From positions 1 through 53,487 of the forward strand of contig JAKIHM010000016.1 in NCBI GenBank assembly GCA_021608145.1: a stretch of DNA of 53,487 nucleotides, in the 5' to 3' direction. Of the stretch, positions 1-53,487 are shown piece by piece. The translations under genes and the position numbers were made by a program. The first letter of the stretch is position 1; the number at the start of each line of letters is the position of its first letter. The notes under the pieces were generated by a model. That model saw only the letters and a program-made list of their open reading frames with translations, searched no databases and was not told the origin of the DNA. This DNA is from Thermovorax subterraneus (GTDB taxonomy: Bacteria; Bacillota; Thermosediminibacteria; Thermosediminibacterales; Thermosediminibacteraceae).

Positions 1-172
1 AAAGCTTAGGTATTATTTATTTTCATGGTTTCTTCTAACTCCAACTTTTGCTCTTTTGATTTGCCAACTACTACCTGCTAATTCCATTTTTTAGGGAATC
101 CTCATATTCTTATTTGACGCTACCAATCTGCAAAATCTGTGTTACTTCATTTATTATTCAAGCCACCATTTA
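1..172 (-). other. Stretch downstream of the IIA gene, no clear gene
   Basis: Just after the IIA stop the minus strand carries a strong ribosome binding site, GGGAGGTGA, followed by an ATG that meets a stop codon after three codons. The only other ORF here is about 25 codons long with a weak ribosome binding site. The expected IIB gene of a galactitol-type PTS is not visible. Either the operon continues beyond the window after a short gap or it has decayed. Confidence 0.4.
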
Positions 173-667
173 TCACCTCCCATTTTTACTTAATCTTTCT
201 ATTATAAACTGAAGGATCTCTCTGCGATTCCTGCATCTGACTATTCTCTCAAGGTCGGCGCCATTGACGAAGAAATCCATAAGCTGCTTTAAAAACTCGA
301 GATGTTTATCAGAATCTTTAATAGCGAGCAAGAAGACAAGCTTGCATTCTACAAACCGATCTTTACTCCCCATTTCTATAAAAGTCACTGGTTTTTTTAA
401 TATACCTACTGCTATTTTAGATTTTTCAACATATTCCGGACTAGCATGAGGAATCGCTGCTTTAACATCTCCTTCAATTGGTAAACCTGTAGGGGAATCC
501 TTTTCTCTTTCTAGCAATTTTTCATAAAAACCCTCTTTAACGTAACCTTTTTTGCATAATCTTTCACTTAGAATTTTTAATACTTCCTCATAGCTAACTG
601 CTTCAATGTCCGGTATTATAAGGTCTTCTTCAAACCATGATTGAAGCATTTCTTTGTATGACTCCAT
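173..667 (-). CDS. PTS system IIA component, galactitol/fructose superfamily
   Basis: This cytoplasmic phosphocarrier of about 164 residues takes phosphate from HPr and passes it to a IIB partner. It belongs to the PTS_EIIA_2 (mannitol/fructose/galactitol) fold. The active-site histidine lies in the motif AAIPHASP (about residue 74). An ATG at 682 is in frame, but GGAGG at 676-680 overlaps it and sits 8 nt before the ATG at 667, so 667 is the likely start. The gene follows a sigma-54 promoter and a LevR-type activator gene, so it is probably the first gene of an inducible PTS operon running off the left edge. The sugar cannot be named. Confidence 0.85.
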   Translation of the reverse strand: MESYKEMLQSWFEEDLIIPDIEAVSYEEVLKILSERLCKKGYVKEGFYEKLLEREKDSPTGLPIEGDVKAAIPHASPEYVEKSKIAVGILKKPVTFIEMGSKDRFVECKLVFLLAIKDSDKHLEFLKQLMDFFVNGADLERIVRCRNRREILQFIIERLSKNGR

Positions 668-711
668 TTTGTACGCCTCCATGAATTAATCTATTTTTGT
701 AAAAGTCATCT

Positions 712-728
712 ATGCAACTGTTGTGCCA
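712..728 (-). promoter_or_regulatory. Sigma-54 (-24/-12) promoter for the IIA gene
   Basis: The minus strand reads TGGCAC, five bases, TTGCAT, which matches the sigma-54 consensus TGGCACN5TTGCW at every informative position. It lies about 45 nt upstream of the IIA start. The neighbouring regulator has the GAFTGA loop that contacts sigma-54, which supports the call. Confidence 0.9.
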
Positions 729-733
729 ATATT

Positions 734-799
734 GTGTATATAGATGACAGGAGTAGTTCAGTTGAGTGTATACGTATTTTATACACTATCTTTATACAC
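734..799. promoter_or_regulatory. Upstream activator site: four GTGTATA heptamers
   Basis: The heptamer GTGTATA occurs on the plus strand at 734-740 and 766-772. Its complement TATACAC occurs at 780-786 and 793-799. The middle pair forms an inverted repeat with a 7-nt spacer. The cluster lies directly upstream of the -24 element and is the natural candidate for the binding site of the LevR-type activator next door. Binding is inferred. Confidence 0.65.
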
Positions 800-830
800 A
801 TTCAAAAAGCCCTGCTAATTAGCAGGGCTT
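800..830 (-). terminator. Rho-independent terminator of the LevR-type regulator gene
   Basis: A perfect 24-nt palindrome (807-830; arms of 10 bp, AATT loop) overlaps the regulator stop codon. On the minus strand it is followed by TTTTTGAA. Confidence 0.85.
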
Positions 831-3634
831 AATTTATTAAGTATTTCTATACAGTAGCAAATTTCGTCATCGCTGAAGACCACGTTGAAGTCTCCCTCTA
901 TTACTTGAAGACAGTAGCGGAAAAGCTGATACATTTTTGTATTTTGCTTTATAAATGACTCCTTTTGCGGAAATGTAATATAATTTTTCGTTATAATTCT
1001 TTCTACTGCACATCCAAGGTGTACACCTAGTTTCACATAAATATCGTCTTTTAATCGACTCTTCGTTTCATTTTCGAATTCTCTAACAAACATCGAATAT
1101 GTTCTCGTTATCTTAGTTGGATTGATATAAGTTAAAAAATCTTCGAGTATTTGTATAATCTCTTTATTTAATTCATCCCTATTATTACTGCCATTTTCTG
1201 TATTTAAGCCACTATGTTGCAATTTACTTGAAATTTCAGCATTCCCTACTATGTCCATTATTATATCAGGACTTTTGAGGAATACATCTAGAGGTATAAA
1301 TGGAATCGACCTTACTTCAGGATCAATAGAACCTATTATACAAACAACATTTTTTGTTGATAATAGATCTTTAAATTTTTTGTTGTCTTCTTTTATATCG
1401 AATAAATTAAAGGATATAACATCATAATTTTTAAGCTGAGTAAAATTATTTTTTAATAACTCTTTTAATGTTTCCGCTGTTCCTTTACCAGTGCTGCATA
1501 CGGTCACAATCACTGGTTTTTCGCCTTTTTCTATCTTTTTTGGTTCTCCATCATTCACTGCTTCAACTATTGAGTCAAGGTCGTAATGTAGGAAGTACGA
1601 TTTCCTTGCACATTCGAGAATTAAAGGTGTATTTACTCTATCTAATGTCGCTGTTTTTATCCCTGTGATACGAGTTATAATATTACCAAAATTTCTGAGG
1701 GAGCCCATGTCTACCAGAAGCAAGACCCCTTTGCCTTCATCTGCTTCTCTAACTAGTTTTGTTACTCCCCCTAAAGCTTCATCAATACTCATATTCAAGG
1801 GCATGTCAAAAGCTTTTATTTTGTCTATGCCAAGAAGATTATTTGCAACCTGAGCCATACTTGAAGCAGCGCTATTTCCGTGCGCTATCACAATCATTCC
1901 TACACATGAATTAGCTTTTTTTTGCAGACCTGATGTAAGGAATACTGTTATAAAACCTGCTTCATCATCCGGGACGTCAATTCGGAAGTACTTTCTGAAA
2001 TGATTTAGAATCTCTTTTGCTACTTCGTACTCCTTTTTATTTTTTTCTCTTATTTCGCTTAACTTGAGATTTATAATAGTATTTCCCCTTTTTATTCGTT
2101 CCAACAGTGATTGAAAGTGTAATGCTATAGTATATACAAAATTTTCTGGATACATTATTCCTAGTCTAGACTCTGCTAGTCTTATCATTTCTATCGTAAA
2201 TTTTATAACATCTTCTCTAACTATCTTTTCAAATTCCTGGAGACTAAGCTTTTTAAATCTACTGTTTACCCTTCTGAAATATTCATCGATAAACCGGACA
2301 ATACTAACTTCAATATCATCCCTGCTGAGTCCTTCTTTTTCTAAGGCCTTCATCCTTTCTAAAACCAAATCGTAAAAATCGTATTTCGTAGCTTGCGGTG
2401 TATCCTCGTCACCCGAAAAAATTACCAAAGGTTCGTTGATCTCGTTATCTATTTCAATTCCAGAGCTCACACTGATTTTCACCATTTCATTTCTTATGTA
2501 ATCAGGCAGGACTCCAACGTCCAAAATAATATCTTTTCTTCCAACGTAAAAATTCCTCGCAAAAGCTTTAGCACACATCATCTGAATTGTAGATTTTAGT
2601 TCCCCTACATTTCCATCATACCTATAACATAAAAGCCCCTTGACAACTTCGGGAAACACAACAATTTCTGATTTTATGCGTCGAGCTTCTTCAAAAAGTA
2701 GCTCTTTTATAATATCTAATTTTTCTCTGAAAGGTCTTTCATCTAAAGAAGGAATTCTAACAATCATTGGAATGCGCCTAATAAAGGTTTTTAAAAGGAC
2801 TGAATTAGGATCTTCTGTGGTAGCAGCAACTATCATCAGATTAGCTCTTCTTGCAATCGGATCACCCAAACGATAGTATTCGCCCTTATCTATCAATAAA
2901 AATAGCATTTCCTGCCCTTCAGGGGGTAACCTATGTACCTCATCGAGGAAAAGTATGCCATGATTAGAAAGTTCAACAAGACCAACTCGGTCGTTTTCAG
3001 CTCCGGTAAAAGCTCCCTTAACGTGTCCGAATAAATGCGACATCAAAAGCTGAGGGTTATTGTAATAGTCCGCACAGTTGAATACATTTAGCTTCTCATG
3101 GCGCCCAATTTTACGAGAAAACCTGTACATAAGTTCTACCATAAAAGATTTGCCAGAACCTGGTGGTCCTATTATAAGGGTATGGAGTCCATAGGGAGGA
3201 TAAAGCACTGCAGCTTTTAGCTGCTCTACTTGAGTTTTTAGGCTGCCGTTAAATCCTATAAGGCTTTTAAATACAGAGTCATCATTCTTTTTTTCTGCAA
3301 GCTCCTTTTTGTTTATAGCCTCGAAAAAAGCATAACGATCTAAAGAAGGCAATTTATGCGAAACATTTAAACCCAGTTCTTGTTCAATCATACTTCTCAA
3401 AAAATAATACACAGGTCTTGTTGAAACTTTTACAAGGATTCCCTTTCTCACTAAATCGTTTAGAATAGAACTCACATTAGGTCTCGCAATTTTAAAAGCT
3501 TCCGATATTTCAGCAGCAGTTACTCCAAACTCAACAATAGCCTTCTTGTCGGTCAATTTCATTTTTCCTTGGCGTTGAATTATGTAATCCAATATCCTCT
3601 CTTTATTATTTTTTATATTCCTCGAACTCCCCAT
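815..3634 (-). CDS. LevR-type sigma-54-dependent PTS transcriptional activator
   Basis: This protein of about 939 residues has the LevR/ManR domain order. An N-terminal helix-turn-helix (about 10-75) is followed by a sigma-54 AAA+ domain with Walker A GPPGSGKS (about 156-163), GAFTGA (about 207-212) and Walker B LFLDE. Next come PRD1 (His near 506), a mannose-type EIIA domain (VIAHGNSAAS, His about 585), a galactitol-type EIIB domain (VTVCSTGKG, Cys about 713) and PRD2 (GVHLGCAVER, His about 872). In this family HPr and EII phosphorylation of these residues sets activity. I chose the ATG at 3634 because AAGGGGT precedes it; an in-frame upstream ATG lies at 3703. It should activate the promoter at 712-728. 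Its own upstream region is insertion-sequence debris. Confidence 0.92.
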   Translation of the reverse strand: MGSSRNIKNNKERILDYIIQRQGKMKLTDKKAIVEFGVTAAEISEAFKIARPNVSSILNDLVRKGILVKVSTRPVYYFLRSMIEQELGLNVSHKLPSLDRYAFFEAINKKELAEKKNDDSVFKSLIGFNGSLKTQVEQLKAAVLYPPYGLHTLIIGPPGSGKSFMVELMYRFSRKIGRHEKLNVFNCADYYNNPQLLMSHLFGHVKGAFTGAENDRVGLVELSNHGILFLDEVHRLPPEGQEMLFLLIDKGEYYRLGDPIARRANLMIVAATTEDPNSVLLKTFIRRIPMIVRIPSLDERPFREKLDIIKELLFEEARRIKSEIVVFPEVVKGLLCYRYDGNVGELKSTIQMMCAKAFARNFYVGRKDIILDVGVLPDYIRNEMVKISVSSGIEIDNEINEPLVIFSGDEDTPQATKYDFYDLVLERMKALEKEGLSRDDIEVSIVRFIDEYFRRVNSRFKKLSLQEFEKIVREDVIKFTIEMIRLAESRLGIMYPENFVYTIALHFQSLLERIKRGNTIINLKLSEIREKNKKEYEVAKEILNHFRKYFRIDVPDDEAGFITVFLTSGLQKKANSCVGMIVIAHGNSAASSMAQVANNLLGIDKIKAFDMPLNMSIDEALGGVTKLVREADEGKGVLLLVDMGSLRNFGNIITRITGIKTATLDRVNTPLILECARKSYFLHYDLDSIVEAVNDGEPKKIEKGEKPVIVTVCSTGKGTAETLKELLKNNFTQLKNYDVISFNLFDIKEDNKKFKDLLSTKNVVCIIGSIDPEVRSIPFIPLDVFLKSPDIIMDIVGNAEISSKLQHSGLNTENGSNNRDELNKEIIQILEDFLTYINPTKITRTYSMFVREFENETKSRLKDDIYVKLGVHLGCAVERIITKNYITFPQKESFIKQNTKMYQLFRYCLQVIEGDFNVVFSDDEICYCIEILNKLSPAN

Positions 3635-3675
3635 CTTTTTACCCCTTCTCCTCTTCTTTACTGTATCTTGCTGGC

Positions 3676-3728
3676 CCCTCAAGAGAATTGGACTAAAACA
3701 CACAACATGCTAAAATTTCTCTTGAGGG
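3676..3728. repeat. 12-bp perfect inverted repeat upstream of the regulator
   Basis: CCCTCAAGAGAA (3676-3687) and TTCTCTTGAGGG (3717-3728) are perfect inverted copies with a 29-nt spacer. They lie about 40-95 nt upstream of the regulator start. They could be an operator, a terminator stem in a transcript from the insertion sequence, or an insertion-sequence end. No run of T follows closely. Confidence 0.5.
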
Positions 3729-3879
3729 AGGTTCAGAGACAATGTCGGCACACAAAAACTTCACCCTATCTCAATATTTTTTGATTAGCCAAATAAAACT
3801 CTTAAAATCTTAGTTTTTCTTTGAATTTAGGCTGCTTTTGCTGCTTAACCATAGATTTTTTAGACAAAACAAGACCACC
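3729..3879. other. Degenerate sequence beside the IS110 element
   Basis: No intact gene is visible. On the minus strand a ribosome binding site (GGAGGTGG) precedes a TTG-initiated ORF of about 21 lysine-rich codons that ends in TAA, with further stops after it. This could be the broken start of another transposase. Positions 3745-3758 resemble the inverse of 5819-5832 (10 of 14 bases), which might be old terminal repeats of the interrupted ISLre2-type element. The evidence is weak. Confidence 0.3.
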
Positions 3880-4079
3880 TCCGACAACTTACTAAAAGTT
3901 GCCTATCATATCCTTCACTCATGCCCCCGACTACCCTATCATGTCTCCCGAGGTCCTACGCCCTTATTACATTCCTTCGTCCTGCCTTCGAGGGCTAGGC
4001 GGTGAGCTTTTTACTTTCATGCAGGGTCTTGCCCTTATGGGGGGAATATTGTTTCCCCGCCTTGTTGGCTATCTCACTT
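3880..4079 (-). ncRNA. Candidate bridge/seek RNA region of the IS110-family element
   Basis: About 200 nt follow the transposase stop without a gene but with several short hairpins: GGGGAA/TTCCCC (4041-4046 with 4053-4058), GGG/CCC nearby, and CAACTT/AAGTTG (3885-3890 with 3896-3901). IS1111-type elements encode a guide RNA in the non-coding DNA after the transposase. The assignment rests on position and hairpins only; no guide loops were matched to a target or donor. Confidence 0.35.
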
Positions 4080-5363
4080 TTATGCCGCTAGCTGGTTTAT
4101 TTGCTTCATACGGTGTTCTCCTAGAACTTTCTTCGAATCGTAATTTTCTCTCTTTTTAGCAAGGGTGAACATTACCCTTATTAGCTTCACTGATATTGCT
4201 ATTAATGCCTGCTTGGATTTTAACGGATTTTGGGGTCTTTTTAGAAAATAGTCGTAAAGGGCTTTGAATTCCTTGTTTTTGGCTACCAGTACAAGGCTTG
4301 CTTTGTAAAGGAGATTCCGCAACTCCGGACGGCCCCTCTTTGATATCTTGGCCTTCCCTTTGTGTTTCCCCGATTGGTTTTCGGCTATATTGAGCCCTGC
4401 TAGTTTTTGTATCTGCTTAAAATGCGTGTAGTTGGCTAGGTCACCTACTTCCGCTAGAAATCCAGCTACGGTTACTATCCCTATGCCGGGAATGCTGAGT
4501 AGGTATTGTGCTATGTCTATCTTCTTGAGCAGTTCTGCCATGGTTTTTTCAATCGTTTCTAGTTGGCCTTTTAAAAATTCTATTTCGTCAAGGTATGAGT
4601 GAAGGCAGATATATGCCCCTTTTAACCCTTCTTTTACCCCTACTGACTTTTGTGCTGCTTCGATGAGTTTCTCGGCTCTTTTTATGCCCACTCTTTTATT
4701 GGCGGCTCTCTTCAGGTTTTCTGCCAGCTCTTCTTTGGTGTAGTTTAAGATCATGCTCGGAAAAGGGCAGTGCCTCAATATCCATAAAGCAGCCTTGCCT
4801 AAGATGTTCTTGAATACTTCTTCGAATTCTGGGAAGTATTCGTCTAAGATTGAAATTAACTTGTTTTTTGCGCTGTTTAGCTTGTCTATTACCTGCTTTC
4901 TTGCCACCGAAAGGTTCCTTAAGTCTGCGTAAATCCCTTCGCGTAAAAGGCAGTTTAGAAACTTAACCTCTTTTACGAGTTTAGCAATTATTAGTGCGTC
5001 TTTTCGGTCATTTTTGGTAGGGCTGTTGTCTTCCTCCTCTTTTCTTTTCTTCACGTGGTATGGGTTTACCAGGACTACCTGGTATCCCTGTTCTTTTAAA
5101 AACCAAGTTAGGGGCTTCCAGTAATGGCCGCTGGGTTCAAGGCCTATTATTACCCTTGTCGCTTTTGTTTTTTCTTTGGCTTCGAGTATTTTTGAGACTA
5201 GACGAAAGTATCCTTCTTTGCTATTATTAAACTTGAAAGGTTTTACCGGTTCGAGTCCGATGTGGTCTATGATTCTTGTATAGTGGCTCTTCTTTGCTAC
5301 GTCAATCCCGACAAAAATTAAATCTGAACCATGGACTAAAAGGAGTTTTTCAATTTTGTTCAT
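4080..5363 (-). CDS. IS110-family transposase (DEDD recombinase)
   Basis: This full-length protein of 427 residues has an N-terminal RuvC-like DEDD domain, with D21 in VGIDVAKKS, E76 in GLEPSGHYW, and D119 and D122 in NDRKDA. The C-terminal Transposase_20 domain has SIPGIG near 290 and the conserved serine (about S331) in the sequence AENQSGKHKG. All catalytic residues seen in active relatives are present, so the gene looks functional. The start ATG at 5363 is preceded by CCAGGAGGG, which is one arm of an inverted repeat (see 5372-5417). It sits inside or beside a fragment of an ISLre2-type transposase. Confidence 0.93.
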   Translation of the reverse strand: MNKIEKLLLVHGSDLIFVGIDVAKKSHYTRIIDHIGLEPVKPFKFNNSKEGYFRLVSKILEAKEKTKATRVIIGLEPSGHYWKPLTWFLKEQGYQVVLVNPYHVKKRKEEEDNSPTKNDRKDALIIAKLVKEVKFLNCLLREGIYADLRNLSVARKQVIDKLNSAKNKLISILDEYFPEFEEVFKNILGKAALWILRHCPFPSMILNYTKEELAENLKRAANKRVGIKRAEKLIEAAQKSVGVKEGLKGAYICLHSYLDEIEFLKGQLETIEKTMAELLKKIDIAQYLLSIPGIGIVTVAGFLAEVGDLANYTHFKQIQKLAGLNIAENQSGKHKGKAKISKRGRPELRNLLYKASLVLVAKNKEFKALYDYFLKRPQNPLKSKQALIAISVKLIRVMFTLAKKRENYDSKKVLGEHRMKQINQLAA

Positions 5364-5371
5364 GTCTTTCG

Positions 5372-5417
5372 CCCTCCTGGTTGATTGGTGTTTTCAATTA
5401 CTTTTTTGCCAGGAGGG
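5372..5417 (-). promoter_or_regulatory. Hairpin that masks the transposase ribosome binding site
   Basis: CCCTCCTGG (5372-5380) and CCAGGAGGG (5409-5417) on the plus strand are perfect inverted copies. In a minus-strand transcript the arm nearest the gene is CCAGGAGGG, the ribosome binding site of the transposase. Read-through transcripts from outside would therefore have this site paired. Confidence 0.6.
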
Positions 5418-5434
5418 TTTTTAGTTTGCAAAGG

Positions 5435-5719
5435 CTATTTCAATTTATTACAGTAATGCTTGTAGGTAAATTCGCCAATTGTGCTAACTACTTGTTTTTT
5501 CCTAAAGCCTATTACTTCCCACGTCTCTCGATCCCTGTCGTTCATTAAATTTAGGTCTAGTTGTTCTAATGTCCATATCAGCATTTGACTGCTCACTTTT
5601 TGAGATAGCTCACTTATCCCTTTTTCAAGTTCATAAAAGTCCTTGCTTTCCGCTAAAATTTTTGTTAAACCATTGTGTAGAAGAAGAATTGCGCCTACTA
5701 GGTGTCGAATATTTAGCAT
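5435..5719 (-). pseudogene. N-terminal fragment of an ISLre2/UPF0236-family transposase
   Basis: These 94 residues match the start of UPF0236/ISLre2 transposases as I know them: a leading hydrophobic helix, ESKDFYELEK, an acidic linker, then a stretch ending in STIGEFTYKHY. Family members run to roughly 400-480 residues, so over three quarters is missing. The reading frame stops next to the IS110-family element, whose insertion or a later deletion probably removed the rest. Recognition is from memory of the family. Confidence 0.65.
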
Positions 5720-5720
5720 A

Positions 5721-5774
5721 AGACCTCACACTCCTTTTTGTGTTTTGGTTTGTTTTTTGGGTGGTGAGGTCTTT
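5721..5774 (-). promoter_or_regulatory. Inverted repeat masking the start of the ISLre2-type fragment
   Basis: AAGACCTCAC (5721-5730) and GTGAGGTCTT (5765-5774) are perfect inverted copies. On the minus strand the second arm ends directly at the ATG at 5719 and contains GAGG. Long transcripts would pair this region and hide the start, as in the unrelated IS110 gene alongside. Confidence 0.5.
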
Positions 5775-6033
5775 TTTCTACGTTTGTATGCCTTTTCCCT
5801 TCTTTCTACCTACTTAAATTTTACACTGCCGAGGACAAGGATTAGAAAGCATAACCTTTTTAAACAAATAAGGCCCTGGAAAGGGCCTTTAAACAAAATA
5901 TTTCCACAATATTTTATTGCAAGTTTTTATAAGTCTGAACGCTCTCTGTATCAGTAGCAATCAACATGTTTAAGTGGGAACATTAAGAGTTTCAGCTAAG
6001 GTTATATATTTTAACGCGAGACCAAAATATTGA
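5775..6033. other. Intergenic, contains one terminator, otherwise nothing clear
   Basis: Apart from the terminator at 5862-5889 I see no gene. The bases at 5819-5832 may be a weak terminal repeat of the ISLre2-type remnant. Confidence 0.4.
5862..5889 (-). terminator. Terminator after the second PTS operon
   Basis: AAGGCCC (5870-5876) and GGGCCTT (5883-5889) form a 7-bp stem with a 6-nt loop. On the minus strand it is followed by ATTTGTTT. It lies about 145 nt beyond the aminotransferase stop. Confidence 0.6.
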
Positions 6034-7239
6034 TCAATACTCTTTAAACACCTTGAATATTCTTTTTAGCCCTTCTTCAATTTTTTTCCTTGGGCAAGCT
6101 ACAACAAATCGCACAAATCCTTCCCCACCTGGTCCGAAAATCGTTCCCTCATAAGCGGCAACTTTTGCTTTATGCCAAAGTAAAAATTCAATTTCCCGAC
6201 GCGTCATATTGAAATTTCTAAAGTCAAGCCATGCAAAATATGTAGCTTCCGGTTTCGAAAATTTTATTTTGGGTAAATTATCTTCAAAAAAGCTCTCAAT
6301 AAAATTCATATTACCTTCAATATATTTTATCAACTGTTCAAGCCAATATTCACTTTCATTATAAGCGGCTTTCATTGCCTCCACCGCTAGTACAGGTGCC
6401 GAATGTATACACATCCTCTTTTTTATTTCTTCTTCGAATCTCCATCTCAAACTATCATTTGGAATAATAGCATTTGCAATAAAGAAACCGGAAATATTAA
6501 ATGTTTTTGTTGGCGCGGTGCATATTATACTATTATTAGCTATTTCTTCCGATAGCGATGCAACAGGAGTATATCTTTTCCCCCACAAACCTAAATCTCC
6601 ATGAATCTCATCAGAAATTAAAAGTACATCATTTTCTAAGCATATATTAGCAATTTTTATTAACTCGTCTCGAGACCACATTCTCCCTACGGGATTATGA
6701 GGATTGCAAAGTATCATTGCCCGAGTGAGTGGATCTTTGGCAAGTTTTTCTAAATGATCAAAATCTATTTCATATCTTCCGCTAACAAGCTTTAATTGGT
6801 TATTTGCAATATACCTGCCATTTCTAACTATGACTCGCTCAAATAAATTGTATACCGGTGATTGTATTATAATTTTATCTCCGGGAATTGTAAAAAGATC
6901 TAAAGCAACTTTTATTATAAGCATTGTATTTGGTGTATACACAATCCAATTGGGCTTGATATTCCAACCATATCTTCGACTATACCAATTGATTACCGCA
7001 TTTAAATAACTTTCGGTGCAAGGTTTAGTATAGCCAAAAATTCCATGGTCTACTCTCCTGTTTAATGCATCTATAATCGGCTGAGCACATCTGAAATCCA
7101 TATCAGCCATCCAAAAGGGAAGAAGGCCAGATTCCCCGAATTTATATTCAAGAAGGTCCCATTGAGTTGACTCTGTTCCGTAACGGTTTATTTCTTCATC
7201 AAAATCATGTATCAAAGAAACGCACCCCACCAAATTCAT
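6034..7239 (-). CDS. MalY/PatB-type PLP enzyme (aminotransferase or C-S lyase)
   Basis: This fold-type I PLP enzyme of 401 residues has MADMDF near 44-49, NPHNPVGR (about 179-186), SDEIHGDL with the PLP-ring aspartate D210, and the Schiff-base lysine K245 in TAPTKTFN. The MADMDF and SDEIHGDL patterns are typical of MalY/PatB enzymes, which mostly cleave cystathionine-like C-S bonds. The ATG overlaps the preceding IIBC stop as ATGA, but a TTG eight codons in has a better ribosome binding site (GGTGGGG) and would remove a non-homologous N-terminus. It is the last gene of the PTS operon. E. coli malX-malY is a comparable pairing, so it may act on the imported sugar derivative or regulate the operon. 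Confidence 0.85.
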   Translation of the reverse strand: MNLVGCVSLIHDFDEEINRYGTESTQWDLLEYKFGESGLLPFWMADMDFRCAQPIIDALNRRVDHGIFGYTKPCTESYLNAVINWYSRRYGWNIKPNWIVYTPNTMLIIKVALDLFTIPGDKIIIQSPVYNLFERVIVRNGRYIANNQLKLVSGRYEIDFDHLEKLAKDPLTRAMILCNPHNPVGRMWSRDELIKIANICLENDVLLISDEIHGDLGLWGKRYTPVASLSEEIANNSIICTAPTKTFNISGFFIANAIIPNDSLRWRFEEEIKKRMCIHSAPVLAVEAMKAAYNESEYWLEQLIKYIEGNMNFIESFFEDNLPKIKFSKPEATYFAWLDFRNFNMTRREIEFLLWHKAKVAAYEGTIFGPGGEGFVRFVVACPRKKIEEGLKRIFKVFKEY

Positions 7240-8660
7240 GAGTTTACAAATAAACCACTGTTCTTCTTCTTTCTTATACTTTTAAATAATATGACAAGGG
7301 CGACATTTATTAAAATCCCTATTGCTAATGCTGTATAATAACCTAATGCAGGTTTAGCAATACCGATAATTGGGTCCAGGATTCCCGCACCAGGAGCTAT
7401 GCGAGTTACCCCAAATAGTACCCCTACTATGGCAGCTGCAGAAGCGGCAATCATCTGTGCACCAATTACAGCTAATGGATCGTTAACTGCATAGGGTATT
7501 GCTGGTTCGGTTATACCAAATAACCCTACAACTACGGCGGATTTTCCGTTGGCTATTTCATCAGGTTTAAAGAGATCTGGTCTTAGCAATGTGGCTAATC
7601 CAAGAGCAACAGGCGGTATTACATTGGTAATAGCTACCGTACCGAAGAATAAAGCATTTCCCTGTTCAACCATGCCAAGGGAGAAAAGATAAGCCGCTTT
7701 ATTTATTGGCCCACCCATGTCAAATACTATCATCATTCCTATTACGATGCATACTATAATTTTACTTACTGTTGATAGTGAATTGAGGAAACTGTTAATT
7801 GAAAACATAATTCCGGATATTATTGGCCCAAGTATGTAAAAAACCAATATAGATATTAATAAAGTGGTTACAGCCGGGATAATAAGAAAGGACATTAGTG
7901 CCTGCATTGTTTTTGGGAATTTTAAAGATTTCAACTGTTGAACAAAATATCCTACCAATAGACCCACCGCTATTGCACCGAGAAACCCGGCACCACCTTT
8001 CGTCCCTAGGACATCCCTTTGATTGGCCAACCAGGCTCCTATCATTGCGGGTGCTAAGGCAGGTTTGTCAGCAATAGAAAAAGCCACATATCCTGCAAGT
8101 ATAGGTATCATCAATTGAAAGCCTATGACCCCTACATTTTCAAGCAGAAAAGCAAAAGAACCCGGTGAAGTTTTACCACCGCCGACCAATGCCGTTGATA
8201 TTGCAAGTAATATACCACCAGCTGTCACAAAGGGTATCATGAAAGACACGCCATTCATTAGATGTCCAAAAACGCCCACAGACCTTTTTGTATTGCCAGT
8301 TGTTACTTGATTTTGATGGGTGGCATTTATGTTTTCAAATTTTACTGCTCTTTTTTCAAGGTTTTCAATTATTTCTGCGGGATTTTTTAATACCTCTGAG
8401 ATATCTACATACAAAACGCGTTTATCTGCAAATCTTGCCCTTTCATCATCACTAAGTCCTCTCCCCAGAGCGAGTATTACATAATCCGCTTCTTCTATGT
8501 CTTTAGGGGAAAGGCGATTTTCAACTCCAATAGAACCCTGAGTTTCAATTTTAATTTGGTATCCTCTCTTTTTAGCCTCAGTTTCCAACGCTTCAGCAGC
8601 CATATAGGTATGCGCTATTCCTGCAGGGCAATTTGTAACGCCAACAATTTTGATGGGCAT
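7236..8660 (-). CDS. PTS system IIBC component, fructose family
   Basis: A IIB domain (about 1-100) carries the phosphorylated cysteine C11 in VTNCPAGIAHTY. A linker leads to a IIC domain with about nine membrane segments, including DMGGPINKAAY and GITEPAIPYA motifs of the fructose/mannosylglycerate group. It would import and phosphorylate a sugar at the membrane. The ATG at 8660 follows AAGGAGA by 7 nt; an in-frame TTG at 8666 is less likely. IIA is encoded separately upstream. The fructose family also transports mannose, mannosylglycerate and others, so the substrate is open. Confidence 0.92.
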   Translation of the reverse strand: MPIKIVGVTNCPAGIAHTYMAAEALETEAKKRGYQIKIETQGSIGVENRLSPKDIEEADYVILALGRGLSDDERARFADKRVLYVDISEVLKNPAEIIENLEKRAVKFENINATHQNQVTTGNTKRSVGVFGHLMNGVSFMIPFVTAGGILLAISTALVGGGKTSPGSFAFLLENVGVIGFQLMIPILAGYVAFSIADKPALAPAMIGAWLANQRDVLGTKGGAGFLGAIAVGLLVGYFVQQLKSLKFPKTMQALMSFLIIPAVTTLLISILVFYILGPIISGIMFSINSFLNSLSTVSKIIVCIVIGMMIVFDMGGPINKAAYLFSLGMVEQGNALFFGTVAITNVIPPVALGLATLLRPDLFKPDEIANGKSAVVVGLFGITEPAIPYAVNDPLAVIGAQMIAASAAAIVGVLFGVTRIAPGAGILDPIIGIAKPALGYYTALAIGILINVALVILFKSIRKKKNSGLFVNS

Positions 8661-8807
8661 TCGCAATTCTCCTTTCCATTTTTTTTATTATTTAATTTAC
8701 TATTAATTAAAACTCTCTAATGAAGTTTATCGGTGAATTAAGATAACATTTAGATTGTGCTAAAGCTACTTTTATCCACCAAGGCTATGAAGTAGCTACG
8801 AGATATT

Positions 8808-9281
8808 TCAACTCTTTCTAAAAATAGACTTAAACATCGATAAGAGCTGTGTTTTGTCTTTCGCAGCCATCAGGCCTTTACGAAAGTCATCGTGCATCAA
8901 TTTTCTCGAGAGCATGGCAAGAAGTTGCAGGTGCTGGTTACCTGCGCCAGATTCTGAGACTGCCAGAAGAAAGACCATATGGACCGGATTTCCGTCCATA
9001 GTGTCCCAGGAAATACCCAAAGTCGATCTTCCGAAGGCCACCGCAGGTTTAATCACACAACTGCATTTCCCATGGGGAATGGCTATTCCCATCCCAATAC
9101 CGGTTGTACAAAGGTTTTCCCTTTTTTTCACCTCCTTTACAAAAATTTCCTTAGAGCTAATAATACCGTTTTGATAAAGCAAATCCGTAAGTTCGTATAT
9201 GACTTCATCCCTTGTTAAACCCTCCAAACTGAGTTTTATGAGGTTTTCGTTTATTATGTCATGCAAAATAAGACTTTCCAT
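8808..9281 (-). CDS. PTS system IIA component, fructose family
   Basis: This 157-residue IIA protein of the PTS_EIIA_2 family has its active histidine H70 in GIAIPHGKCS and the typical MVFLLAVSES strand. Its ATG shares one base with the stop of the regulator gene (TGATG), so the two are translationally coupled. GGAGG lies 9 nt upstream. It should feed phosphate to the IIBC protein encoded 141 nt downstream and to the regulator. Confidence 0.92.
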   Translation of the reverse strand: MESLILHDIINENLIKLSLEGLTRDEVIYELTDLLYQNGIISSKEIFVKEVKKRENLCTTGIGMGIAIPHGKCSCVIKPAVAFGRSTLGISWDTMDGNPVHMVFLLAVSESGAGNQHLQLLAMLSRKLMHDDFRKGLMAAKDKTQLLSMFKSIFRKS

Positions 9282-11314
9282 CAGAAGTTTCCTCCTTTAA
9301 AAGCTAGTATCCTCTTGATCTCCTCAGGGCTTTTCGCTTGCCTGATCATATCCAGGATCTCTGGGCTGTCTAGCATATCGTAAAACTCCTTGAAAAAAGC
9401 TTTTGTATACTCACTCGTATCGAACCGAAGGGCGAGGTAAAATACCAGGTTTACCTGTTTTCCCCACCATTCGACGGGTGTTTCAAGGGTTATCACAGCA
9501 ACCGTTGGCTTGATGACAAAACGGTCTTCACCGTGGGGTATAGCTACACCTCTGCCTATATAGGTAGAGGTTATCTTTTCCCTTTCCTGGACCGCTTTCA
9601 CAAAATCAGGTTCTACATAGCCCCGTGCGACAAGAATTTTGCCGATCTCTTCGATGATTTGCTCTTTTGAATCAAAGGTCTTTTTGCAAAAGACCAGGTC
9701 TTCGGGAATTAATTCGTATACAAGGCTTCCTTCAAAATCCCTTCGATTGAGTTTTAGTTTCATACTGCTCGTTTTTCCGATTAATTCCCTGATTTTCGCT
9801 ATATCCCCTTCGGTCAAAAGTGGGGATACTAATATTACGGGTATATCCTTTAATTCCATGGGAACCGTAGAAATTATGAAATCTACCTTTTTGCATTTCA
9901 GGACTTCATCCACATTGGGCACCGATATGACATCATCAATCAATATTTCCGGAAATTTCTTTTTTAGCCTGGAGGCAAGCATCTGGGCTGTCCCTATACC
10001 ACTGGAACAGATAACAAGCGCTTTTTTCGGAGCCGTTGCCCTCTCAATGGCTGCACCCAGGTGCATTGCCAGATACCCTACCTCTTCTTCCCCCACCTTT
10101 ATACCCAAACGTTTTTCGATTATCCCCGCGGTTATCCAGGCAATACCATATATTGAAGTATAATTCTCTTTAATCTGAGCCAATATTGGGTTGTGGAGGT
10201 TCATACCGTATCTAATTCTGTTGATAACCGGCCTTAGGTGTAAAGCTAGTCCGGCGACCAGGAATTTATCATTGGAGAGTTTTACATCTAGGGTATTTTC
10301 AACAACGCTGATCATGTCATAGACTATTTCAAGAATTTCCTTTTCAAAATCCTTTAACATCTCATCTACAGTCTCTTCTTTCAAAGGCAATCTTTTTTCT
10401 ATTTTAGCTCCCAGGATATGCAGCGAAATATATACAATCTCGTTTTCGGGGATTCTAATGCCAAATTCATTTTCCAACCTGCCAGCGATAAACTCGGCTA
10501 TCCGATATTCCTCACTCTCCTTTAAATTTGCTAACCTCAACGGTTGTAACTTAATATCCTTTTTATCCTGAAGGCGCTTGATCATTATCGCCAGGTGGAC
10601 TACAAGAGCTGTATAACTCTCATCGATAAAACGCAAATGCATCATGTGTTCGGCCTCATGGATTATTCTTTCTAGTTTCCGTATATCAATTTTTGGAAAC
10701 ATCTTTACCAGTTGTGTGAAATTTGCCGGGCTCAATCTCCTGTCGAGCGGATGGATAAACGGTTCCTTAACCAGCTCCTCCAATCTGTGCCTTTCTACGG
10801 TATTTACTAAAAAATCCGAAAAAGCTTTTCTGAAATTTTCTTCACTCCCGGCTATTTCAATGCCGTAATTGGGTTTGCGGATGAGTTTTAAATCATGCCT
10901 AGCCAGCCATTTTTCCACATTGTCCAAATCCTTGTATATCGTCACTTTGCTGACGAAAAGTTCGTCTGCCAGCTGCTGGGTAGTCAGGTTTTTATCCGAC
11001 TGCAGCAGCCTGAATATTATATATTTCTCTCTTTCCTGGGGACTGTAAGGTTCTCGGTAATAGGAATCCGACTGTGAAATTTGATCTAGCAGCACAGCCT
11101 TTTTCTCATTCGTACCGTCGAGGTAAACTCCTGTCCTGGGCTTTTTCACTATCCTTATGTCGAAAGTGTCGAGAAACTCCTGGAGTCTTTTGAGGTCATG
11201 ACGTATCGTTCTGGAAGAGACCTTTAATTTCCGAGCAACATCTTTTGTCGTGATGGGGCCGTTACTGTTTATGAGAATTTTAAGGATCTCCCTAAACCGT
11301 GTTTCAAGAACCAT
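9281..11314 (-). CDS. MtlR/ManR-type PRD transcriptional regulator
   Basis: This 677-residue regulator has two N-terminal winged helix-turn-helix regions (about 5-60 and 95-155). Two PRDs follow with all four conserved histidines (H240, H299, H359, H418). A galactitol-type EIIB domain has C436 in VICSSGIGTA, and a fructose-type EIIA domain has H594 in GVAIPHGEDR. Relatives activate a PTS operon when the PRDs are phosphorylated by HPr and the EIIA/EIIB-like domains are unphosphorylated. It is the first gene of the operon, which implies autoregulation. The start ATG follows GGTGGGAG. Confidence 0.93.
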   Translation of the reverse strand: MVLETRFREILKILINSNGPITTKDVARKLKVSSRTIRHDLKRLQEFLDTFDIRIVKKPRTGVYLDGTNEKKAVLLDQISQSDSYYREPYSPQEREKYIIFRLLQSDKNLTTQQLADELFVSKVTIYKDLDNVEKWLARHDLKLIRKPNYGIEIAGSEENFRKAFSDFLVNTVERHRLEELVKEPFIHPLDRRLSPANFTQLVKMFPKIDIRKLERIIHEAEHMMHLRFIDESYTALVVHLAIMIKRLQDKKDIKLQPLRLANLKESEEYRIAEFIAGRLENEFGIRIPENEIVYISLHILGAKIEKRLPLKEETVDEMLKDFEKEILEIVYDMISVVENTLDVKLSNDKFLVAGLALHLRPVINRIRYGMNLHNPILAQIKENYTSIYGIAWITAGIIEKRLGIKVGEEEVGYLAMHLGAAIERATAPKKALVICSSGIGTAQMLASRLKKKFPEILIDDVISVPNVDEVLKCKKVDFIISTVPMELKDIPVILVSPLLTEGDIAKIRELIGKTSSMKLKLNRRDFEGSLVYELIPEDLVFCKKTFDSKEQIIEEIGKILVARGYVEPDFVKAVQEREKITSTYIGRGVAIPHGEDRFVIKPTVAVITLETPVEWWGKQVNLVFYLALRFDTSEYTKAFFKEFYDMLDSPEILDMIRQAKSPEEIKRILAFKGGNF

Positions 11315-11408
11315 CAGCTCCCACCTTCAGCTAAAAACTCGGGTTTTTCCTCTTAAATAATTGTGGAAAAAGTTTATTAATGCGGAAAATGTTTATTTTT
11401 TTGATTTA

Positions 11409-11414
11409 ATTATA
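11409..11414 (-). promoter_or_regulatory. Probable -10 box of the second PTS operon
   Basis: TATAAT on the minus strand, about 95 nt upstream of the regulator start. No good -35 is seen at 17 nt, which would fit an activator-dependent promoter. Confidence 0.45.
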
Positions 11415-11543
11415 ACACATCAATATCTTTTAAAAAGAAGAATATATTTCCTCTTTTTTGTGGAAATTCTTTAGCAATTTTGCGGCATTCTTTCATGTCA
11501 TACTCTGGATGTTTAGCCACCACAATTAGTAACAAATTAGCAC
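11415..11543. other. Intergenic, nothing clear
   Basis: AT-rich sequence between the promoter of the PTS operon and the terminator of the transketolase operon. No ORF, repeat or RNA motif recognised. Confidence 0.4.
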
Positions 11544-11568
11544 ATAAAAAAAGAGCCCTAAGGCTCTT
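11544..11568 (-). terminator. Terminator of the secA-to-transketolase gene string
   Basis: AAGAGCC (11551-11557) pairs with GGCTCTT (11562-11568) across a CTAA loop. On the minus strand a run of seven or more T residues follows. It lies about 80 nt beyond the transketolase stop. Confidence 0.85.
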
Positions 11569-11645
11569 ACATCTTCTCTTTCCATGTCACATAAGCAACT
11601 TCATGAATCATTGTTTTTCAGGTAAACACGTGACATAGCAAAATT

Positions 11646-12581
11646 CTAAGGTTTTGATATGATTAGCGTCCTTGCAGCCTCCGCTATGTCTTCTGCCGCA
11701 AGGCCATAAGCTTTCATCAGTTCTTCGGGTTTGCCGGACATGCCGAAAACATCTCTGATGCCTATCCTTTTTATGGGAACCGGCTTTTTCTCAGAAAGCA
11801 CTTCCGCCACCGCGCTGCCCAGGCCGCCAATTATGCTGTGCTCCTCGGCGGTGACAATGGCTCCGCATTCGGCAGCTTTTAAGATGACTTCTTCATCAAT
11901 CGGCTTTATGGTGTGAATGTTGACGACCATGGCATTTATGCCTTCCTTTTCTAGGATTTCCGCTGCTTTCAGGGCTTCGGCCACCATGACGCCGGTGGCT
12001 ATTATTGCCACATCCCTTCCTTCCCTCAATATAACCCCTTTGCCCGGCTTAAATTCGTATCCTTCCCCGAATATGGTCTCTACCGGGTGCCGGCCCAGCC
12101 TTAAATACACCGGGCCTTTGATTTGGGCTGCAGCCCTTACCGCCATTTTGGTCTCCGTTGCATCAGCCGGGCTTATCACCGTCATGTTTGGCAGTACCCT
12201 CATAAGTGCTATATCTTCTATGGATTGGTGGGTAGCTCCGTCTTCCCCTACGGTGATGCCTGCGTGGGTCGCGGCTATTTTTACGTTCAAGTTCGGGTAA
12301 CAGATGGAGTTCCTCACCTGTTCGAAGGCCCTGCCGGTGGCAAATATGGCAAAGGTGCTGGCAAAAGGTATTTTGCCGCAGGTGGCAAGGCCCGCCGCCG
12401 TTCCCATCAGGTTTTGTTCGGCTATACCCATGTTAAAGAAACGTTCGGGGAATTTTTTGGCAAACACGTTGGTCTTGGTGGATTTTGAAAGGTCTGCGTC
12501 TAGAACAACGATTTCCTTTATCTCTTCGCCCAGTTCGGCGAGGGCTTCACCATAAGCGTCTCTTGTCGCTATCTTCGGCAT
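11646..12581 (-). CDS. Transketolase, C-terminal subunit
   Basis: This protein of about 311 residues carries the pyrimidine-binding and C-terminal domains of transketolase, the half that pairs with the upstream N-terminal subunit. Motifs include AEQNLMGTAAG, GEDGATHQSIED and VTAEEHSIIGGLGSAV. The ATG at 12581 follows GGAGG by 8 nt; an upstream in-frame ATG at 12596 overlaps that site. Split transketolases are common in anaerobic Firmicutes and archaea. The enzyme moves two-carbon units in the non-oxidative pentose phosphate pathway. Confidence 0.93.
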   Translation of the reverse strand: MPKIATRDAYGEALAELGEEIKEIVVLDADLSKSTKTNVFAKKFPERFFNMGIAEQNLMGTAAGLATCGKIPFASTFAIFATGRAFEQVRNSICYPNLNVKIAATHAGITVGEDGATHQSIEDIALMRVLPNMTVISPADATETKMAVRAAAQIKGPVYLRLGRHPVETIFGEGYEFKPGKGVILREGRDVAIIATGVMVAEALKAAEILEKEGINAMVVNIHTIKPIDEEVILKAAECGAIVTAEEHSIIGGLGSAVAEVLSEKKPVPIKRIGIRDVFGMSGKPEELMKAYGLAAEDIAEAARTLIISKP

Positions 12582-12614
12582 TGTCTTTACCTCCATTCTT
12601 TTTATTTTTCACTC

Positions 12615-13442
12615 TTATCTTTCAAGTGCTTTTAGCGCTTCTTCGGCTTGCTCCTTTGACGGGGCTTTGCCGTGCCAGTCCACTTGGTTTTCCATAAAAG
12701 GCACTCCTTTTCCTTTTACGGTCTTCGCTACTATTACAGTCGGCTTTTCTTTAATACTTTTCGCCTCTTCTATAGCTCGCAATATGTCTTCAAAATCGTG
12801 GCCATCCACATCAATTACGTGCCATCCGAAGGCCCTGAATTTTTCCTGTATTATTTCAGGCGACATTACCTGGGCTATAGGACCATCTATTTGAAGACCA
12901 TTGTGGTCCACAAAGGCCGTTAGGTTGTCGAGCTTATAATGGGCAGCAGCCATGGCAGCTTCCCAAACCTGTCCTTCTTCAAGCTCACCGTCTCCCAGGA
13001 GGACATAGACTCTATAGGATTTACCGTCCAGTTTTCCGGCCAGCGCCATGCCATTCGCTGCCGAAAGCCCCTGCCCCAGGGAGCCTGTAGTCATGTCCAC
13101 TCCCGGTGTCTTTTTCATATCGGGGTGCCCTTGCAGAATGGAGTTTATTTTGCGCAAAGTCTTCAGTTCTTCTTTCGGGAAATAGCCCCTTTCGGCTAGT
13201 ACTGCGTAAAGGGCTGGTGCAGCATGACCTTTTGAAAGCACAAACCTGTCCCTGTCAGGCCAATCGGGGTTTTGAGGGTCTACCTTCATTTCGTGAAAAT
13301 AAAGGGCAACCAAAATATCTGCACAGGATAGCGACCCTCCCGGATGGCCTGAGCCCGCCTCGGCCGTCATTTCAATGATGCTACGCCTTACTTTCCGGGC
13401 CGCTTTCGTCAATTCTTCCAGCTTTTCTTTGGATACTTGCAT
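12615..13442 (-). CDS. Transketolase, N-terminal subunit
   Basis: This protein of about 275 residues has the thiamine diphosphate domain: [10 protein letters not shown] near residue 30, then GDGELEEGQ and, about 25 residues on, NLTAFVDHN, the GDG-x-N cofactor motif. The ATG at 13442 follows GAGGTGA; a GTG at 13451 is possible but lies within that site. It lies 33 nt upstream of the C-terminal subunit gene and about 20 nt after YitT, so all are probably cotranscribed. Confidence 0.94.
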
Positions 13443-13462
13443 TTTAATCACCTCGTCATTTA

Positions 13463-14329
13463 TTATTTTAATTTGTGACTATCTTCCTGACTTACAAATG
13501 TAAACCCTTCTCCCAGAACTTCATGCACGTCGTGAATAATTATAAAAGCCTTGGGGTCTATATCCCAGATAATCCGCTTTAACTTTGGAAGCTCGAGCCT
13601 CGTTACTGCGCACATTACAACCTTCCTGTTTTCTCCAGTGTAACCGCCTTTCGCCTCAAAAAGCGTTATCCCCCTCCCCAAGTCTTCTAAAATCCTCTTT
13701 TGTATCTCATCGTTTCTATCTGAAATTATGTAAACTGCTTTCGCGTAATTGATACCCTCCTGGACGATATCTATCACCTTGCTGCTGACGTAGAGGGCTA
13801 TCCATGAATACATGGCGATCTCCCAGTTGAAGGAAATACCGTTCAACGCTATTACGAAAAAGTCTATTATCAGTATCCCTTGGCCAATGCTCACGATTGG
13901 TATGAAGTGATGAATGAGCATTGCAGCTATGTCGGAGCCACCTGTAGTTGCCCTGGTCCTGAAGACCAGCCCAAGCCCTAGGCCTAGCACGATGCCGCCG
14001 TATACGCTTGAAAGCAGCAAGTCCCGCGTCAAAACAGGAAAATTTTTCGTGAGTTCCGTGAAGACCGAAAGGAGTATGGTACCTACCACCGTCTTGGCGC
14101 CGAAAACGGGGCCCAAAAAGATAATCCCTGTTATAAAGAGAGGGATGTTGAAAGCTAGCATCGTCCATCCCACAGGCAACCCGAAAAGGTAGTGGAGCAC
14201 CGTGGCAAGACCGCTTACCCCACCTGCTGCCACTTTGTTGGGAACAAGAAACATGGTGAGGCCCAAGGACGCTATGAAGCAACCTATGACAATCAAGAGG
14301 TAATCTAGTAGATTCGACTTGAGTTTCAA
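13463..14329 (-). CDS. YitT-family membrane protein
   Basis: This 288-residue protein has about five or six N-terminal membrane segments (DUF161/YitT) with the conserved GGVSGLA and TGGSDI motifs. The cytoplasmic C-terminal DUF2179 domain covers about residues 220-288. The function of the family is not established; transport has been suggested. The start is TTG with GGGGAG 9 nt upstream. It begins 1 nt after the tagA stop, so it belongs to the same transcript. Confidence 0.85.
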
Positions 14330-14330
14330 G

Positions 14331-15080
14331 TTATTTTTCTCCCCTCTCTGCCATTACTTTCATCAATACTTTTATAATAAAAAGGGGGAGCACTGACATC
14401 CTCTTTAACCGCCAGGGTTCCTGCAGCAGCCTGTAAAGCCATTCAAAACCCGTCCTCTGCATCCACACCGGCGCTCTCTTCACTCTTCCCGCAAATACAT
14501 CAAGGCTACCGCCAACGCCCATCATTATACTTCCATTTATCTTACTTTTGTTATTCACCATAAAGAGTTCCTGCCTGGGGGCACCCATGCCTATGAAAAT
14601 GAAATGCGGCTTTGCTTCATTAATTTTTTGCACCACTTCATCATGCTGCCTTTCATTGAAGTATCCGTGGTGCGTACCCGCTACTTTTAACCCCGAAAAT
14701 CCCGCCAATATATTTTTTGCCGCTTCCTCAGCCACACCAGGCTTTCCGCCCAACAGGAATATGGAAAGCCCACGGATGGCAGCTATTTTCAGCATCTTTA
14801 CCATTAGGTCGAAACCTGCAATTCTTTCTGGCAGTGGATTTCCAATAATTTTCGAGGCTATTACCACTCCGATGCCGTCTGGCAAGATTAGGTCGGAAGC
14901 GGCTATTGCATTTTTTAATGCGGGATTTTTCTGGGCTGCCATGATTATCTCCGCATTTGGCGTTACTATTACCTTTGTATTCCCCTCATCTAGCATTCTT
15001 TCAACTTCCTGCGCTGCCTGTTCCAATGTCACTTTATCCAATGGCACGCCCAGTATTTCAATCCTTCTTATCTTGCTCAT
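14331..15080 (-). CDS. tagA: WecG/TagA-type N-acetylmannosaminyltransferase
   Basis: This 249-residue GT26 glycosyltransferase adds N-acetylmannosamine (or a related sugar) to undecaprenyl-linked GlcNAc, the first committed step of secondary wall polymers or teichoic acid linkage units. Motifs are TPNAEIIMAA, LPDGIGVV, FLLGGKPG and MGAPRQELF. The ATG at 15080 follows GGAGGG closely; a GTG at 15086 is an alternative. It overlaps the end of csaB, which uses such polymers, so the two probably act on one product. Confidence 0.9.
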   Translation of the reverse strand: MSKIRRIEILGVPLDKVTLEQAAQEVERMLDEGNTKVIVTPNAEIIMAAQKNPALKNAIAASDLILPDGIGVVIASKIIGNPLPERIAGFDLMVKMLKIAAIRGLSIFLLGGKPGVAEEAAKNILAGFSGLKVAGTHHGYFNERQHDEVVQKINEAKPHFIFIGMGAPRQELFMVNNKSKINGSIMMGVGGSLDVFAGRVKRAPVWMQRTGFEWLYRLLQEPWRLKRMSVLPLFIIKVLMKVMAERGEK

Positions 15081-16177
15081 GGCCACCCTCCAGCAGCTTT
15101 AAAGCTAGCTTTGCATTTTCGTTAGCTAAATATTCCATCTCTTTTCTTTTTGCAAGGAGCGCGTGGCGGCTTTCTTCACGTTTTTTTATAGCATCCTGGA
15201 TAAGACTACATAAGTTTTGGACTTTTAAGTCCTTTAGTGTCCCGGCAGACGGCTGCCCAACGCGTATTAAGAAGTTTTCAACTTTAGGGTCATAAGCAAG
15301 TCCCACAAGGGGAACTCCCATTATGGCACCGAATATAAGAGCGTGGAGCCTCATTCCACAAATGAGGTCCATTTTCCCGCTAATCCAAAGCAGTTCTCTC
15401 GGTCCCAGCGATTCATCAATCACCATGGCCTTTTCCCTCATCATTCCCATGATTTCCAGAGATTCATTGTAATCCTGCGGAAACTGCATCGGTAAAAATA
15501 CTATATTTACAGAATAGTTTTTTATCAAAAAATCGCAGGCCTCAGCGATGACTTTTCTTGTTTCGTCCACTTTCCACGGCCTTACCGAAATCCCTATATT
15601 AAGACCTGCCTTGCTCAAATCAATACGGTGCCTGTTGAGTATGCGAAGTCCGGTTTCGTCATCTACAGGTTTTAACGCAAAAGCAGGATCTGCCGTAACA
15701 TAGATTTGAGGCTTTTTTACTCCGAGGTTTTTTAACTGGTCCCGGGAGTTTTCGTCTCTAACCGTAATCAAATCTACCATATTGCCCACAGAGGCAATCA
15801 ACCGCTTGTTGAAATTGCGGTTTACCGGGCCGACTCCGTTGGCATAAAACATCACCTTTTTCCCCATCTTCTTTGCGAGAAACACTATGAGAAGGTAATA
15901 AGGGATGGACCTGCTGCTCGTTACGTCCTGGAGCAGGCCGCCACCACCGCTCAAAACCAGGTCCGCCTCGGCAATCGCTTTAACTACAAGAAAAGGGTTG
16001 GTTCGATGCACAGCCTCTATACCGTGCATCATTTCCGTCTCTTTTGGATTGGCCGACAAAGCCTTTATGCGGATGTTATCATCCAATTTTTTTAAAAGAA
16101 TCGACCATGGCCATCAATATTGCTTCATCTCCGGCATTGCCAAAGCCATAATACCCCGAGACCAGTATTTTCTTCAT
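15058..16177 (-). CDS. csaB: CsaB polysaccharide pyruvyl transferase, interrupted by a +1 frameshift
   Basis: CsaB adds ketal pyruvate to the wall polymer that S-layer (SLH) proteins bind. The N-terminus MKKILVSGYYGFGNAGDEA starts at the ATG at 16177, which overlaps the upstream stop as ATGA. That frame hits TGA just after a run of seven A residues (16087-16093). The rest (SGGGGLLQDVTS, FYANGVGPV, GMRLHALIFG) continues in another frame to 15058. Removing one A gives one frame of about 372 codons, the usual CsaB length. The cause may be a sequencing error, a real mutation, or slippage at the A run. The downstream part could start alone only from a TTG at 16086 and would lack the N-terminal domain start. 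Confidence 0.88.
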
Positions 16178-18102
16178 TCTCTTTCATTCCCTTTCCGGCA
16201 TAGTGTTAAAAAACCAATCAATACCAGGCTACCGATAAAACTTCCCAGCAGTATCCCCTCGAAGGAACGGACAATTGAGATAACGGCATTTGCGTGAAAA
16301 TGGCTGAAGGTGTTAATCATAGAAAGCTCTCCCAAAAGCCCTATCGCCAAGAGCAACCGAAATTGCCCGGGTCTTTTGGGATTTTTTATTCCTCCCGCAA
16401 GGACAAGAGCAGGAAATCCTATCAGAAATTCCTTTGTCCTCGGCCTTACGGGCAGCATTTCTTCCAGCCAAATTCTAAAATAAAGTTCGAACTTAGGTAT
16501 AGGAATGGCCGAAAAGTTTCCGGTGCGGTTTATCAGGACGTACAAAATTCCGACCGCCAGGCTAAGTGTAAAAAGATTTCCAACGGTAAAGAGCGGCTTA
16601 TTCAACGGAACTTTCCCGTATTGAAATCTTACGTAGATAAGTCCGATTAACAAAAATGCAGCGATGTACATTGCTTTTATTCCGCGAAACTTTTCTAAAC
16701 CAACGATAAAATCCATATCGCTGCATATTCCGGTTATCAATAGGGCCCCTGCAAAAGTCAATGCGGTTGCCCTACCAAGTGTTAAAATCCCACTTGCAAT
16801 CCTCTGCCCTAAATTCTTAACAATAGACTCGTCTATCGGCATTTCCCGGCTTATGGCAAGACAAGGATATATTATTGAAACCATAAGGCTCGAAGCACTT
16901 CTAAAGAGCGAAAAATCTATCAAAGCCAGTATCAATATAATACCCCATAAGCCTATAGAAGAAAGCAGAGCATGACTTTCCTTTATTTCGAGTATACGAA
17001 GGAGATAATAAAGCCCCGGCATCAGCCCTAAAGAAGCAACTGACGGGATCAGCACCAACGCAAGGCTTGATATTTGATCTTTTGAAAATGAAGAAGCTTT
17101 TTTGGGATAAAGTCCCGGCTTAAAGCCCGCAGATATTACATCATCGTATATATTTTTTATGTGTTCTTTATTGTACCTTACAAGGTCCTCATCTCCGGAT
17201 AGAAAAAGGTGCAGATAAAGCAACCTGTCGTTTCTATCTCTTACAGCGAGGAGATACTCCTCCATCCATTTGTGCGCGGGACGATTGTACACCCTTACGA
17301 TGTCATATCCTTTTTCCCCAATACCCTTTTTTAAACTCTCCGTTTCTTTAAATTCATCAACTCCTAGGCGGATGCCTTTTTCTTTTATCGCGTTAAAAAG
17401 CAATTTTGCAGCTTCAGACTCCTGCGGTATTTCATTGTTTTGAAGTATAAGAACCGAGATATTTTCATCAAAAACTTTGCTTACTTGTTTTATTTCTTGT
17501 GCAGTCTTCCCTTTTACATCTTTCATCATCAATACTACATTAAAACCCGAAGATATGGCAAAGTTTATCGACTGCTGGTCAAACCCCAGACCAATCCCAC
17601 TAAAGCCGCTTCTCCCATTAATTTCTTGAATCACGTATATGCTATTGCCCTCTCCGGTCACTATTTCATATCCTCTAGAAGACAGTGCAGCTTTTAATTT
17701 GTCAAAGATTGCTTTGTCCCGTGAAAATATATAATAGCTTTCCGGGTTGAAATCCTCCCTGGAGATAATTCGCTTTGCCAGTTCATTTTCCACTCCTAAA
17801 AAACGCTGGTGGTCCATTATCTGCCAGCCCTTCAACACCAAAATCCAGCCTTTTTCAATGAAATCTCTTACCGTGGTTTCTTCTACCGCCAAGGAAGTGA
17901 CCCCTGCTTGCTTTAATTCGCCTAAAATCTCTTCGAAGTCACGACCAGTAATCCTTGCAAGTTGCATGACTTCATTTATAGGAACTGAAATTTCCACAAG
18001 CTTGCTTTTTTGTTCGGTGGCAATTTTCGATGTAAGGCTAAAAAGAGAAAATACTATGGAAACTATAAAAACCACCGTCAACCCTTTAATCCAAGGCTTC
18101 AC
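16174..18102 (-). CDS. DUF5693 family membrane protein
   Basis: This 642-residue protein has an N-terminal membrane anchor, an extracytoplasmic domain of about 300 residues, then about eight membrane segments from residue 350 on. I recognise it as the DUF5693 family, regularly found beside csaB in clostridia. The function is unknown; its context suggests export or assembly of the secondary wall polymer. It starts at GTG 18102 after AGGGGCGG and overlaps csaB by 4 nt. Confidence 0.8.
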   Translation of the reverse strand: MKPWIKGLTVVFIVSIVFSLFSLTSKIATEQKSKLVEISVPINEVMQLARITGRDFEEILGELKQAGVTSLAVEETTVRDFIEKGWILVLKGWQIMDHQRFLGVENELAKRIISREDFNPESYYIFSRDKAIFDKLKAALSSRGYEIVTGEGNSIYVIQEINGRSGFSGIGLGFDQQSINFAISSGFNVVLMMKDVKGKTAQEIKQVSKVFDENISVLILQNNEIPQESEAAKLLFNAIKEKGIRLGVDEFKETESLKKGIGEKGYDIVRVYNRPAHKWMEEYLLAVRDRNDRLLYLHLFLSGDEDLVRYNKEHIKNIYDDVISAGFKPGLYPKKASSFSKDQISSLALVLIPSVASLGLMPGLYYLLRILEIKESHALLSSIGLWGIILILALIDFSLFRSASSLMVSIIYPCLAISREMPIDESIVKNLGQRIASGILTLGRATALTFAGALLITGICSDMDFIVGLEKFRGIKAMYIAAFLLIGLIYVRFQYGKVPLNKPLFTVGNLFTLSLAVGILYVLINRTGNFSAIPIPKFELYFRIWLEEMLPVRPRTKEFLIGFPALVLAGGIKNPKRPGQFRLLLAIGLLGELSMINTFSHFHANAVISIVRSFEGILLGSFIGSLVLIGFLTLCRKGNERE

Positions 18103-18114
18103 TCAAACCGCCCC

Positions 18115-19206
18115 TTACTTCAGCAGTTCATCATAAATCCGCATGGTGTTTTCTGCCATTATCTTTGCTGTGAACTTTGACAATACCGTTTGCCTTGCAT
18201 TTTCCCCTAACTTTTCCCGCATTTCATTTGACATCAAAAGCCCTATAATTCTTTCTGCCAGAGCTCCCGCATCTTCAGGAGGCACTAAAACACCGTTTAC
18301 CCCGTCTTTTATAATCTCCGGAATGCCACCCACTTCTGATGCCACAACGGGCTTCCCCAATGCCATGGATTCTAAAAGTGCAAGGGGTAAACCTTCGCTC
18401 AAAGATGGCATAAGGATTACGTCGAAATCTATGGCAATCTCTTCTACATCTTTTCTAAAACCTAAAAAAACTACTTTATCTTTGACACCCACTTTCCCGC
18501 ACAAGTCTTCAAGGTAAGGTCTAAATGGGCCATCCCCTACCAGAACCAAGCGAGTATCACGAAATTTTTTTAATATCTCCGGCATGGCCCTTATGGCGTA
18601 TTCATGGCCTTTTTCCGGCACAAGACGGCCTATCATTCCTATTAGAGGAATTCTTTCTGGCACGTTAAGTGCCTTTCTTAGTTTTCCGCAATTTCCTGAA
18701 ATATTTGGAACATCTATTCCATTGTACACAGTTTTTATCAGCCAGGCCGGAACCCCAATTTCCATAAGACTCACTTTCACGGCTCTTGACACCGCAATTA
18801 CCCGGTCAGTGAGGAGCTGGTAAAAAATCCGGTTTATCAAAGGCCTGAAAATACCCATCTCGCTTTTTTTCCCCATCCAGTGGCGGGTCAAGACAACCCT
18901 TCGGCCCAAAAGCCTTCCGGCTATTCTCCCCGAAAGACTGGCATGGGTATGGACTAAATCCACCTTTTCCCGGGCAATAATTCCTAAAATCTGCGCCACG
19001 TGTGAGATGCTAAAGGACTTTTCGCCGCCCTTGAGGGGATAAACCTTTACGCCTAAATCCTTTAAGCGCTTTTCCAATTCTCCTCCGGAAGGACACGCCA
19101 CAGCCACCGAATACCGGCTTTCATCCCAAGCAGAAAGGAGGTTTAAAAGATACCTGCCGGCTCCTCCTATATTTGTATCGGTTATAACGTGCAAAACTTT
19201 CTTCAT
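18115..19206 (-). CDS. GT4-family glycosyltransferase
   Basis: This protein of about 363 residues has the GT-B fold. The N-terminal part shows TDTNIGGAGRYL. The C-terminal part shows IGRLVPEKGH, LVGDGPFR and the nucleotide-sugar signature SLSEGLPLALLESMA with VASEVGGIPE. The start at 19206 overlaps the stop of the O-antigen ligase gene as ATGA, and homology begins there. The longer in-frame extension to 19314 is not conserved-looking. It should act in wall or capsular polysaccharide synthesis. Confidence 0.9.
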   Translation of the reverse strand: MKKVLHVITDTNIGGAGRYLLNLLSAWDESRYSVAVACPSGGELEKRLKDLGVKVYPLKGGEKSFSISHVAQILGIIAREKVDLVHTHASLSGRIAGRLLGRRVVLTRHWMGKKSEMGIFRPLINRIFYQLLTDRVIAVSRAVKVSLMEIGVPAWLIKTVYNGIDVPNISGNCGKLRKALNVPERIPLIGMIGRLVPEKGHEYAIRAMPEILKKFRDTRLVLVGDGPFRPYLEDLCGKVGVKDKVVFLGFRKDVEEIAIDFDVILMPSLSEGLPLALLESMALGKPVVASEVGGIPEIIKDGVNGVLVPPEDAGALAERIIGLLMSNEMREKLGENARQTVLSKFTAKIMAENTMRIYDELLK

Positions 19207-21095
19207 GACCTGCCGATTTCCCCCTGAAGCTCTTTGGCTTCTGCCGATGCAGTTAGAGCCGCCAGAATCCCTGCCATCTCCCAGAATGTCATGCCAATCC
19301 TCGGGCTGAACCATACGTGGTCGAAGAGTCCATGGAACAGGTGACCGGAAATTGCCCCTGCAACTGCCACAGCAAACACAGCTTTCTCCGTATTTCCTAC
19401 TCGCATAATCCTGTTTATTCCTTTAAGTTCCGCCCATACGAACCATATAAAGGAAACAAGCCCCAAAATGCCCATTTCCAGACCAAGCTGCAGGTAAAAG
19501 TTGTGGGAGTGAAGTGCGGGAGTTCCAGCAATCATGTAATCCCTGTAAACCTTGGAAAATGCCTGCAGCCCGAGCCCCAATCCCGTTAACCAGTAATCTT
19601 TCAGCATCCTCAAGGTAGCAACCCATATAGTTACGCGGTAAGCATTTGAGCTATCTTCCAGGCTTCCTATGCTCGCTATACGGTTTATTATAACGGTAGG
19701 TAAAAACACCGGCGATAATGCCGCAATTAACATCAAAGCTGCAAACAACCTGCGGTCAACTGCCAGGGCGAAAATCAATACAGCTACGGCAAGCCCCAGC
19801 CAGCCTCCCCGTGAAAGGGTCATCACAAGACAGGTCAATATGATCCCCAGCATTCCACAAAAGGTCAGCTTGCGCTCCACTTTATCAGACGTCCAGATAA
19901 AAGCCAAAACCACCGGAACGACGAAAACCAGATACTCGGCCAGTACATTTGGATTTTCCAGCGTCGCGTAGACTCTCATAGTTATTTCCGGGAATAATCT
20001 TGTGTCCACCCATGCAATTGCAGTTGGTTTTTTTACATAAAAATACTGATAAATTCCATACAAGGATATTCCAACTGTAGAAATCGCCTGAAAAAGAAGG
20101 GCGGTTTTCATCACCTTTTCTTTCCTGCAAAAATGATAGAAAGCCAGGAATGTCATAAAATACGCCGCATAAATAAGAAGCACCTTCAGACTCTCAAACC
20201 GCGCTACCGAAAAAATCGCTGCTATAGCCGCCGAAGCGAAAAATAAAGCAGCCGGCACCGTGCCATTCGGAACCTCAAATTCTCCTTTCCCTGCTTTAAG
20301 TAACATTACAGCAAATATAAGCCCTACGAGCAAAACGCTGTAAATCGTATCCACAAGGGGCAGTATGAAAGCCATGATATAAATTCCAAAATGGGGCTTA
20401 ATGTAGATCAAAGGTAAGAGCATTGCCGGGATAATAAGCTTTACAGCGGCTTTAAAAGGCAAGTAAAACCTGAGCACTCCCAAAGAGGCACCCAGAAGTA
20501 GGTATAAAAGGCCTGAATATTTCACATCAACACCGGAAAAAACTGAATTTTGTCTGACGTGGAGTAGACAGGCAGCCTTAAGAATAAAGCTCCCTTTAAA
20601 TATTTCGTATAAATTTAAATTTATAAAATAAGAAGTAATCAAAACTCCTGCTGCAATCACAAAAGCCGTGAATTCTCCAAAAGACAAACCAGAAAACAAG
20701 CCTTTTAAGGCAGCGTAGGTGAATATCGCAGGTAAAAAGACTAAAGACAAAATTTTAAAAGGTCTTGCTGTAAAGTCCAGGCAGATTTTTGCCAAAAATC
20801 CGTAGCAATAGCTATTTTCCACAGCATCCCTTATAATGCCCTTGAAAGCAGCGAGACTATTTGTCCTATAAAAAAGTACTTTGCAAAAACGGCTGGATGA
20901 CAGGGCGTTTTTCTCCCACGGCTCACTTTGCATTAAAATGCCAATAAAGCTCCCCCGAAAAAGGACTTTCGAAGTGTCGGCAATTTTTTCTAAAATCCTA
21001 TATAGGACACTGCTCCCCCATACTTCTCGAGAGAAAAGAAAGCCTATCGATTTTATAACCAAACTTTCAGCTATCCACCGAATTAAAGCTTCCAT
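19203..21095 (-). CDS. O-antigen ligase / polymerase family membrane protein
   Basis: This 630-residue integral membrane protein has about a dozen segments. It contains the Wzy_C/O-antigen ligase pattern: a large extracytoplasmic loop with YPRVTIW-like sequence and HSHNFYLQLGLEMGI (about residues 530-545), then further membrane segments. Such proteins polymerise or ligate lipid-linked glycans outside the membrane. An N-terminal extension of about 120 residues precedes the membrane core. It is translationally coupled to the downstream GT4 gene. Confidence 0.85.
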   Translation of the reverse strand: MEALIRWIAESLVIKSIGFLFSREVWGSSVLYRILEKIADTSKVLFRGSFIGILMQSEPWEKNALSSSRFCKVLFYRTNSLAAFKGIIRDAVENSYCYGFLAKICLDFTARPFKILSLVFLPAIFTYAALKGLFSGLSFGEFTAFVIAAGVLITSYFINLNLYEIFKGSFILKAACLLHVRQNSVFSGVDVKYSGLLYLLLGASLGVLRFYLPFKAAVKLIIPAMLLPLIYIKPHFGIYIMAFILPLVDTIYSVLLVGLIFAVMLLKAGKGEFEVPNGTVPAALFFASAAIAAIFSVARFESLKVLLIYAAYFMTFLAFYHFCRKEKVMKTALLFQAISTVGISLYGIYQYFYVKKPTAIAWVDTRLFPEITMRVYATLENPNVLAEYLVFVVPVVLAFIWTSDKVERKLTFCGMLGIILTCLVMTLSRGGWLGLAVAVLIFALAVDRRLFAALMLIAALSPVFLPTVIINRIASIGSLEDSSNAYRVTIWVATLRMLKDYWLTGLGLGLQAFSKVYRDYMIAGTPALHSHNFYLQLGLEMGILGLVSFIWFVWAELKGINRIMRVGNTEKAVFAVAVAGAISGHLFHGLFDHVWFSPRIGMTFWEMAGILAALTASAEAKELQGEIGRS

Positions 21096-21110
21096 ATACT
21101 TTATGCCCCT

Positions 21111-21596
21111 TTATTTAAACCCTTTAATTTCCATCACCGTAGCCACAACTGCGTAAAGGTTGGTCTTCATCTGGACAGCAGTCCCTATTCTTATTTCCGT
21201 TCCTCCCAATACAATGGCATTTTCCCCCACCGTCGCCGAACCTTCAACGGTCACGTAAACGTCTTTTAATACCGGATTTGGCACATTTAAAACCCTGCCA
21301 TCTGCGGTATTTACAAGAGTTTCAGCAGGTTTTACCTCAACTTTTGTAACTTTCCCAAGAAGGTTATTAGTCTTTGTCTCGCGGACTATATCCCCTTCCT
21401 TTATTACCTTAGCAGTGGCATCCCTGACGTCTTTCACCAACATCACAACCTGAATCATCTTCTCCTCAGCAGCTGAAGAATTTTTCTGCGGGTTCAATAC
21501 AAATCTTGCCGCAACCGCAACAACCAGAATTATCACGAGCAAATCTATTACATTTATCAATCCAAATAATCTACCCTTTTTATCAATCAAGCTCAT
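21111..21596 (-). CDS. DUF4330 domain protein
   Basis: This 161-residue protein has a short cytoplasmic start (LIDKKGRLFGLINVIDLL), one membrane segment (about 15-35) and a beta-rich extracytoplasmic domain. I recognise the DUF4330 family, which has no known function. Its ATG overlaps the stop of the GT4 gene (ATGA) after GGAGG. Its place between two glycosyltransferase genes and the ligase suggests a role in polysaccharide export or assembly. Confidence 0.8.
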   Translation of the reverse strand: MSLIDKKGRLFGLINVIDLLVIILVVAVAARFVLNPQKNSSAAEEKMIQVVMLVKDVRDATAKVIKEGDIVRETKTNNLLGKVTKVEVKPAETLVNTADGRVLNVPNPVLKDVYVTVEGSATVGENAIVLGGTEIRIGTAVQMKTNLYAVVATVMEIKGFK

Positions 21597-22726
21597 CGAT
21601 TTACCTCCTCAAGAACTTTTGTGTAAACTTCCAAGACCTTCTTTGTCATCGCATCAATCGAGAACTGCTCTTGTACTTTTTTTCGACCGAACTCGCCCAA
21701 TTCCTTTCTCAACTCTGGAGATGCTAAAATATCTTTAATGGCTTCAGCAAGGTTCTTCGAATTTGTAATTTGCCCCGTTCCCCGACCACTGAAATTGTGC
21801 CTTTTTGCATCCTCAAAGTTCTGCGGGGTAAGTGCTCCCATAAATCCGGCTTCACTAGCTATAATCACGGGTTTTTTCATAGCCATAGCCTCAAGAGCTA
21901 CCCTTCCAACACCTACGGCCACATCTGCAAGTCCCATCAAAGCGTAAGTATCAAGCCTCGCACCTGTCACGATAACCCGCCGGTCTTTCAAAATGGCATT
22001 GCACTTTTCTGCCTGCAATTTTGTGGCTTCCAGCTTGTCACCTTCGCCTACTACTAAAAGTTTCACATTTGGGAAAGAAGAGCAGATATCGGGCATGGCG
22101 TCTATCAACTTAAGGGCTATTTCACCCCTTGCACCCATGAGCCTGCTTATGTACACGATTTTCATTTCATCGGAATACAAACCTAACTCCTTTTGGACCG
22201 ATGAAGTATCCACTCCTGGGTCAAATTGCTCCAAATCTATACCATTTGGGATGACATATATCTTCTCGGGCCTTACCTTGAAATTTTTTACGAGGTGCTC
22301 CCGGATATCTTCACTTACGGCTATGATTTTTTCGCCCCATGCTGTCAACAATCCCAAACCCCAGTGTGTGGAGTAAATACCGTGGGAAGTAGTGATGTAA
22401 GGGCATCCCGTCAGATAAAAAACCCATTGAGAGACCCAGGCCGGTATGCGCGCGTGGGCGTGGATCAAGTCTACTTTGTATTTTTTTACGATTTTAGTCA
22501 GCCCGATTATCGCCGAACAGAGGCTAGCCGGCGTTTTACTATGGAGGGGCAGGGTAAAATGCTCTATGCCACTGGTATCAAGTTCTCTTACCAAATCCCC
22601 TCCGCGGGATGCAACCAGAACATTGATCCCTTCTTTTTTCAATTGTCTCGCCAGAGAAACTACGTGGGTCTCAGCTCCACCAGTATTAAGAGACATTAGA
22701 GTCAACAATACCGTAAGGTTTTTCAT
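21593..22726 (-). CDS. GT4-family glycosyltransferase
   Basis: This protein of about 377 residues has the GT-B fold. The N-terminal acceptor side has LNTGGAETHV. The C-terminal donor side has VYISRLMGARGE, LLVVGEGDK and VGVGRVALEAMAMKKPVI, a variant of the usual EGxP signature with GVGR in its place. The ATG at 22726 matches the family start; an in-frame ATG at 22774 would add a hydrophobic stretch. It is probably cytoplasmic and part of the same polysaccharide pathway. Confidence 0.88.
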   Translation of the reverse strand: MKNLTVLLTLMSLNTGGAETHVVSLARQLKKEGINVLVASRGGDLVRELDTSGIEHFTLPLHSKTPASLCSAIIGLTKIVKKYKVDLIHAHARIPAWVSQWVFYLTGCPYITTSHGIYSTHWGLGLLTAWGEKIIAVSEDIREHLVKNFKVRPEKIYVIPNGIDLEQFDPGVDTSSVQKELGLYSDEMKIVYISRLMGARGEIALKLIDAMPDICSSFPNVKLLVVGEGDKLEATKLQAEKCNAILKDRRVIVTGARLDTYALMGLADVAVGVGRVALEAMAMKKPVIIASEAGFMGALTPQNFEDAKRHNFSGRGTGQITNSKNLAEAIKDILASPELRKELGEFGRKKVQEQFSIDAMTKKVLEVYTKVLEEVNR

Positions 22727-22798
22727 CAAAGCGGCCTCTCTCTCGAAGAAAATTAACCAAAAAAAGTATATCACTTACTTTTTTCCCAGTAAAGTGCT

Positions 22799-23257
22799 CT
22801 ACTTTGTGACCTTGAAACTTCCCCGAACGGTAAGGACCACGTTAGTCTCTGCTATAAGCCCTCTGCCGTCATCGCGCGGCACTATGAGAAGGTGATTTTG
22901 GGGAACCCTTTCTTTTCGCCTCAGGTCTTTGCCATCTGTTATATCGGCAATACCGCCGTTTTCGCTGTCTACAACTGTTGCTATACCGCTTCTTAAAATT
23001 ATTTCCGTACCTTTTCCTGCTACAAGGCGGTCGCCTTTTTCAAGGTAGACCACTTCAAAAGTCCCTATCGATTGGTTACCGGATGAGCTCTCATCCAAAT
23101 AGCTCTTTAATTCCGATACCACTTTGTCTACATAACTTTTAGTCACCAAGGGGTCATCTTGAGACCCCGGTTCTCCCACGTTTGCCATTCCAATTCCATA
23201 CCCCACCAAAAAAGTCAATATCAAACCCGTCAAAAGGGCATATTTATACTTCGCCAC
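22799..23257 (-). CDS. Unknown secreted or membrane-anchored protein
   Basis: This 152-residue protein has an N-terminal membrane anchor or signal (about 5-25), then a short charged helix (SYVDKVVSELKSYLDE) and a domain predicted to be mostly beta strands. I do not recognise a named family. The start is GTG with GGAGGTGGGAAG upstream. It sits between prfB (13 nt) and a glycosyltransferase gene. The beta domain (about 65-152) is in the part expected outside the membrane. Confidence 0.7.
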   Translation of the reverse strand: MAKYKYALLTGLILTFLVGYGIGMANVGEPGSQDDPLVTKSYVDKVVSELKSYLDESSSGNQSIGTFEVVYLEKGDRLVAGKGTEIILRSGIATVVDSENGGIADITDGKDLRRKERVPQNHLLIVPRDDGRGLIAETNVVLTVRGSFKVTK

Positions 23258-23270
23258 CTTCCCACCTCCA

Positions 23271-24375
23271 TTATGCGTCTTTGGACTTCATTTTGAGGTA
23301 AGTATTTATGAAGACGTCAATCTCTCCATCCATAACTGCTTCTACATTGCCCACTTCGACGCCGGTCCTGTGGTCTTTGACCAATCTGTAAGGCTGGAAC
23401 ACATAAGACCTTATCTGGTTTCCCCAGGCAATCTCCTTTTGTTCTCCTCGAAGCTCGTTTATCTTCTTTTGCTGTTCTTCCATATATAAGTTAAAAAGCT
23501 TTGCTTTCAGAATTTTTAAAGCAGCATTTTTGTTACTCTGTTGTGAACGCTCGTTCTGGCAGCTTACCACTATGCCGGTAGGGATATGGGTAATTCTCAC
23601 TGCCGACTCGGTCTTATTCACGTACTGGCCACCGGCTCCCCCTGCCCTGAATGTGTCTATCTTCAAATCCTCCGGCTTTATCTCTATCTCAATATCGTCG
23701 TCAATTTCCGGTATTACATCCACCGATGCAAAAGAAGTATGCCGCCTTCCTGCCGCGTCAAAGGGAGAAATCCTGACAAGCCTGTGCACCCCCTGTTCCG
23801 CTTTGAGATAGCCATAAGCATAGGGCCCCTCTACCAAGGCGGTGACGCTCTTTATCCCTGCCTCTTCTCCCGGAAGTATATCCATAACTTTTACCTTGTA
23901 CCCTTTGTCCTCTGCCCACCTGGTGTACATCCTGAAAAGCATCTGGACCCAGTCTTGCGCTTCAGTCCCTCCAGCCCCAGCGTGGAGTGATAATATCGCG
24001 TTATTTTTGTCGTATTTGTCCCTGAGCAATGTCCTGATTCTCTTTTTCTCAAAATCTTTCTTGAATTTTTCCGCTTCACGAGCAATTTCACCTAAAATCT
24101 CCTGGTCGTTGGATTCTAACCCCAGTTCTATAAGGGCAACCAAGTCTTCCCAATTTTTCTGCAAAGCTTCAAATTCCTCTACGGTCCCCTTCAACTGGTT
24201 GAGATTTTGAAGGATTTTTTGAGCTTCCTGTTGGTCGTCCCAAAAATTGGGGTCAAGAGTTTTTTCTTCAAGTTTTTGTATATCGACCTTGATTTTATCT
24301 ATTTCAAAGTAAATCCCTCATCTCTTTAATTTGAGGCTCTAATGCCTCAATCTCGCTTTTTAACTCTTCGAGCAC
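23271..24375 (-). CDS. prfB: Peptide chain release factor 2, with programmed +1 frameshift
   Basis: RF2 releases peptides at UGA and UAA codons. The SPF recognition tripeptide (RISPFDAAG) and the catalytic GGQ (AGGAGGQYVN) are both present. The GTG at 24375 follows GGAGGGGA. The first 23 codons end CTT TGA; skipping one T at 24306 joins the frame that runs to 23271, giving about 367 residues, the usual length. An AGGG-containing SD-like stretch precedes the CTT. Low RF2 favours frameshifting, so the gene is autoregulated. It is probably cotranscribed with secA, 37 nt upstream. Confidence 0.95.
24304..24309 (-). other. RF2 programmed frameshift site CTTTGA
   Basis: On the minus strand the codons CTT TGA occur at codon 23-24 of prfB, followed by A. 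This is the conserved slippery site of RF2 genes. Confidence 0.9.
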
Positions 24376-24412
24376 TTAAATCCCCTCCATCCTCAAATAT
24401 TTAATCTAAGCC

Positions 24413-26920
24413 TCATACAGCTCTGCCGCAGCATTTCTTGTATTTTTTGCCGCTTCCACAGGGGCAAGGGTCATTTCTCCCTATTTTTTCTCCCTTTCTA
24501 ACCGGCTGTGGTTTTTCACTGCTTCCGTGGGAATAAGAAAGGTTTCGGGCCATTTCCCTTCTTTGCGGTGCGGCTTTTACCTGAACTCTGAAAAGGTACC
24601 TCAACGTATCTTCCTGGATGTTCTTTATCATTTCCTGGAACATCTCATAGCCTTCTATCTTGTATTCCACGAGCGGGTCCCTCTGGCCATAGGCTCTAAG
24701 TCCTATGCCCTCGCGAAGCTGGTCCATGGCGTCAATGTGGTCCATCCACTTTTGGTCTACGACCTTCAGCATAATGACCTTTTCCAATTCGCGCATCGTT
24801 TCTTCGCCGATTTCTGATTCTTTTTTATCATACCATTCAAATGCCCGCTCGACTAGGATCTTTCGGAGTTCTTCTCTTGTTACGTCTTCTTCTACCTTAT
24901 TGCCAAGCACATCCTTAATCATAAATATATCAGCGTAATACTCGGAAAGCCCTTTCAAGTCCCAATCCTCAGGGTGCATTTCTTTGCTAGCGTATACGTC
25001 GAGCAAACGGTCAACAACATCTTCGATCATTTGCTTTACGCTGTCTTTAAGGTTATCTTGCTCCAGGACTTTCCTGCGCTGGGAATATATAACTTCCCTC
25101 TGGGTGTTCATTACATCGTCGAATTCGAGAACATGTTTTCTTATATCGAAGTTTCTGGCTTCCACCTTCTTCTGCGCATTTTCTATGGCCTTTGTTATAA
25201 GCGGGTGTTCTATGGGCTGGTCATCCTCAAGCCCCAGGCGGTCCATGAGCCCCTTAATGCTATCAGAGCCAAAGAGCCTCATCAGGTCGTCTTCTAGGGA
25301 AACGTAAAACCTCGAGGAGCCCGGGTCACCCTGACGCCCAGACCGACCTCGCAGCTGGTTATCTATCCGCCGGGCTTCGTGCCGCTCTGTACCTATAACG
25401 TGCAGCCCACCCAGTTCGGCCACCCCTTCTCCAAGGACGATATCAGTGCCGCGTCCTGCCATATTTGTGGCTATCGTGACGGCCCCCTTTTGGCCCGCCT
25501 TCGCTATTATTTCAGCTTCTTTCTCGTGGTACTTGGCATTCAACACCTGGTGAGGGATTCCCTTCTTTTTCAGCATCTCGCTCAACATTTCAGATTTTTC
25601 AATGGATACGGTACCGACCAGGACCGGCTGACCCCTTCTATAGCAATCCTCGATTTCGCGGACCACCGCCTCGAACTTGGCCTTCTCGGTCTTATACACC
25701 ACATCCGGGTAGTCCACCCTTATCATAGGCTTGTTTGTAGGTATAACCACCACGTCCATGCCGTAAATCTTCCTGAATTCTTCTTCTTCAGTAGCTGCAG
25801 TGCCTGTCATACCGGCAAGTTTTTTGTACATCCTAAAATAATTTTGGAACGTTATCGTTGCAAGGGTTTTGCTCTCCCGCTCAACTTTTACCCCTTCTTT
25901 TGCCTCTATCGCCTGATGAAGCCCTTCACTGTACCTACGGCCGTACATCAGCCTGCCTGTAAATTCATCCACTATTATGACCTGGCCGTCTTTCACCACG
26001 TAATCCCTGTCCCTCTTCATGAGCGCATGGGCTTTCAAGGCCTGGTGAAAATGGTGCAAAAGTTCCATATTCTCCTCGTCATATAGGTTCTTTACGCCAA
26101 GGAATTCCTCGGCCTTTTTTATTCCCTTCTCCGTAGGTATCACGCTGTGGGCTTTCTCGTCGACAATATAGTCTTCCCCAGCCTTAAGTCTTGGCACAAA
26201 TCGTGCAAACCTATAATAGATATCAGTGGACTCTTCGGCCTGTCCCGAAATTATAAGCGGTGTACGGGCTTCGTCTATGAGTATGCTGTCCACTTCATCT
26301 ATTATAGCGTAGTTGAGCTCCCTCTGAACGATGTGTTCCTTGTAAATCACCATGTTGTCCCTAAGGTAATCAAAACCAAACTCATTATTGGTTCCATAAG
26401 TTATATCTGCACTGTAAGCCTTTTTCCTCTCTTGAAAATCAAGGCCGTGCACAATAAGGCCTACCTCAAGCCCCAGAAATTTGTAAATTGCCCCCATCCA
26501 CTCGCTGTCGCGCCTGGCAAGGTAGTCGTTGACCGTAACCACGTGCACTCCCTTTCCTGTCAGGGCATTGAGATAGGCCGGCATGGTAGCTACCAAAGTC
26601 TTGCCTTCTCCCGTTTTCATTTCTGCAATTCTGCCCTGATGGAGCACTATTGCCCCCATAACCTGAACGTCAAAAGGCCTCATACCCAAAGTCCTTTTGG
26701 CCGCTTCCCTAACTACTGCAAAGGCCTCGGGCAGGAGGTCGTCTAACGTTTCTCCCGCGTGCAATCTATTTTTAAATTCGTTAGTTTTTTCCTTAAGCTG
26801 GCTATCCGAAAGCACCTTTATCTTGGACTCCCAGTCGTTGACCTTTTCCACTATGGGAACGAGTTTTTTTATTTCCCTCTCATTCGGGTCGCCGAATATT
26901 TTTCTAATTATCCCGAACAT
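24413..26920 (-). CDS. secA: Preprotein translocase ATPase SecA
   Basis: This full-length SecA of 835 residues drives protein export through SecYEG. It has Walker [23 protein letters not shown] in motif II, the preprotein cross-linking domain, the second nucleotide fold ([19 protein letters not shown]) and the C-terminal zinc motif [13 protein letters not shown]. The ATG at 26920 follows GAGGTGAT. The secA-prfB pair is common in Firmicutes. Confidence 0.98.
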
Positions 26921-26943
26921 GTTATCACCTCAAAAATTTCTAA

Positions 26944-26977
26944 AAAAATTTATAAGGAACCTTTTTATAGGTTCCTT
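26944..26977 (-). terminator. Terminator after DUF5317
   Basis: AAGGAACCT (26954-26962) and AGGTTCCTT (26969-26977) form a 9-bp stem. On the minus strand ATAAATTTTTTT follows. It overlaps the DUF5317 stop and separates that pair of genes from secA. Confidence 0.75.
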
Positions 26978-27561
26978 TTCAATTTCCTCCTACTTATTTT
27001 ATCACTCGCCGTTTTCTTTTTCAACATAGCCTCCTGGATTAACGAAAAAACGCCGATTCCCATCAAGACATCCCCCAGGCTGAATACCTTGGGATTGGGA
27101 TAGGGTTTTGGCAACGGGAAAATATCTCCAAAAATCTTAAACCTGGTCTCCGGCGTCATGGCGGTGTGATAGAGATAAAGTGGGTTAAAGAGGTCCTGTT
27201 TAAAATCACCCAATCCCGCAACATCAACGGCCCAGAGAGATACGGGCATTTTGCCTCCGTTTGCGATTATTGCGAGGAAATTCAGCAAAACCCCCAGAGA
27301 CACAATTCTCAGTGGCTTTAAATGCCAGTTGGAAAGGAGGCTGTACAGCAGAAGCCCGTACGAAATAAAGGATATAGCCAAAATGTAGTCGGATACGTAT
27401 CCCTTTAAAGGACCTTTTAAAAATAAGGGAAAATAGCGGATTATTAAAGATAAAAATATAATTTCAAGTTTCTTTATGGGGATTTCACCTAGTTTTTTCA
27501 AACTTCCTCTTCTTAAAAGCCCAATGATTATCGACAAAATCAAAAAATCAACGAGCAACAT
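26965..27561 (-). CDS. DUF5317 family membrane protein
   Basis: This 198-residue protein has about four or five membrane segments and the conserved NGGKMPVS and FSLGDVLMGIG motifs I associate with DUF5317. The function is unknown. It overlaps the end of the HD-GYP gene by 14 nt, so the two are cotranscribed and may work together. The ATG at 27561 has AGGGGG very close; a TTG one codon on is possible. Confidence 0.75.
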   Translation of the reverse strand: MLLVDFLILSIIIGLLRRGSLKKLGEIPIKKLEIIFLSLIIRYFPLFLKGPLKGYVSDYILAISFISYGLLLYSLLSNWHLKPLRIVSLGVLLNFLAIIANGGKMPVSLWAVDVAGLGDFKQDLFNPLYLYHTAMTPETRFKIFGDIFPLPKPYPNPKVFSLGDVLMGIGVFSLIQEAMLKKKTASDKISRRKLKRNL

Positions 27562-28795
27562 ATCCCCCTGATTTCTCCTTTTCCAGTACTCTCTTTAAAG
27601 CTCTAACCACATCCGGCCTGAAATCCACGCCGGAAGCCTGTTCAATCTCCATCAACGCCTCCTCGACCGTCATGGCCTTGCGGTAAGGCCTGTCCGTGGT
27701 GAGTGCATCGAATACATCTGCCACGGCTATTATCTGCGCTCCCAGTGGAATTTCTTCTCCCTTTAGGCCTTCAGGGTACCCACTCCCGCTCAATCTCTCG
27801 TGATGGTATCTTATAAAAAAAGAGGCCTGCAACAGAAAATCAACCTTTTTGACTATATTGGCCCCCAGCTCAGGATGAACTTTTATCTTCTCAAATTCCT
27901 CTTCCGATAACTTACAGGGTTTATTCAGTATGGGCTCCGGTATCCCTATCTTTCCTATGTCGTGAAGCAGCGCCGCGTAGTGAAGGTTGCTTATCAAATC
28001 GTTGTCCATCTTCAATTCTTCCGCTATAGCAACCGCCAATTTAGCGACCCTCTCGGAATGTCCCTTCGTGTAAGGGTCCTTAGCTTCAATGGCGCTTGCC
28101 AGAGCCTGAATAGTTTCCAAATAAACTTTCTTCATGTCCATATATAGCTTAAAAGAATGTCGGGCGATGAGCAGCGGGATTAAGAACAAAATCAGCCCCA
28201 GTGCTCCTATGTTGATATAGATAACCGCGAGCAAGATGCCTAGAGGCGCGAGGGCGATGTAGCTGGGGAGGGTTTCTATAAAAGTGGCTTTAAAAATATT
28301 TCTAATAGATTTCCCGTATAAAATCTTTAATGCAAATACCATTAGACCTACATTTATGAGAAAATAAGTAATAACTAATACAATGAAGCGAAAGAAATCT
28401 TTATACAAATTAATGTTACTCGGAATTCCACCTAATTTCTTATAGACATAGCCAGAACTCCCAACCATCAAGATATAAAGTCCTATATTAAAACTCTTTT
28501 TAAAGAAAGGATTTCCTGATACTTTGTGCTTTATTTGTGACAAAAAAGCAGAAATAAAAGCAACCCAAACACTAGCTTCATATCCAAGTACCAATATTGA
28601 ACCTATATATACCGCGAAACCGACAGTAACTTCTGCATCATTTGGTAACTTTACCGGTAAAAGTTCTGCTAATAACGCCAATGTAGTAAATATAAATAGG
28701 GGTCCAAAATCAAATAGAGAGATACTACTGTAAGTTTTAATCAAAAAGAAAAGCGCAATTATAGGAACTAAAAGCAGATATTTTTCTCTTTTCAC
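27548..28795 (-). CDS. Membrane-anchored HD-GYP phosphodiesterase
   Basis: This 415-residue protein has about six or seven membrane segments up to residue 212, then an HD-GYP domain with GHSERVAKLA, HDIGKIG (about 278), HHERLSGSGYPEGLKG (about 331-345) and ALTTDRPYR. The domain hydrolyses cyclic di-GMP in characterised members, and the metal and GYP residues are present. The membrane part probably senses a signal. The start is GTG after AAAGGTGG. The leader region upstream carries the small ORF and RNA described at 28880-29078. Confidence 0.9.
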   Translation of the reverse strand: MKREKYLLLVPIIALFFLIKTYSSISLFDFGPLFIFTTLALLAELLPVKLPNDAEVTVGFAVYIGSILVLGYEASVWVAFISAFLSQIKHKVSGNPFFKKSFNIGLYILMVGSSGYVYKKLGGIPSNINLYKDFFRFIVLVITYFLINVGLMVFALKILYGKSIRNIFKATFIETLPSYIALAPLGILLAVIYINIGALGLILFLIPLLIARHSFKLYMDMKKVYLETIQALASAIEAKDPYTKGHSERVAKLAVAIAEELKMDNDLISNLHYAALLHDIGKIGIPEPILNKPCKLSEEEFEKIKVHPELGANIVKKVDFLLQASFFIRYHHERLSGSGYPEGLKGEEIPLGAQIIAVADVFDALTTDRPYRKAMTVEEALMEIEQASGVDFRPDVVRALKRVLEKEKSGGYVAR

Positions 28796-28879
28796 AATCG
28801 TACCACCTTTATATCAAGAAACATTAATGTATCTATCTATCAGTATCCAGTCGGTAATACTCTTAAAAATGAAATCATT

Positions 28880-29078
28880 AAAGGGCCGACAAAAATTAAT
28901 ATTTTAACCCAGTCTATAATTAGCACCGCCGGCAAGGACAAGAGCCATCAATGCCAGCAAAATCTTTAAAAGGGTAGCATTGATTTTCATAAGATGCAGC
29001 CTCCTCCCCGTCTACGGTGCTCTGCCCCACCGCTACTAGAGCAGGCCACTTAAAACCGCTTCGCTTCGTCGGCCCTTT
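28880..29078 (-). ncRNA. Candidate structured RNA with long-range end pairing around a small ORF
   Basis: The minus-strand 5' end (29078-29068) and 3' end (28890-28880) are perfect 11-nt complements (AAAGGGCCGAC with GTCGGCCCTTT). The pairing can extend by four more pairs including two G-U. Inside are a GC-rich 5' part with a hairpin TGCTCT/AGAGCA (29018-29043), a competing stem CGGTG/CACCG, and the 28-codon ORF. I recognise no Rfam-type family. It could be a mini mRNA closed by its ends or a leader of the HD-GYP gene. Confidence 0.45.
28904..28990 (-). CDS. Small hydrophobic peptide, 28 residues
   Basis: The ORF begins with ATG 9 nt after a strong GGAGG (29000-29004). It encodes a lysine-containing start, a single hydrophobic helix rich in Leu and Ala (about residues 6-20), and a short tail GGANYRLG. 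Length and composition fit a one-helix membrane peptide, such as a type I toxin or a signal-peptide-like pheromone precursor. There is no cysteine, so an AgrD-type lactone peptide is unlikely. It lies inside the long-range RNA stem. Confidence 0.5.
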   Translation of the reverse strand: MKINATLLKILLALMALVLAGGANYRLG

Positions 29079-29084
29079 TTTTAG

Positions 29085-29747
29085 CTAATCCGTTTTTTCT
29101 TTTATCAGAAAGCTTATACGCCGGTTTACGGCGTTAAGCACCGCAACTACTACACTCTCTCCTTTGTCTTCTCTGAAAAGGGTTGTCCCCAAAAAGGTCT
29201 CTTCACCCCAATCAGTCAATATGGAAACGAGCACTGCTATGGCTTCCCTTTCACCGATTCTAAAGGTATTAATATCTTCCAGTGTAATTAAAAAATTCTT
29301 CCCTACATACTGCTGTATTGCGTCAATCGTTGCCTGGGCAATCAGTTTTAAAAAGTATTTAAAAGTGCCTGAGCCCGACGCTCTTCCTTCATATAATTTA
29401 TCTTCTGCGTCTCTCAGGACCACAGATACTTCGTAATTGTATTTGCTCTTTTTTACGGTCAGGCCATCTATCCTTAAACGGGATTCCGTAGTAAAAATCT
29501 CTTCTTTATTCAGCTGAGCCACGCTAATCTTTTTATGGTCTATCTCAGAGCCAAAAGTCGCAACCAGTGCTGATTCGATGTCTCTCACTATCTGCTTTGG
29601 ATTTCTGTTGGAGTTGGCGAGTACATGAATCTCCGATATCTTGCCGTCAGGTGTTGTTATAATTTTTGCAGAAACCACATCTTTAATCTTTTTTATAATC
29701 TCCTCGTAATGTCTTATTACTTCTTCTCTGCTAAGATTTTCTGCCAT
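29085..29747 (-). CDS. Unknown soluble protein, about 220 residues
   Basis: The protein has an N-terminal helix (REEVIRHYEEIIKKIKDV), an alpha/beta part with SAKIITTPDGKISEIHVLAN (about 24-43), and a second alpha/beta part from about 95 to 215. No signal peptide or membrane segment is visible. I recognise similar proteins in anaerobic Firmicutes but no function. The ATG at 29747 follows GGAGGG; an in-frame ATG at 29765 overlaps that site. It appears to be a single-gene unit after the thiT terminator. Confidence 0.75.
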   Translation of the reverse strand: MAENLSREEVIRHYEEIIKKIKDVVSAKIITTPDGKISEIHVLANSNRNPKQIVRDIESALVATFGSEIDHKKISVAQLNKEEIFTTESRLRIDGLTVKKSKYNYEVSVVLRDAEDKLYEGRASGSGTFKYFLKLIAQATIDAIQQYVGKNFLITLEDINTFRIGEREAIAVLVSILTDWGEETFLGTTLFREDKGESVVVAVLNAVNRRISFLIKEKTD

Positions 29748-29770
29748 ACCATCCCTCCGCCTCATCCCAA

Positions 29771-29798
29771 TATATACAATTCGACCATAATCTGTTAA
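29771..29798 (-). promoter_or_regulatory. Possible promoter of the unknown gene at 29085-29747
   Basis: TTAACA (29798-29793), 16 nt, TATATA (29776-29771) on the minus strand, about 25 nt upstream of the start codon. Confidence 0.35.
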
Positions 29799-29825
29799 TT
29801 CCTGCTTCGGCTTGAGAAATTTCGC

Positions 29826-29863
29826 AAAAAAAAATAAAAAAAAGAAGCGAATTTAGTCCGCTC
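29826..29863 (-). terminator. Terminator after thiT
   Basis: GAGCG (29863-29859) can pair with CGCTT (29849-29845) on the minus strand, followed by a long T-rich run. The stem is short, but the T tract is strong and the place is right. Confidence 0.5.
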
Positions 29864-29879
29864 CCTATAATTCCTACCT

Positions 29880-30407
29880 TCATGATAGGTAGTTTTGTTC
29901 TTCGTTTTTTCTGATAAACCGGTAAAATACAAACCTTACCGCAAGCAGGCTTATCACCAATTCTGGCAACAGGTATGCACCGTTGTACAGGGCGGAATAA
30001 ACGGCCGCATTCATCCCTTCCGGAGCATAGGACCCAAAGAATATAACGCCGGAAAGAAAGTGAGAGAAAAACCTGCCCAATATTCCGACGGTTATACCCG
30101 TCCATATCTTTTTATTAAACAGTCCGGCAAGGCCCAGCAATCCGAATGCCAGCGGGTAATCCAGAATCACCTGTACCGGATGAACGATGTAAGGCTCGAT
30201 TATGAGCTGTAAAAGGCCGTATGCCACCCCCGCCGTTATCCCTTTGGCAGCTCCGTTTCTCAAAGAATACAGAAGGATGGGAACCATGCTGCCTAAAGTG
30301 ACCGAACCTCCGTACGGAGCCTGAAATAACTTTACAAAACTCAGCGTCGTGGCTATACCGACCATTAGAGCCCCTTCGATTAATGTTGACGGTGAATTTC
30401 TCTTCAT
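29880..30407 (-). CDS. thiT: Thiamine ECF transporter S component ThiT
   Basis: ThiT binds thiamine in the membrane and works with the shared ECF energising module, encoded elsewhere. The product is about 175 residues with six membrane segments and the conserved PYGGSVTLGSM-PILL, YPLAFGLLGLAG and HFLSGVIFFGSYAP motifs. The ATG at 30407 follows AAAGGAG. A longer reading frame would overlap the riboswitch terminator and is rejected. The TPP riboswitch upstream confirms the substrate class. Confidence 0.93.
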   Translation of the reverse strand: MKRNSPSTLIEGALMVGIATTLSFVKLFQAPYGGSVTLGSMVPILLYSLRNGAAKGITAGVAYGLLQLIIEPYIVHPVQVILDYPLAFGLLGLAGLFNKKIWTGITVGILGRFFSHFLSGVIFFGSYAPEGMNAAVYSALYNGAYLLPELVISLLAVRFVFYRFIRKNEEQNYLS

Positions 30408-30426
30408 AATCAATTCTCCTTTCTTT

Positions 30427-30456
30427 AAAAATATAAGCCCACCCGTATAGGTGGGC
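30427..30456 (-). terminator. Riboswitch-controlled terminator before thiT
   Basis: GCCCACC and GGTGGGC (30456-30450 and 30443-30437 on the minus strand) form a 7-bp GC-rich stem, followed by TTATATTTTT. It lies between the TPP aptamer and the thiT ribosome binding site, so thiamine diphosphate should cause early termination. Confidence 0.85.
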
Positions 30457-30474
30457 AAGTAAACCAAAGGTCCA

Positions 30475-30564
30475 CGTGCTTCCCTACGCGGGCATTACCC
30501 CGTTCAGGTTTTTGGGGTCGAAGCCGAAAGTCGGCTTCCTCTCAGCCGTAGCTCCCCCAGCACG
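30475..30564 (-). promoter_or_regulatory. TPP riboswitch (THI element)
   Basis: The minus strand shows the conserved parts in order: CTGGGGGAGC, GGCTGAGAGGAAG, a stem with GCCGA/TCGGC, GACCC, ACCTGAACGGGGTAATG, and GCGTAGGGAAGCACG. The P1 arms are CGTGCT and AGCACG at the two ends. This is a canonical thiamine diphosphate aptamer controlling thiT. Confidence 0.97.
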
Positions 30565-30660
30565 ATTCGAATTTATCCTCTATTGAATATATATGTCACC
30601 GGAAGAAAAAACATTACAAAAAATCCTTATAAGGTAATTTATATCAAATTTTGGTACAAG

Positions 30661-30817
30661 GCGCAATACCTTCGAGGGTGACATCCTCCCCCTAATGAAT
30701 TAGGGGGCATCCCAACGTGGGATGGCGGCTTTAGGCCGCAGGTTAGCCAGCATTCCCCGGTCTACCCGGTTCATCACCTTGGCCTTAAGGGGTGTCACGC
30801 TCCCCTTTCTCCCAGGG
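30661..30817 (-). ncRNA. Probable omega RNA (reRNA) 3' end of the tnpB element
   Basis: Directly after tnpB the minus strand has three adjacent hairpins: GCGGC/GCCGC (30725-30739), CATCCCA/TGGGATG (30708-30724) and CCCCCTA/TAGGGGG (30688-30707). A tail ending GGATGTCAC (about 30678) follows. In tnpB elements the right end and 3' end of the gene form the scaffold and the next 16 or so bases are the guide, here CCTCGAAGGTATTGCG. The RNA start, probably inside tnpB, cannot be fixed. Confidence 0.6.
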
Positions 30818-31936
30818 TCATGCCCCAAGAGCATCGAGCGCTTTCGCGGCTATGTTTATTGCCCCAACCCTGTCCGCATCAGATTGGTACCCACATTCTA
30901 TGCATCTAAACCAGCCTTGGGCCTTACGATTATACCGGGAAGCATTCCCGCACTTCGGACAGGTCTTGGAGGTCTCCTTGGGGTCGACGTAGATTACGGG
31001 CACTCCGGCAAGGGCTGCCTTGTATTCGATAAACGAGGCCAGCTCTTTGAAGTTCCATCCGGTCATCATCCGGTTGAACTTTTTTGATCCTTTAGTCCGC
31101 TCGCGGATACCAAGGAGGTTTTCCAGCGCAATCGCCTTGCCTTCTTTCTTCGCTATTTCAACTATGCGCTTTGAGATGCAGTGGTTGATATACCGCATCC
31201 ACCTTGTTTCGCGGCCGGCTTCTTTCTTGACTCGGGAAAGCCTGCCCGCCTGCTGAAGGGCTCTTCGCCGCTCTGCCCACCTTTCCTTGCGCCACCTGAC
31301 CTTCCTGCCGTCAAAAAAGATGTTGTTGGACAGCACGGCAAGCTTCACTATGCCGAAGTCGACCCCGATTACGCCGCACGGCTCGTTTAAGTGAGTCTCG
31401 TATACTAATGATATGGCAGCATACCACTCTCCGTCTTTACCACGCCATATCTCCATGGACCCTTGTCGGCAGGAACCTCCTGCCAGGTCCCGGAGCCTTT
31501 TGGCATGGTATCTAGATGTGGCAATGGGCACTGCTATCTGGCTCCTGCCGGAGGAGACAGGGAACTTGATGACCCATGTGCCTGAATGCAGCTGATGTAT
31601 TGAATAGCAGTCCTGCCGCACCATTACCGGAACTATCCGGTCAAATTTGGGCAGGCTGGATTTCTTGCCATTTTTTGTGCGTGAAAGGTATGAGCGATAA
31701 GCTGAGAGTGCTTTGAGCATGGCGCACTGGAGTGTAGCGCGGTTGAGGTCGAATAGTTCACAGGCTTTATGGTAGGTCTCTCGGTTTAACTTTGCCCTGC
31801 TGGTAATTTTCAAAGTTTCGGCCTGTTCCAGGAACCAGGTGCAAGCTTTTCGATATGTCTCCAGCATGCGAACCATCTTCTCCAGTTTGCTTTTGTTTGG
31901 GGATAGGAGTTTTACCTTGAGGGTTACTGTCTGCAT
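30818..31936 (-). CDS. tnpB: RNA-guided endonuclease TnpB
   Basis: This 372-residue TnpB is near the usual length for the family. The RuvC triad is complete: D193 in GVDFGIVKLAV, E272 in ALENLLGI and D355 in QSDADRVGAINIA. The zinc ribbon has CPKC (326-329) and CIEC (345-348). Such proteins cut DNA at sites given by the omega RNA and help keep the element at its site. The gene looks active. The last motif differs from the usual RDVNAAxN (here ADRVGAIN) but keeps the aspartate. Confidence 0.93.
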   Translation of the reverse strand: MQTVTLKVKLLSPNKSKLEKMVRMLETYRKACTWFLEQAETLKITSRAKLNRETYHKACELFDLNRATLQCAMLKALSAYRSYLSRTKNGKKSSLPKFDRIVPVMVRQDCYSIHQLHSGTWVIKFPVSSGRSQIAVPIATSRYHAKRLRDLAGGSCRQGSMEIWRGKDGEWYAAISLVYETHLNEPCGVIGVDFGIVKLAVLSNNIFFDGRKVRWRKERWAERRRALQQAGRLSRVKKEAGRETRWMRYINHCISKRIVEIAKKEGKAIALENLLGIRERTKGSKKFNRMMTGWNFKELASFIEYKAALAGVPVIYVDPKETSKTCPKCGNASRYNRKAQGWFRCIECGYQSDADRVGAINIAAKALDALGA

Positions 31937-31988
31937 ATAGTATCTCCTCCGGTTCGCTTAAATTTTAGCATAACCGGAGAAAAATAGC

Positions 31989-32036
31989 AAGCCGCCATTC
32001 ATCCCCCGATTAAAATCGGGGGATGAATGGCGGCTT
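31989..32036. repeat. Perfect 23-bp-arm palindrome at the tnpB element left end
   Basis: The arms at 31989-32011 and 32014-32036 are perfect inverted copies with a 2-nt centre. They contain CATCCCCCGATT and its complement. The palindrome marks the left end of the element, ahead of tnpB on the minus strand. On the plus strand TTTG follows, so it could also terminate transcription. Confidence 0.8.
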
Positions 32037-32222
32037 TTTGTAATTTTGGGATTTTTTTTGAAAAAACGCGAGAGATTTTAAGATAATACCGGTTTCGGCA
32101 GCAAAGCCGATTAATAGCAACATAAGGCGGTAAAATTTTTTATTCCTTCAAATTTGCTTTTGTTATATAAGAGGAGTAAGATTTAATAAAGAATTCGGAG
32201 TTTGCAAAGAAGGTGATTAAAA

Positions 32223-32558
32223 TTGGAGGACAAGGTCATAGAACAGGCCATCGAGCGCTTCATTGAGATAGACGGCAAAGCCGCCAACATAAAGGAAACA
32301 AGGGAGAAAAATCTAGCCGAACTCGAATCCAGATACCGTCGGGAAATCCAGGAGATGATAGAAAATTTCAATCGAAAAATCGATGAAAAAGTAAATGAAA
32401 TTTATTCGAAGGCATTAAGCGAAGGCAACCGCGAAGTTGAAGAACTGCAAAAAAAAGCAAGAGAACTTATAAAAACCATGGAGACAAAATACCTCGAAAT
32501 AAAGGAAGAAATCATAAATAAATTTTTAAGCGAGATATTCGATATAAAGAGGTTTTGA
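32223..32558 (+). CDS. V/A-type ATPase peripheral stalk subunit G/H
   Basis: The 111-residue protein is almost entirely a charged coiled coil (about residues 15-100), as expected of the G/H stalk subunit that pairs with subunit E to hold the catalytic head. The start is TTG with AAGGTGAT 5 nt upstream. It is the first gene of the ATPase operon and ends 2 nt before the subunit C start. Sequence similarity in this family is low, so context carries the call. Confidence 0.8.
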   Translation: MEDKVIEQAIERFIEIDGKAANIKETREKNLAELESRYRREIQEMIENFNRKIDEKVNEIYSKALSEGNREVEELQKKARELIKTMETKYLEIKEEIINKFLSEIFDIKRF

Positions 32559-32560
32559 TT

Positions 32561-33604
32561 ATGGACAGGGTTGCGCGTTTTGCAGCGGTAAATACGAAAA
32601 TTAAAGCGATGGAGCGCGATTTTTTGAATAGCGAGCATTACATCGAAATGCTCCGCCAAAGGTCCATCCAGGACCTCGCCGCTTACCTTAAGGAAAACAC
32701 TCCCTATAGCAAGTTTCTAAATGACATAAATCCAGAAACAATAAATAGAACAACCCTTGAGGAAGTTTTAAAGCGAAACATGGTAAACAATCTCGATAAA
32801 CTCCTTTATTTTTTTCACGACAATTACAGAGATTTTTTGAAGGCTTTGTTCCTCAAGTATGAAATCGCGGATTTAAAAAATTTTGCAAGAGATATTTATA
32901 ACAACTCCAAGAGCGAGGTTGCGGTAGATTCATATTCCTTCATAGGTAAATACAGCAAGGTGTCGTTCGATAAACTCCAGAAAGCATCCAGCTTAAGAGA
33001 TTTTATCCTGGCCCTCGAAGGGTCGGAGTTTTACGAATATGTGAAGCCTCTACTGGACGGCAAAAGAGAAAACCTGTTCAGGCTGGAAATGTCGTTAGAT
33101 TCTTCTTATTTCAGTATTATAAAGAAAAGCTCGGAAAAACTTGACAAAAGCGACAGAGCCATAATCGAAAAATGGGAAGGTATGGTGTCGGATTTATACA
33201 ACCTTCAGTGGATATACAGGGGCAAAAAGTTTTACATGTTATCTCCGGAAGAACTCCTGAATTACACCATAGACATGGGTGAACGCATAAATTTTTCGAG
33301 GCGCAGGGAACTTTGTTATTCCAAAAACCTAGAAGAACTGAAAAGTAAGGCAGACCAACTCGGTTTCGGCTTTCTTTTTAAAAAGGACGAAACCAGCGAC
33401 ATTTTTATGGAGCGGAGGATCAACAGGTTTTTGTTCCACAAACTCAGAGCCCTTTCCAGGCGCTATCCTATGAGCATAATACAGTCCGTTGCATACACTT
33501 GGTTTTTGGACTTCGAAGTCCGAGACATTTTTTCCATAGTTGAGTGCATTAGGTACAATCTATCTCCGGAAGAAGCCGGAAAGTTCCTGATAAGGGCTGT
33601 ATAA
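32561..33604 (+). CDS. ntpC: V/A-type ATPase subunit C
   Basis: This 347-residue helical protein links the membrane ring to the central rotor (subunit C/d family). The start RVARFAAVNTKIKAMERDFL and the ending VECIRYNLSPEEAGKFL are typical. The ATG at 32561 follows AAGAGG by 8 nt; an in-frame TTG at 32555 overlaps the previous stop. Having C directly before I, ahead of K, differs from the I-K-E-C-F order I know best. Confidence 0.88.
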   Translation: MDRVARFAAVNTKIKAMERDFLNSEHYIEMLRQRSIQDLAAYLKENTPYSKFLNDINPETINRTTLEEVLKRNMVNNLDKLLYFFHDNYRDFLKALFLKYEIADLKNFARDIYNNSKSEVAVDSYSFIGKYSKVSFDKLQKASSLRDFILALEGSEFYEYVKPLLDGKRENLFRLEMSLDSSYFSIIKKSSEKLDKSDRAIIEKWEGMVSDLYNLQWIYRGKKFYMLSPEELLNYTIDMGERINFSRRRELCYSKNLEELKSKADQLGFGFLFKKDETSDIFMERRINRFLFHKLRALSRRYPMSIIQSVAYTWFLDFEVRDIFSIVECIRYNLSPEEAGKFLIRAV

Positions 33605-33620
33605 TCAGGAGGCGAACGCG

Positions 33621-35657
33621 ATGGCGATAGAAAAAATGAAGTTGATGGGGATTATAGGTAACATCAGTAAAATGAATAAAATTTTGCGTCTCATCATTTT
33701 AAACGGCAGCCTGCATGTAATTAATTCCCTGAACAGAATAAGTTCGGAAGATTTCGTGCTCCCACCGAGCGAAGAAAATATAAAAGCATTAGAAGAAATA
33801 CCTTACCTTAAACCGTATACATCCCGGCTGGACTTTTCGAGAGAGGAAGAGATAATCAAAAACCTCATCGGAATTTTTAATTTAAGGCCCGAGATAAAAA
33901 GGGAATATCTCGGACAGGACTATGAATTCGACGATTTTATGAAGCAAATTTTCAACGTTTATTCTACCGTCCATTCCATAGCCGAAAGTATAGAAGACAG
34001 GAAAAAATCCATAGAACAAAAAAGGATTTATATAGAGAATCTGAGATACCTGGAAAAATACAAAGTCAATATCGGAAAACTGGTCAATATGAAACTGCTG
34101 AGTTTCAAGTTGATAAGACTTTCTAAAGAAAATTACTCAAAACTCAAGAAAAACTACGAAAACATCCCTGCTGTAGTCCTGAAAATAGCTGACGAGGGCA
34201 AAAATGTGGTGGTCGCTTCAATAACACCAAAAAGCCTGGAAGAAACCGTAGAAAGAATATTCAGCTCGCTTAATTTCACAGAGCTTCCCCTCCCTGAAAA
34301 TTTCAATTGCAGCCCTAAGGTCGCCATAAAAGAGCTAGAAGAAAGCATCGCTGAAGATAAAAAATTCATAGATTCCATGCAAAAGTCGATAGAGAATTAC
34401 AAAAACAACTATGCTATCGAAATCGAGAAAGCTTACGCAAGGCTGGAAATGGAAAAGAAAGTCGAGGAGGTCAAAACCTCCTTAGCCATAGGAAAGAAGC
34501 TCTTTTTCATGTTCGGATTCGTTCCGGAAAGCAGTGCAGAGCAGCTCAAATCAGAACTTAAAGCTACATTCGGAGAGGATGTAATAATAATCCTGGAAGA
34601 TGTTGATAAAAAGTCGCCGGGGCTTACACCGCCCACCAAGTTGCGGAACATTGCAATTCTAAGGCCTTTCGAAGAAATGGTAAAGATGTACGGGGTGCCG
34701 GCTTACAACGAAAAAGACCCGACCGCATTCTTCGCCTTAAGCTACCTTCTGCTGTTCGGCGCTATGTTCGGCGACCTTGGCCAGGGCTTAGTGCTTTTTA
34801 CCGCAGGGATTTTGTTGAGATTATTTAAAAAGTCCATGGCCGTCTTCGGCGGAATTCTCGCCAGTCTCGGCTTGAGCTCCATGATATTCGGTGTTCTTTA
34901 CGGAAGCTTTTTCGGGTCGGAAGAAGTCATACCAGCCTTACTCGTAAGGCCTATGGCCGACATCAATCTGATTCTCGCGGGAGCCGTAGGTCTCGGGATA
35001 ATATTAATAATCCTCGGATTTCTATACAGCATCCTGAATTCATATATAGAAAAAAACCTGGAAGAAGCATTGTTTGGCAGGAACGGTATCGCCGGTTTTG
35101 TATTTTACATTCTTCTCCTTTATATGGTTTACGGTTTTGCCGCAGGAAAGAGCGGTCTTCCTCCAGCATTGCTTTCCTCAACGGCGGCCATTATAGTTTT
35201 AATGGTTTTTAAAAAGCCTCTGTCCGGCAGGTTAACCGGAACAAAGGTGCTCTATCACGACTCACCGATGGATTACTACATCGAAGAAGGATTTGGAGTT
35301 CTCGAGACGGTTCTTTCCGCAATGTCCAATACCATTTCCTTTATACGCGTTGGCGCGTTTGCTCTAAACCACGCTGGACTATATATAGCTTTCGCCACTA
35401 TGGCTGAAATGACAAATTCCGGAATGGGGAGTTTACTGTTATTGGTAATAGGGAATATAATCATTATCTGCTTGGAAGGTTTAATCGTCTTCATTCAAGC
35501 TTTGAGGCTAGAGTACTATGAGTTATTCAGCAAATACTTCAGGGGAGATGGTATCGAATATGAGCCCGTAAGAATTATTAAAGCAATTCCAGGGTCAATA
35601 TCTTTCAGGCAAAAACATTCTTCAAAACGCAATACAAGCGTAAATTACGCATTTTAA
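33621..35657 (+). CDS. ntpI: V/A-type ATPase subunit I (a subunit)
   Basis: This 678-residue protein has a long cytoplasmic coiled-coil N-terminal half (about 1-350) and a C-terminal membrane half with about seven or eight segments. FGDLGQG opens the membrane part and SFIRVGAFALNHAG lies near residue 570, carrying the arginine needed for ion passage. It forms the stator ion channel against the K ring. The ATG at 33621 follows CAGGAGG. Confidence 0.95.
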   Translation: MAIEKMKLMGIIGNISKMNKILRLIILNGSLHVINSLNRISSEDFVLPPSEENIKALEEIPYLKPYTSRLDFSREEEIIKNLIGIFNLRPEIKREYLGQDYEFDDFMKQIFNVYSTVHSIAESIEDRKKSIEQKRIYIENLRYLEKYKVNIGKLVNMKLLSFKLIRLSKENYSKLKKNYENIPAVVLKIADEGKNVVVASITPKSLEETVERIFSSLNFTELPLPENFNCSPKVAIKELEESIAEDKKFIDSMQKSIENYKNNYAIEIEKAYARLEMEKKVEEVKTSLAIGKKLFFMFGFVPESSAEQLKSELKATFGEDVIIILEDVDKKSPGLTPPTKLRNIAILRPFEEMVKMYGVPAYNEKDPTAFFALSYLLLFGAMFGDLGQGLVLFTAGILLRLFKKSMAVFGGILASLGLSSMIFGVLYGSFFGSEEVIPALLVRPMADINLILAGAVGLGIILIILGFLYSILNSYIEKNLEEALFGRNGIAGFVFYILLLYMVYGFAAGKSGLPPALLSSTAAIIVLMVFKKPLSGRLTGTKVLYHDSPMDYYIEEGFGVLETVLSAMSNTISFIRVGAFALNHAGLYIAFATMAEMTNSGMGSLLLLVIGNIIIICLEGLIVFIQALRLEYYELFSKYFRGDGIEYEPVRIIKAIPGSISFRQKHSSKRNTSVNYAF

Positions 35658-35674
35658 AATTTGGAGGGATAAAA

Positions 35675-36079
35675 ATGTATGCAATAGTTTTGATGGCTAT
35701 GATCATTTCCGCAGTAACTTGCGCCTCAGGTTTTTACTTCCATCTTGACAAAGAAAAAACAAAAAAAGCGTTAAAGTGGAGCATTGCCCTTTACATTGCC
35801 CTCATTGCAGTTTTTCTGATGTTCGTAATGCCAGCCCAGGTAAAAGCAGCTGGCGATAATTCTTCTTCGCCAGGCCTCGCATTCATCGCAGCCGCGATTT
35901 CTACCGGCCTTGCCACCATCGGCGCAGGCTATGCTGTGGGAGCTGTAGGCTCTTCCGCACTGGGGGCGGTTTCCGAAGACCCAAAAATTCTCGGAAAAAC
36001 TCTAATTTACGTGGGGCTTGCCGAAGGAATAGCGATATACGGCCTTATCGTTTCAATAATGATCCTGGGCAGCCTATGA
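35675..36079 (+). CDS. ntpK: V/A-type ATPase proteolipid subunit K
   Basis: This 134-residue protein has four predicted membrane helices: 1-20, 35-56, 68-92 and 105-132. The last two form a c-type hairpin with the ion-binding glutamate E116 in GLAEGIAIYG. The first hairpin has no acidic residue and ends PAQVKAAG, which resembles a signal-peptidase site, so it may be removed or kept as a dead hairpin. The glutamine and threonine ligands of Na+-type rings are not visible (YAVG where IGQG is usual; EGI in place of ETQ), which favours H+ coupling. Coupling is inferred. Confidence 0.88.
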   Translation: MYAIVLMAMIISAVTCASGFYFHLDKEKTKKALKWSIALYIALIAVFLMFVMPAQVKAAGDNSSSPGLAFIAAAISTGLATIGAGYAVGAVGSSALGAVSEDPKILGKTLIYVGLAEGIAIYGLIVSIMILGSL

Positions 36080-36089
36080 GGGATGGAAT

Positions 36090-36398
36090 ATGAAAGCCTT
36101 CGTTTTAAGCGACAACATGGACACTCTAACCGGCATGAGGCTGGCCGGGATTGAAGGTAAAATAATACACGAAAGAAGCGAACTTATAAGCGAACTTAAC
36201 GAGATATATCAAAAAAAGGATATAGGCCTCGTCATAATAACCGAAAGCCTCGCAGAAAAAGCCAAAGATGAAATAAGTCTATTGAAACTCAAAAAAGGAC
36301 CGCCCATAATAATTGAAGTCCCCGACAGGCAGGGCAGCCGGCGTCCGCCCGATTTTTTGACGAGGTACATCAAAGAATCGGTCGGAATCAAAATTTGA
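36090..36398 (+). CDS. V/A-type ATPase subunit F
   Basis: This 102-residue alpha/beta protein is the small rotor subunit that binds subunit D. Typical features are the start AFVLSDNMDTLTGMRLAGIEG, the strand DIGLVIITE followed by a helix, and PPIIIEVPD near residue 75. It begins 10 nt after subunit K and ends 9 nt before subunit E. Confidence 0.9.
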   Translation: MKAFVLSDNMDTLTGMRLAGIEGKIIHERSELISELNEIYQKKDIGLVIITESLAEKAKDEISLLKLKKGPPIIIEVPDRQGSRRPPDFLTRYIKESVGIKI

Positions 36399-36407
36399 GG
36401 TGAGAAT

Positions 36408-37037
36408 ATGGCGACTACTATTGACGATAAAATATCCCTTTTTACGAAAGTCATTTTTGAAAAGCTAGAAAATGAATACGGCGAAAAAAAACAAAGGCTG
36501 ATAGAACGCTATGAGGCCGAAAAGTCCGCAGTTGAAGCGAAGTTAAAGAAAAAACTGGAAGAAAGAATTTCCGAAGCCAGCCGGGATGCAAACGTGAAAA
36601 AGGATCACATGGTTTCAAAAGCAAAAGCCGAAGCTCATTTCGAAGTACTGAGAAAAAGGGAAGAACTCCTTGAGAGACTCTACGATGAGATAAGAGAGAA
36701 AATAAGACATTTCCTAGACACTCCCGAGTATCTGGAGTTTCTGAAAGACGCGCTAATTCGCGTGACGTCCCGTTTCCCAAGGGATGAGAAGGTGTATTAC
36801 ATCCTCACACCTGACGACTTTCGCAAACACGAACAGGAGATAAGGAGTTTCCTGCAGTCCTTGAAACCTGAGGGTGAGTTTGAAGTCGTCATCGGTGATA
36901 GCAACATGCTCGGCGGGGTCATTGCAAGAAGCCAAAGCGGTCGAATAGAGGTGGACTTATCCTTCGAAACCCTTTTGAGGGAAAATCGCGCAAGACTTGC
37001 GCAGCTTTTATTTTCTCAGCTAGGCCTGGGGGTGTGA
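36408..37037 (+). CDS. ntpE: V/A-type ATPase subunit E
   Basis: This 209-residue peripheral stalk protein has an N-terminal coiled coil rich in Glu, Lys and Arg (about 10-110) and a globular C-terminal domain ending LGGVIARSQSGRIEVDLSF-type sequence, typical of the family. It pairs with the G/H subunit encoded at the start of the operon. The ATG follows GAGGTGAG. It ends 3 nt before subunit A. Confidence 0.92.
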   Translation: MATTIDDKISLFTKVIFEKLENEYGEKKQRLIERYEAEKSAVEAKLKKKLEERISEASRDANVKKDHMVSKAKAEAHFEVLRKREELLERLYDEIREKIRHFLDTPEYLEFLKDALIRVTSRFPRDEKVYYILTPDDFRKHEQEIRSFLQSLKPEGEFEVVIGDSNMLGGVIARSQSGRIEVDLSFETLLRENRARLAQLLFSQLGLGV

Positions 37038-37040
37038 TGA

Positions 37041-38804
37041 ATGCAGGAAGGAAAGATAATCTATATCAACGGCCCCGTCGTCAGAGCTTCAGGCATGAGA
37101 GGATTTACCATGAGAGAAATGGTCATGGTGGGCGAAAAAAAACTCATCGGCGAGGTCATTGCTCTGAATAAAGATGTGGCTACGATTCAGGTTTACGAAG
37201 AAACTTCCGGAGTTCGCGTTGGAGAACCCGTTATAGGAACAGGCAAACCTTTGACGGTAAAGCTAGGTCCCGGAATTATAGGGAATATTTTCGACGGCAT
37301 AGAAAGACCGCTTTCGCGTATATACAAAGAAGGCTCAGCTTTTATACCTCCCGGCATCGGCCTCATATCCCTTGACGAAGAAAAGCGGTGGGATGTGGAA
37401 ATTCTCGCAAAAGAGGGAGATTACTTAAATGAGGGGGATGTATTTGCAGAAGTTGCGGAAACCTCTATGATAGTCCACAAAGTCATGGTCCCTCCGGGGA
37501 TAAAAGGCAGGGTAATAAGTGTAAAATCAAGCGGGAACTACACCATCAATGAGGTTCTGGCAGTGCTAGAAGATGAGGGTAAAACTTTTGAACTCAGGAT
37601 GTGCCAGGAGTGGCCGGTCAGGGAACCTCGCCCGGTTAAAAAGAGAATGGCGATTGAAAAACTTCTTGTGACTGGACAGAGGGTAATAGACACCTTTTTC
37701 CCGCTGGCCAAGGGAGGAACCGCAGCCATACCCGGAGGGTTTGGGACCGGCAAAACCATTACCCAACACCAGCTGGCAAAGTGGAGCGATGCGGATATCA
37801 TCGTCTATATCGGCTGCGGCGAACGCGGCAATGAAATGACTGAGGTGCTGGAAGATTTTCCGAAACTGGAGGACCCGAGGACCGGAAAACCCCTCATGGA
37901 TAGAACCGTACTCATTGCCAACACCTCTAACATGCCGGTAGCTGCCCGCGAAGCTTCCATATACACAGGCATAACCATTGCCGAATACTTCAGGGATATG
38001 GGATATAACGTAGCCTTAATGGCCGACTCCACCTCCCGCTGGGCCGAAGCCCTGCGGGAAATAGCGGGTAGACTGGAAGAAATGCCGGCCGAGGAAGGTT
38101 ATCCTGCCTATCTTGCATCAAGGCTCGCTCAGTTTTACGAAAGGGCCGGTTACTTTGAAAATCTCAACGGCAGCGAAGGGTCGATTACCATCATAGGAGC
38201 TGTTTCTCCAGCCGGCGGCGACTTTTCCGAACCCGTCACACAAGCAACGAAGAGGGTTGTGGGAGCATTCTTAGCCTTAGACAGGGAACTAGCTCACGCA
38301 CGGCATTTCCCTGCTATAAACTGGCTTTTGTCTTACAGCGGATATGTAAAGATGCTGGGCGATTGGTACGCTCAAAACGTAGCCGATGACTTTTTAAGCC
38401 TCAGGGCGAAAATGCTTAGTCTTCTACGAGAAGAGAACAAGCTGATGGATATAGTGAAACTCGTGGGAGAGGACGTTCTTCCTGATGACCAGAGGCTGGT
38501 GCTGGAAATAGCAAGGGTTCTTAAAATGGCATATCTGCAGCAGAACGCCTATCACAAAGAAGATTCATTTGTACCCTTAGAGAGGCAATATAAAATGCTG
38601 AAGGTCATCGAAAAACTATACGACAGGGCTACTTCCGCGATAAAAAAAGGAATCCCTCTAGCCAAAGTGAAAAATGAAGCGCTTTTCAACGATATCATAA
38701 TGATGAAATACAACCTCAATTTCGACGACCTGTCAAGTAAAATCGACGAGTACTTTGATAAGCTGGAAAGTATGTATAAAGAAGGTGCTCAATATGAAAG
38801 TTAG
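37041..38804 (+). CDS. ntpA: V/A-type ATPase catalytic subunit A
   Basis: This 587-residue catalytic subunit has a beta-barrel start, the bulge domain, Walker A GGFGTGKT (about 233-240), [11 protein letters not shown] with the catalytic glutamate, and [22 protein letters not shown]. It hydrolyses or makes ATP in the A3B3 head. The ATG follows GGGGGTGATGA. Its 3' end overlaps the subunit B start by 11 nt. Confidence 0.98.
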
Positions 38805-40167
38805 ATATATTAAATTAGAACAAGTGGAAGGACCATTAATCGTTTTGCAGGATGTAAAAGAGGCAGCCTACGATGAAATAGTAGAGATAGAAGTCCCGGG
38901 TAGAGGAATGCGAATGGGAAAGGTCGTTGAGATAAGCGGTGACAAGGTAATCATCCAAGTTTTCGAAGGGACTTCCGGTATTTCCTTGGACAAAGTAAGC
39001 GTGAGTTTCACCGGAAGTCCAATGCGCATACCACTTTCAAAAGAGATCCTGGGCCGCATCTTCAACGGCATTGCAAAGCCAATAGACGGCGCAGGAGAAA
39101 TTTATTCCGAAAAGACCTATGACATCAACGGTCGACCCATCAATCCCGTGGCAAGGCTGTATCCGAGGAATTTCATAAGAACAGGTATTTCTGCCATAGA
39201 CGGCCTTATCACCCTTATTCGCGGACAAAAGCTTCCCATATTTTCCGGCGACGGCCTTCCTCATAACGAGCTGGCAGCTCAAATAGTCCGCCAGGCCGGT
39301 ATTTCTGGAGAGGAGTCAAAAAATTTCGCGGTAGTTTTCGCGGCCATGGGTATAAAACACGACGAAGCCGACTTTTTCGTGAGAAGCTTCGAAGAAGCGG
39401 GAGTAATGGACAGGGTAGTGATGTTTTTAAATCTGGCCGACGACCCCGTAGTGGAAAGGATTATAACACCGAGGTGTGCCCTTACCGCCGCAGAATACCT
39501 GGCCTTTGAGCGGGGTATGCATGTGCTTGTAATAATGACCGATATGACCAGTTATTGCGATGCTCTGAGAGAAATATCATCCGCCCGGGAGGAAGTACCT
39601 TCGAGGAAAGGTTACCCGGGGTACATGTATTCGGATCTGGCTACGCTTTACGAAAGAGCTGGGATAATAAAGAATTCGGGAGGCAGCATCACCCAAATAC
39701 CGATACTTACGATGCCCAATGACGACATAACCCACCCCATCCCTGACCTCACGGGCTATATAACCGAAGGTCAAATCGTACTTTCAAGGTCCCTGTACCA
39801 ACTGGGTATCTATCCTCCTATCGACGTCCTGCCTTCCCTTTCCAGGCTTATGAAAGACGGCATCGGTGCCGGGTACACGAGGGAGGATCATCCGGACCTG
39901 GCAAACCAGATATTCGCCGCATATTCAAGGGTGCAAGAGGTCAGGGCTCTAGCCCAGGTCATAGGGGAAGAGGAACTTTCTGAAACGGACAAATGCTACA
40001 TGGAATTCGGCCGGAGATTCGAAAGGATTTTTCTTTCCCAAAAGTTCGACGAAAACAGGAGCATAGAAAAGACCCTCGACATCATGTGGGACCTATTAAA
40101 GGTTCTGCCAAGGTCCGAAATAACGAGAATAGACCCTGCCCTCGTCAACAAATACCTGGGGAAGTGA
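38794..40167 (+). CDS. ntpB: V/A-type ATPase subunit B
   Basis: This 457-residue non-catalytic subunit shows [26 protein letters not shown] (a degenerate P-loop position), [14 protein letters not shown] and [20 protein letters not shown]. It lacks a Walker A lysine, as expected. The ATG at 38794 follows GAAGGTG; an in-frame upstream ATG at 38755 lies within subunit A and is unlikely. Confidence 0.98.
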
Positions 40168-40171
40168 GCTT

Positions 40172-40795
40172 ATGAAGGAAAACGTTGCTCCAACGAAAGC
40201 CAATCTAATGGCCGCCGCGTCCGCCCTCGAATTTTCGAAAAAGGGCTACGAGCTTTTGGACAAAAAAAGAAACGTCCTCATCAGAGAAATGATGGGGCTG
40301 ATGAAGAGGGCCTCAGAAATTCAAGTTAAGGTGAACCAAATATTCAGAGAAGCCTATGATGCCCTCCAAATGGCAAATATAACCCTAGGTGTGTCCCAGG
40401 TATACGAAGTAGCCAGATCCATCCCGGAAAATTCAGACTTTACGATACTCACCCGCAGCGTAATGGGCGTCGAAATTCCCATAGTGAGGTACGAAAAAAA
40501 GCCCCTCGACCACTACTATAGTTTTTACCACACCAATGCGGCTTTGGATTTAGCCCTCAAGAAATTTCACGAGGTTAAATACCTCCTGCTGGAACTTGCT
40601 GAAGTGGAAGATTCGGTCTATAAACTCGCCGTTGAAATAAAAAGGACCCAGAAAAGGGCAAATGCACTGAAGAACATACAGATTCCGAAACTTGAGTCCA
40701 TCGTAAAAACCATATCGGAAATGCTGGAAGAAAAGGAAAGGGAAGATTTCTTTAGGCTGAAAACACTAAAGAACAAATTAAGCTCTATTCTTTAA
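40172..40795 (+). CDS. ntpD: V/A-type ATPase subunit D
   Basis: This 207-residue central rotor shaft is two long helices: an N-terminal helix from PTKANLMAAASALEFSKKGYELLDKKR and a C-terminal helix around KRTQKRANALKNIQIPKLE. It begins 4 nt after subunit B. It is the last operon gene. Its 3' end overlaps the convergent metal ATPase gene by 18 nt and no terminator hairpin is visible between them. Confidence 0.95.
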   Translation: MKENVAPTKANLMAAASALEFSKKGYELLDKKRNVLIREMMGLMKRASEIQVKVNQIFREAYDALQMANITLGVSQVYEVARSIPENSDFTILTRSVMGVEIPIVRYEKKPLDHYYSFYHTNAALDLALKKFHEVKYLLLELAEVEDSVYKLAVEIKRTQKRANALKNIQIPKLESIVKTISEMLEEKEREDFFRLKTLKNKLSSIL

Positions 40796-42700
40796 CAACC
40801 TCATTCCATTGAGTGTCACAAGTAAAGAAGCCCCCATATCGGCCACAATAGCGAGCCACAGTGTCAACCACCCTGGAAACGTAGCCAGTACCGCCGCAAT
40901 TTTAAAAAAAAGCGACAAGGTTATATTCTGACGGATGACCCGTTTAGCATTTTTGCTTAAGCGAATCGTAAAGGCCACCTTGGTTAGGTCATCGTTCATC
41001 AAAACTATATCCGCCGTTTCAAGGGCCACATCAGTGCCTGTTCCTCCCATGGCTATTCCTACCGTGGCTGCAGCCAGGGCCGGAGCATCGTTTATGCCAT
41101 CCCCTACCATGGCAACCTTGCCGTATTTTTTTATCAGCTTTTCGAGAACATTAACCTTATCCTGCGGCAGCAGTTCAGCGAAATAATCGTCGACACCGGA
41201 GCGGCGTGATATGGCTCTGGCCGTAGCCTCATTGTCCCCGGTAAGAATGATTGTCTTTTCAATCCCTTCACTTTTCAGCAAAGTTACGGCTTTCTTACTC
41301 GAATCCCTTATCTCATCGGCAACGGCTATAATCCCCAAAATATCGGTTTCAGTGCCCACAAGTATGGTGGTCTTGCCTTCCTCTTGGAGACGTTTTAAGT
41401 CCTGAATTATTCCGCTGGTATCGACACCTTTTTCTTCAAACAATTTAACGCTTCCTATTAATATCACCTCGCCTTTTACACTGCCCATTGCTCCTTTGCC
41501 AGCCAAAGCCGTAAAACTTTCAGCCGAAGTCACATTTATGCCATGATTTTGGGCAGCTTCCACTACCGCATGGGCGATGGGGTGTTCCGACATTTTTTCA
41601 ACGCTAGCCGCTTTATATAAAACCTCTTCTTCAGATTCAGCTCCCACCGGTATTACATCAGTAACCACTGGCTCTCCTCTAGTGAGAGTACCGGTTTTAT
41701 CGAAGGCTACTACTTTAAGTTCTCCTACTTCCTCCAAGTATACCCCACCCTTTATCAGAACTCCGTGCCTGGCTGCATTGCTTATGGCGCTTACTATTGC
41801 GATAGGCGTCGAAATCACCAGTGCGCAAGGGCACGATACCACCAGTAAAGCCAGACCTCGGTAAATCCACGGCTGCCACTCAAAGCCAAATAAAAGCGGG
41901 GGGAAAAGCGTTATGATACCGGCAAGCCCAAGCACAATGGGGGTATACACGGCTGCGAACCGGTCGACAAATGCTTGAACCGGGGCGCGCTTTGCTTGAG
42001 CCTCCTCGACCAGGTGTATAATTTTCGCCAGCGTAGTATCCTGAACAGGTTTCGTTACTTTAACCTCCAGCGAACCGTGAATGTTAATGGTCCCTGCATA
42101 GACTTCATCCCCTGGTCCCTTTTCCACTGGTATGGATTCTCCGGTAATAGTCGATTCGTTTATGGCCGATTCACCCTTTATTATCACTCCATCCATTGCT
42201 ACCTTCTCGCCGGGACGGACTACGATTATGTCGCCGGTATTAATTTCATCTACGGGGACTTCGACCTCACCCCAGGGCTTTTTTACCCTTGCAATTTTAG
42301 GCGCCATGTCAATAAGCTTTTGCAAAGACCTTCTTGCACTTTCCATGGTCCAGGATTCAAGCATTTCAGATATGGAATAAAGAAGCGATACCACAGCCCC
42401 CTCTTCCAGTTCGCCGATTGCCACTGCCCCAATCACCGCCACGCTCATCAGCACGTTCATATTGAAGTCCAGGCGTTTTATTGAATGATAAGCTTTTTTA
42501 AAGTTGCCGAAACCTCCAACTATCATTGCAAATATGAAGCATGGAATGTATATAAAGGTTAATCCCTTGGTTTTTGCCAAAAAAGCCAGAAGCAGGAATA
42601 CTGCGGAAAATAATGCCCTCAGCAATTCGTCCTCGAATCTGGCGGCACAATCCGGACAGGTTATACCCTCTACCCTACATTCTTTGATATTCTGCGCCAT
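40778..42700 (-). CDS. P1B-type heavy-metal (Zn/Cd/Pb) exporting ATPase, shortened N-terminus
   Basis: This 640-residue transporter has the TGES actuator loop (STITGESIPVEKG), the metal-binding SCPCALVIS in the membrane, DKTGTLTRG with the phosphorylated aspartate, HPIAHAV in the nucleotide domain and GDGINDAPALA. SDMG-like ADMGASLLV in the last helix is the ZntA-type (P1B-2) signature. The metal-binding N-domain is cut down to EGITCPDCAARFEDEL, which keeps CxxC but lacks the other 50 or so residues. The ATG at 42700 follows AGGGGGC. It has its own promoter and a palindromic operator candidate. Confidence 0.92.
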   Translation of the reverse strand: MAQNIKECRVEGITCPDCAARFEDELLRALFSAVFLLLAFLAKTKGLTFIYIPCFIFAMIVGGFGNFKKAYHSIKRLDFNMNVLMSVAVIGAVAIGELEEGAVVSLLYSISEMLESWTMESARRSLQKLIDMAPKIARVKKPWGEVEVPVDEINTGDIIVVRPGEKVAMDGVIIKGESAINESTITGESIPVEKGPGDEVYAGTINIHGSLEVKVTKPVQDTTLAKIIHLVEEAQAKRAPVQAFVDRFAAVYTPIVLGLAGIITLFPPLLFGFEWQPWIYRGLALLVVSCPCALVISTPIAIVSAISNAARHGVLIKGGVYLEEVGELKVVAFDKTGTLTRGEPVVTDVIPVGAESEEEVLYKAASVEKMSEHPIAHAVVEAAQNHGINVTSAESFTALAGKGAMGSVKGEVILIGSVKLFEEKGVDTSGIIQDLKRLQEEGKTTILVGTETDILGIIAVADEIRDSSKKAVTLLKSEGIEKTIILTGDNEATARAISRRSGVDDYFAELLPQDKVNVLEKLIKKYGKVAMVGDGINDAPALAAATVGIAMGGTGTDVALETADIVLMNDDLTKVAFTIRLSKNAKRVIRQNITLSLFFKIAAVLATFPGWLTLWLAIVADMGASLLVTLNGMRLLKNRA

Positions 42701-42721
42701 CACGGTAGCCCCCTACGATAA

Positions 42722-42737
42722 TTGGATAATTGTTCAA
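42722..42737. promoter_or_regulatory. Candidate ArsR/SmtB-type operator
   Basis: TTGGATAATTGTTCAA matches its own reverse complement at 12 of 16 positions. It lies just downstream of the metal ATPase -10 box, a usual place for a metal-sensing ArsR-family repressor site. No such regulator gene is in the window. Confidence 0.4.
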
Positions 42738-42770
42738 TTGAAGAATATTTTAATGACTAAACTTTATTAT

Positions 42771-42799
42771 ATTATATTCCATCCGTCAACGGGTTTCAA
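42771..42799 (-). promoter_or_regulatory. Sigma-A promoter of the metal ATPase
   Basis: On the minus strand TTGAAA (42799-42794), 17 nt, TATAAT (42776-42771). Confidence 0.75.
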
Positions 42800-42816
42800 C
42801 AGGTGATGTCAAGTCG

Positions 42817-42845
42817 TTGACAATATATCGCCTCTCGTTTAATAT
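42817..42845 (+). promoter_or_regulatory. Sigma-A promoter of the prenyltransferase (DmkA-like) gene
   Basis: TTGACA (42817-42822), exactly 17 nt, TAATAT (42840-42845). The -35 is consensus. It is divergent from the metal ATPase promoter, with 17 nt between the two -35 boxes. Confidence 0.8.
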
Positions 42846-42883
42846 AAAACTCGAAAAAAAGTTTTTGGGGAGAGGAGGTCTCT

Positions 42884-43819
42884 ATGCTAAAAAAAGACTG
42901 GTCTCGATTCTGGAAGGGATTTTGGCAGCTCGCGGATCCTAAAATATGGATTGCATCAACCGTCCCCATGGCAGTAGGCGCTGCTTTGGCTTACGGCATT
43001 GAAGGAAGATTTAGCCTTTATTGGTTTTTATGGAGTATGATCGGAGTATACCTGATAGAAATAGGGAAAAATGCTATAAACGAATTTGTAGATTATGAAT
43101 CTGGAGTAGATCGATACGTCACGCCTGATAAGAGGACCCCGTTCAGCGGGGGGAAAAAAGTAATAGTCGACGGATTACTTTCTGTTTCGGAAGTTAAAGT
43201 GATCGCTCTAGTAACTATGGCCTTAGCAGGATTTATAGGAGTTTATATCGTTTTATATAGGGAACCTTCCGTCTTATGGCTAGGGGCAGCAGGTTTTATA
43301 CTTTCAATAATCTACAGCTTACCACCTTTTAAACTGTGCTACAGGGGATTAGGCGAAATTACCGTTGGTCTCACCTTCGGGCCTCTTGTGCTCTGCGGGA
43401 CTTATTTGGTACAAGCCCACCAAATCTCTTTAGAGGCGGTCACTGCATCTTTGATCATCGGATTTTTAATAGCCAACGTGCTATTAATTAACCAGTTCCC
43501 CGATTACGAAGCAGATTTAAGGGGAAATAAGCGGAACTGGGTGGTAAGGCTGGGCAAAGAAAGGGCCACTTTTCTTTATTTTGCGCTTTTTGCAGCTGCT
43601 TTTGTTACAACTCCAGCTCTAGCTTATATTTCTGGCAACCCCTTGTTTTTGCTCACTTTAGGCCTATATCCTATTGCAAATAATGCTGTCAAAATTGCAA
43701 AAACATACTACAATGATATTCCTAACCTAATCAAAGCCAATGCTAAAACCGTTCAGATATATCAGCTTACAGGCGTGACCCTCATTATAGGGGCAATCTT
43801 CAACAAGTTTTTACAGTGA
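42884..43819 (+). CDS. MenA/DmkA-type prenyltransferase
   Basis: This 311-residue UbiA-superfamily membrane enzyme has about eight or nine segments. The first aspartate motif is NEFVDYESGVDR (N66, D70, D76) and the second NQFPDYEADLRGNKR, followed by WVVRLGKERA. This pattern is MenA-like (dihydroxynaphthoate prenyl transfer), unlike the NRLVDKDID motif of the second UbiA protein at 50804. Together with the FMN lipoprotein, polyprenyl synthase and NDH-2 next door it resembles DmkA of the flavin-based electron export system. GAGAGGAGG precedes the ATG. Confidence 0.85.
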   Translation: MLKKDWSRFWKGFWQLADPKIWIASTVPMAVGAALAYGIEGRFSLYWFLWSMIGVYLIEIGKNAINEFVDYESGVDRYVTPDKRTPFSGGKKVIVDGLLSVSEVKVIALVTMALAGFIGVYIVLYREPSVLWLGAAGFILSIIYSLPPFKLCYRGLGEITVGLTFGPLVLCGTYLVQAHQISLEAVTASLIIGFLIANVLLINQFPDYEADLRGNKRNWVVRLGKERATFLYFALFAAAFVTTPALAYISGNPLFLLTLGLYPIANNAVKIAKTYYNDIPNLIKANAKTVQIYQLTGVTLIIGAIFNKFLQ

Positions 43820-43860
43820 AATTTCTCAATATTCCTTTAGAAGGATTTTCAATTTTTGTG

Positions 43861-43866
43861 TATAAT
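43861..43866 (+). promoter_or_regulatory. Probable -10 box for the FMN lipoprotein gene
   Basis: TATAAT about 65 nt upstream of the start codon. No good -35 is seen. A small inverted repeat, TCCTTTAGAAGGA, lies just upstream and may be an operator or a weak terminator of the preceding gene. Confidence 0.45.
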
Positions 43867-43930
43867 ATATATTAAGTAGTCCAAAGTTAAATAAATAATC
43901 AATTAAACATTTTTACAGGGGGGAAACATA

Positions 43931-44749
43931 ATGAGGAAACTGTTAGCCCTCGTGCTGGTCCTTTGCTTGGTAGTTGCCCTTGTAGCAGGTTGCAGCTCCC
44001 AAAAGAAACAGGAGGGTCAACCAAACCAGCAGCAGGAACAGCAGGGCGGCCAGCAAGAGCAGCAGGTAGCTTATAAAGACGGCACCTACTATGCTGAGGA
44101 GAAAGAATTCAGTGAACAAGGCTGGAAAGGTCTTGTGACAGTGATTGTGAAAGATGGAAAAATAACAAATGTGTTTTACGATGAAATCAATAAAGAAGGA
44201 AAGCTAAAGAGCTTTGACCCAGAATATGGTCCGAAAATGAAGGAAAAGTCCGGCACGACGCCTGTAGAAGCTTATGCTAAACTGGAACAGTCGCTAATTG
44301 ATAAGCAAAAAGCCGAAGCTGTAGATGTAGTAAGTGGAGCAACCCATACATCCGAAGCATTCAAAGCTCTAGTAGCTGAAGCCCTAAAAGGCACACCAGT
44401 CGAAGCCAAAGGCGGACTTAAGGATGGAATTTATAAAGCATCGGAAGCGAACTTTGACGATCACGGTTGGAAAGCTATGGCTGCCGTTATCGTAAAGGAT
44501 GGAAAGATTCAATCGGCTTTCTTTGATGAAATCAACAAAGAAGACGGGCATTACAAATCAGTAGATCAGGAATACGCCAAGAACATGGAAGCAAAATCCG
44601 GCCAAACTCCTGCTAAAGCAGTAGAAGCCCTCACTAAATCGCTAATCGAAAAGCAGAATGCCGACCAGGTTGACACTGTAAGCGGTGCTACCGGAACTTC
44701 GACCAAATTTAAGAACTTAATGACGGAAGCCCTTTCTCTGGCAAAATAA
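43931..44749 (+). CDS. PplA-like lipoprotein with two covalent-FMN domains
   Basis: This 272-residue protein has a lipoprotein signal with VAGC (C21) and a Gln-rich linker (about 24-46) to reach through the wall. Two FMN_bind domains (about 48-152 and 163-271) follow. Each ends in the flavin transferase target Dxx(S/T)GATxT: DVVSGATHT (132-140) and DTVSGATGT (248-256). The two domains are clearly an internal duplication. An ApbE enzyme, not in this window, would attach FMN to the threonine. Listeria PplA has the same layout and passes electrons to outside acceptors. ACAGGGGGG precedes the ATG. Confidence 0.9.
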   Translation: MRKLLALVLVLCLVVALVAGCSSQKKQEGQPNQQQEQQGGQQEQQVAYKDGTYYAEEKEFSEQGWKGLVTVIVKDGKITNVFYDEINKEGKLKSFDPEYGPKMKEKSGTTPVEAYAKLEQSLIDKQKAEAVDVVSGATHTSEAFKALVAEALKGTPVEAKGGLKDGIYKASEANFDDHGWKAMAAVIVKDGKIQSAFFDEINKEDGHYKSVDQEYAKNMEAKSGQTPAKAVEALTKSLIEKQNADQVDTVSGATGTSTKFKNLMTEALSLAK

Positions 44750-44768
44750 AGCTGGATAAAGGAATTTA

Positions 44769-44800
44769 AAAGGGCATACTTTCTGTATGCCCTTTCTTTT
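44769..44800 (+). terminator. Terminator after the FMN lipoprotein gene
   Basis: AAAGGGCATAC (44769-44779) and GTATGCCCTTT (44785-44795) form an 11-bp stem with a TTTCT loop, followed by CTTTT. Confidence 0.9.
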
Positions 44801-44872
44801 ATAATTGCTAATATCCCTTTTTTGTGTTATCTTTGTTGTTGACCATTTTTGTTAGAAAGAGTGATAGTACCC

Positions 44873-45844
44873 ATGGCATTATACGAATTTTATAATCAAA
44901 TATCAAATGAAATGGCATCATTAGAGGAAAAACTCCTGGCATCGGTTAAAACAAAGGAACCTTTTTTATGGGATGCGTTGAAAAACACTATTAAAGCCGG
45001 TGGAAAGAGAATAAGGCCAGCATTGGTCTATCTTTCCGCACGATTTGGCAATTACGATTTCAATAAAATCACACCCCTTGCCGTCGCGGTTGAATTGGTA
45101 CATACAGCTACACTCATCCACGATGACATCGTGGACGATTCTCCTTTGAGGAGAGGAATCCCCACAGTTCAGGCAGCGATAGGTAAAGATGCTGCGGTAT
45201 ATGCAGGAGATTTTGTGCTCGCAAAGGCTTTGAAAATCCTGGTCGACCACGGCGATATTGAAATTTTAAAGTCAATCTCTGGTATGCTCTATAAAATTTG
45301 CGAGGGAGAGGCGCGCCAGAAAAAAGAAGCTTTCAATATATACATAAGTTTTATTGACTATATTAGGAGGATAAGGAAAAAAACCGCCCTTCTTTTTGCC
45401 ATCAGTTGTGAACTTGGAGCAAGGGGCGCCGATGCTCCTCCTTCGACAATTTCTGCCCTGAAAAAATACGGAATGATGCTCGGAATGGCGTTTCAAGTGA
45501 CAGATGACATCCTGGATCTTACGGTGGATGAAAAAAAGAGCGGGAAACCCCTAGGAAACGACATAAAAGAAGGGGTAATTACCTTACCCCTATTATACGC
45601 CCTTAACTATAGTTCTAGAGCCTTAGAATTGCGAGAACTTTTCTCTGACCCCGCTCGATGGGACTTAAATACCATCCAACATATCATCGAAATAGTCAGA
45701 GAATCCGGAGGAATAGAATACGCCCGGCGTGTAGCCGAGCGTTATATCTCAAAATCCAAACAATATTTATCAGTCCTTTCCGATATCCCCGCCAAGAGTT
45801 CATTGCTTACACTAGCTGATTACGTCGTGAATAGATCCCGGTAG
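44873..45844 (+). CDS. Polyprenyl (heptaprenyl-type) diphosphate synthase
   Basis: This prenyl chain-lengthening enzyme of about 323 residues makes the quinone side chain. The first aspartate-rich motif is LIHDDIVDDSPLRRG and the second QVTDDILDL; GGKRIRPAL binds isopentenyl diphosphate. The start is unsure: ATG 44873 has only a weak ribosome site, and TTG 44849 or GTG 44861 are in frame. It corresponds to DmkB/HepT beside the DmkA-like gene. Its end overlaps the convergent NDH-2 gene by 33 nt. Confidence 0.88.
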   Translation: MALYEFYNQISNEMASLEEKLLASVKTKEPFLWDALKNTIKAGGKRIRPALVYLSARFGNYDFNKITPLAVAVELVHTATLIHDDIVDDSPLRRGIPTVQAAIGKDAAVYAGDFVLAKALKILVDHGDIEILKSISGMLYKICEGEARQKKEAFNIYISFIDYIRRIRKKTALLFAISCELGARGADAPPSTISALKKYGMMLGMAFQVTDDILDLTVDEKKSGKPLGNDIKEGVITLPLLYALNYSSRALELRELFSDPARWDLNTIQHIIEIVRESGGIEYARRVAERYISKSKQYLSVLSDIPAKSSLLTLADYVVNRSR

Positions 45845-47566
45845 AGCGGGTTTTCTGCCGCCTCCTCTAATTATTCTTTTCGCTACTCTGGAGATCCAAG
45901 GAATCGCCCATCTGTCAAGGCCAAACGAATGCCCCGCACCGGAGAAGCATACGGCAAGCGATACCATGAAGAACCACATGTCACCAGAACCCGAGATCAT
46001 GAAATTTAGCAGCATAAATAGCGACCCGAGAGAAGCCAGCATCGTAAATAGTCCGAGAACAAGACACGTACCGATGGCAAGTTCGCTCAACGTTATTACC
46101 GTCTGGAAGAACAGGGCGTGTGGAAAGATGAATTTCTCTACAAAACTCGCGTACCATTCCGGCGTATTGGGCCCTATCGGACTTGTCGAAGCTCCCGCCA
46201 CCAACTTATCACCCGCTGCGAGCCATCCGGAGTGCACTTTTTCAAGTCCCGACATAATCCATCGGTATCCTAAATATATCCTTAAAATAGCAAGCCAAAA
46301 AGCACTGGTGCTAACTCCTAAATTTTGTATGATGAATGACTTCCCGCGCTCTTTGTTGAAAAACTGGTGTCCGATATATTCCCTCACAAAAGTCCATCCA
46401 CCGACACCGAACAGGTAATGCATGTCAGCTAAATGTTTGATGAAGGTAGCAATCCAGCCATCGAGTTTGCGCCCCATTACTTCTGCCACGCAATACCTTT
46501 CCCCAATAGACACCATATTCCCGTGGAGGTTTAGTTTCAGGGGTTTTTTGGAGCCGCCTGAAATTTCAGCAGCAATATTGTGGGCCGCACACTCACCCGA
46601 CTGCATGGCCGATTCCACAAGGGCAGGCATTACGAAATTCTTCTCATTCACATAAAAGCTCACATCGCCTATAGCATAGATGCCATTTTCGCTGGTTTCA
46701 AGGTATTCATTTACTTTTATCCTTCCACGGCCTCCAGTCTCAAGGCCTAGCTTTTCCGCGAGCTGATTGCCCCTCACTCCACCCGTCCAGATCAGGGTAC
46801 GGGTCTTTATCTTTTCTCCGCTCTTTAAGGTAAATCCGTCCGGCTCTACGTTTACGATGGGTGAATTTAATAATAACTTAACTTTGTTTTTCTCAAGATA
46901 ATCGGTAGCCTTTTTTATGAGTTCGTCCGAAAGGGTCGGCAATATTTTCGGCAAGGCCTCCACTACCATAAGGGTAACTTCGTCGCGACTTATCCCATAT
47001 TCCCTGCATAGGTCTTCAACCCATTCCACCAACTCGCCGATCATTTCTATGCCGGTAAATCCGCCGCCGCCTACCACGAAGGTCAGGTACTCGCGCCTCT
47101 TTTCCCCATCCAATTCGTACCTAGCCTTATCGAACATCTCCTCTACTCTATGCCTAATCTTCAGTGCATCTTCGAAAGACCACAATGTGAATGCGTGCTC
47201 TTTCATTCCGGGGATACCAAAATATTCAGGCTGGCTGCCGCAGGCGAGAATCAGGTAGTCAAAGGGATATTCGGCTTTTTTGCCCTTCAAGACCTTGGAC
47301 TTCACGTCCGCATCCTCGATCTCATCAACTACGAGCCTGACACCGGTCTCCTCCAGTGCCTTTTCAAGCGAATAAAGCACTCCTTCCGGTTTTACTCTGT
47401 TGCCGGCAACAAGGTGCAGCTCGGTAAGATATACCTGAAAAGGAGACCTGTTTATGAGGTAAATCTCTACGTCATCCCGCCTTGCCAAAAGCTTGTTAAG
47501 TTTTTGTGCGGCCGTAAGCCCTCCGTATCCACCCCCCAGTATAACTATCCGCTTTTTCTCAGCCAT
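45812..47566 (-). CDS. NDH-2-type NADH:quinone oxidoreductase with C-terminal membrane domain
   Basis: This 584-residue protein is a two-part fusion. Residues 1 to about 420 are a type II NADH dehydrogenase with FAD-binding VILGGGYGGLTAA, NAD-binding VVGGGGFTGIEMIGEL and GIYAIGD. Residues about 425-565 are a DoxX-like domain with four membrane helices. Ordinary NDH-2 is about 400 residues; the Ndh2 of the Listeria electron export locus also has an added membrane domain. It would move electrons from NADH into a membrane quinone. The ATG follows GGGAGGG. Confidence 0.9.
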   Translation of the reverse strand: MAEKKRIVILGGGYGGLTAAQKLNKLLARRDDVEIYLINRSPFQVYLTELHLVAGNRVKPEGVLYSLEKALEETGVRLVVDEIEDADVKSKVLKGKKAEYPFDYLILACGSQPEYFGIPGMKEHAFTLWSFEDALKIRHRVEEMFDKARYELDGEKRREYLTFVVGGGGFTGIEMIGELVEWVEDLCREYGISRDEVTLMVVEALPKILPTLSDELIKKATDYLEKNKVKLLLNSPIVNVEPDGFTLKSGEKIKTRTLIWTGGVRGNQLAEKLGLETGGRGRIKVNEYLETSENGIYAIGDVSFYVNEKNFVMPALVESAMQSGECAAHNIAAEISGGSKKPLKLNLHGNMVSIGERYCVAEVMGRKLDGWIATFIKHLADMHYLFGVGGWTFVREYIGHQFFNKERGKSFIIQNLGVSTSAFWLAILRIYLGYRWIMSGLEKVHSGWLAAGDKLVAGASTSPIGPNTPEWYASFVEKFIFPHALFFQTVITLSELAIGTCLVLGLFTMLASLGSLFMLLNFMISGSGDMWFFMVSLAVCFSGAGHSFGLDRWAIPWISRVAKRIIRGGGRKPALPGSIHDVIS

Positions 47567-47625
47567 CCGGTTTCCCTCCCAAACTCAATTTCTTATGATG
47601 ATTCAATTGTAAAAGTATGCACATC

Positions 47626-47631
47626 ATTATA
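47626..47631 (-). promoter_or_regulatory. Probable -10 box of the NDH-2 gene
   Basis: TATAAT on the minus strand about 60 nt upstream of the start. The -35 is not convincing. Confidence 0.45.
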
Positions 47632-47709
47632 ATACAATTTTTTCAGTATACTTTGCAAGAGAAAAGGAATACTTGCGCGATAAAAAATTTAAACTATACT
47701 TAAAATTGT

Positions 47710-48447
47710 TCACCTCTTCCACCGGCAAAATATCATATCAAAGGCGTCAACAGCTAAAAATATGAGCAGCCCTATCCCACCTAGGACAAGAATTCCCGAA
47801 TACATGTCGATGTAATTAACTCTCATCCACGAATCCATGATAAAATATCCCATGCCATGAGTGGTCCCGAAGTTTTCCGTAAAAAATAAAACCGAAATAG
47901 CTGTCCCGGTACTTAACCTAACAGCGGTCAGCAATTCCGGCATAGTTGCAGGCAAGATAACCTCTTTGAAAATTGTCGCATCATTTGCCCCTAAAGACTT
48001 CAGGGAATAAAACATCTCTTTGGGTATGTTTTTTACCGAATCGCGTACGGTAATAATTATTTGAAATACTGTTATAATAACTATAATGGTAATTTTTGAC
48101 GCTTCCCCAAGGCCTAATAATATCATTACTATAGGCAACAGTGCGATTTTAGGTATTGGATACGTAAAATATACGATTGGCGAAAGAAATCTGTCGACCG
48201 GGGGATAAAAACCCATCAAAAGTCCTAATATCGAACCTGCTAAAACCGACACGGCAAGACCTAATGCAATTCTGGATAAGCTGAGGGCAGCATGAATTGC
48301 AATCTTTGAAAAAAATATTTCCTTTAAATTGCAAAAGACGGCTGCCGGTGATGGTAAAATAGGATTTTTTAGCGCAACAGATCCTGCTTGCCACAATACA
48401 AAAATCAACAAAAATATAAGGACATACCGGAAAGAGTTCCTCATCAT
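47710..48447 (-). CDS. ABC transporter permease, NitT/TauT family
   Basis: This 245-residue SsuC/TauC-type permease has about six membrane segments and the cytoplasmic EAA loop [25 protein letters not shown]-like region (about 150-175). Its ATG overlaps the ATPase gene by 4 nt. It is the last gene of the ubiDAX-transporter operon. The family imports sulfonates, nitrate, aromatic acids or pyrimidine precursors; the substrate here is unknown. Confidence 0.88.
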
Positions 48448-49184
48448 TTTTGTATACCCTTTAATAATTTCTTTAATTTTAATTGCATGGATATATAATG
48501 CTCGGTATCCTTTACCTCTCGTTCACCAAAGAAAGGATTATCTATAGTCGTAACGATCCGACCAGGAGGCCCTGTCATGACAGTTATCTTTTTCCCCAAA
48601 TACATCGCTTCTTCGGTACTGTGAGTCACAAAAACAGTCGAAACAGAATCGCTTTTCCACACGTCTAAGAAAAGGTCCTGCATTTCCTCTCTAGTTATTG
48701 CATCAAGTGCGGAAAAGGGTTCGTCCAGCAAAAGAATATCCGGCTTCATAATGAAGGCCCTCGCTATCGCTACTCTTTGCTTCTGACCGCCACTTAATTC
48801 GCCTGGGTACCTTTTAAAAAGGCCGGAAAGGCCCACCCGGGCCAGGATATATTCGGCGTATTCCTTATCTTTTTTTTCAATCACCTTTTTCTTTACTTTC
48901 AATCCCAGCAGCGCATTTTCAAATACCCTTTTCCAGGGCAGAAGTCCATAATCCTGGAGCACAAGGCCTATCCTATGTCTTCTCGGATCTATCGGTGCAT
49001 CATTTATCAAAACTTCACCTTCGAACTTATTTATGATTCCTGCCAATACATAAAGAAGCGTGGTTTTCCCGCATCCGGAGGGGCCAATTACAGCAACTAT
49101 CCCTCCCTTTTCCACTTCCAGATTTAATCCCGAAAGTGCTTTAAATTTATCGTAATACACTCCTAGATTGCGTACTTTGATCAT
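48444..49184 (-). CDS. ABC transporter ATP-binding protein, NitT/TauT family
   Basis: This 246-residue ATPase has Walker [12 protein letters not shown] (about 34-44), Q-loop [10 protein letters not shown] typical of the NitT/TauT group, signature LSGGQKQRV, Walker [13 protein letters not shown] and the H-loop VTHSTEEA. The ATG follows GGGAG. It overlaps the permease gene, so the two are coupled. Confidence 0.93.
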
Positions 49185-49203
49185 ACATAACTCCCGGTCT
49201 TTT

Positions 49204-50199
49204 TTATTCTATGAATCTCCCATCCACCAGTTCTTCATACGAAAATGCTTTCTTTACAAGGCCTTTCTTCACCAACCATTCCATTACGCCGTTAAAATCC
49301 TCTTTCGAAGGAAGTCCAGCTTTCGTATATTTGGGGAGGTTAATAATTTCCTTAACATCCTGGGGGAAGCCTGCTTTTTCAATGACAATGTCTATATAAG
49401 AGGACTTTTCGTTTTGGTTGAGAAACTCTACGGCCTTATTGTATGCCCTATAAAAGGCATTTATCTCATTTTCTTTTTGTTCTATGGCTTGCTGAGAAAA
49501 CAACAATACCCCCGGATTTATACCCAATCTGTCGGTGCTCTCTATGACCTTAGCCCCATTTTTTACAGCCACCGAAGCAAGCGGGTCAGGAAGCGTCGCA
49601 GCATCGACCTTTCCGTTTTGCAACATCTCCAACCTGGCAGGAATCTGCGGGACCACCACCTTATTTACCTCATCCGGATTTAATCCGTATTTTTCCAATA
49701 TCTTATCGGTAGCATACTCTATAATGGTATTTTTTGATAAGGCAATGTCCTTGCCCTTTATCTTTTCAACCGCATCTATATTTTTCTCCTTTCCAGCCAG
49801 GAGTTTGTAAGTCCCGTTGGTCAGAGAGGTTATCTTTACCTCAAATCCCCCGTCGTTGGCAAAAGCCGCCGCGAGGATGTCAGAAACTGCCCCGTCTATT
49901 TTGCCGCTTTGAAGGGCACTATCTCTCTCCATCGCGCTCTTAAAGTGCTCAAGTTTAACCTCTACCCCTTCTTCCTGGAAATATCCCTTTGCCTCCGCTA
50001 TTATCAGAGGTATTGAATCCACATCCGGAAGAACGCCAATTACTAATGGACTGCCCGTCGTTTCCTGATTTGCCTTCTCGGAAGATGTAGACGGCTGTGA
50101 TGTGTTTGCCGGATTATTCTTTGAGCATGCGCTTAAAGAAAGCACAAGGCAAATTAAAGTGAAAACAACCACCAGTGTTTTAATTTTTTTGAAAAACAT
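49204..50199 (-). CDS. ABC transporter substrate-binding lipoprotein, SsuA/NMT1 type
   Basis: This 331-residue protein has a lipoprotein signal (LSAC, C25), a Ser/Thr/Asn-rich linker, then a type II periplasmic binding domain with [20 protein letters not shown] and [12 protein letters not shown]. Members bind small acids such as sulfonates, nitrate, aromatic carboxylates or thiamine precursors. Its start overlaps the end of ubiX by 20 nt, which ties the transporter to the ubiD-ubiA-ubiX genes. The protein is exported, so it is not the cytosolic MqnA enzyme of similar fold. Confidence 0.88.
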
Positions 50200-50794
50200 G
50201 ATTCAACTCCACTCCCTTCCATCTATTAAATAATTTATTTTGGATGTTTAAAGCATCCAAAACTCTTCCGACTATGAAATCTACCATATCCTCAATAGTC
50301 TTTGGATTTTGATAGAATGCCGGCATGGCAGGCACTATGTGGGCACCCATTTTGCTTAGTTTCAGCATGTTTTCCAGGTGTATAGAACTCAATGGTGTTT
50401 CCCTAGGAACAATGACAATCCTTCTTTTTTCCTTTAGAAAAACGTCAGCGGCCCTTTGCAACAAATTATGGGACATCCCACCAGCTATAAACGCCAAGGT
50501 CGACATTGAACATGGTATTATGACCATTCCATCAGCCGGGAAAGATCCGCTTGCGATCGGCGCAAAAAGGTCATTTATGTCATATCTTTTAATAACTCCA
50601 CCCAGTCCTTCGTATTTGCCAAAGTGCGATATCAAACCTTCCATATCAAACCCCAGCTCATATTTTAAAACTCTTTCCCCGTTTTCGGTGATTACAAGGT
50701 GTACCTCGTTTTTCTTTTTTAAAAGTTCTTCTACCAGCCTCACGCCGTATATGCTTCCGCTTGCTCCCGTTATTCCAACTACGTACCTCGCCAT
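50180..50794 (-). CDS. ubiX: UbiX-type flavin prenyltransferase
   Basis: This 204-residue enzyme makes prenylated FMN, the cofactor of UbiD decarboxylases, from FMN and dimethylallyl phosphate. Motifs are GITGASGSIYG (8-18), VIIPCSMSTLAFIAGG and VPRETPLSSIHLENML. The C-terminal 15 or so residues extend past the usual end and overlap the next gene. GAGGTGAT precedes the ATG. In futalosine-pathway organisms a UbiX-like protein is called MqnM. Confidence 0.94.
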   Translation of the reverse strand: MARYVVGITGASGSIYGVRLVEELLKKKNEVHLVITENGERVLKYELGFDMEGLISHFGKYEGLGGVIKRYDINDLFAPIASGSFPADGMVIIPCSMSTLAFIAGGMSHNLLQRAADVFLKEKRRIVIVPRETPLSSIHLENMLKLSKMGAHIVPAMPAFYQNPKTIEDMVDFIVGRVLDALNIQNKLFNRWKGVELNHVFQKN

Positions 50795-50803
50795 CGGATC
50801 ACC

Positions 50804-51697
50804 TCATAAGATGAAAATGTCTAAGAAAGAAAATATAAAAAAGGCCACGCTGACTATCTGGTTTATATCGTAAGATGCTATGGTTACGTGCTTTAGGTTT
50901 TGAGGGGAAACCAGCTTATGCTCGGCGTAAAGAAAACATGAGATGACAAAAAGACCGGCAAGATAAAGGTAACCCATATTCATCAAAAAATAGAGGTAAA
51001 ACAAAAGACCCATAGAGATCACATGAAAAGCAGAAGATATTTTAAGTGCATTTTTTATGCCGAATTTTACCGGTATTGAATGAAGGCCGTGACTCGTATC
51101 AAAATCCACATCCTGACATCCGTATATAATATCGAAACCCGCTACCCAAAACATCACAGCAGCACCGAGAACTAAAGCCGGCCATTGTATTTCTCCAGTT
51201 ACTGCGATCCAAGCTCCCACCGGCGCTCCGCCGCAGGCAAGTCCCAGTATCACGTGGCACAGCCAGGTAAATCGCTTGGTGTACGAATATATTACGAATA
51301 AAAATATTGCAACAGGCAGCAATTTCACGCAAAGCGGGTTCAGATTGAACGCGGCTAATACCAATATTGCAAAACAAAATATCACAATCAAAAAAGCTTC
51401 GTATTCCTTTACAACTCCCCTTGGTATATGTCTTCCGGCAGTCCTCGGATTCTTTGCATCTATATCCTTGTCCACCAGGCGGTTAAGGGCATTCGCGCCA
51501 TTTCTTGCCCCTAAAAGGGCCACAATAATCCAGAAGACAACCCTTACCGGTGGAAATCCGCCAGCAGCCCAGAACATGGCAATGAGTGAAAACGGCAGGG
51601 AAAATAACGTATGAGAAAACATTACCAATTCACCGTAAGTCTTTAAACGGCCCCACAAAGAGCTAATATGCGAAACCGCATGGCCTTTAGAACCCAT
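50804..51697 (-). CDS. UbiA/MqnP-type prenyltransferase
   Basis: This membrane enzyme of about 297 residues has eight or nine segments. The first metal motif is NRLVDKDIDAKNPRTAGR (NxxxDxxxD) and the second YGCQDVDFDTSHGLHSIP. This pattern belongs to 4-hydroxybenzoate or dihydroxy-6-naphthoate prenyltransferases, distinct from the MenA-like protein at 42884. The ATG at 51697 follows AAGGTGG and overlaps the end of ubiD by 11 nt. With ubiD and ubiX beside it, MqnP of the futalosine route to menaquinone is the best guess. Confidence 0.88.
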   Translation of the reverse strand: MGSKGHAVSHISSLWGRLKTYGELVMFSHTLFSLPFSLIAMFWAAGGFPPVRVVFWIIVALLGARNGANALNRLVDKDIDAKNPRTAGRHIPRGVVKEYEAFLIVIFCFAILVLAAFNLNPLCVKLLPVAIFLFVIYSYTKRFTWLCHVILGLACGGAPVGAWIAVTGEIQWPALVLGAAVMFWVAGFDIIYGCQDVDFDTSHGLHSIPVKFGIKNALKISSAFHVISMGLLFYLYFLMNMGYLYLAGLFVISCFLYAEHKLVSPQNLKHVTIASYDINQIVSVAFFIFSFLDIFIL

Positions 51698-53120
51698 ATT
51701 CTTTCCACCTTCTGTCAACTAGCTCCTTAATCTTTGGGTCCATTGCAATCTCGTCAGGCCATTCTCTTTCATGTCCTTCTTCCTTCCACTTTTTAGTTGC
51801 GTCAATTCCCATCTTGCTCCCGTAATGTTTCAAAGGGGAAGCATGATCTAAAGCATCAAGAGGCCCTTCTACTATTACCACATCCCTCTTCGGGTCAACA
51901 TTGTTGAATACTTTCCACGCCACAGTCGAAAGGTCTTTTGGATCGACGTTCTCATCCACTACAACTATGATTTTCGTATACATCATCTGCCCGATTCCCC
52001 AAAGAGCGTGCATCACCTTTTTTGCATGGCCGGGGAATCTCTTTTTTATCGAAACTATTACGCAGTTATGAAACACACCTTCCAGCGGAAAATTTATATC
52101 CACTATTTCTGGACACAACATTCTCAAAAATGGTAAAAAAATTCTCTCGGTGGCCTTTCCCAAAAAACAATCCTCCATCGGGGGTTTTCCCACAACCGTT
52201 GCCGGATATATGGGATTTCTTTTCCGGGTTATGCACGTGATATGAAACACGGGATAATAGTCCTTGAGCGAGTAGTATCCCGTGTGGTCTCCAAAGGGCC
52301 CTTCTTCTCTTAATTCATCGATATCCACATATCCTTCGAGAACAAATTCCGCATTGGCGGGTACGTAAATATCGCAGGTTTTGCACTTTACCAGTTCAAG
52401 AGGCGCCTTTCGCAAAAATCCCGCAAATACCATCTCATCAATTTCTTTTGGAAGGGGAGCGGTAGATGCATATATCGTGGCGGGGTCACAGCCGAGAACC
52501 ACGGCAACGGGCATCTTTTGCCCTCTTCTTTTATATTTTTCGTATATCTCCCTACCGTCCTTATGGAGGTGCCAGTGCATCCCCGTAGTCTTCTCATCGA
52601 AAACCTGGAGCCTGTACATGCCCATATTTTGGGTACCCGTCTCCGGGTCTCTTGTAATCACCAATGGAAGTGTTATAAATTTTCCTCCATCCCCGGGCCA
52701 GCATTTCAATATTGGGAGTTTTGAAAGGTCCGGTTCTTCTACTACTTCCTGACATGGAGCCTGTTTTACCTTTCTGGGAAAAATTTTCGCGAGTCTTGCA
52801 AGCCTTGTAGCCGACCTTAATTTATTAAATAACCCCACATAATTTGAAACATCTATTAGCTCTTCGATTTCTCTTGCAATATCATCAAGGCTCTCTACTT
52901 CTAATGCCAGTTTCATCCTCTCATAAGTACCGAAAGTATTTATCAACAGGGGAAATTCCGAGCCTTTTACATTTTCAAAAAGAAGCGCCGGGCCTCCTGA
53001 TTTTACTACTCTATCCACAATTTCGGTGACTTCTAACTCGCTGTCTACTTCTGCCTTTATTCTCTTGAGCTGCCCTTTTTGTTCCAAAATATTCACAAAT
53101 TCCTGCAAATCTTTATACAT
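51687..53120 (-). CDS. ubiD: UbiD-family prenyl-FMN-dependent decarboxylase
   Basis: This 477-residue enzyme removes a carboxyl group from an aromatic ring using prenylated FMN. The typical parts are there: a conserved start FVNILEQKGQLKRI, VVLGCDPATIYAS in the middle, and EGPFGDHTGYYSLKDYYP with the catalytic glutamate. Length is normal for the quinone-related group (MqnL/UbiD). It is the first gene of a six-gene operon. GGAG precedes the ATG by 10 nt. Confidence 0.93.
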   Translation of the reverse strand: MYKDLQEFVNILEQKGQLKRIKAEVDSELEVTEIVDRVVKSGGPALLFENVKGSEFPLLINTFGTYERMKLALEVESLDDIAREIEELIDVSNYVGLFNKLRSATRLARLAKIFPRKVKQAPCQEVVEEPDLSKLPILKCWPGDGGKFITLPLVITRDPETGTQNMGMYRLQVFDEKTTGMHWHLHKDGREIYEKYKRRGQKMPVAVVLGCDPATIYASTAPLPKEIDEMVFAGFLRKAPLELVKCKTCDIYVPANAEFVLEGYVDIDELREEGPFGDHTGYYSLKDYYPVFHITCITRKRNPIYPATVVGKPPMEDCFLGKATERIFLPFLRMLCPEIVDINFPLEGVFHNCVIVSIKKRFPGHAKKVMHALWGIGQMMYTKIIVVVDENVDPKDLSTVAWKVFNNVDPKRDVVIVEGPLDALDHASPLKHYGSKMGIDATKKWKEEGHEREWPDEIAMDPKIKELVDRRWKEYGF

Positions 53121-53220
53121 TGTCTTTACACTCCATATCTTTAAATCTATTCTGTTTATATCTCGTTACTACAACTCTTCAAAAGTTAAATACAAGAATT
53201 TAAAAAATCTTTCTTGTGAA

Positions 53221-53250
53221 ATTATAGCATAGAGGCAACATTATAAACAA
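53221..53250 (-). promoter_or_regulatory. Promoter of the ubiDAX-transporter operon
   Basis: TTGTTT (53250-53245), 18 nt, TATAAT (53226-53221) on the minus strand, about 100 nt before ubiD. Confidence 0.6.
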
Positions 53251-53289
53251 GTATATATTTCTTCAAAGCTCCTTAATGCCATCGCAAAT

Positions 53290-53327
53290 CAAAAACAATG
53301 CTGCCGAAGTCAAAAAACTTCGGCAGC
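53290..53327 (-). terminator. Terminator of the sodium-pump decarboxylase gene
   Basis: GCTGCCGAAGT (53300-53310) and ACTTCGGCAGC (53317-53327) form an 11-bp stem. On the minus strand ATTGTTTTTG follows. The 10-nt unit CGGCAGCAAT is repeated directly at 53321-53340. Confidence 0.9.
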
Positions 53328-53360
53328 AATCGGCAGCAATAAGTTTAACCTATTTATAGC

Positions 53361-53487
53361 TTAACCCCCGTATAGCGAAAGCAGCACTCCCGCAGCTATT
53401 GCAGAGCCTATTACACCTGCCACATTCGGTCCCATAGCGTGCATGAGAATGAAGTTTCCTGGCATCTCTTCCTGCGCTACTTTTTGC
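53361..53487 (-). CDS. Na+-translocating decarboxylase beta subunit, C-terminal end only
   Basis: Only the last 42 codons are inside the window; the gene continues past the right edge. The end shows [18 protein letters not shown] and [11 protein letters not shown], highly typical of the beta subunit (OadB/GcdB/MmdB) of sodium-pumping oxaloacetate, glutaconyl-CoA or methylmalonyl-CoA decarboxylases. Which of these it is cannot be told from this part. It would set up a sodium gradient across the membrane. Confidence 0.88.

Follow-up and report, generated by a model that had tools for sequence, protein, structure and literature searches.

The window, a 53,487-nucleotide stretch of the Thermovorax subterraneus genome (contig JAKIHM010000016.1), carries four adjacent genes that the initial annotation had assigned to the core of a flavin-based extracellular electron transfer (FLEET) locus at positions 42884 to 47566. 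All four open reading frames (ORFs) are present there with the matching Pfam domains. As that annotation had also described, ndh2 is turned toward the other three genes: it lies on the minus strand and they lie on the plus strand, so that it converges with the polyprenyl diphosphate synthase gene, with a 33-base tail-to-tail overlap. The synthase ORF spans 44849 to 45844, with the ATG at 44873 as the likely start. Previously missed was a tight quinone operon (ubiD-mqnP-ubiX plus an ABC importer), which shares the minus strand with ndh2 and reaches position 53120. The number of sites resembling the terminator-like hairpin downstream of pplA was near that expected by chance, and no riboswitch was found at the FLEET locus.

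Table 1. Features of the FLEET core and the adjoining quinone operon (positions in the window)
Feature	Position	Strand	Evidence
dmkA-like MenA-type UbiA prenyltransferase	42884..43819	+	PF01040 6e-31; motifs NEFVDYESGVD, NQFPDYEAD
pplA-like lipoprotein, two FMN_bind domains	43931..44749	+	FMN_bind 1e-16, two stretches; lipobox Cys21
ApbE flavinylation motif 1 of PplA, DVVSGAT, residue 132	44324..44344	+	Exact D-x-x-[S/T]-G-A-[S/T] match
ApbE flavinylation motif 2 of PplA, DTVSGAT, residue 248	44672..44692	+	Exact match
Terminator-like hairpin 3' of pplA, 11-pair stem followed by T-rich stretch	44769..44795	+	Consensus match only
dmkB-like polyprenyl diphosphate synthase	44873..45844	+	PF00348 (polyprenyl_synt) 2e-68
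ndh2-like type II NADH dehydrogenase, C-terminal membrane domain	45812..47566	-	Pyr_redox_2 4e-45, DoxX 6e-7
DoxX-like membrane domain of NDH-2, residues 421-566	45869..46306	-	AlphaFold2 model helices
NDH-2 outer-loop element VAGAST, residues 456-461	46184..46201	-	Degenerate relative of ApbE-like motif
ABC importer permease	47710..48447	-	PF00528 1e-20; homologue by MqnP-UbiD in genomes G052, G009, G305
ABC importer ATPase	48444..49184	-	PF00005 3e-34; same conserved cluster as permease
ABC importer substrate-binding lipoprotein, NMT1/SsuA-like fold	49204..50199	-	NMT1 4e-21
ubiX, flavin prenyltransferase making UbiD cofactor	50180..50794	-	TIGR00421 235 bits, cut-off 109
mqnP-like prenyltransferase	50804..51718	-	TIGR01475 305 bits, cut-off 181
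mqnL-like UbiD decarboxylase	51687..53120	-	TIGR03701 menaquinone biosynthesis decarboxylase 680 bits, cut-off 496

The lipoprotein is 47% identical to Listeria PplA, and its best NCBIfam model is PplA, at a score under the curated cut-off of 325 bits. The NDH-2 aligns with Listeria Ndh2 from residue 4 to residue 560, at 38% identity and across 95% of the protein including the membrane extension; structure comparison confirmed the NDH-2 fold, with 4nwz as the best PDB match, and the C-terminal membrane domain is kept across FLEET NDH-2s. Identity of the polyprenyl synthase to the FLEET synthase of Listeria is 35.5%. The DmkA-like prenyltransferase shares only 22 to 29% identity with its counterparts in Listeria and Enterococcus, and its best NCBIfam models, DHNA polyprenyltransferases, scored below cut-off; it clusters with the DmkA proteins of complete Thermoanaerobacter and Caldanaerobacter FLEET operons (support 100/98).

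Six relatives keep the four-gene block with unchanged gene order and orientation, five of them from four genera and the sixth a further congener, so the neighborhood is not due to chance. In all of the relatives examined, the pplA-like gene is linked to ndh2. The wider comparison with Firmicutes FLEET loci that the initial annotation had proposed showed that, across Bacillota, the same NDH-2 type has a strong association with ApbE, EetB, and PplA. Among 51 loci encoding NDH-2s with this C-terminal domain, ndh2 adjoins genes for polyprenyl synthase in 41, ApbE in 38, EetB in 38, and PplA in 23. The scan of genome contigs used a narrow C-terminal alignment, and the set it yielded is therefore biased toward GAGR[AS]FGLD. 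The scan of viral contigs gave no NDH-2 matches.

Of the helper genes whose whereabouts the initial annotation had left to a search of the rest of the genome, those for ApbE, EetA, and EetB were found. The single ApbE of the genome (6e-99; contig C42, positions 8145-9182) is 43% identical to Listeria FmnB, and EetA and EetB (C42, positions 42563-43523) are 31% and 39% identical to their Listeria counterparts. All three are on that one contig, unlinked to the FLEET core; thus, of the earlier suggestion that the locus is either partial or split, the split stands and the partial locus does not. An operational definition of FLEET requires an NADH dehydrogenase with a transmembrane helix within a flavinylation-associated gene cluster (PMC8238504). 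Judged by its sequence, the locus here qualifies; full gene contiguity, which is typical of FLEET but not demanded by that definition, is lacking. The initial annotation had held that a genome devoid of ApbE, or a lipoprotein and NDH-2 most closely related to Rnf/Nqr or fumarate reductase proteins, would speak against FLEET. Neither is the case, the nearest relatives of the two proteins being FLEET PplA and Ndh2, which supports the FLEET interpretation, and we consider a FLEET-type function of the four-gene core likely. Multiheme cytochromes were also considered as the actual export route and rejected: two nearby CXXCH codon motifs occurred nowhere in this genome and once in each of two relatives, in a search that is blind to widely spaced or single-heme proteins and in which a reversed control pattern also gave one match.

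The PplA, polyprenyl synthase, and Ndh2 (including the C-terminal membrane domain) of Listeria monocytogenes (L220, NZ_LR134400.1) are orthologous to the proteins described here. The two systems differ in layout, however: here the homologues of FmnB, EetA, and EetB lie on a contig separate from the core, and ndh2 is divergent from pplA in Listeria but convergent with the polyprenyl synthase gene here. The prenyltransferases belong to different clades. Listeria synthesizes its own DHNA, whereas no complete head-group pathway was found here. The FLEET operons of Thermoanaerobacter wiegelii (L134) and Caldanaerobacter subterraneus (L136) share the DmkA clade, NDH-2 type, PplA, and polyprenyl synthase of this locus, but they hold all seven genes, including ApbE, EetA, and EetB, in one place. 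Lactiplantibacillus plantarum exports electrons with the exogenous quinone precursor DHNA and needs Ndh2 and PplA to do so (PMC9888254). The system proposed here would likewise combine an exogenous precursor with Ndh2 and PplA, although L. plantarum, a lactic acid bacterium, is a mesophile whose FLEET genes are contiguous, and the system here is split and belongs to a thermophile. No importer operon linked to the L. plantarum FLEET locus is described in the literature examined.

Neither naphthoquinone pathway was complete, and the cell is apparently unable to make the head group. Over-cut-off matches to MenD and to MqnC were absent from all nine genomes of the family (0/9 for MenD), and there were none to MqnA or MqnD in those nine or in 15 other genomes carrying this NDH-2; the gaps were judged from these four enzymes. 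The late enzymes of the futalosine (Mqn) pathway, MqnP and UbiD (MqnL), together with UbiX, are common to that pathway and this locus, but MqnA, MqnC, and MqnD are missing here and an ABC importer is added. UbiD scored over its cut-off; the MqnP-like protein was over that of TIGR01475 and under those of the MqnP exception models (323 bits against the MqnP model, cut-off 430). Since no full pathway for its synthesis was found, the head group most likely comes from neighboring organisms, and we regard its supply from outside the cell as probable.

We propose that the adjoining operon imports and prenylates this scavenged head group. The importer and MqnP-UbiD recur beside the same NDH-2 type in several unrelated lineages; in the ndh2 neighborhoods of related genomes, the importer cluster was not found in the other genera examined. 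The motifs of the binding protein are conserved over Bacillota and one spirochaete, and its fold is shared with SsuA, TauA, and PqqT. From these sequence features, the importer may tentatively be assigned the quinone head group as its ligand, at somewhat less than even odds. Alternatively, it could carry riboflavin (RibY-like) or a thiamine precursor, the head group arising by an unknown pathway. The NMT1/SsuA fold does include binders of pyrimidine, thiamine, taurine, and sulfonate, and an EetB-type flavin supply suggests a need for flavin. However, the importer adjoins MqnP-UbiD, and usually UbiX, in all lineages seen, and a flavin or thiamine importer needs neither; PqqT, of the same fold, can carry a quinone cofactor; and the head-group synthesis genes for MenD, MqnA, MqnC, and MqnD are missing. 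We therefore consider this alternative credible but rather doubtful.

The reading that we favor, at a probability of roughly 60%, is a FLEET core whose quinone is supplied from outside the cell. We infer a route in which NDH-2 would oxidize NADH on the cytosolic face and reduce a membrane-borne prenylated naphthoquinone. The electrons would then reach PplA, which is anchored outside the cell and would bear two FMNs; the single ApbE would attach these, drawing on FAD that EetB exports. From PplA the electrons would go to an external acceptor such as Mn(IV), Fe(III), or soluble flavins. The polyprenyl diphosphate synthase would make the prenyl tail and DmkA would attach it; in this genus, MqnP with UbiD and UbiX may be a second attachment route. 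DHNA would be scavenged for DmkA, and 1,4-dihydroxy-6-naphthoate would enter through the adjoining ABC importer for MqnP-UbiD.

Metal reduction is known in some members of this thermophile family, T. gondwanense being an Fe(III) reducer; for the present strain we found no physiological data in the literature. The relative T. oceani, which carries the block, can grow with MnO2 and also uses thiosulfate and sulfur, but it is not an Fe(III) reducer. Its use of thiosulfate and sulfur, and its failure to reduce Fe(III), would suit an arrangement in which electrons go from NDH-2 via the prenylated quinone to a conventional membrane reductase of a soluble acceptor such as thiosulfate or sulfur, with PplA as a side carrier and no true export to solids. 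But MnO2 is insoluble, and this NDH-2 type keeps company with ApbE, EetB, and PplA in Listeria as it does across Bacillota, so that we judge such an arrangement unlikely. A role for the lipoprotein as an accessory of Rnf, in place of one in export, is close to refuted: an Rnf operon is present and the sole ApbE, which may therefore serve Rnf first, lies about 10 kb from it, but the operon has its own RnfG (with PplA, the only FMN_bind protein of the genome), the lipoprotein gene goes with ndh2 in the relatives, and its 197 bits against the PplA model compare with 23 and 19 bits against the RnfG and NqrC models (cut-offs, 205 and 255). Membership of the lipoprotein in the Rnf/Nqr or fumarate reductase families was rejected.

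In FLEET-type NDH-2s, an outer loop of the DoxX-like domain carries an ApbE-like [S/T]GA[S/T] motif, so that NDH-2 too may be a flavinylated protein. In a study of Listeria, the search for FMN-bearing peptides considered attachment to threonine only (PMC9973259). The motif known from the literature, D..[ST]GA[ST], was present in 7 of 38 representative NDH-2s and in 3 of 269 other nearby ORFs, all three of which bear lipoprotein signals. Shuffled loops contradict an origin of the loop motif in composition; the looser patterns were picked post hoc. Inheritance from ordinary DoxX proteins is partly likely, because GDKAGAAVTGF, with Ala at the acceptor, stands at this loop position in them. The loop of the present NDH-2, GDKLVAGAST, misses the motif: the acceptor Ser is kept, the first Ser/Thr is Ala, and the Asp is shifted by one residue. 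It is a speculative and rather unlikely idea that FLEET-type NDH-2s are ApbE substrates bearing FMN on the outer-loop [S/T]GA[S/T], and that Thermosediminibacteraceae, with a degenerate motif, use scavenged quinone. If true, a flavinylated NDH-2 would connect the two sides of the membrane, accepting electrons from NADH in the cytosol and delivering them to PplA outside, and would account for electron export by L. plantarum in the absence of DmkA and DmkB (PMC9888254). The motif is a possible answer to how electrons pass from a cytosolic NDH-2 to outside flavins.

A transporter for soluble quinone precursors has been described as missing (PMC5738691; PMC4746308), and the adjoining operon is a candidate for it. 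If the head group does come from outside, electron export in this organism would rely on quinone cross-feeding. With no obvious multiheme cytochrome route in this genome, the FLEET locus offers a concrete, testable route for metal reduction.

By sequence, the locus is a flavin-based extracellular electron transfer (FLEET) system. The four genes named in the initial annotation lie at the coordinates given there, their domains were recovered by profile matches, and identities with the Listeria monocytogenes proteins (NZ_LR134400.1) are 47% for PplA, 38% for Ndh2 (residues 4 to 560), and 35.5% for the polyprenyl synthase. The lipoprotein has its lipobox Cys at residue 21 and two perfect copies, DVVSGAT and DTVSGAT, of the ApbE flavinylation motif (defined in PMC12052999); its second domain matches 3o6u, a Clostridium perfringens FMN-bind protein that is described as flavinylated (PMC11334425). 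The NDH-2 has 584 residues. Its first part folds like an ordinary NDH-2, with 4nwz as the best PDB match, and residues 421 to 566 form a DoxX-like helical domain. As annotated, ndh2 faces the other genes; it lies tail to tail with the polyprenyl synthase gene, with a 33-base overlap.

The locus had been described as either partial or split. It is split but not partial, because ApbE, EetA, and EetB are encoded on another contig, C42 (the host genome is 2,451,452 bases in 44 contigs, and the window is all of contig C7). Their identities with the Listeria proteins are 43% (ApbE to FmnB), 31% (EetA), and 39% (EetB), and their presence, with the similarity of the core proteins, supports the FLEET reading. 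The eetA and eetB genes are adjacent, next to maf, radC, and mreB. The FLEET assignment had been said to fall if the genome lacked ApbE; it has exactly one. Because this single apbE lies near an Rnf operon, its product probably flavinylates proteins of both systems, Rnf as well as PplA. Apart from PplA, RnfG was the sole FMN_bind protein detected in the host genome.

Features in and around the split FLEET locus (window coordinates unless contig C42 is given)
Feature	Location	Strand	Remarks
IS110-like transposase	4080-5363	-	From translation only
TPP riboswitch	30464-30568	-	66.7 bits; just upstream of a predicted membrane protein resembling the thiamine ECF substrate-binding subunit
TnpB-like (IS200/IS605) protein	30818-31936	-	From translation only
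V/A-type ATPase operon	32555-40795	+	Complete; directly precedes the locus, as in related genomes
P-type metal ATPase	40778-42703	-	
dmkA-, pplA-, dmkB-like genes (+) and ndh2-like gene (-)	42884-47566	+/-	
NDH-2 loop motif site	46184-46201		Same loop compared in loci L052-L187, L220 (Listeria), and L221
Permease, ATPase, binding protein, ubiX, mqnP, ubiD	53120 down to 47710	-	Upstream of ndh2, same strand; order of transcription is ubiD to permease
apbE region (loci L005, L006)	C42:8145-23664		apbE closely followed downstream by rex, hydrogenase-type genes, and a complete Rnf operon

NDH-2 was found in all nine family genomes, and the four-gene block keeps its order and orientation in five relatives (four genera) and one further congener. 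In the neighboring P-type ATPase, about 80 near-N-terminal residues present in a congener (the segment between the two aligned pieces) are missing, which looks like an in-frame loss of most of the heavy-metal-binding domain. NDH-2s sharing this enzyme's C-terminal domain were gathered across the Bacillota irrespective of their neighbors; among the 51 with long flanks, the neighbors were polyprenyl synthase (41), ApbE (38), EetB (38), EetA (33), PplA (23), and DmkA (16). In contrast to the split arrangement here, the seven FLEET genes all lie together in Thermoanaerobacter wiegelii and Caldanaerobacter. The window DmkA falls in the clade of their DmkAs (support 100/98), apart from lactobacillal DmkA, in a tree with long branches flagged elsewhere. 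FLEET-like clusters also occur outside the Bacillota, in spirochetes (Sphaerochaeta and relatives; L164, L166, L168, and L170), where NDH-2, ApbE, and EetA/EetB are accompanied by one or two genes of the PplA type.

Neither MenD nor MqnC was found by profile search in the nine family genomes (for MqnC, only weak radical-SAM matches far below the cutoff), and there was no MqnA or MqnD at the curated cutoff in these or in 15 other genomes with a window-type NDH-2; control genomes were positive in these searches. The tail and late enzymes are nonetheless present: polyprenyl synthase, DmkA, and, in the window genus, MqnP, UbiD, and UbiX. The last three are encoded with an ABC importer in a string whose genes overlap or are at most 19 bases apart. 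This operon is kept in three congeners; in other genera it is not next to ndh2. The importer also adjoins MqnP-UbiD, close to a window-type NDH-2, in genomes G052, G009, and G305, so that the arrangement recurs in unrelated lineages without mqnA/mqnD, and the binding protein accompanies UbiX-MqnP-UbiD in Petroclostridium and a Sphaerochaeta, where the flanking sequence stops inside the binding protein gene. The binding proteins share the motifs LPDVxSxPF, SxNTIIEY, and PxIPxR. They adopt the fold of SsuA, TauA, and Thi5, shared by PqqT, whose ligand is a quinone cofactor. In the simplest reading, a head group would be imported in soluble form, with 1,4-dihydroxy-6-naphthoate as the probable compound, and would then be prenylated and decarboxylated, making the importer a candidate quinone head-group carrier; its ligand may instead be riboflavin or another compound. 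Thus, this FLEET variant combines a split gene set with a linked operon that probably imports a quinone precursor, and its hosts lack complete naphthoquinone pathways.

In many FLEET NDH-2s, the loop that links the first two helices of the membrane domain, predicted to face outward, contains an ApbE-like [S/T]GA[S/T] motif (TSGAS in Listeria, TTGAS in Enterococcus raffinosus, SGAS in streptococci, and SGAT in Thermoanaerobacter). Looser patterns, picked post hoc, were strongly enriched over shuffled loops: D..[ST][GSN]A[ST] was present in 18 of 50 representatives, versus a mean of 0.1 and a maximum of 2 after shuffling. The published ApbE motif was present in 7 of 38 NDH-2s versus 3 of 269 other open reading frames (≥250 residues) in the same loci; all three have lipoprotein signals and so are presumably of the PplA type. 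A related loop is present in ordinary DoxX proteins, where alanine occupies the acceptor position. These motifs suggest that FLEET-type NDH-2 may itself hold covalent FMN, a proposal that we did not find in a limited literature collection. In the Listeria proteomics, threonine was the only residue permitted to carry the flavin (PMC9973259), and a modified serine would therefore have gone undetected. A flavinylated Ndh2 could account for electron export by Lactiplantibacillus plantarum, which proceeds without DmkA or DmkB (PMC9888254). Flavinylation of the window NDH-2 is doubtful because its loop, GDKLVAGASTSP, is degenerate, with the first Ser/Thr replaced by Ala and the Asp shifted by one residue.

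Among the relatives, Thermosediminibacter oceani can use MnO2, thiosulfate, and sulfur for growth but does not reduce Fe(III) (PMC3035372), and Fe(III) reduction is listed for Thermovenabulum gondwanense (PMC9629499). A motif search found no closely spaced CXXCH pairs in the host genome. Together with the metal phenotypes of the relatives, this makes the flavin route the best candidate for the reduction of outside acceptors in the Thermosediminibacteraceae, with Mn(IV), instead of iron, as a possible acceptor.
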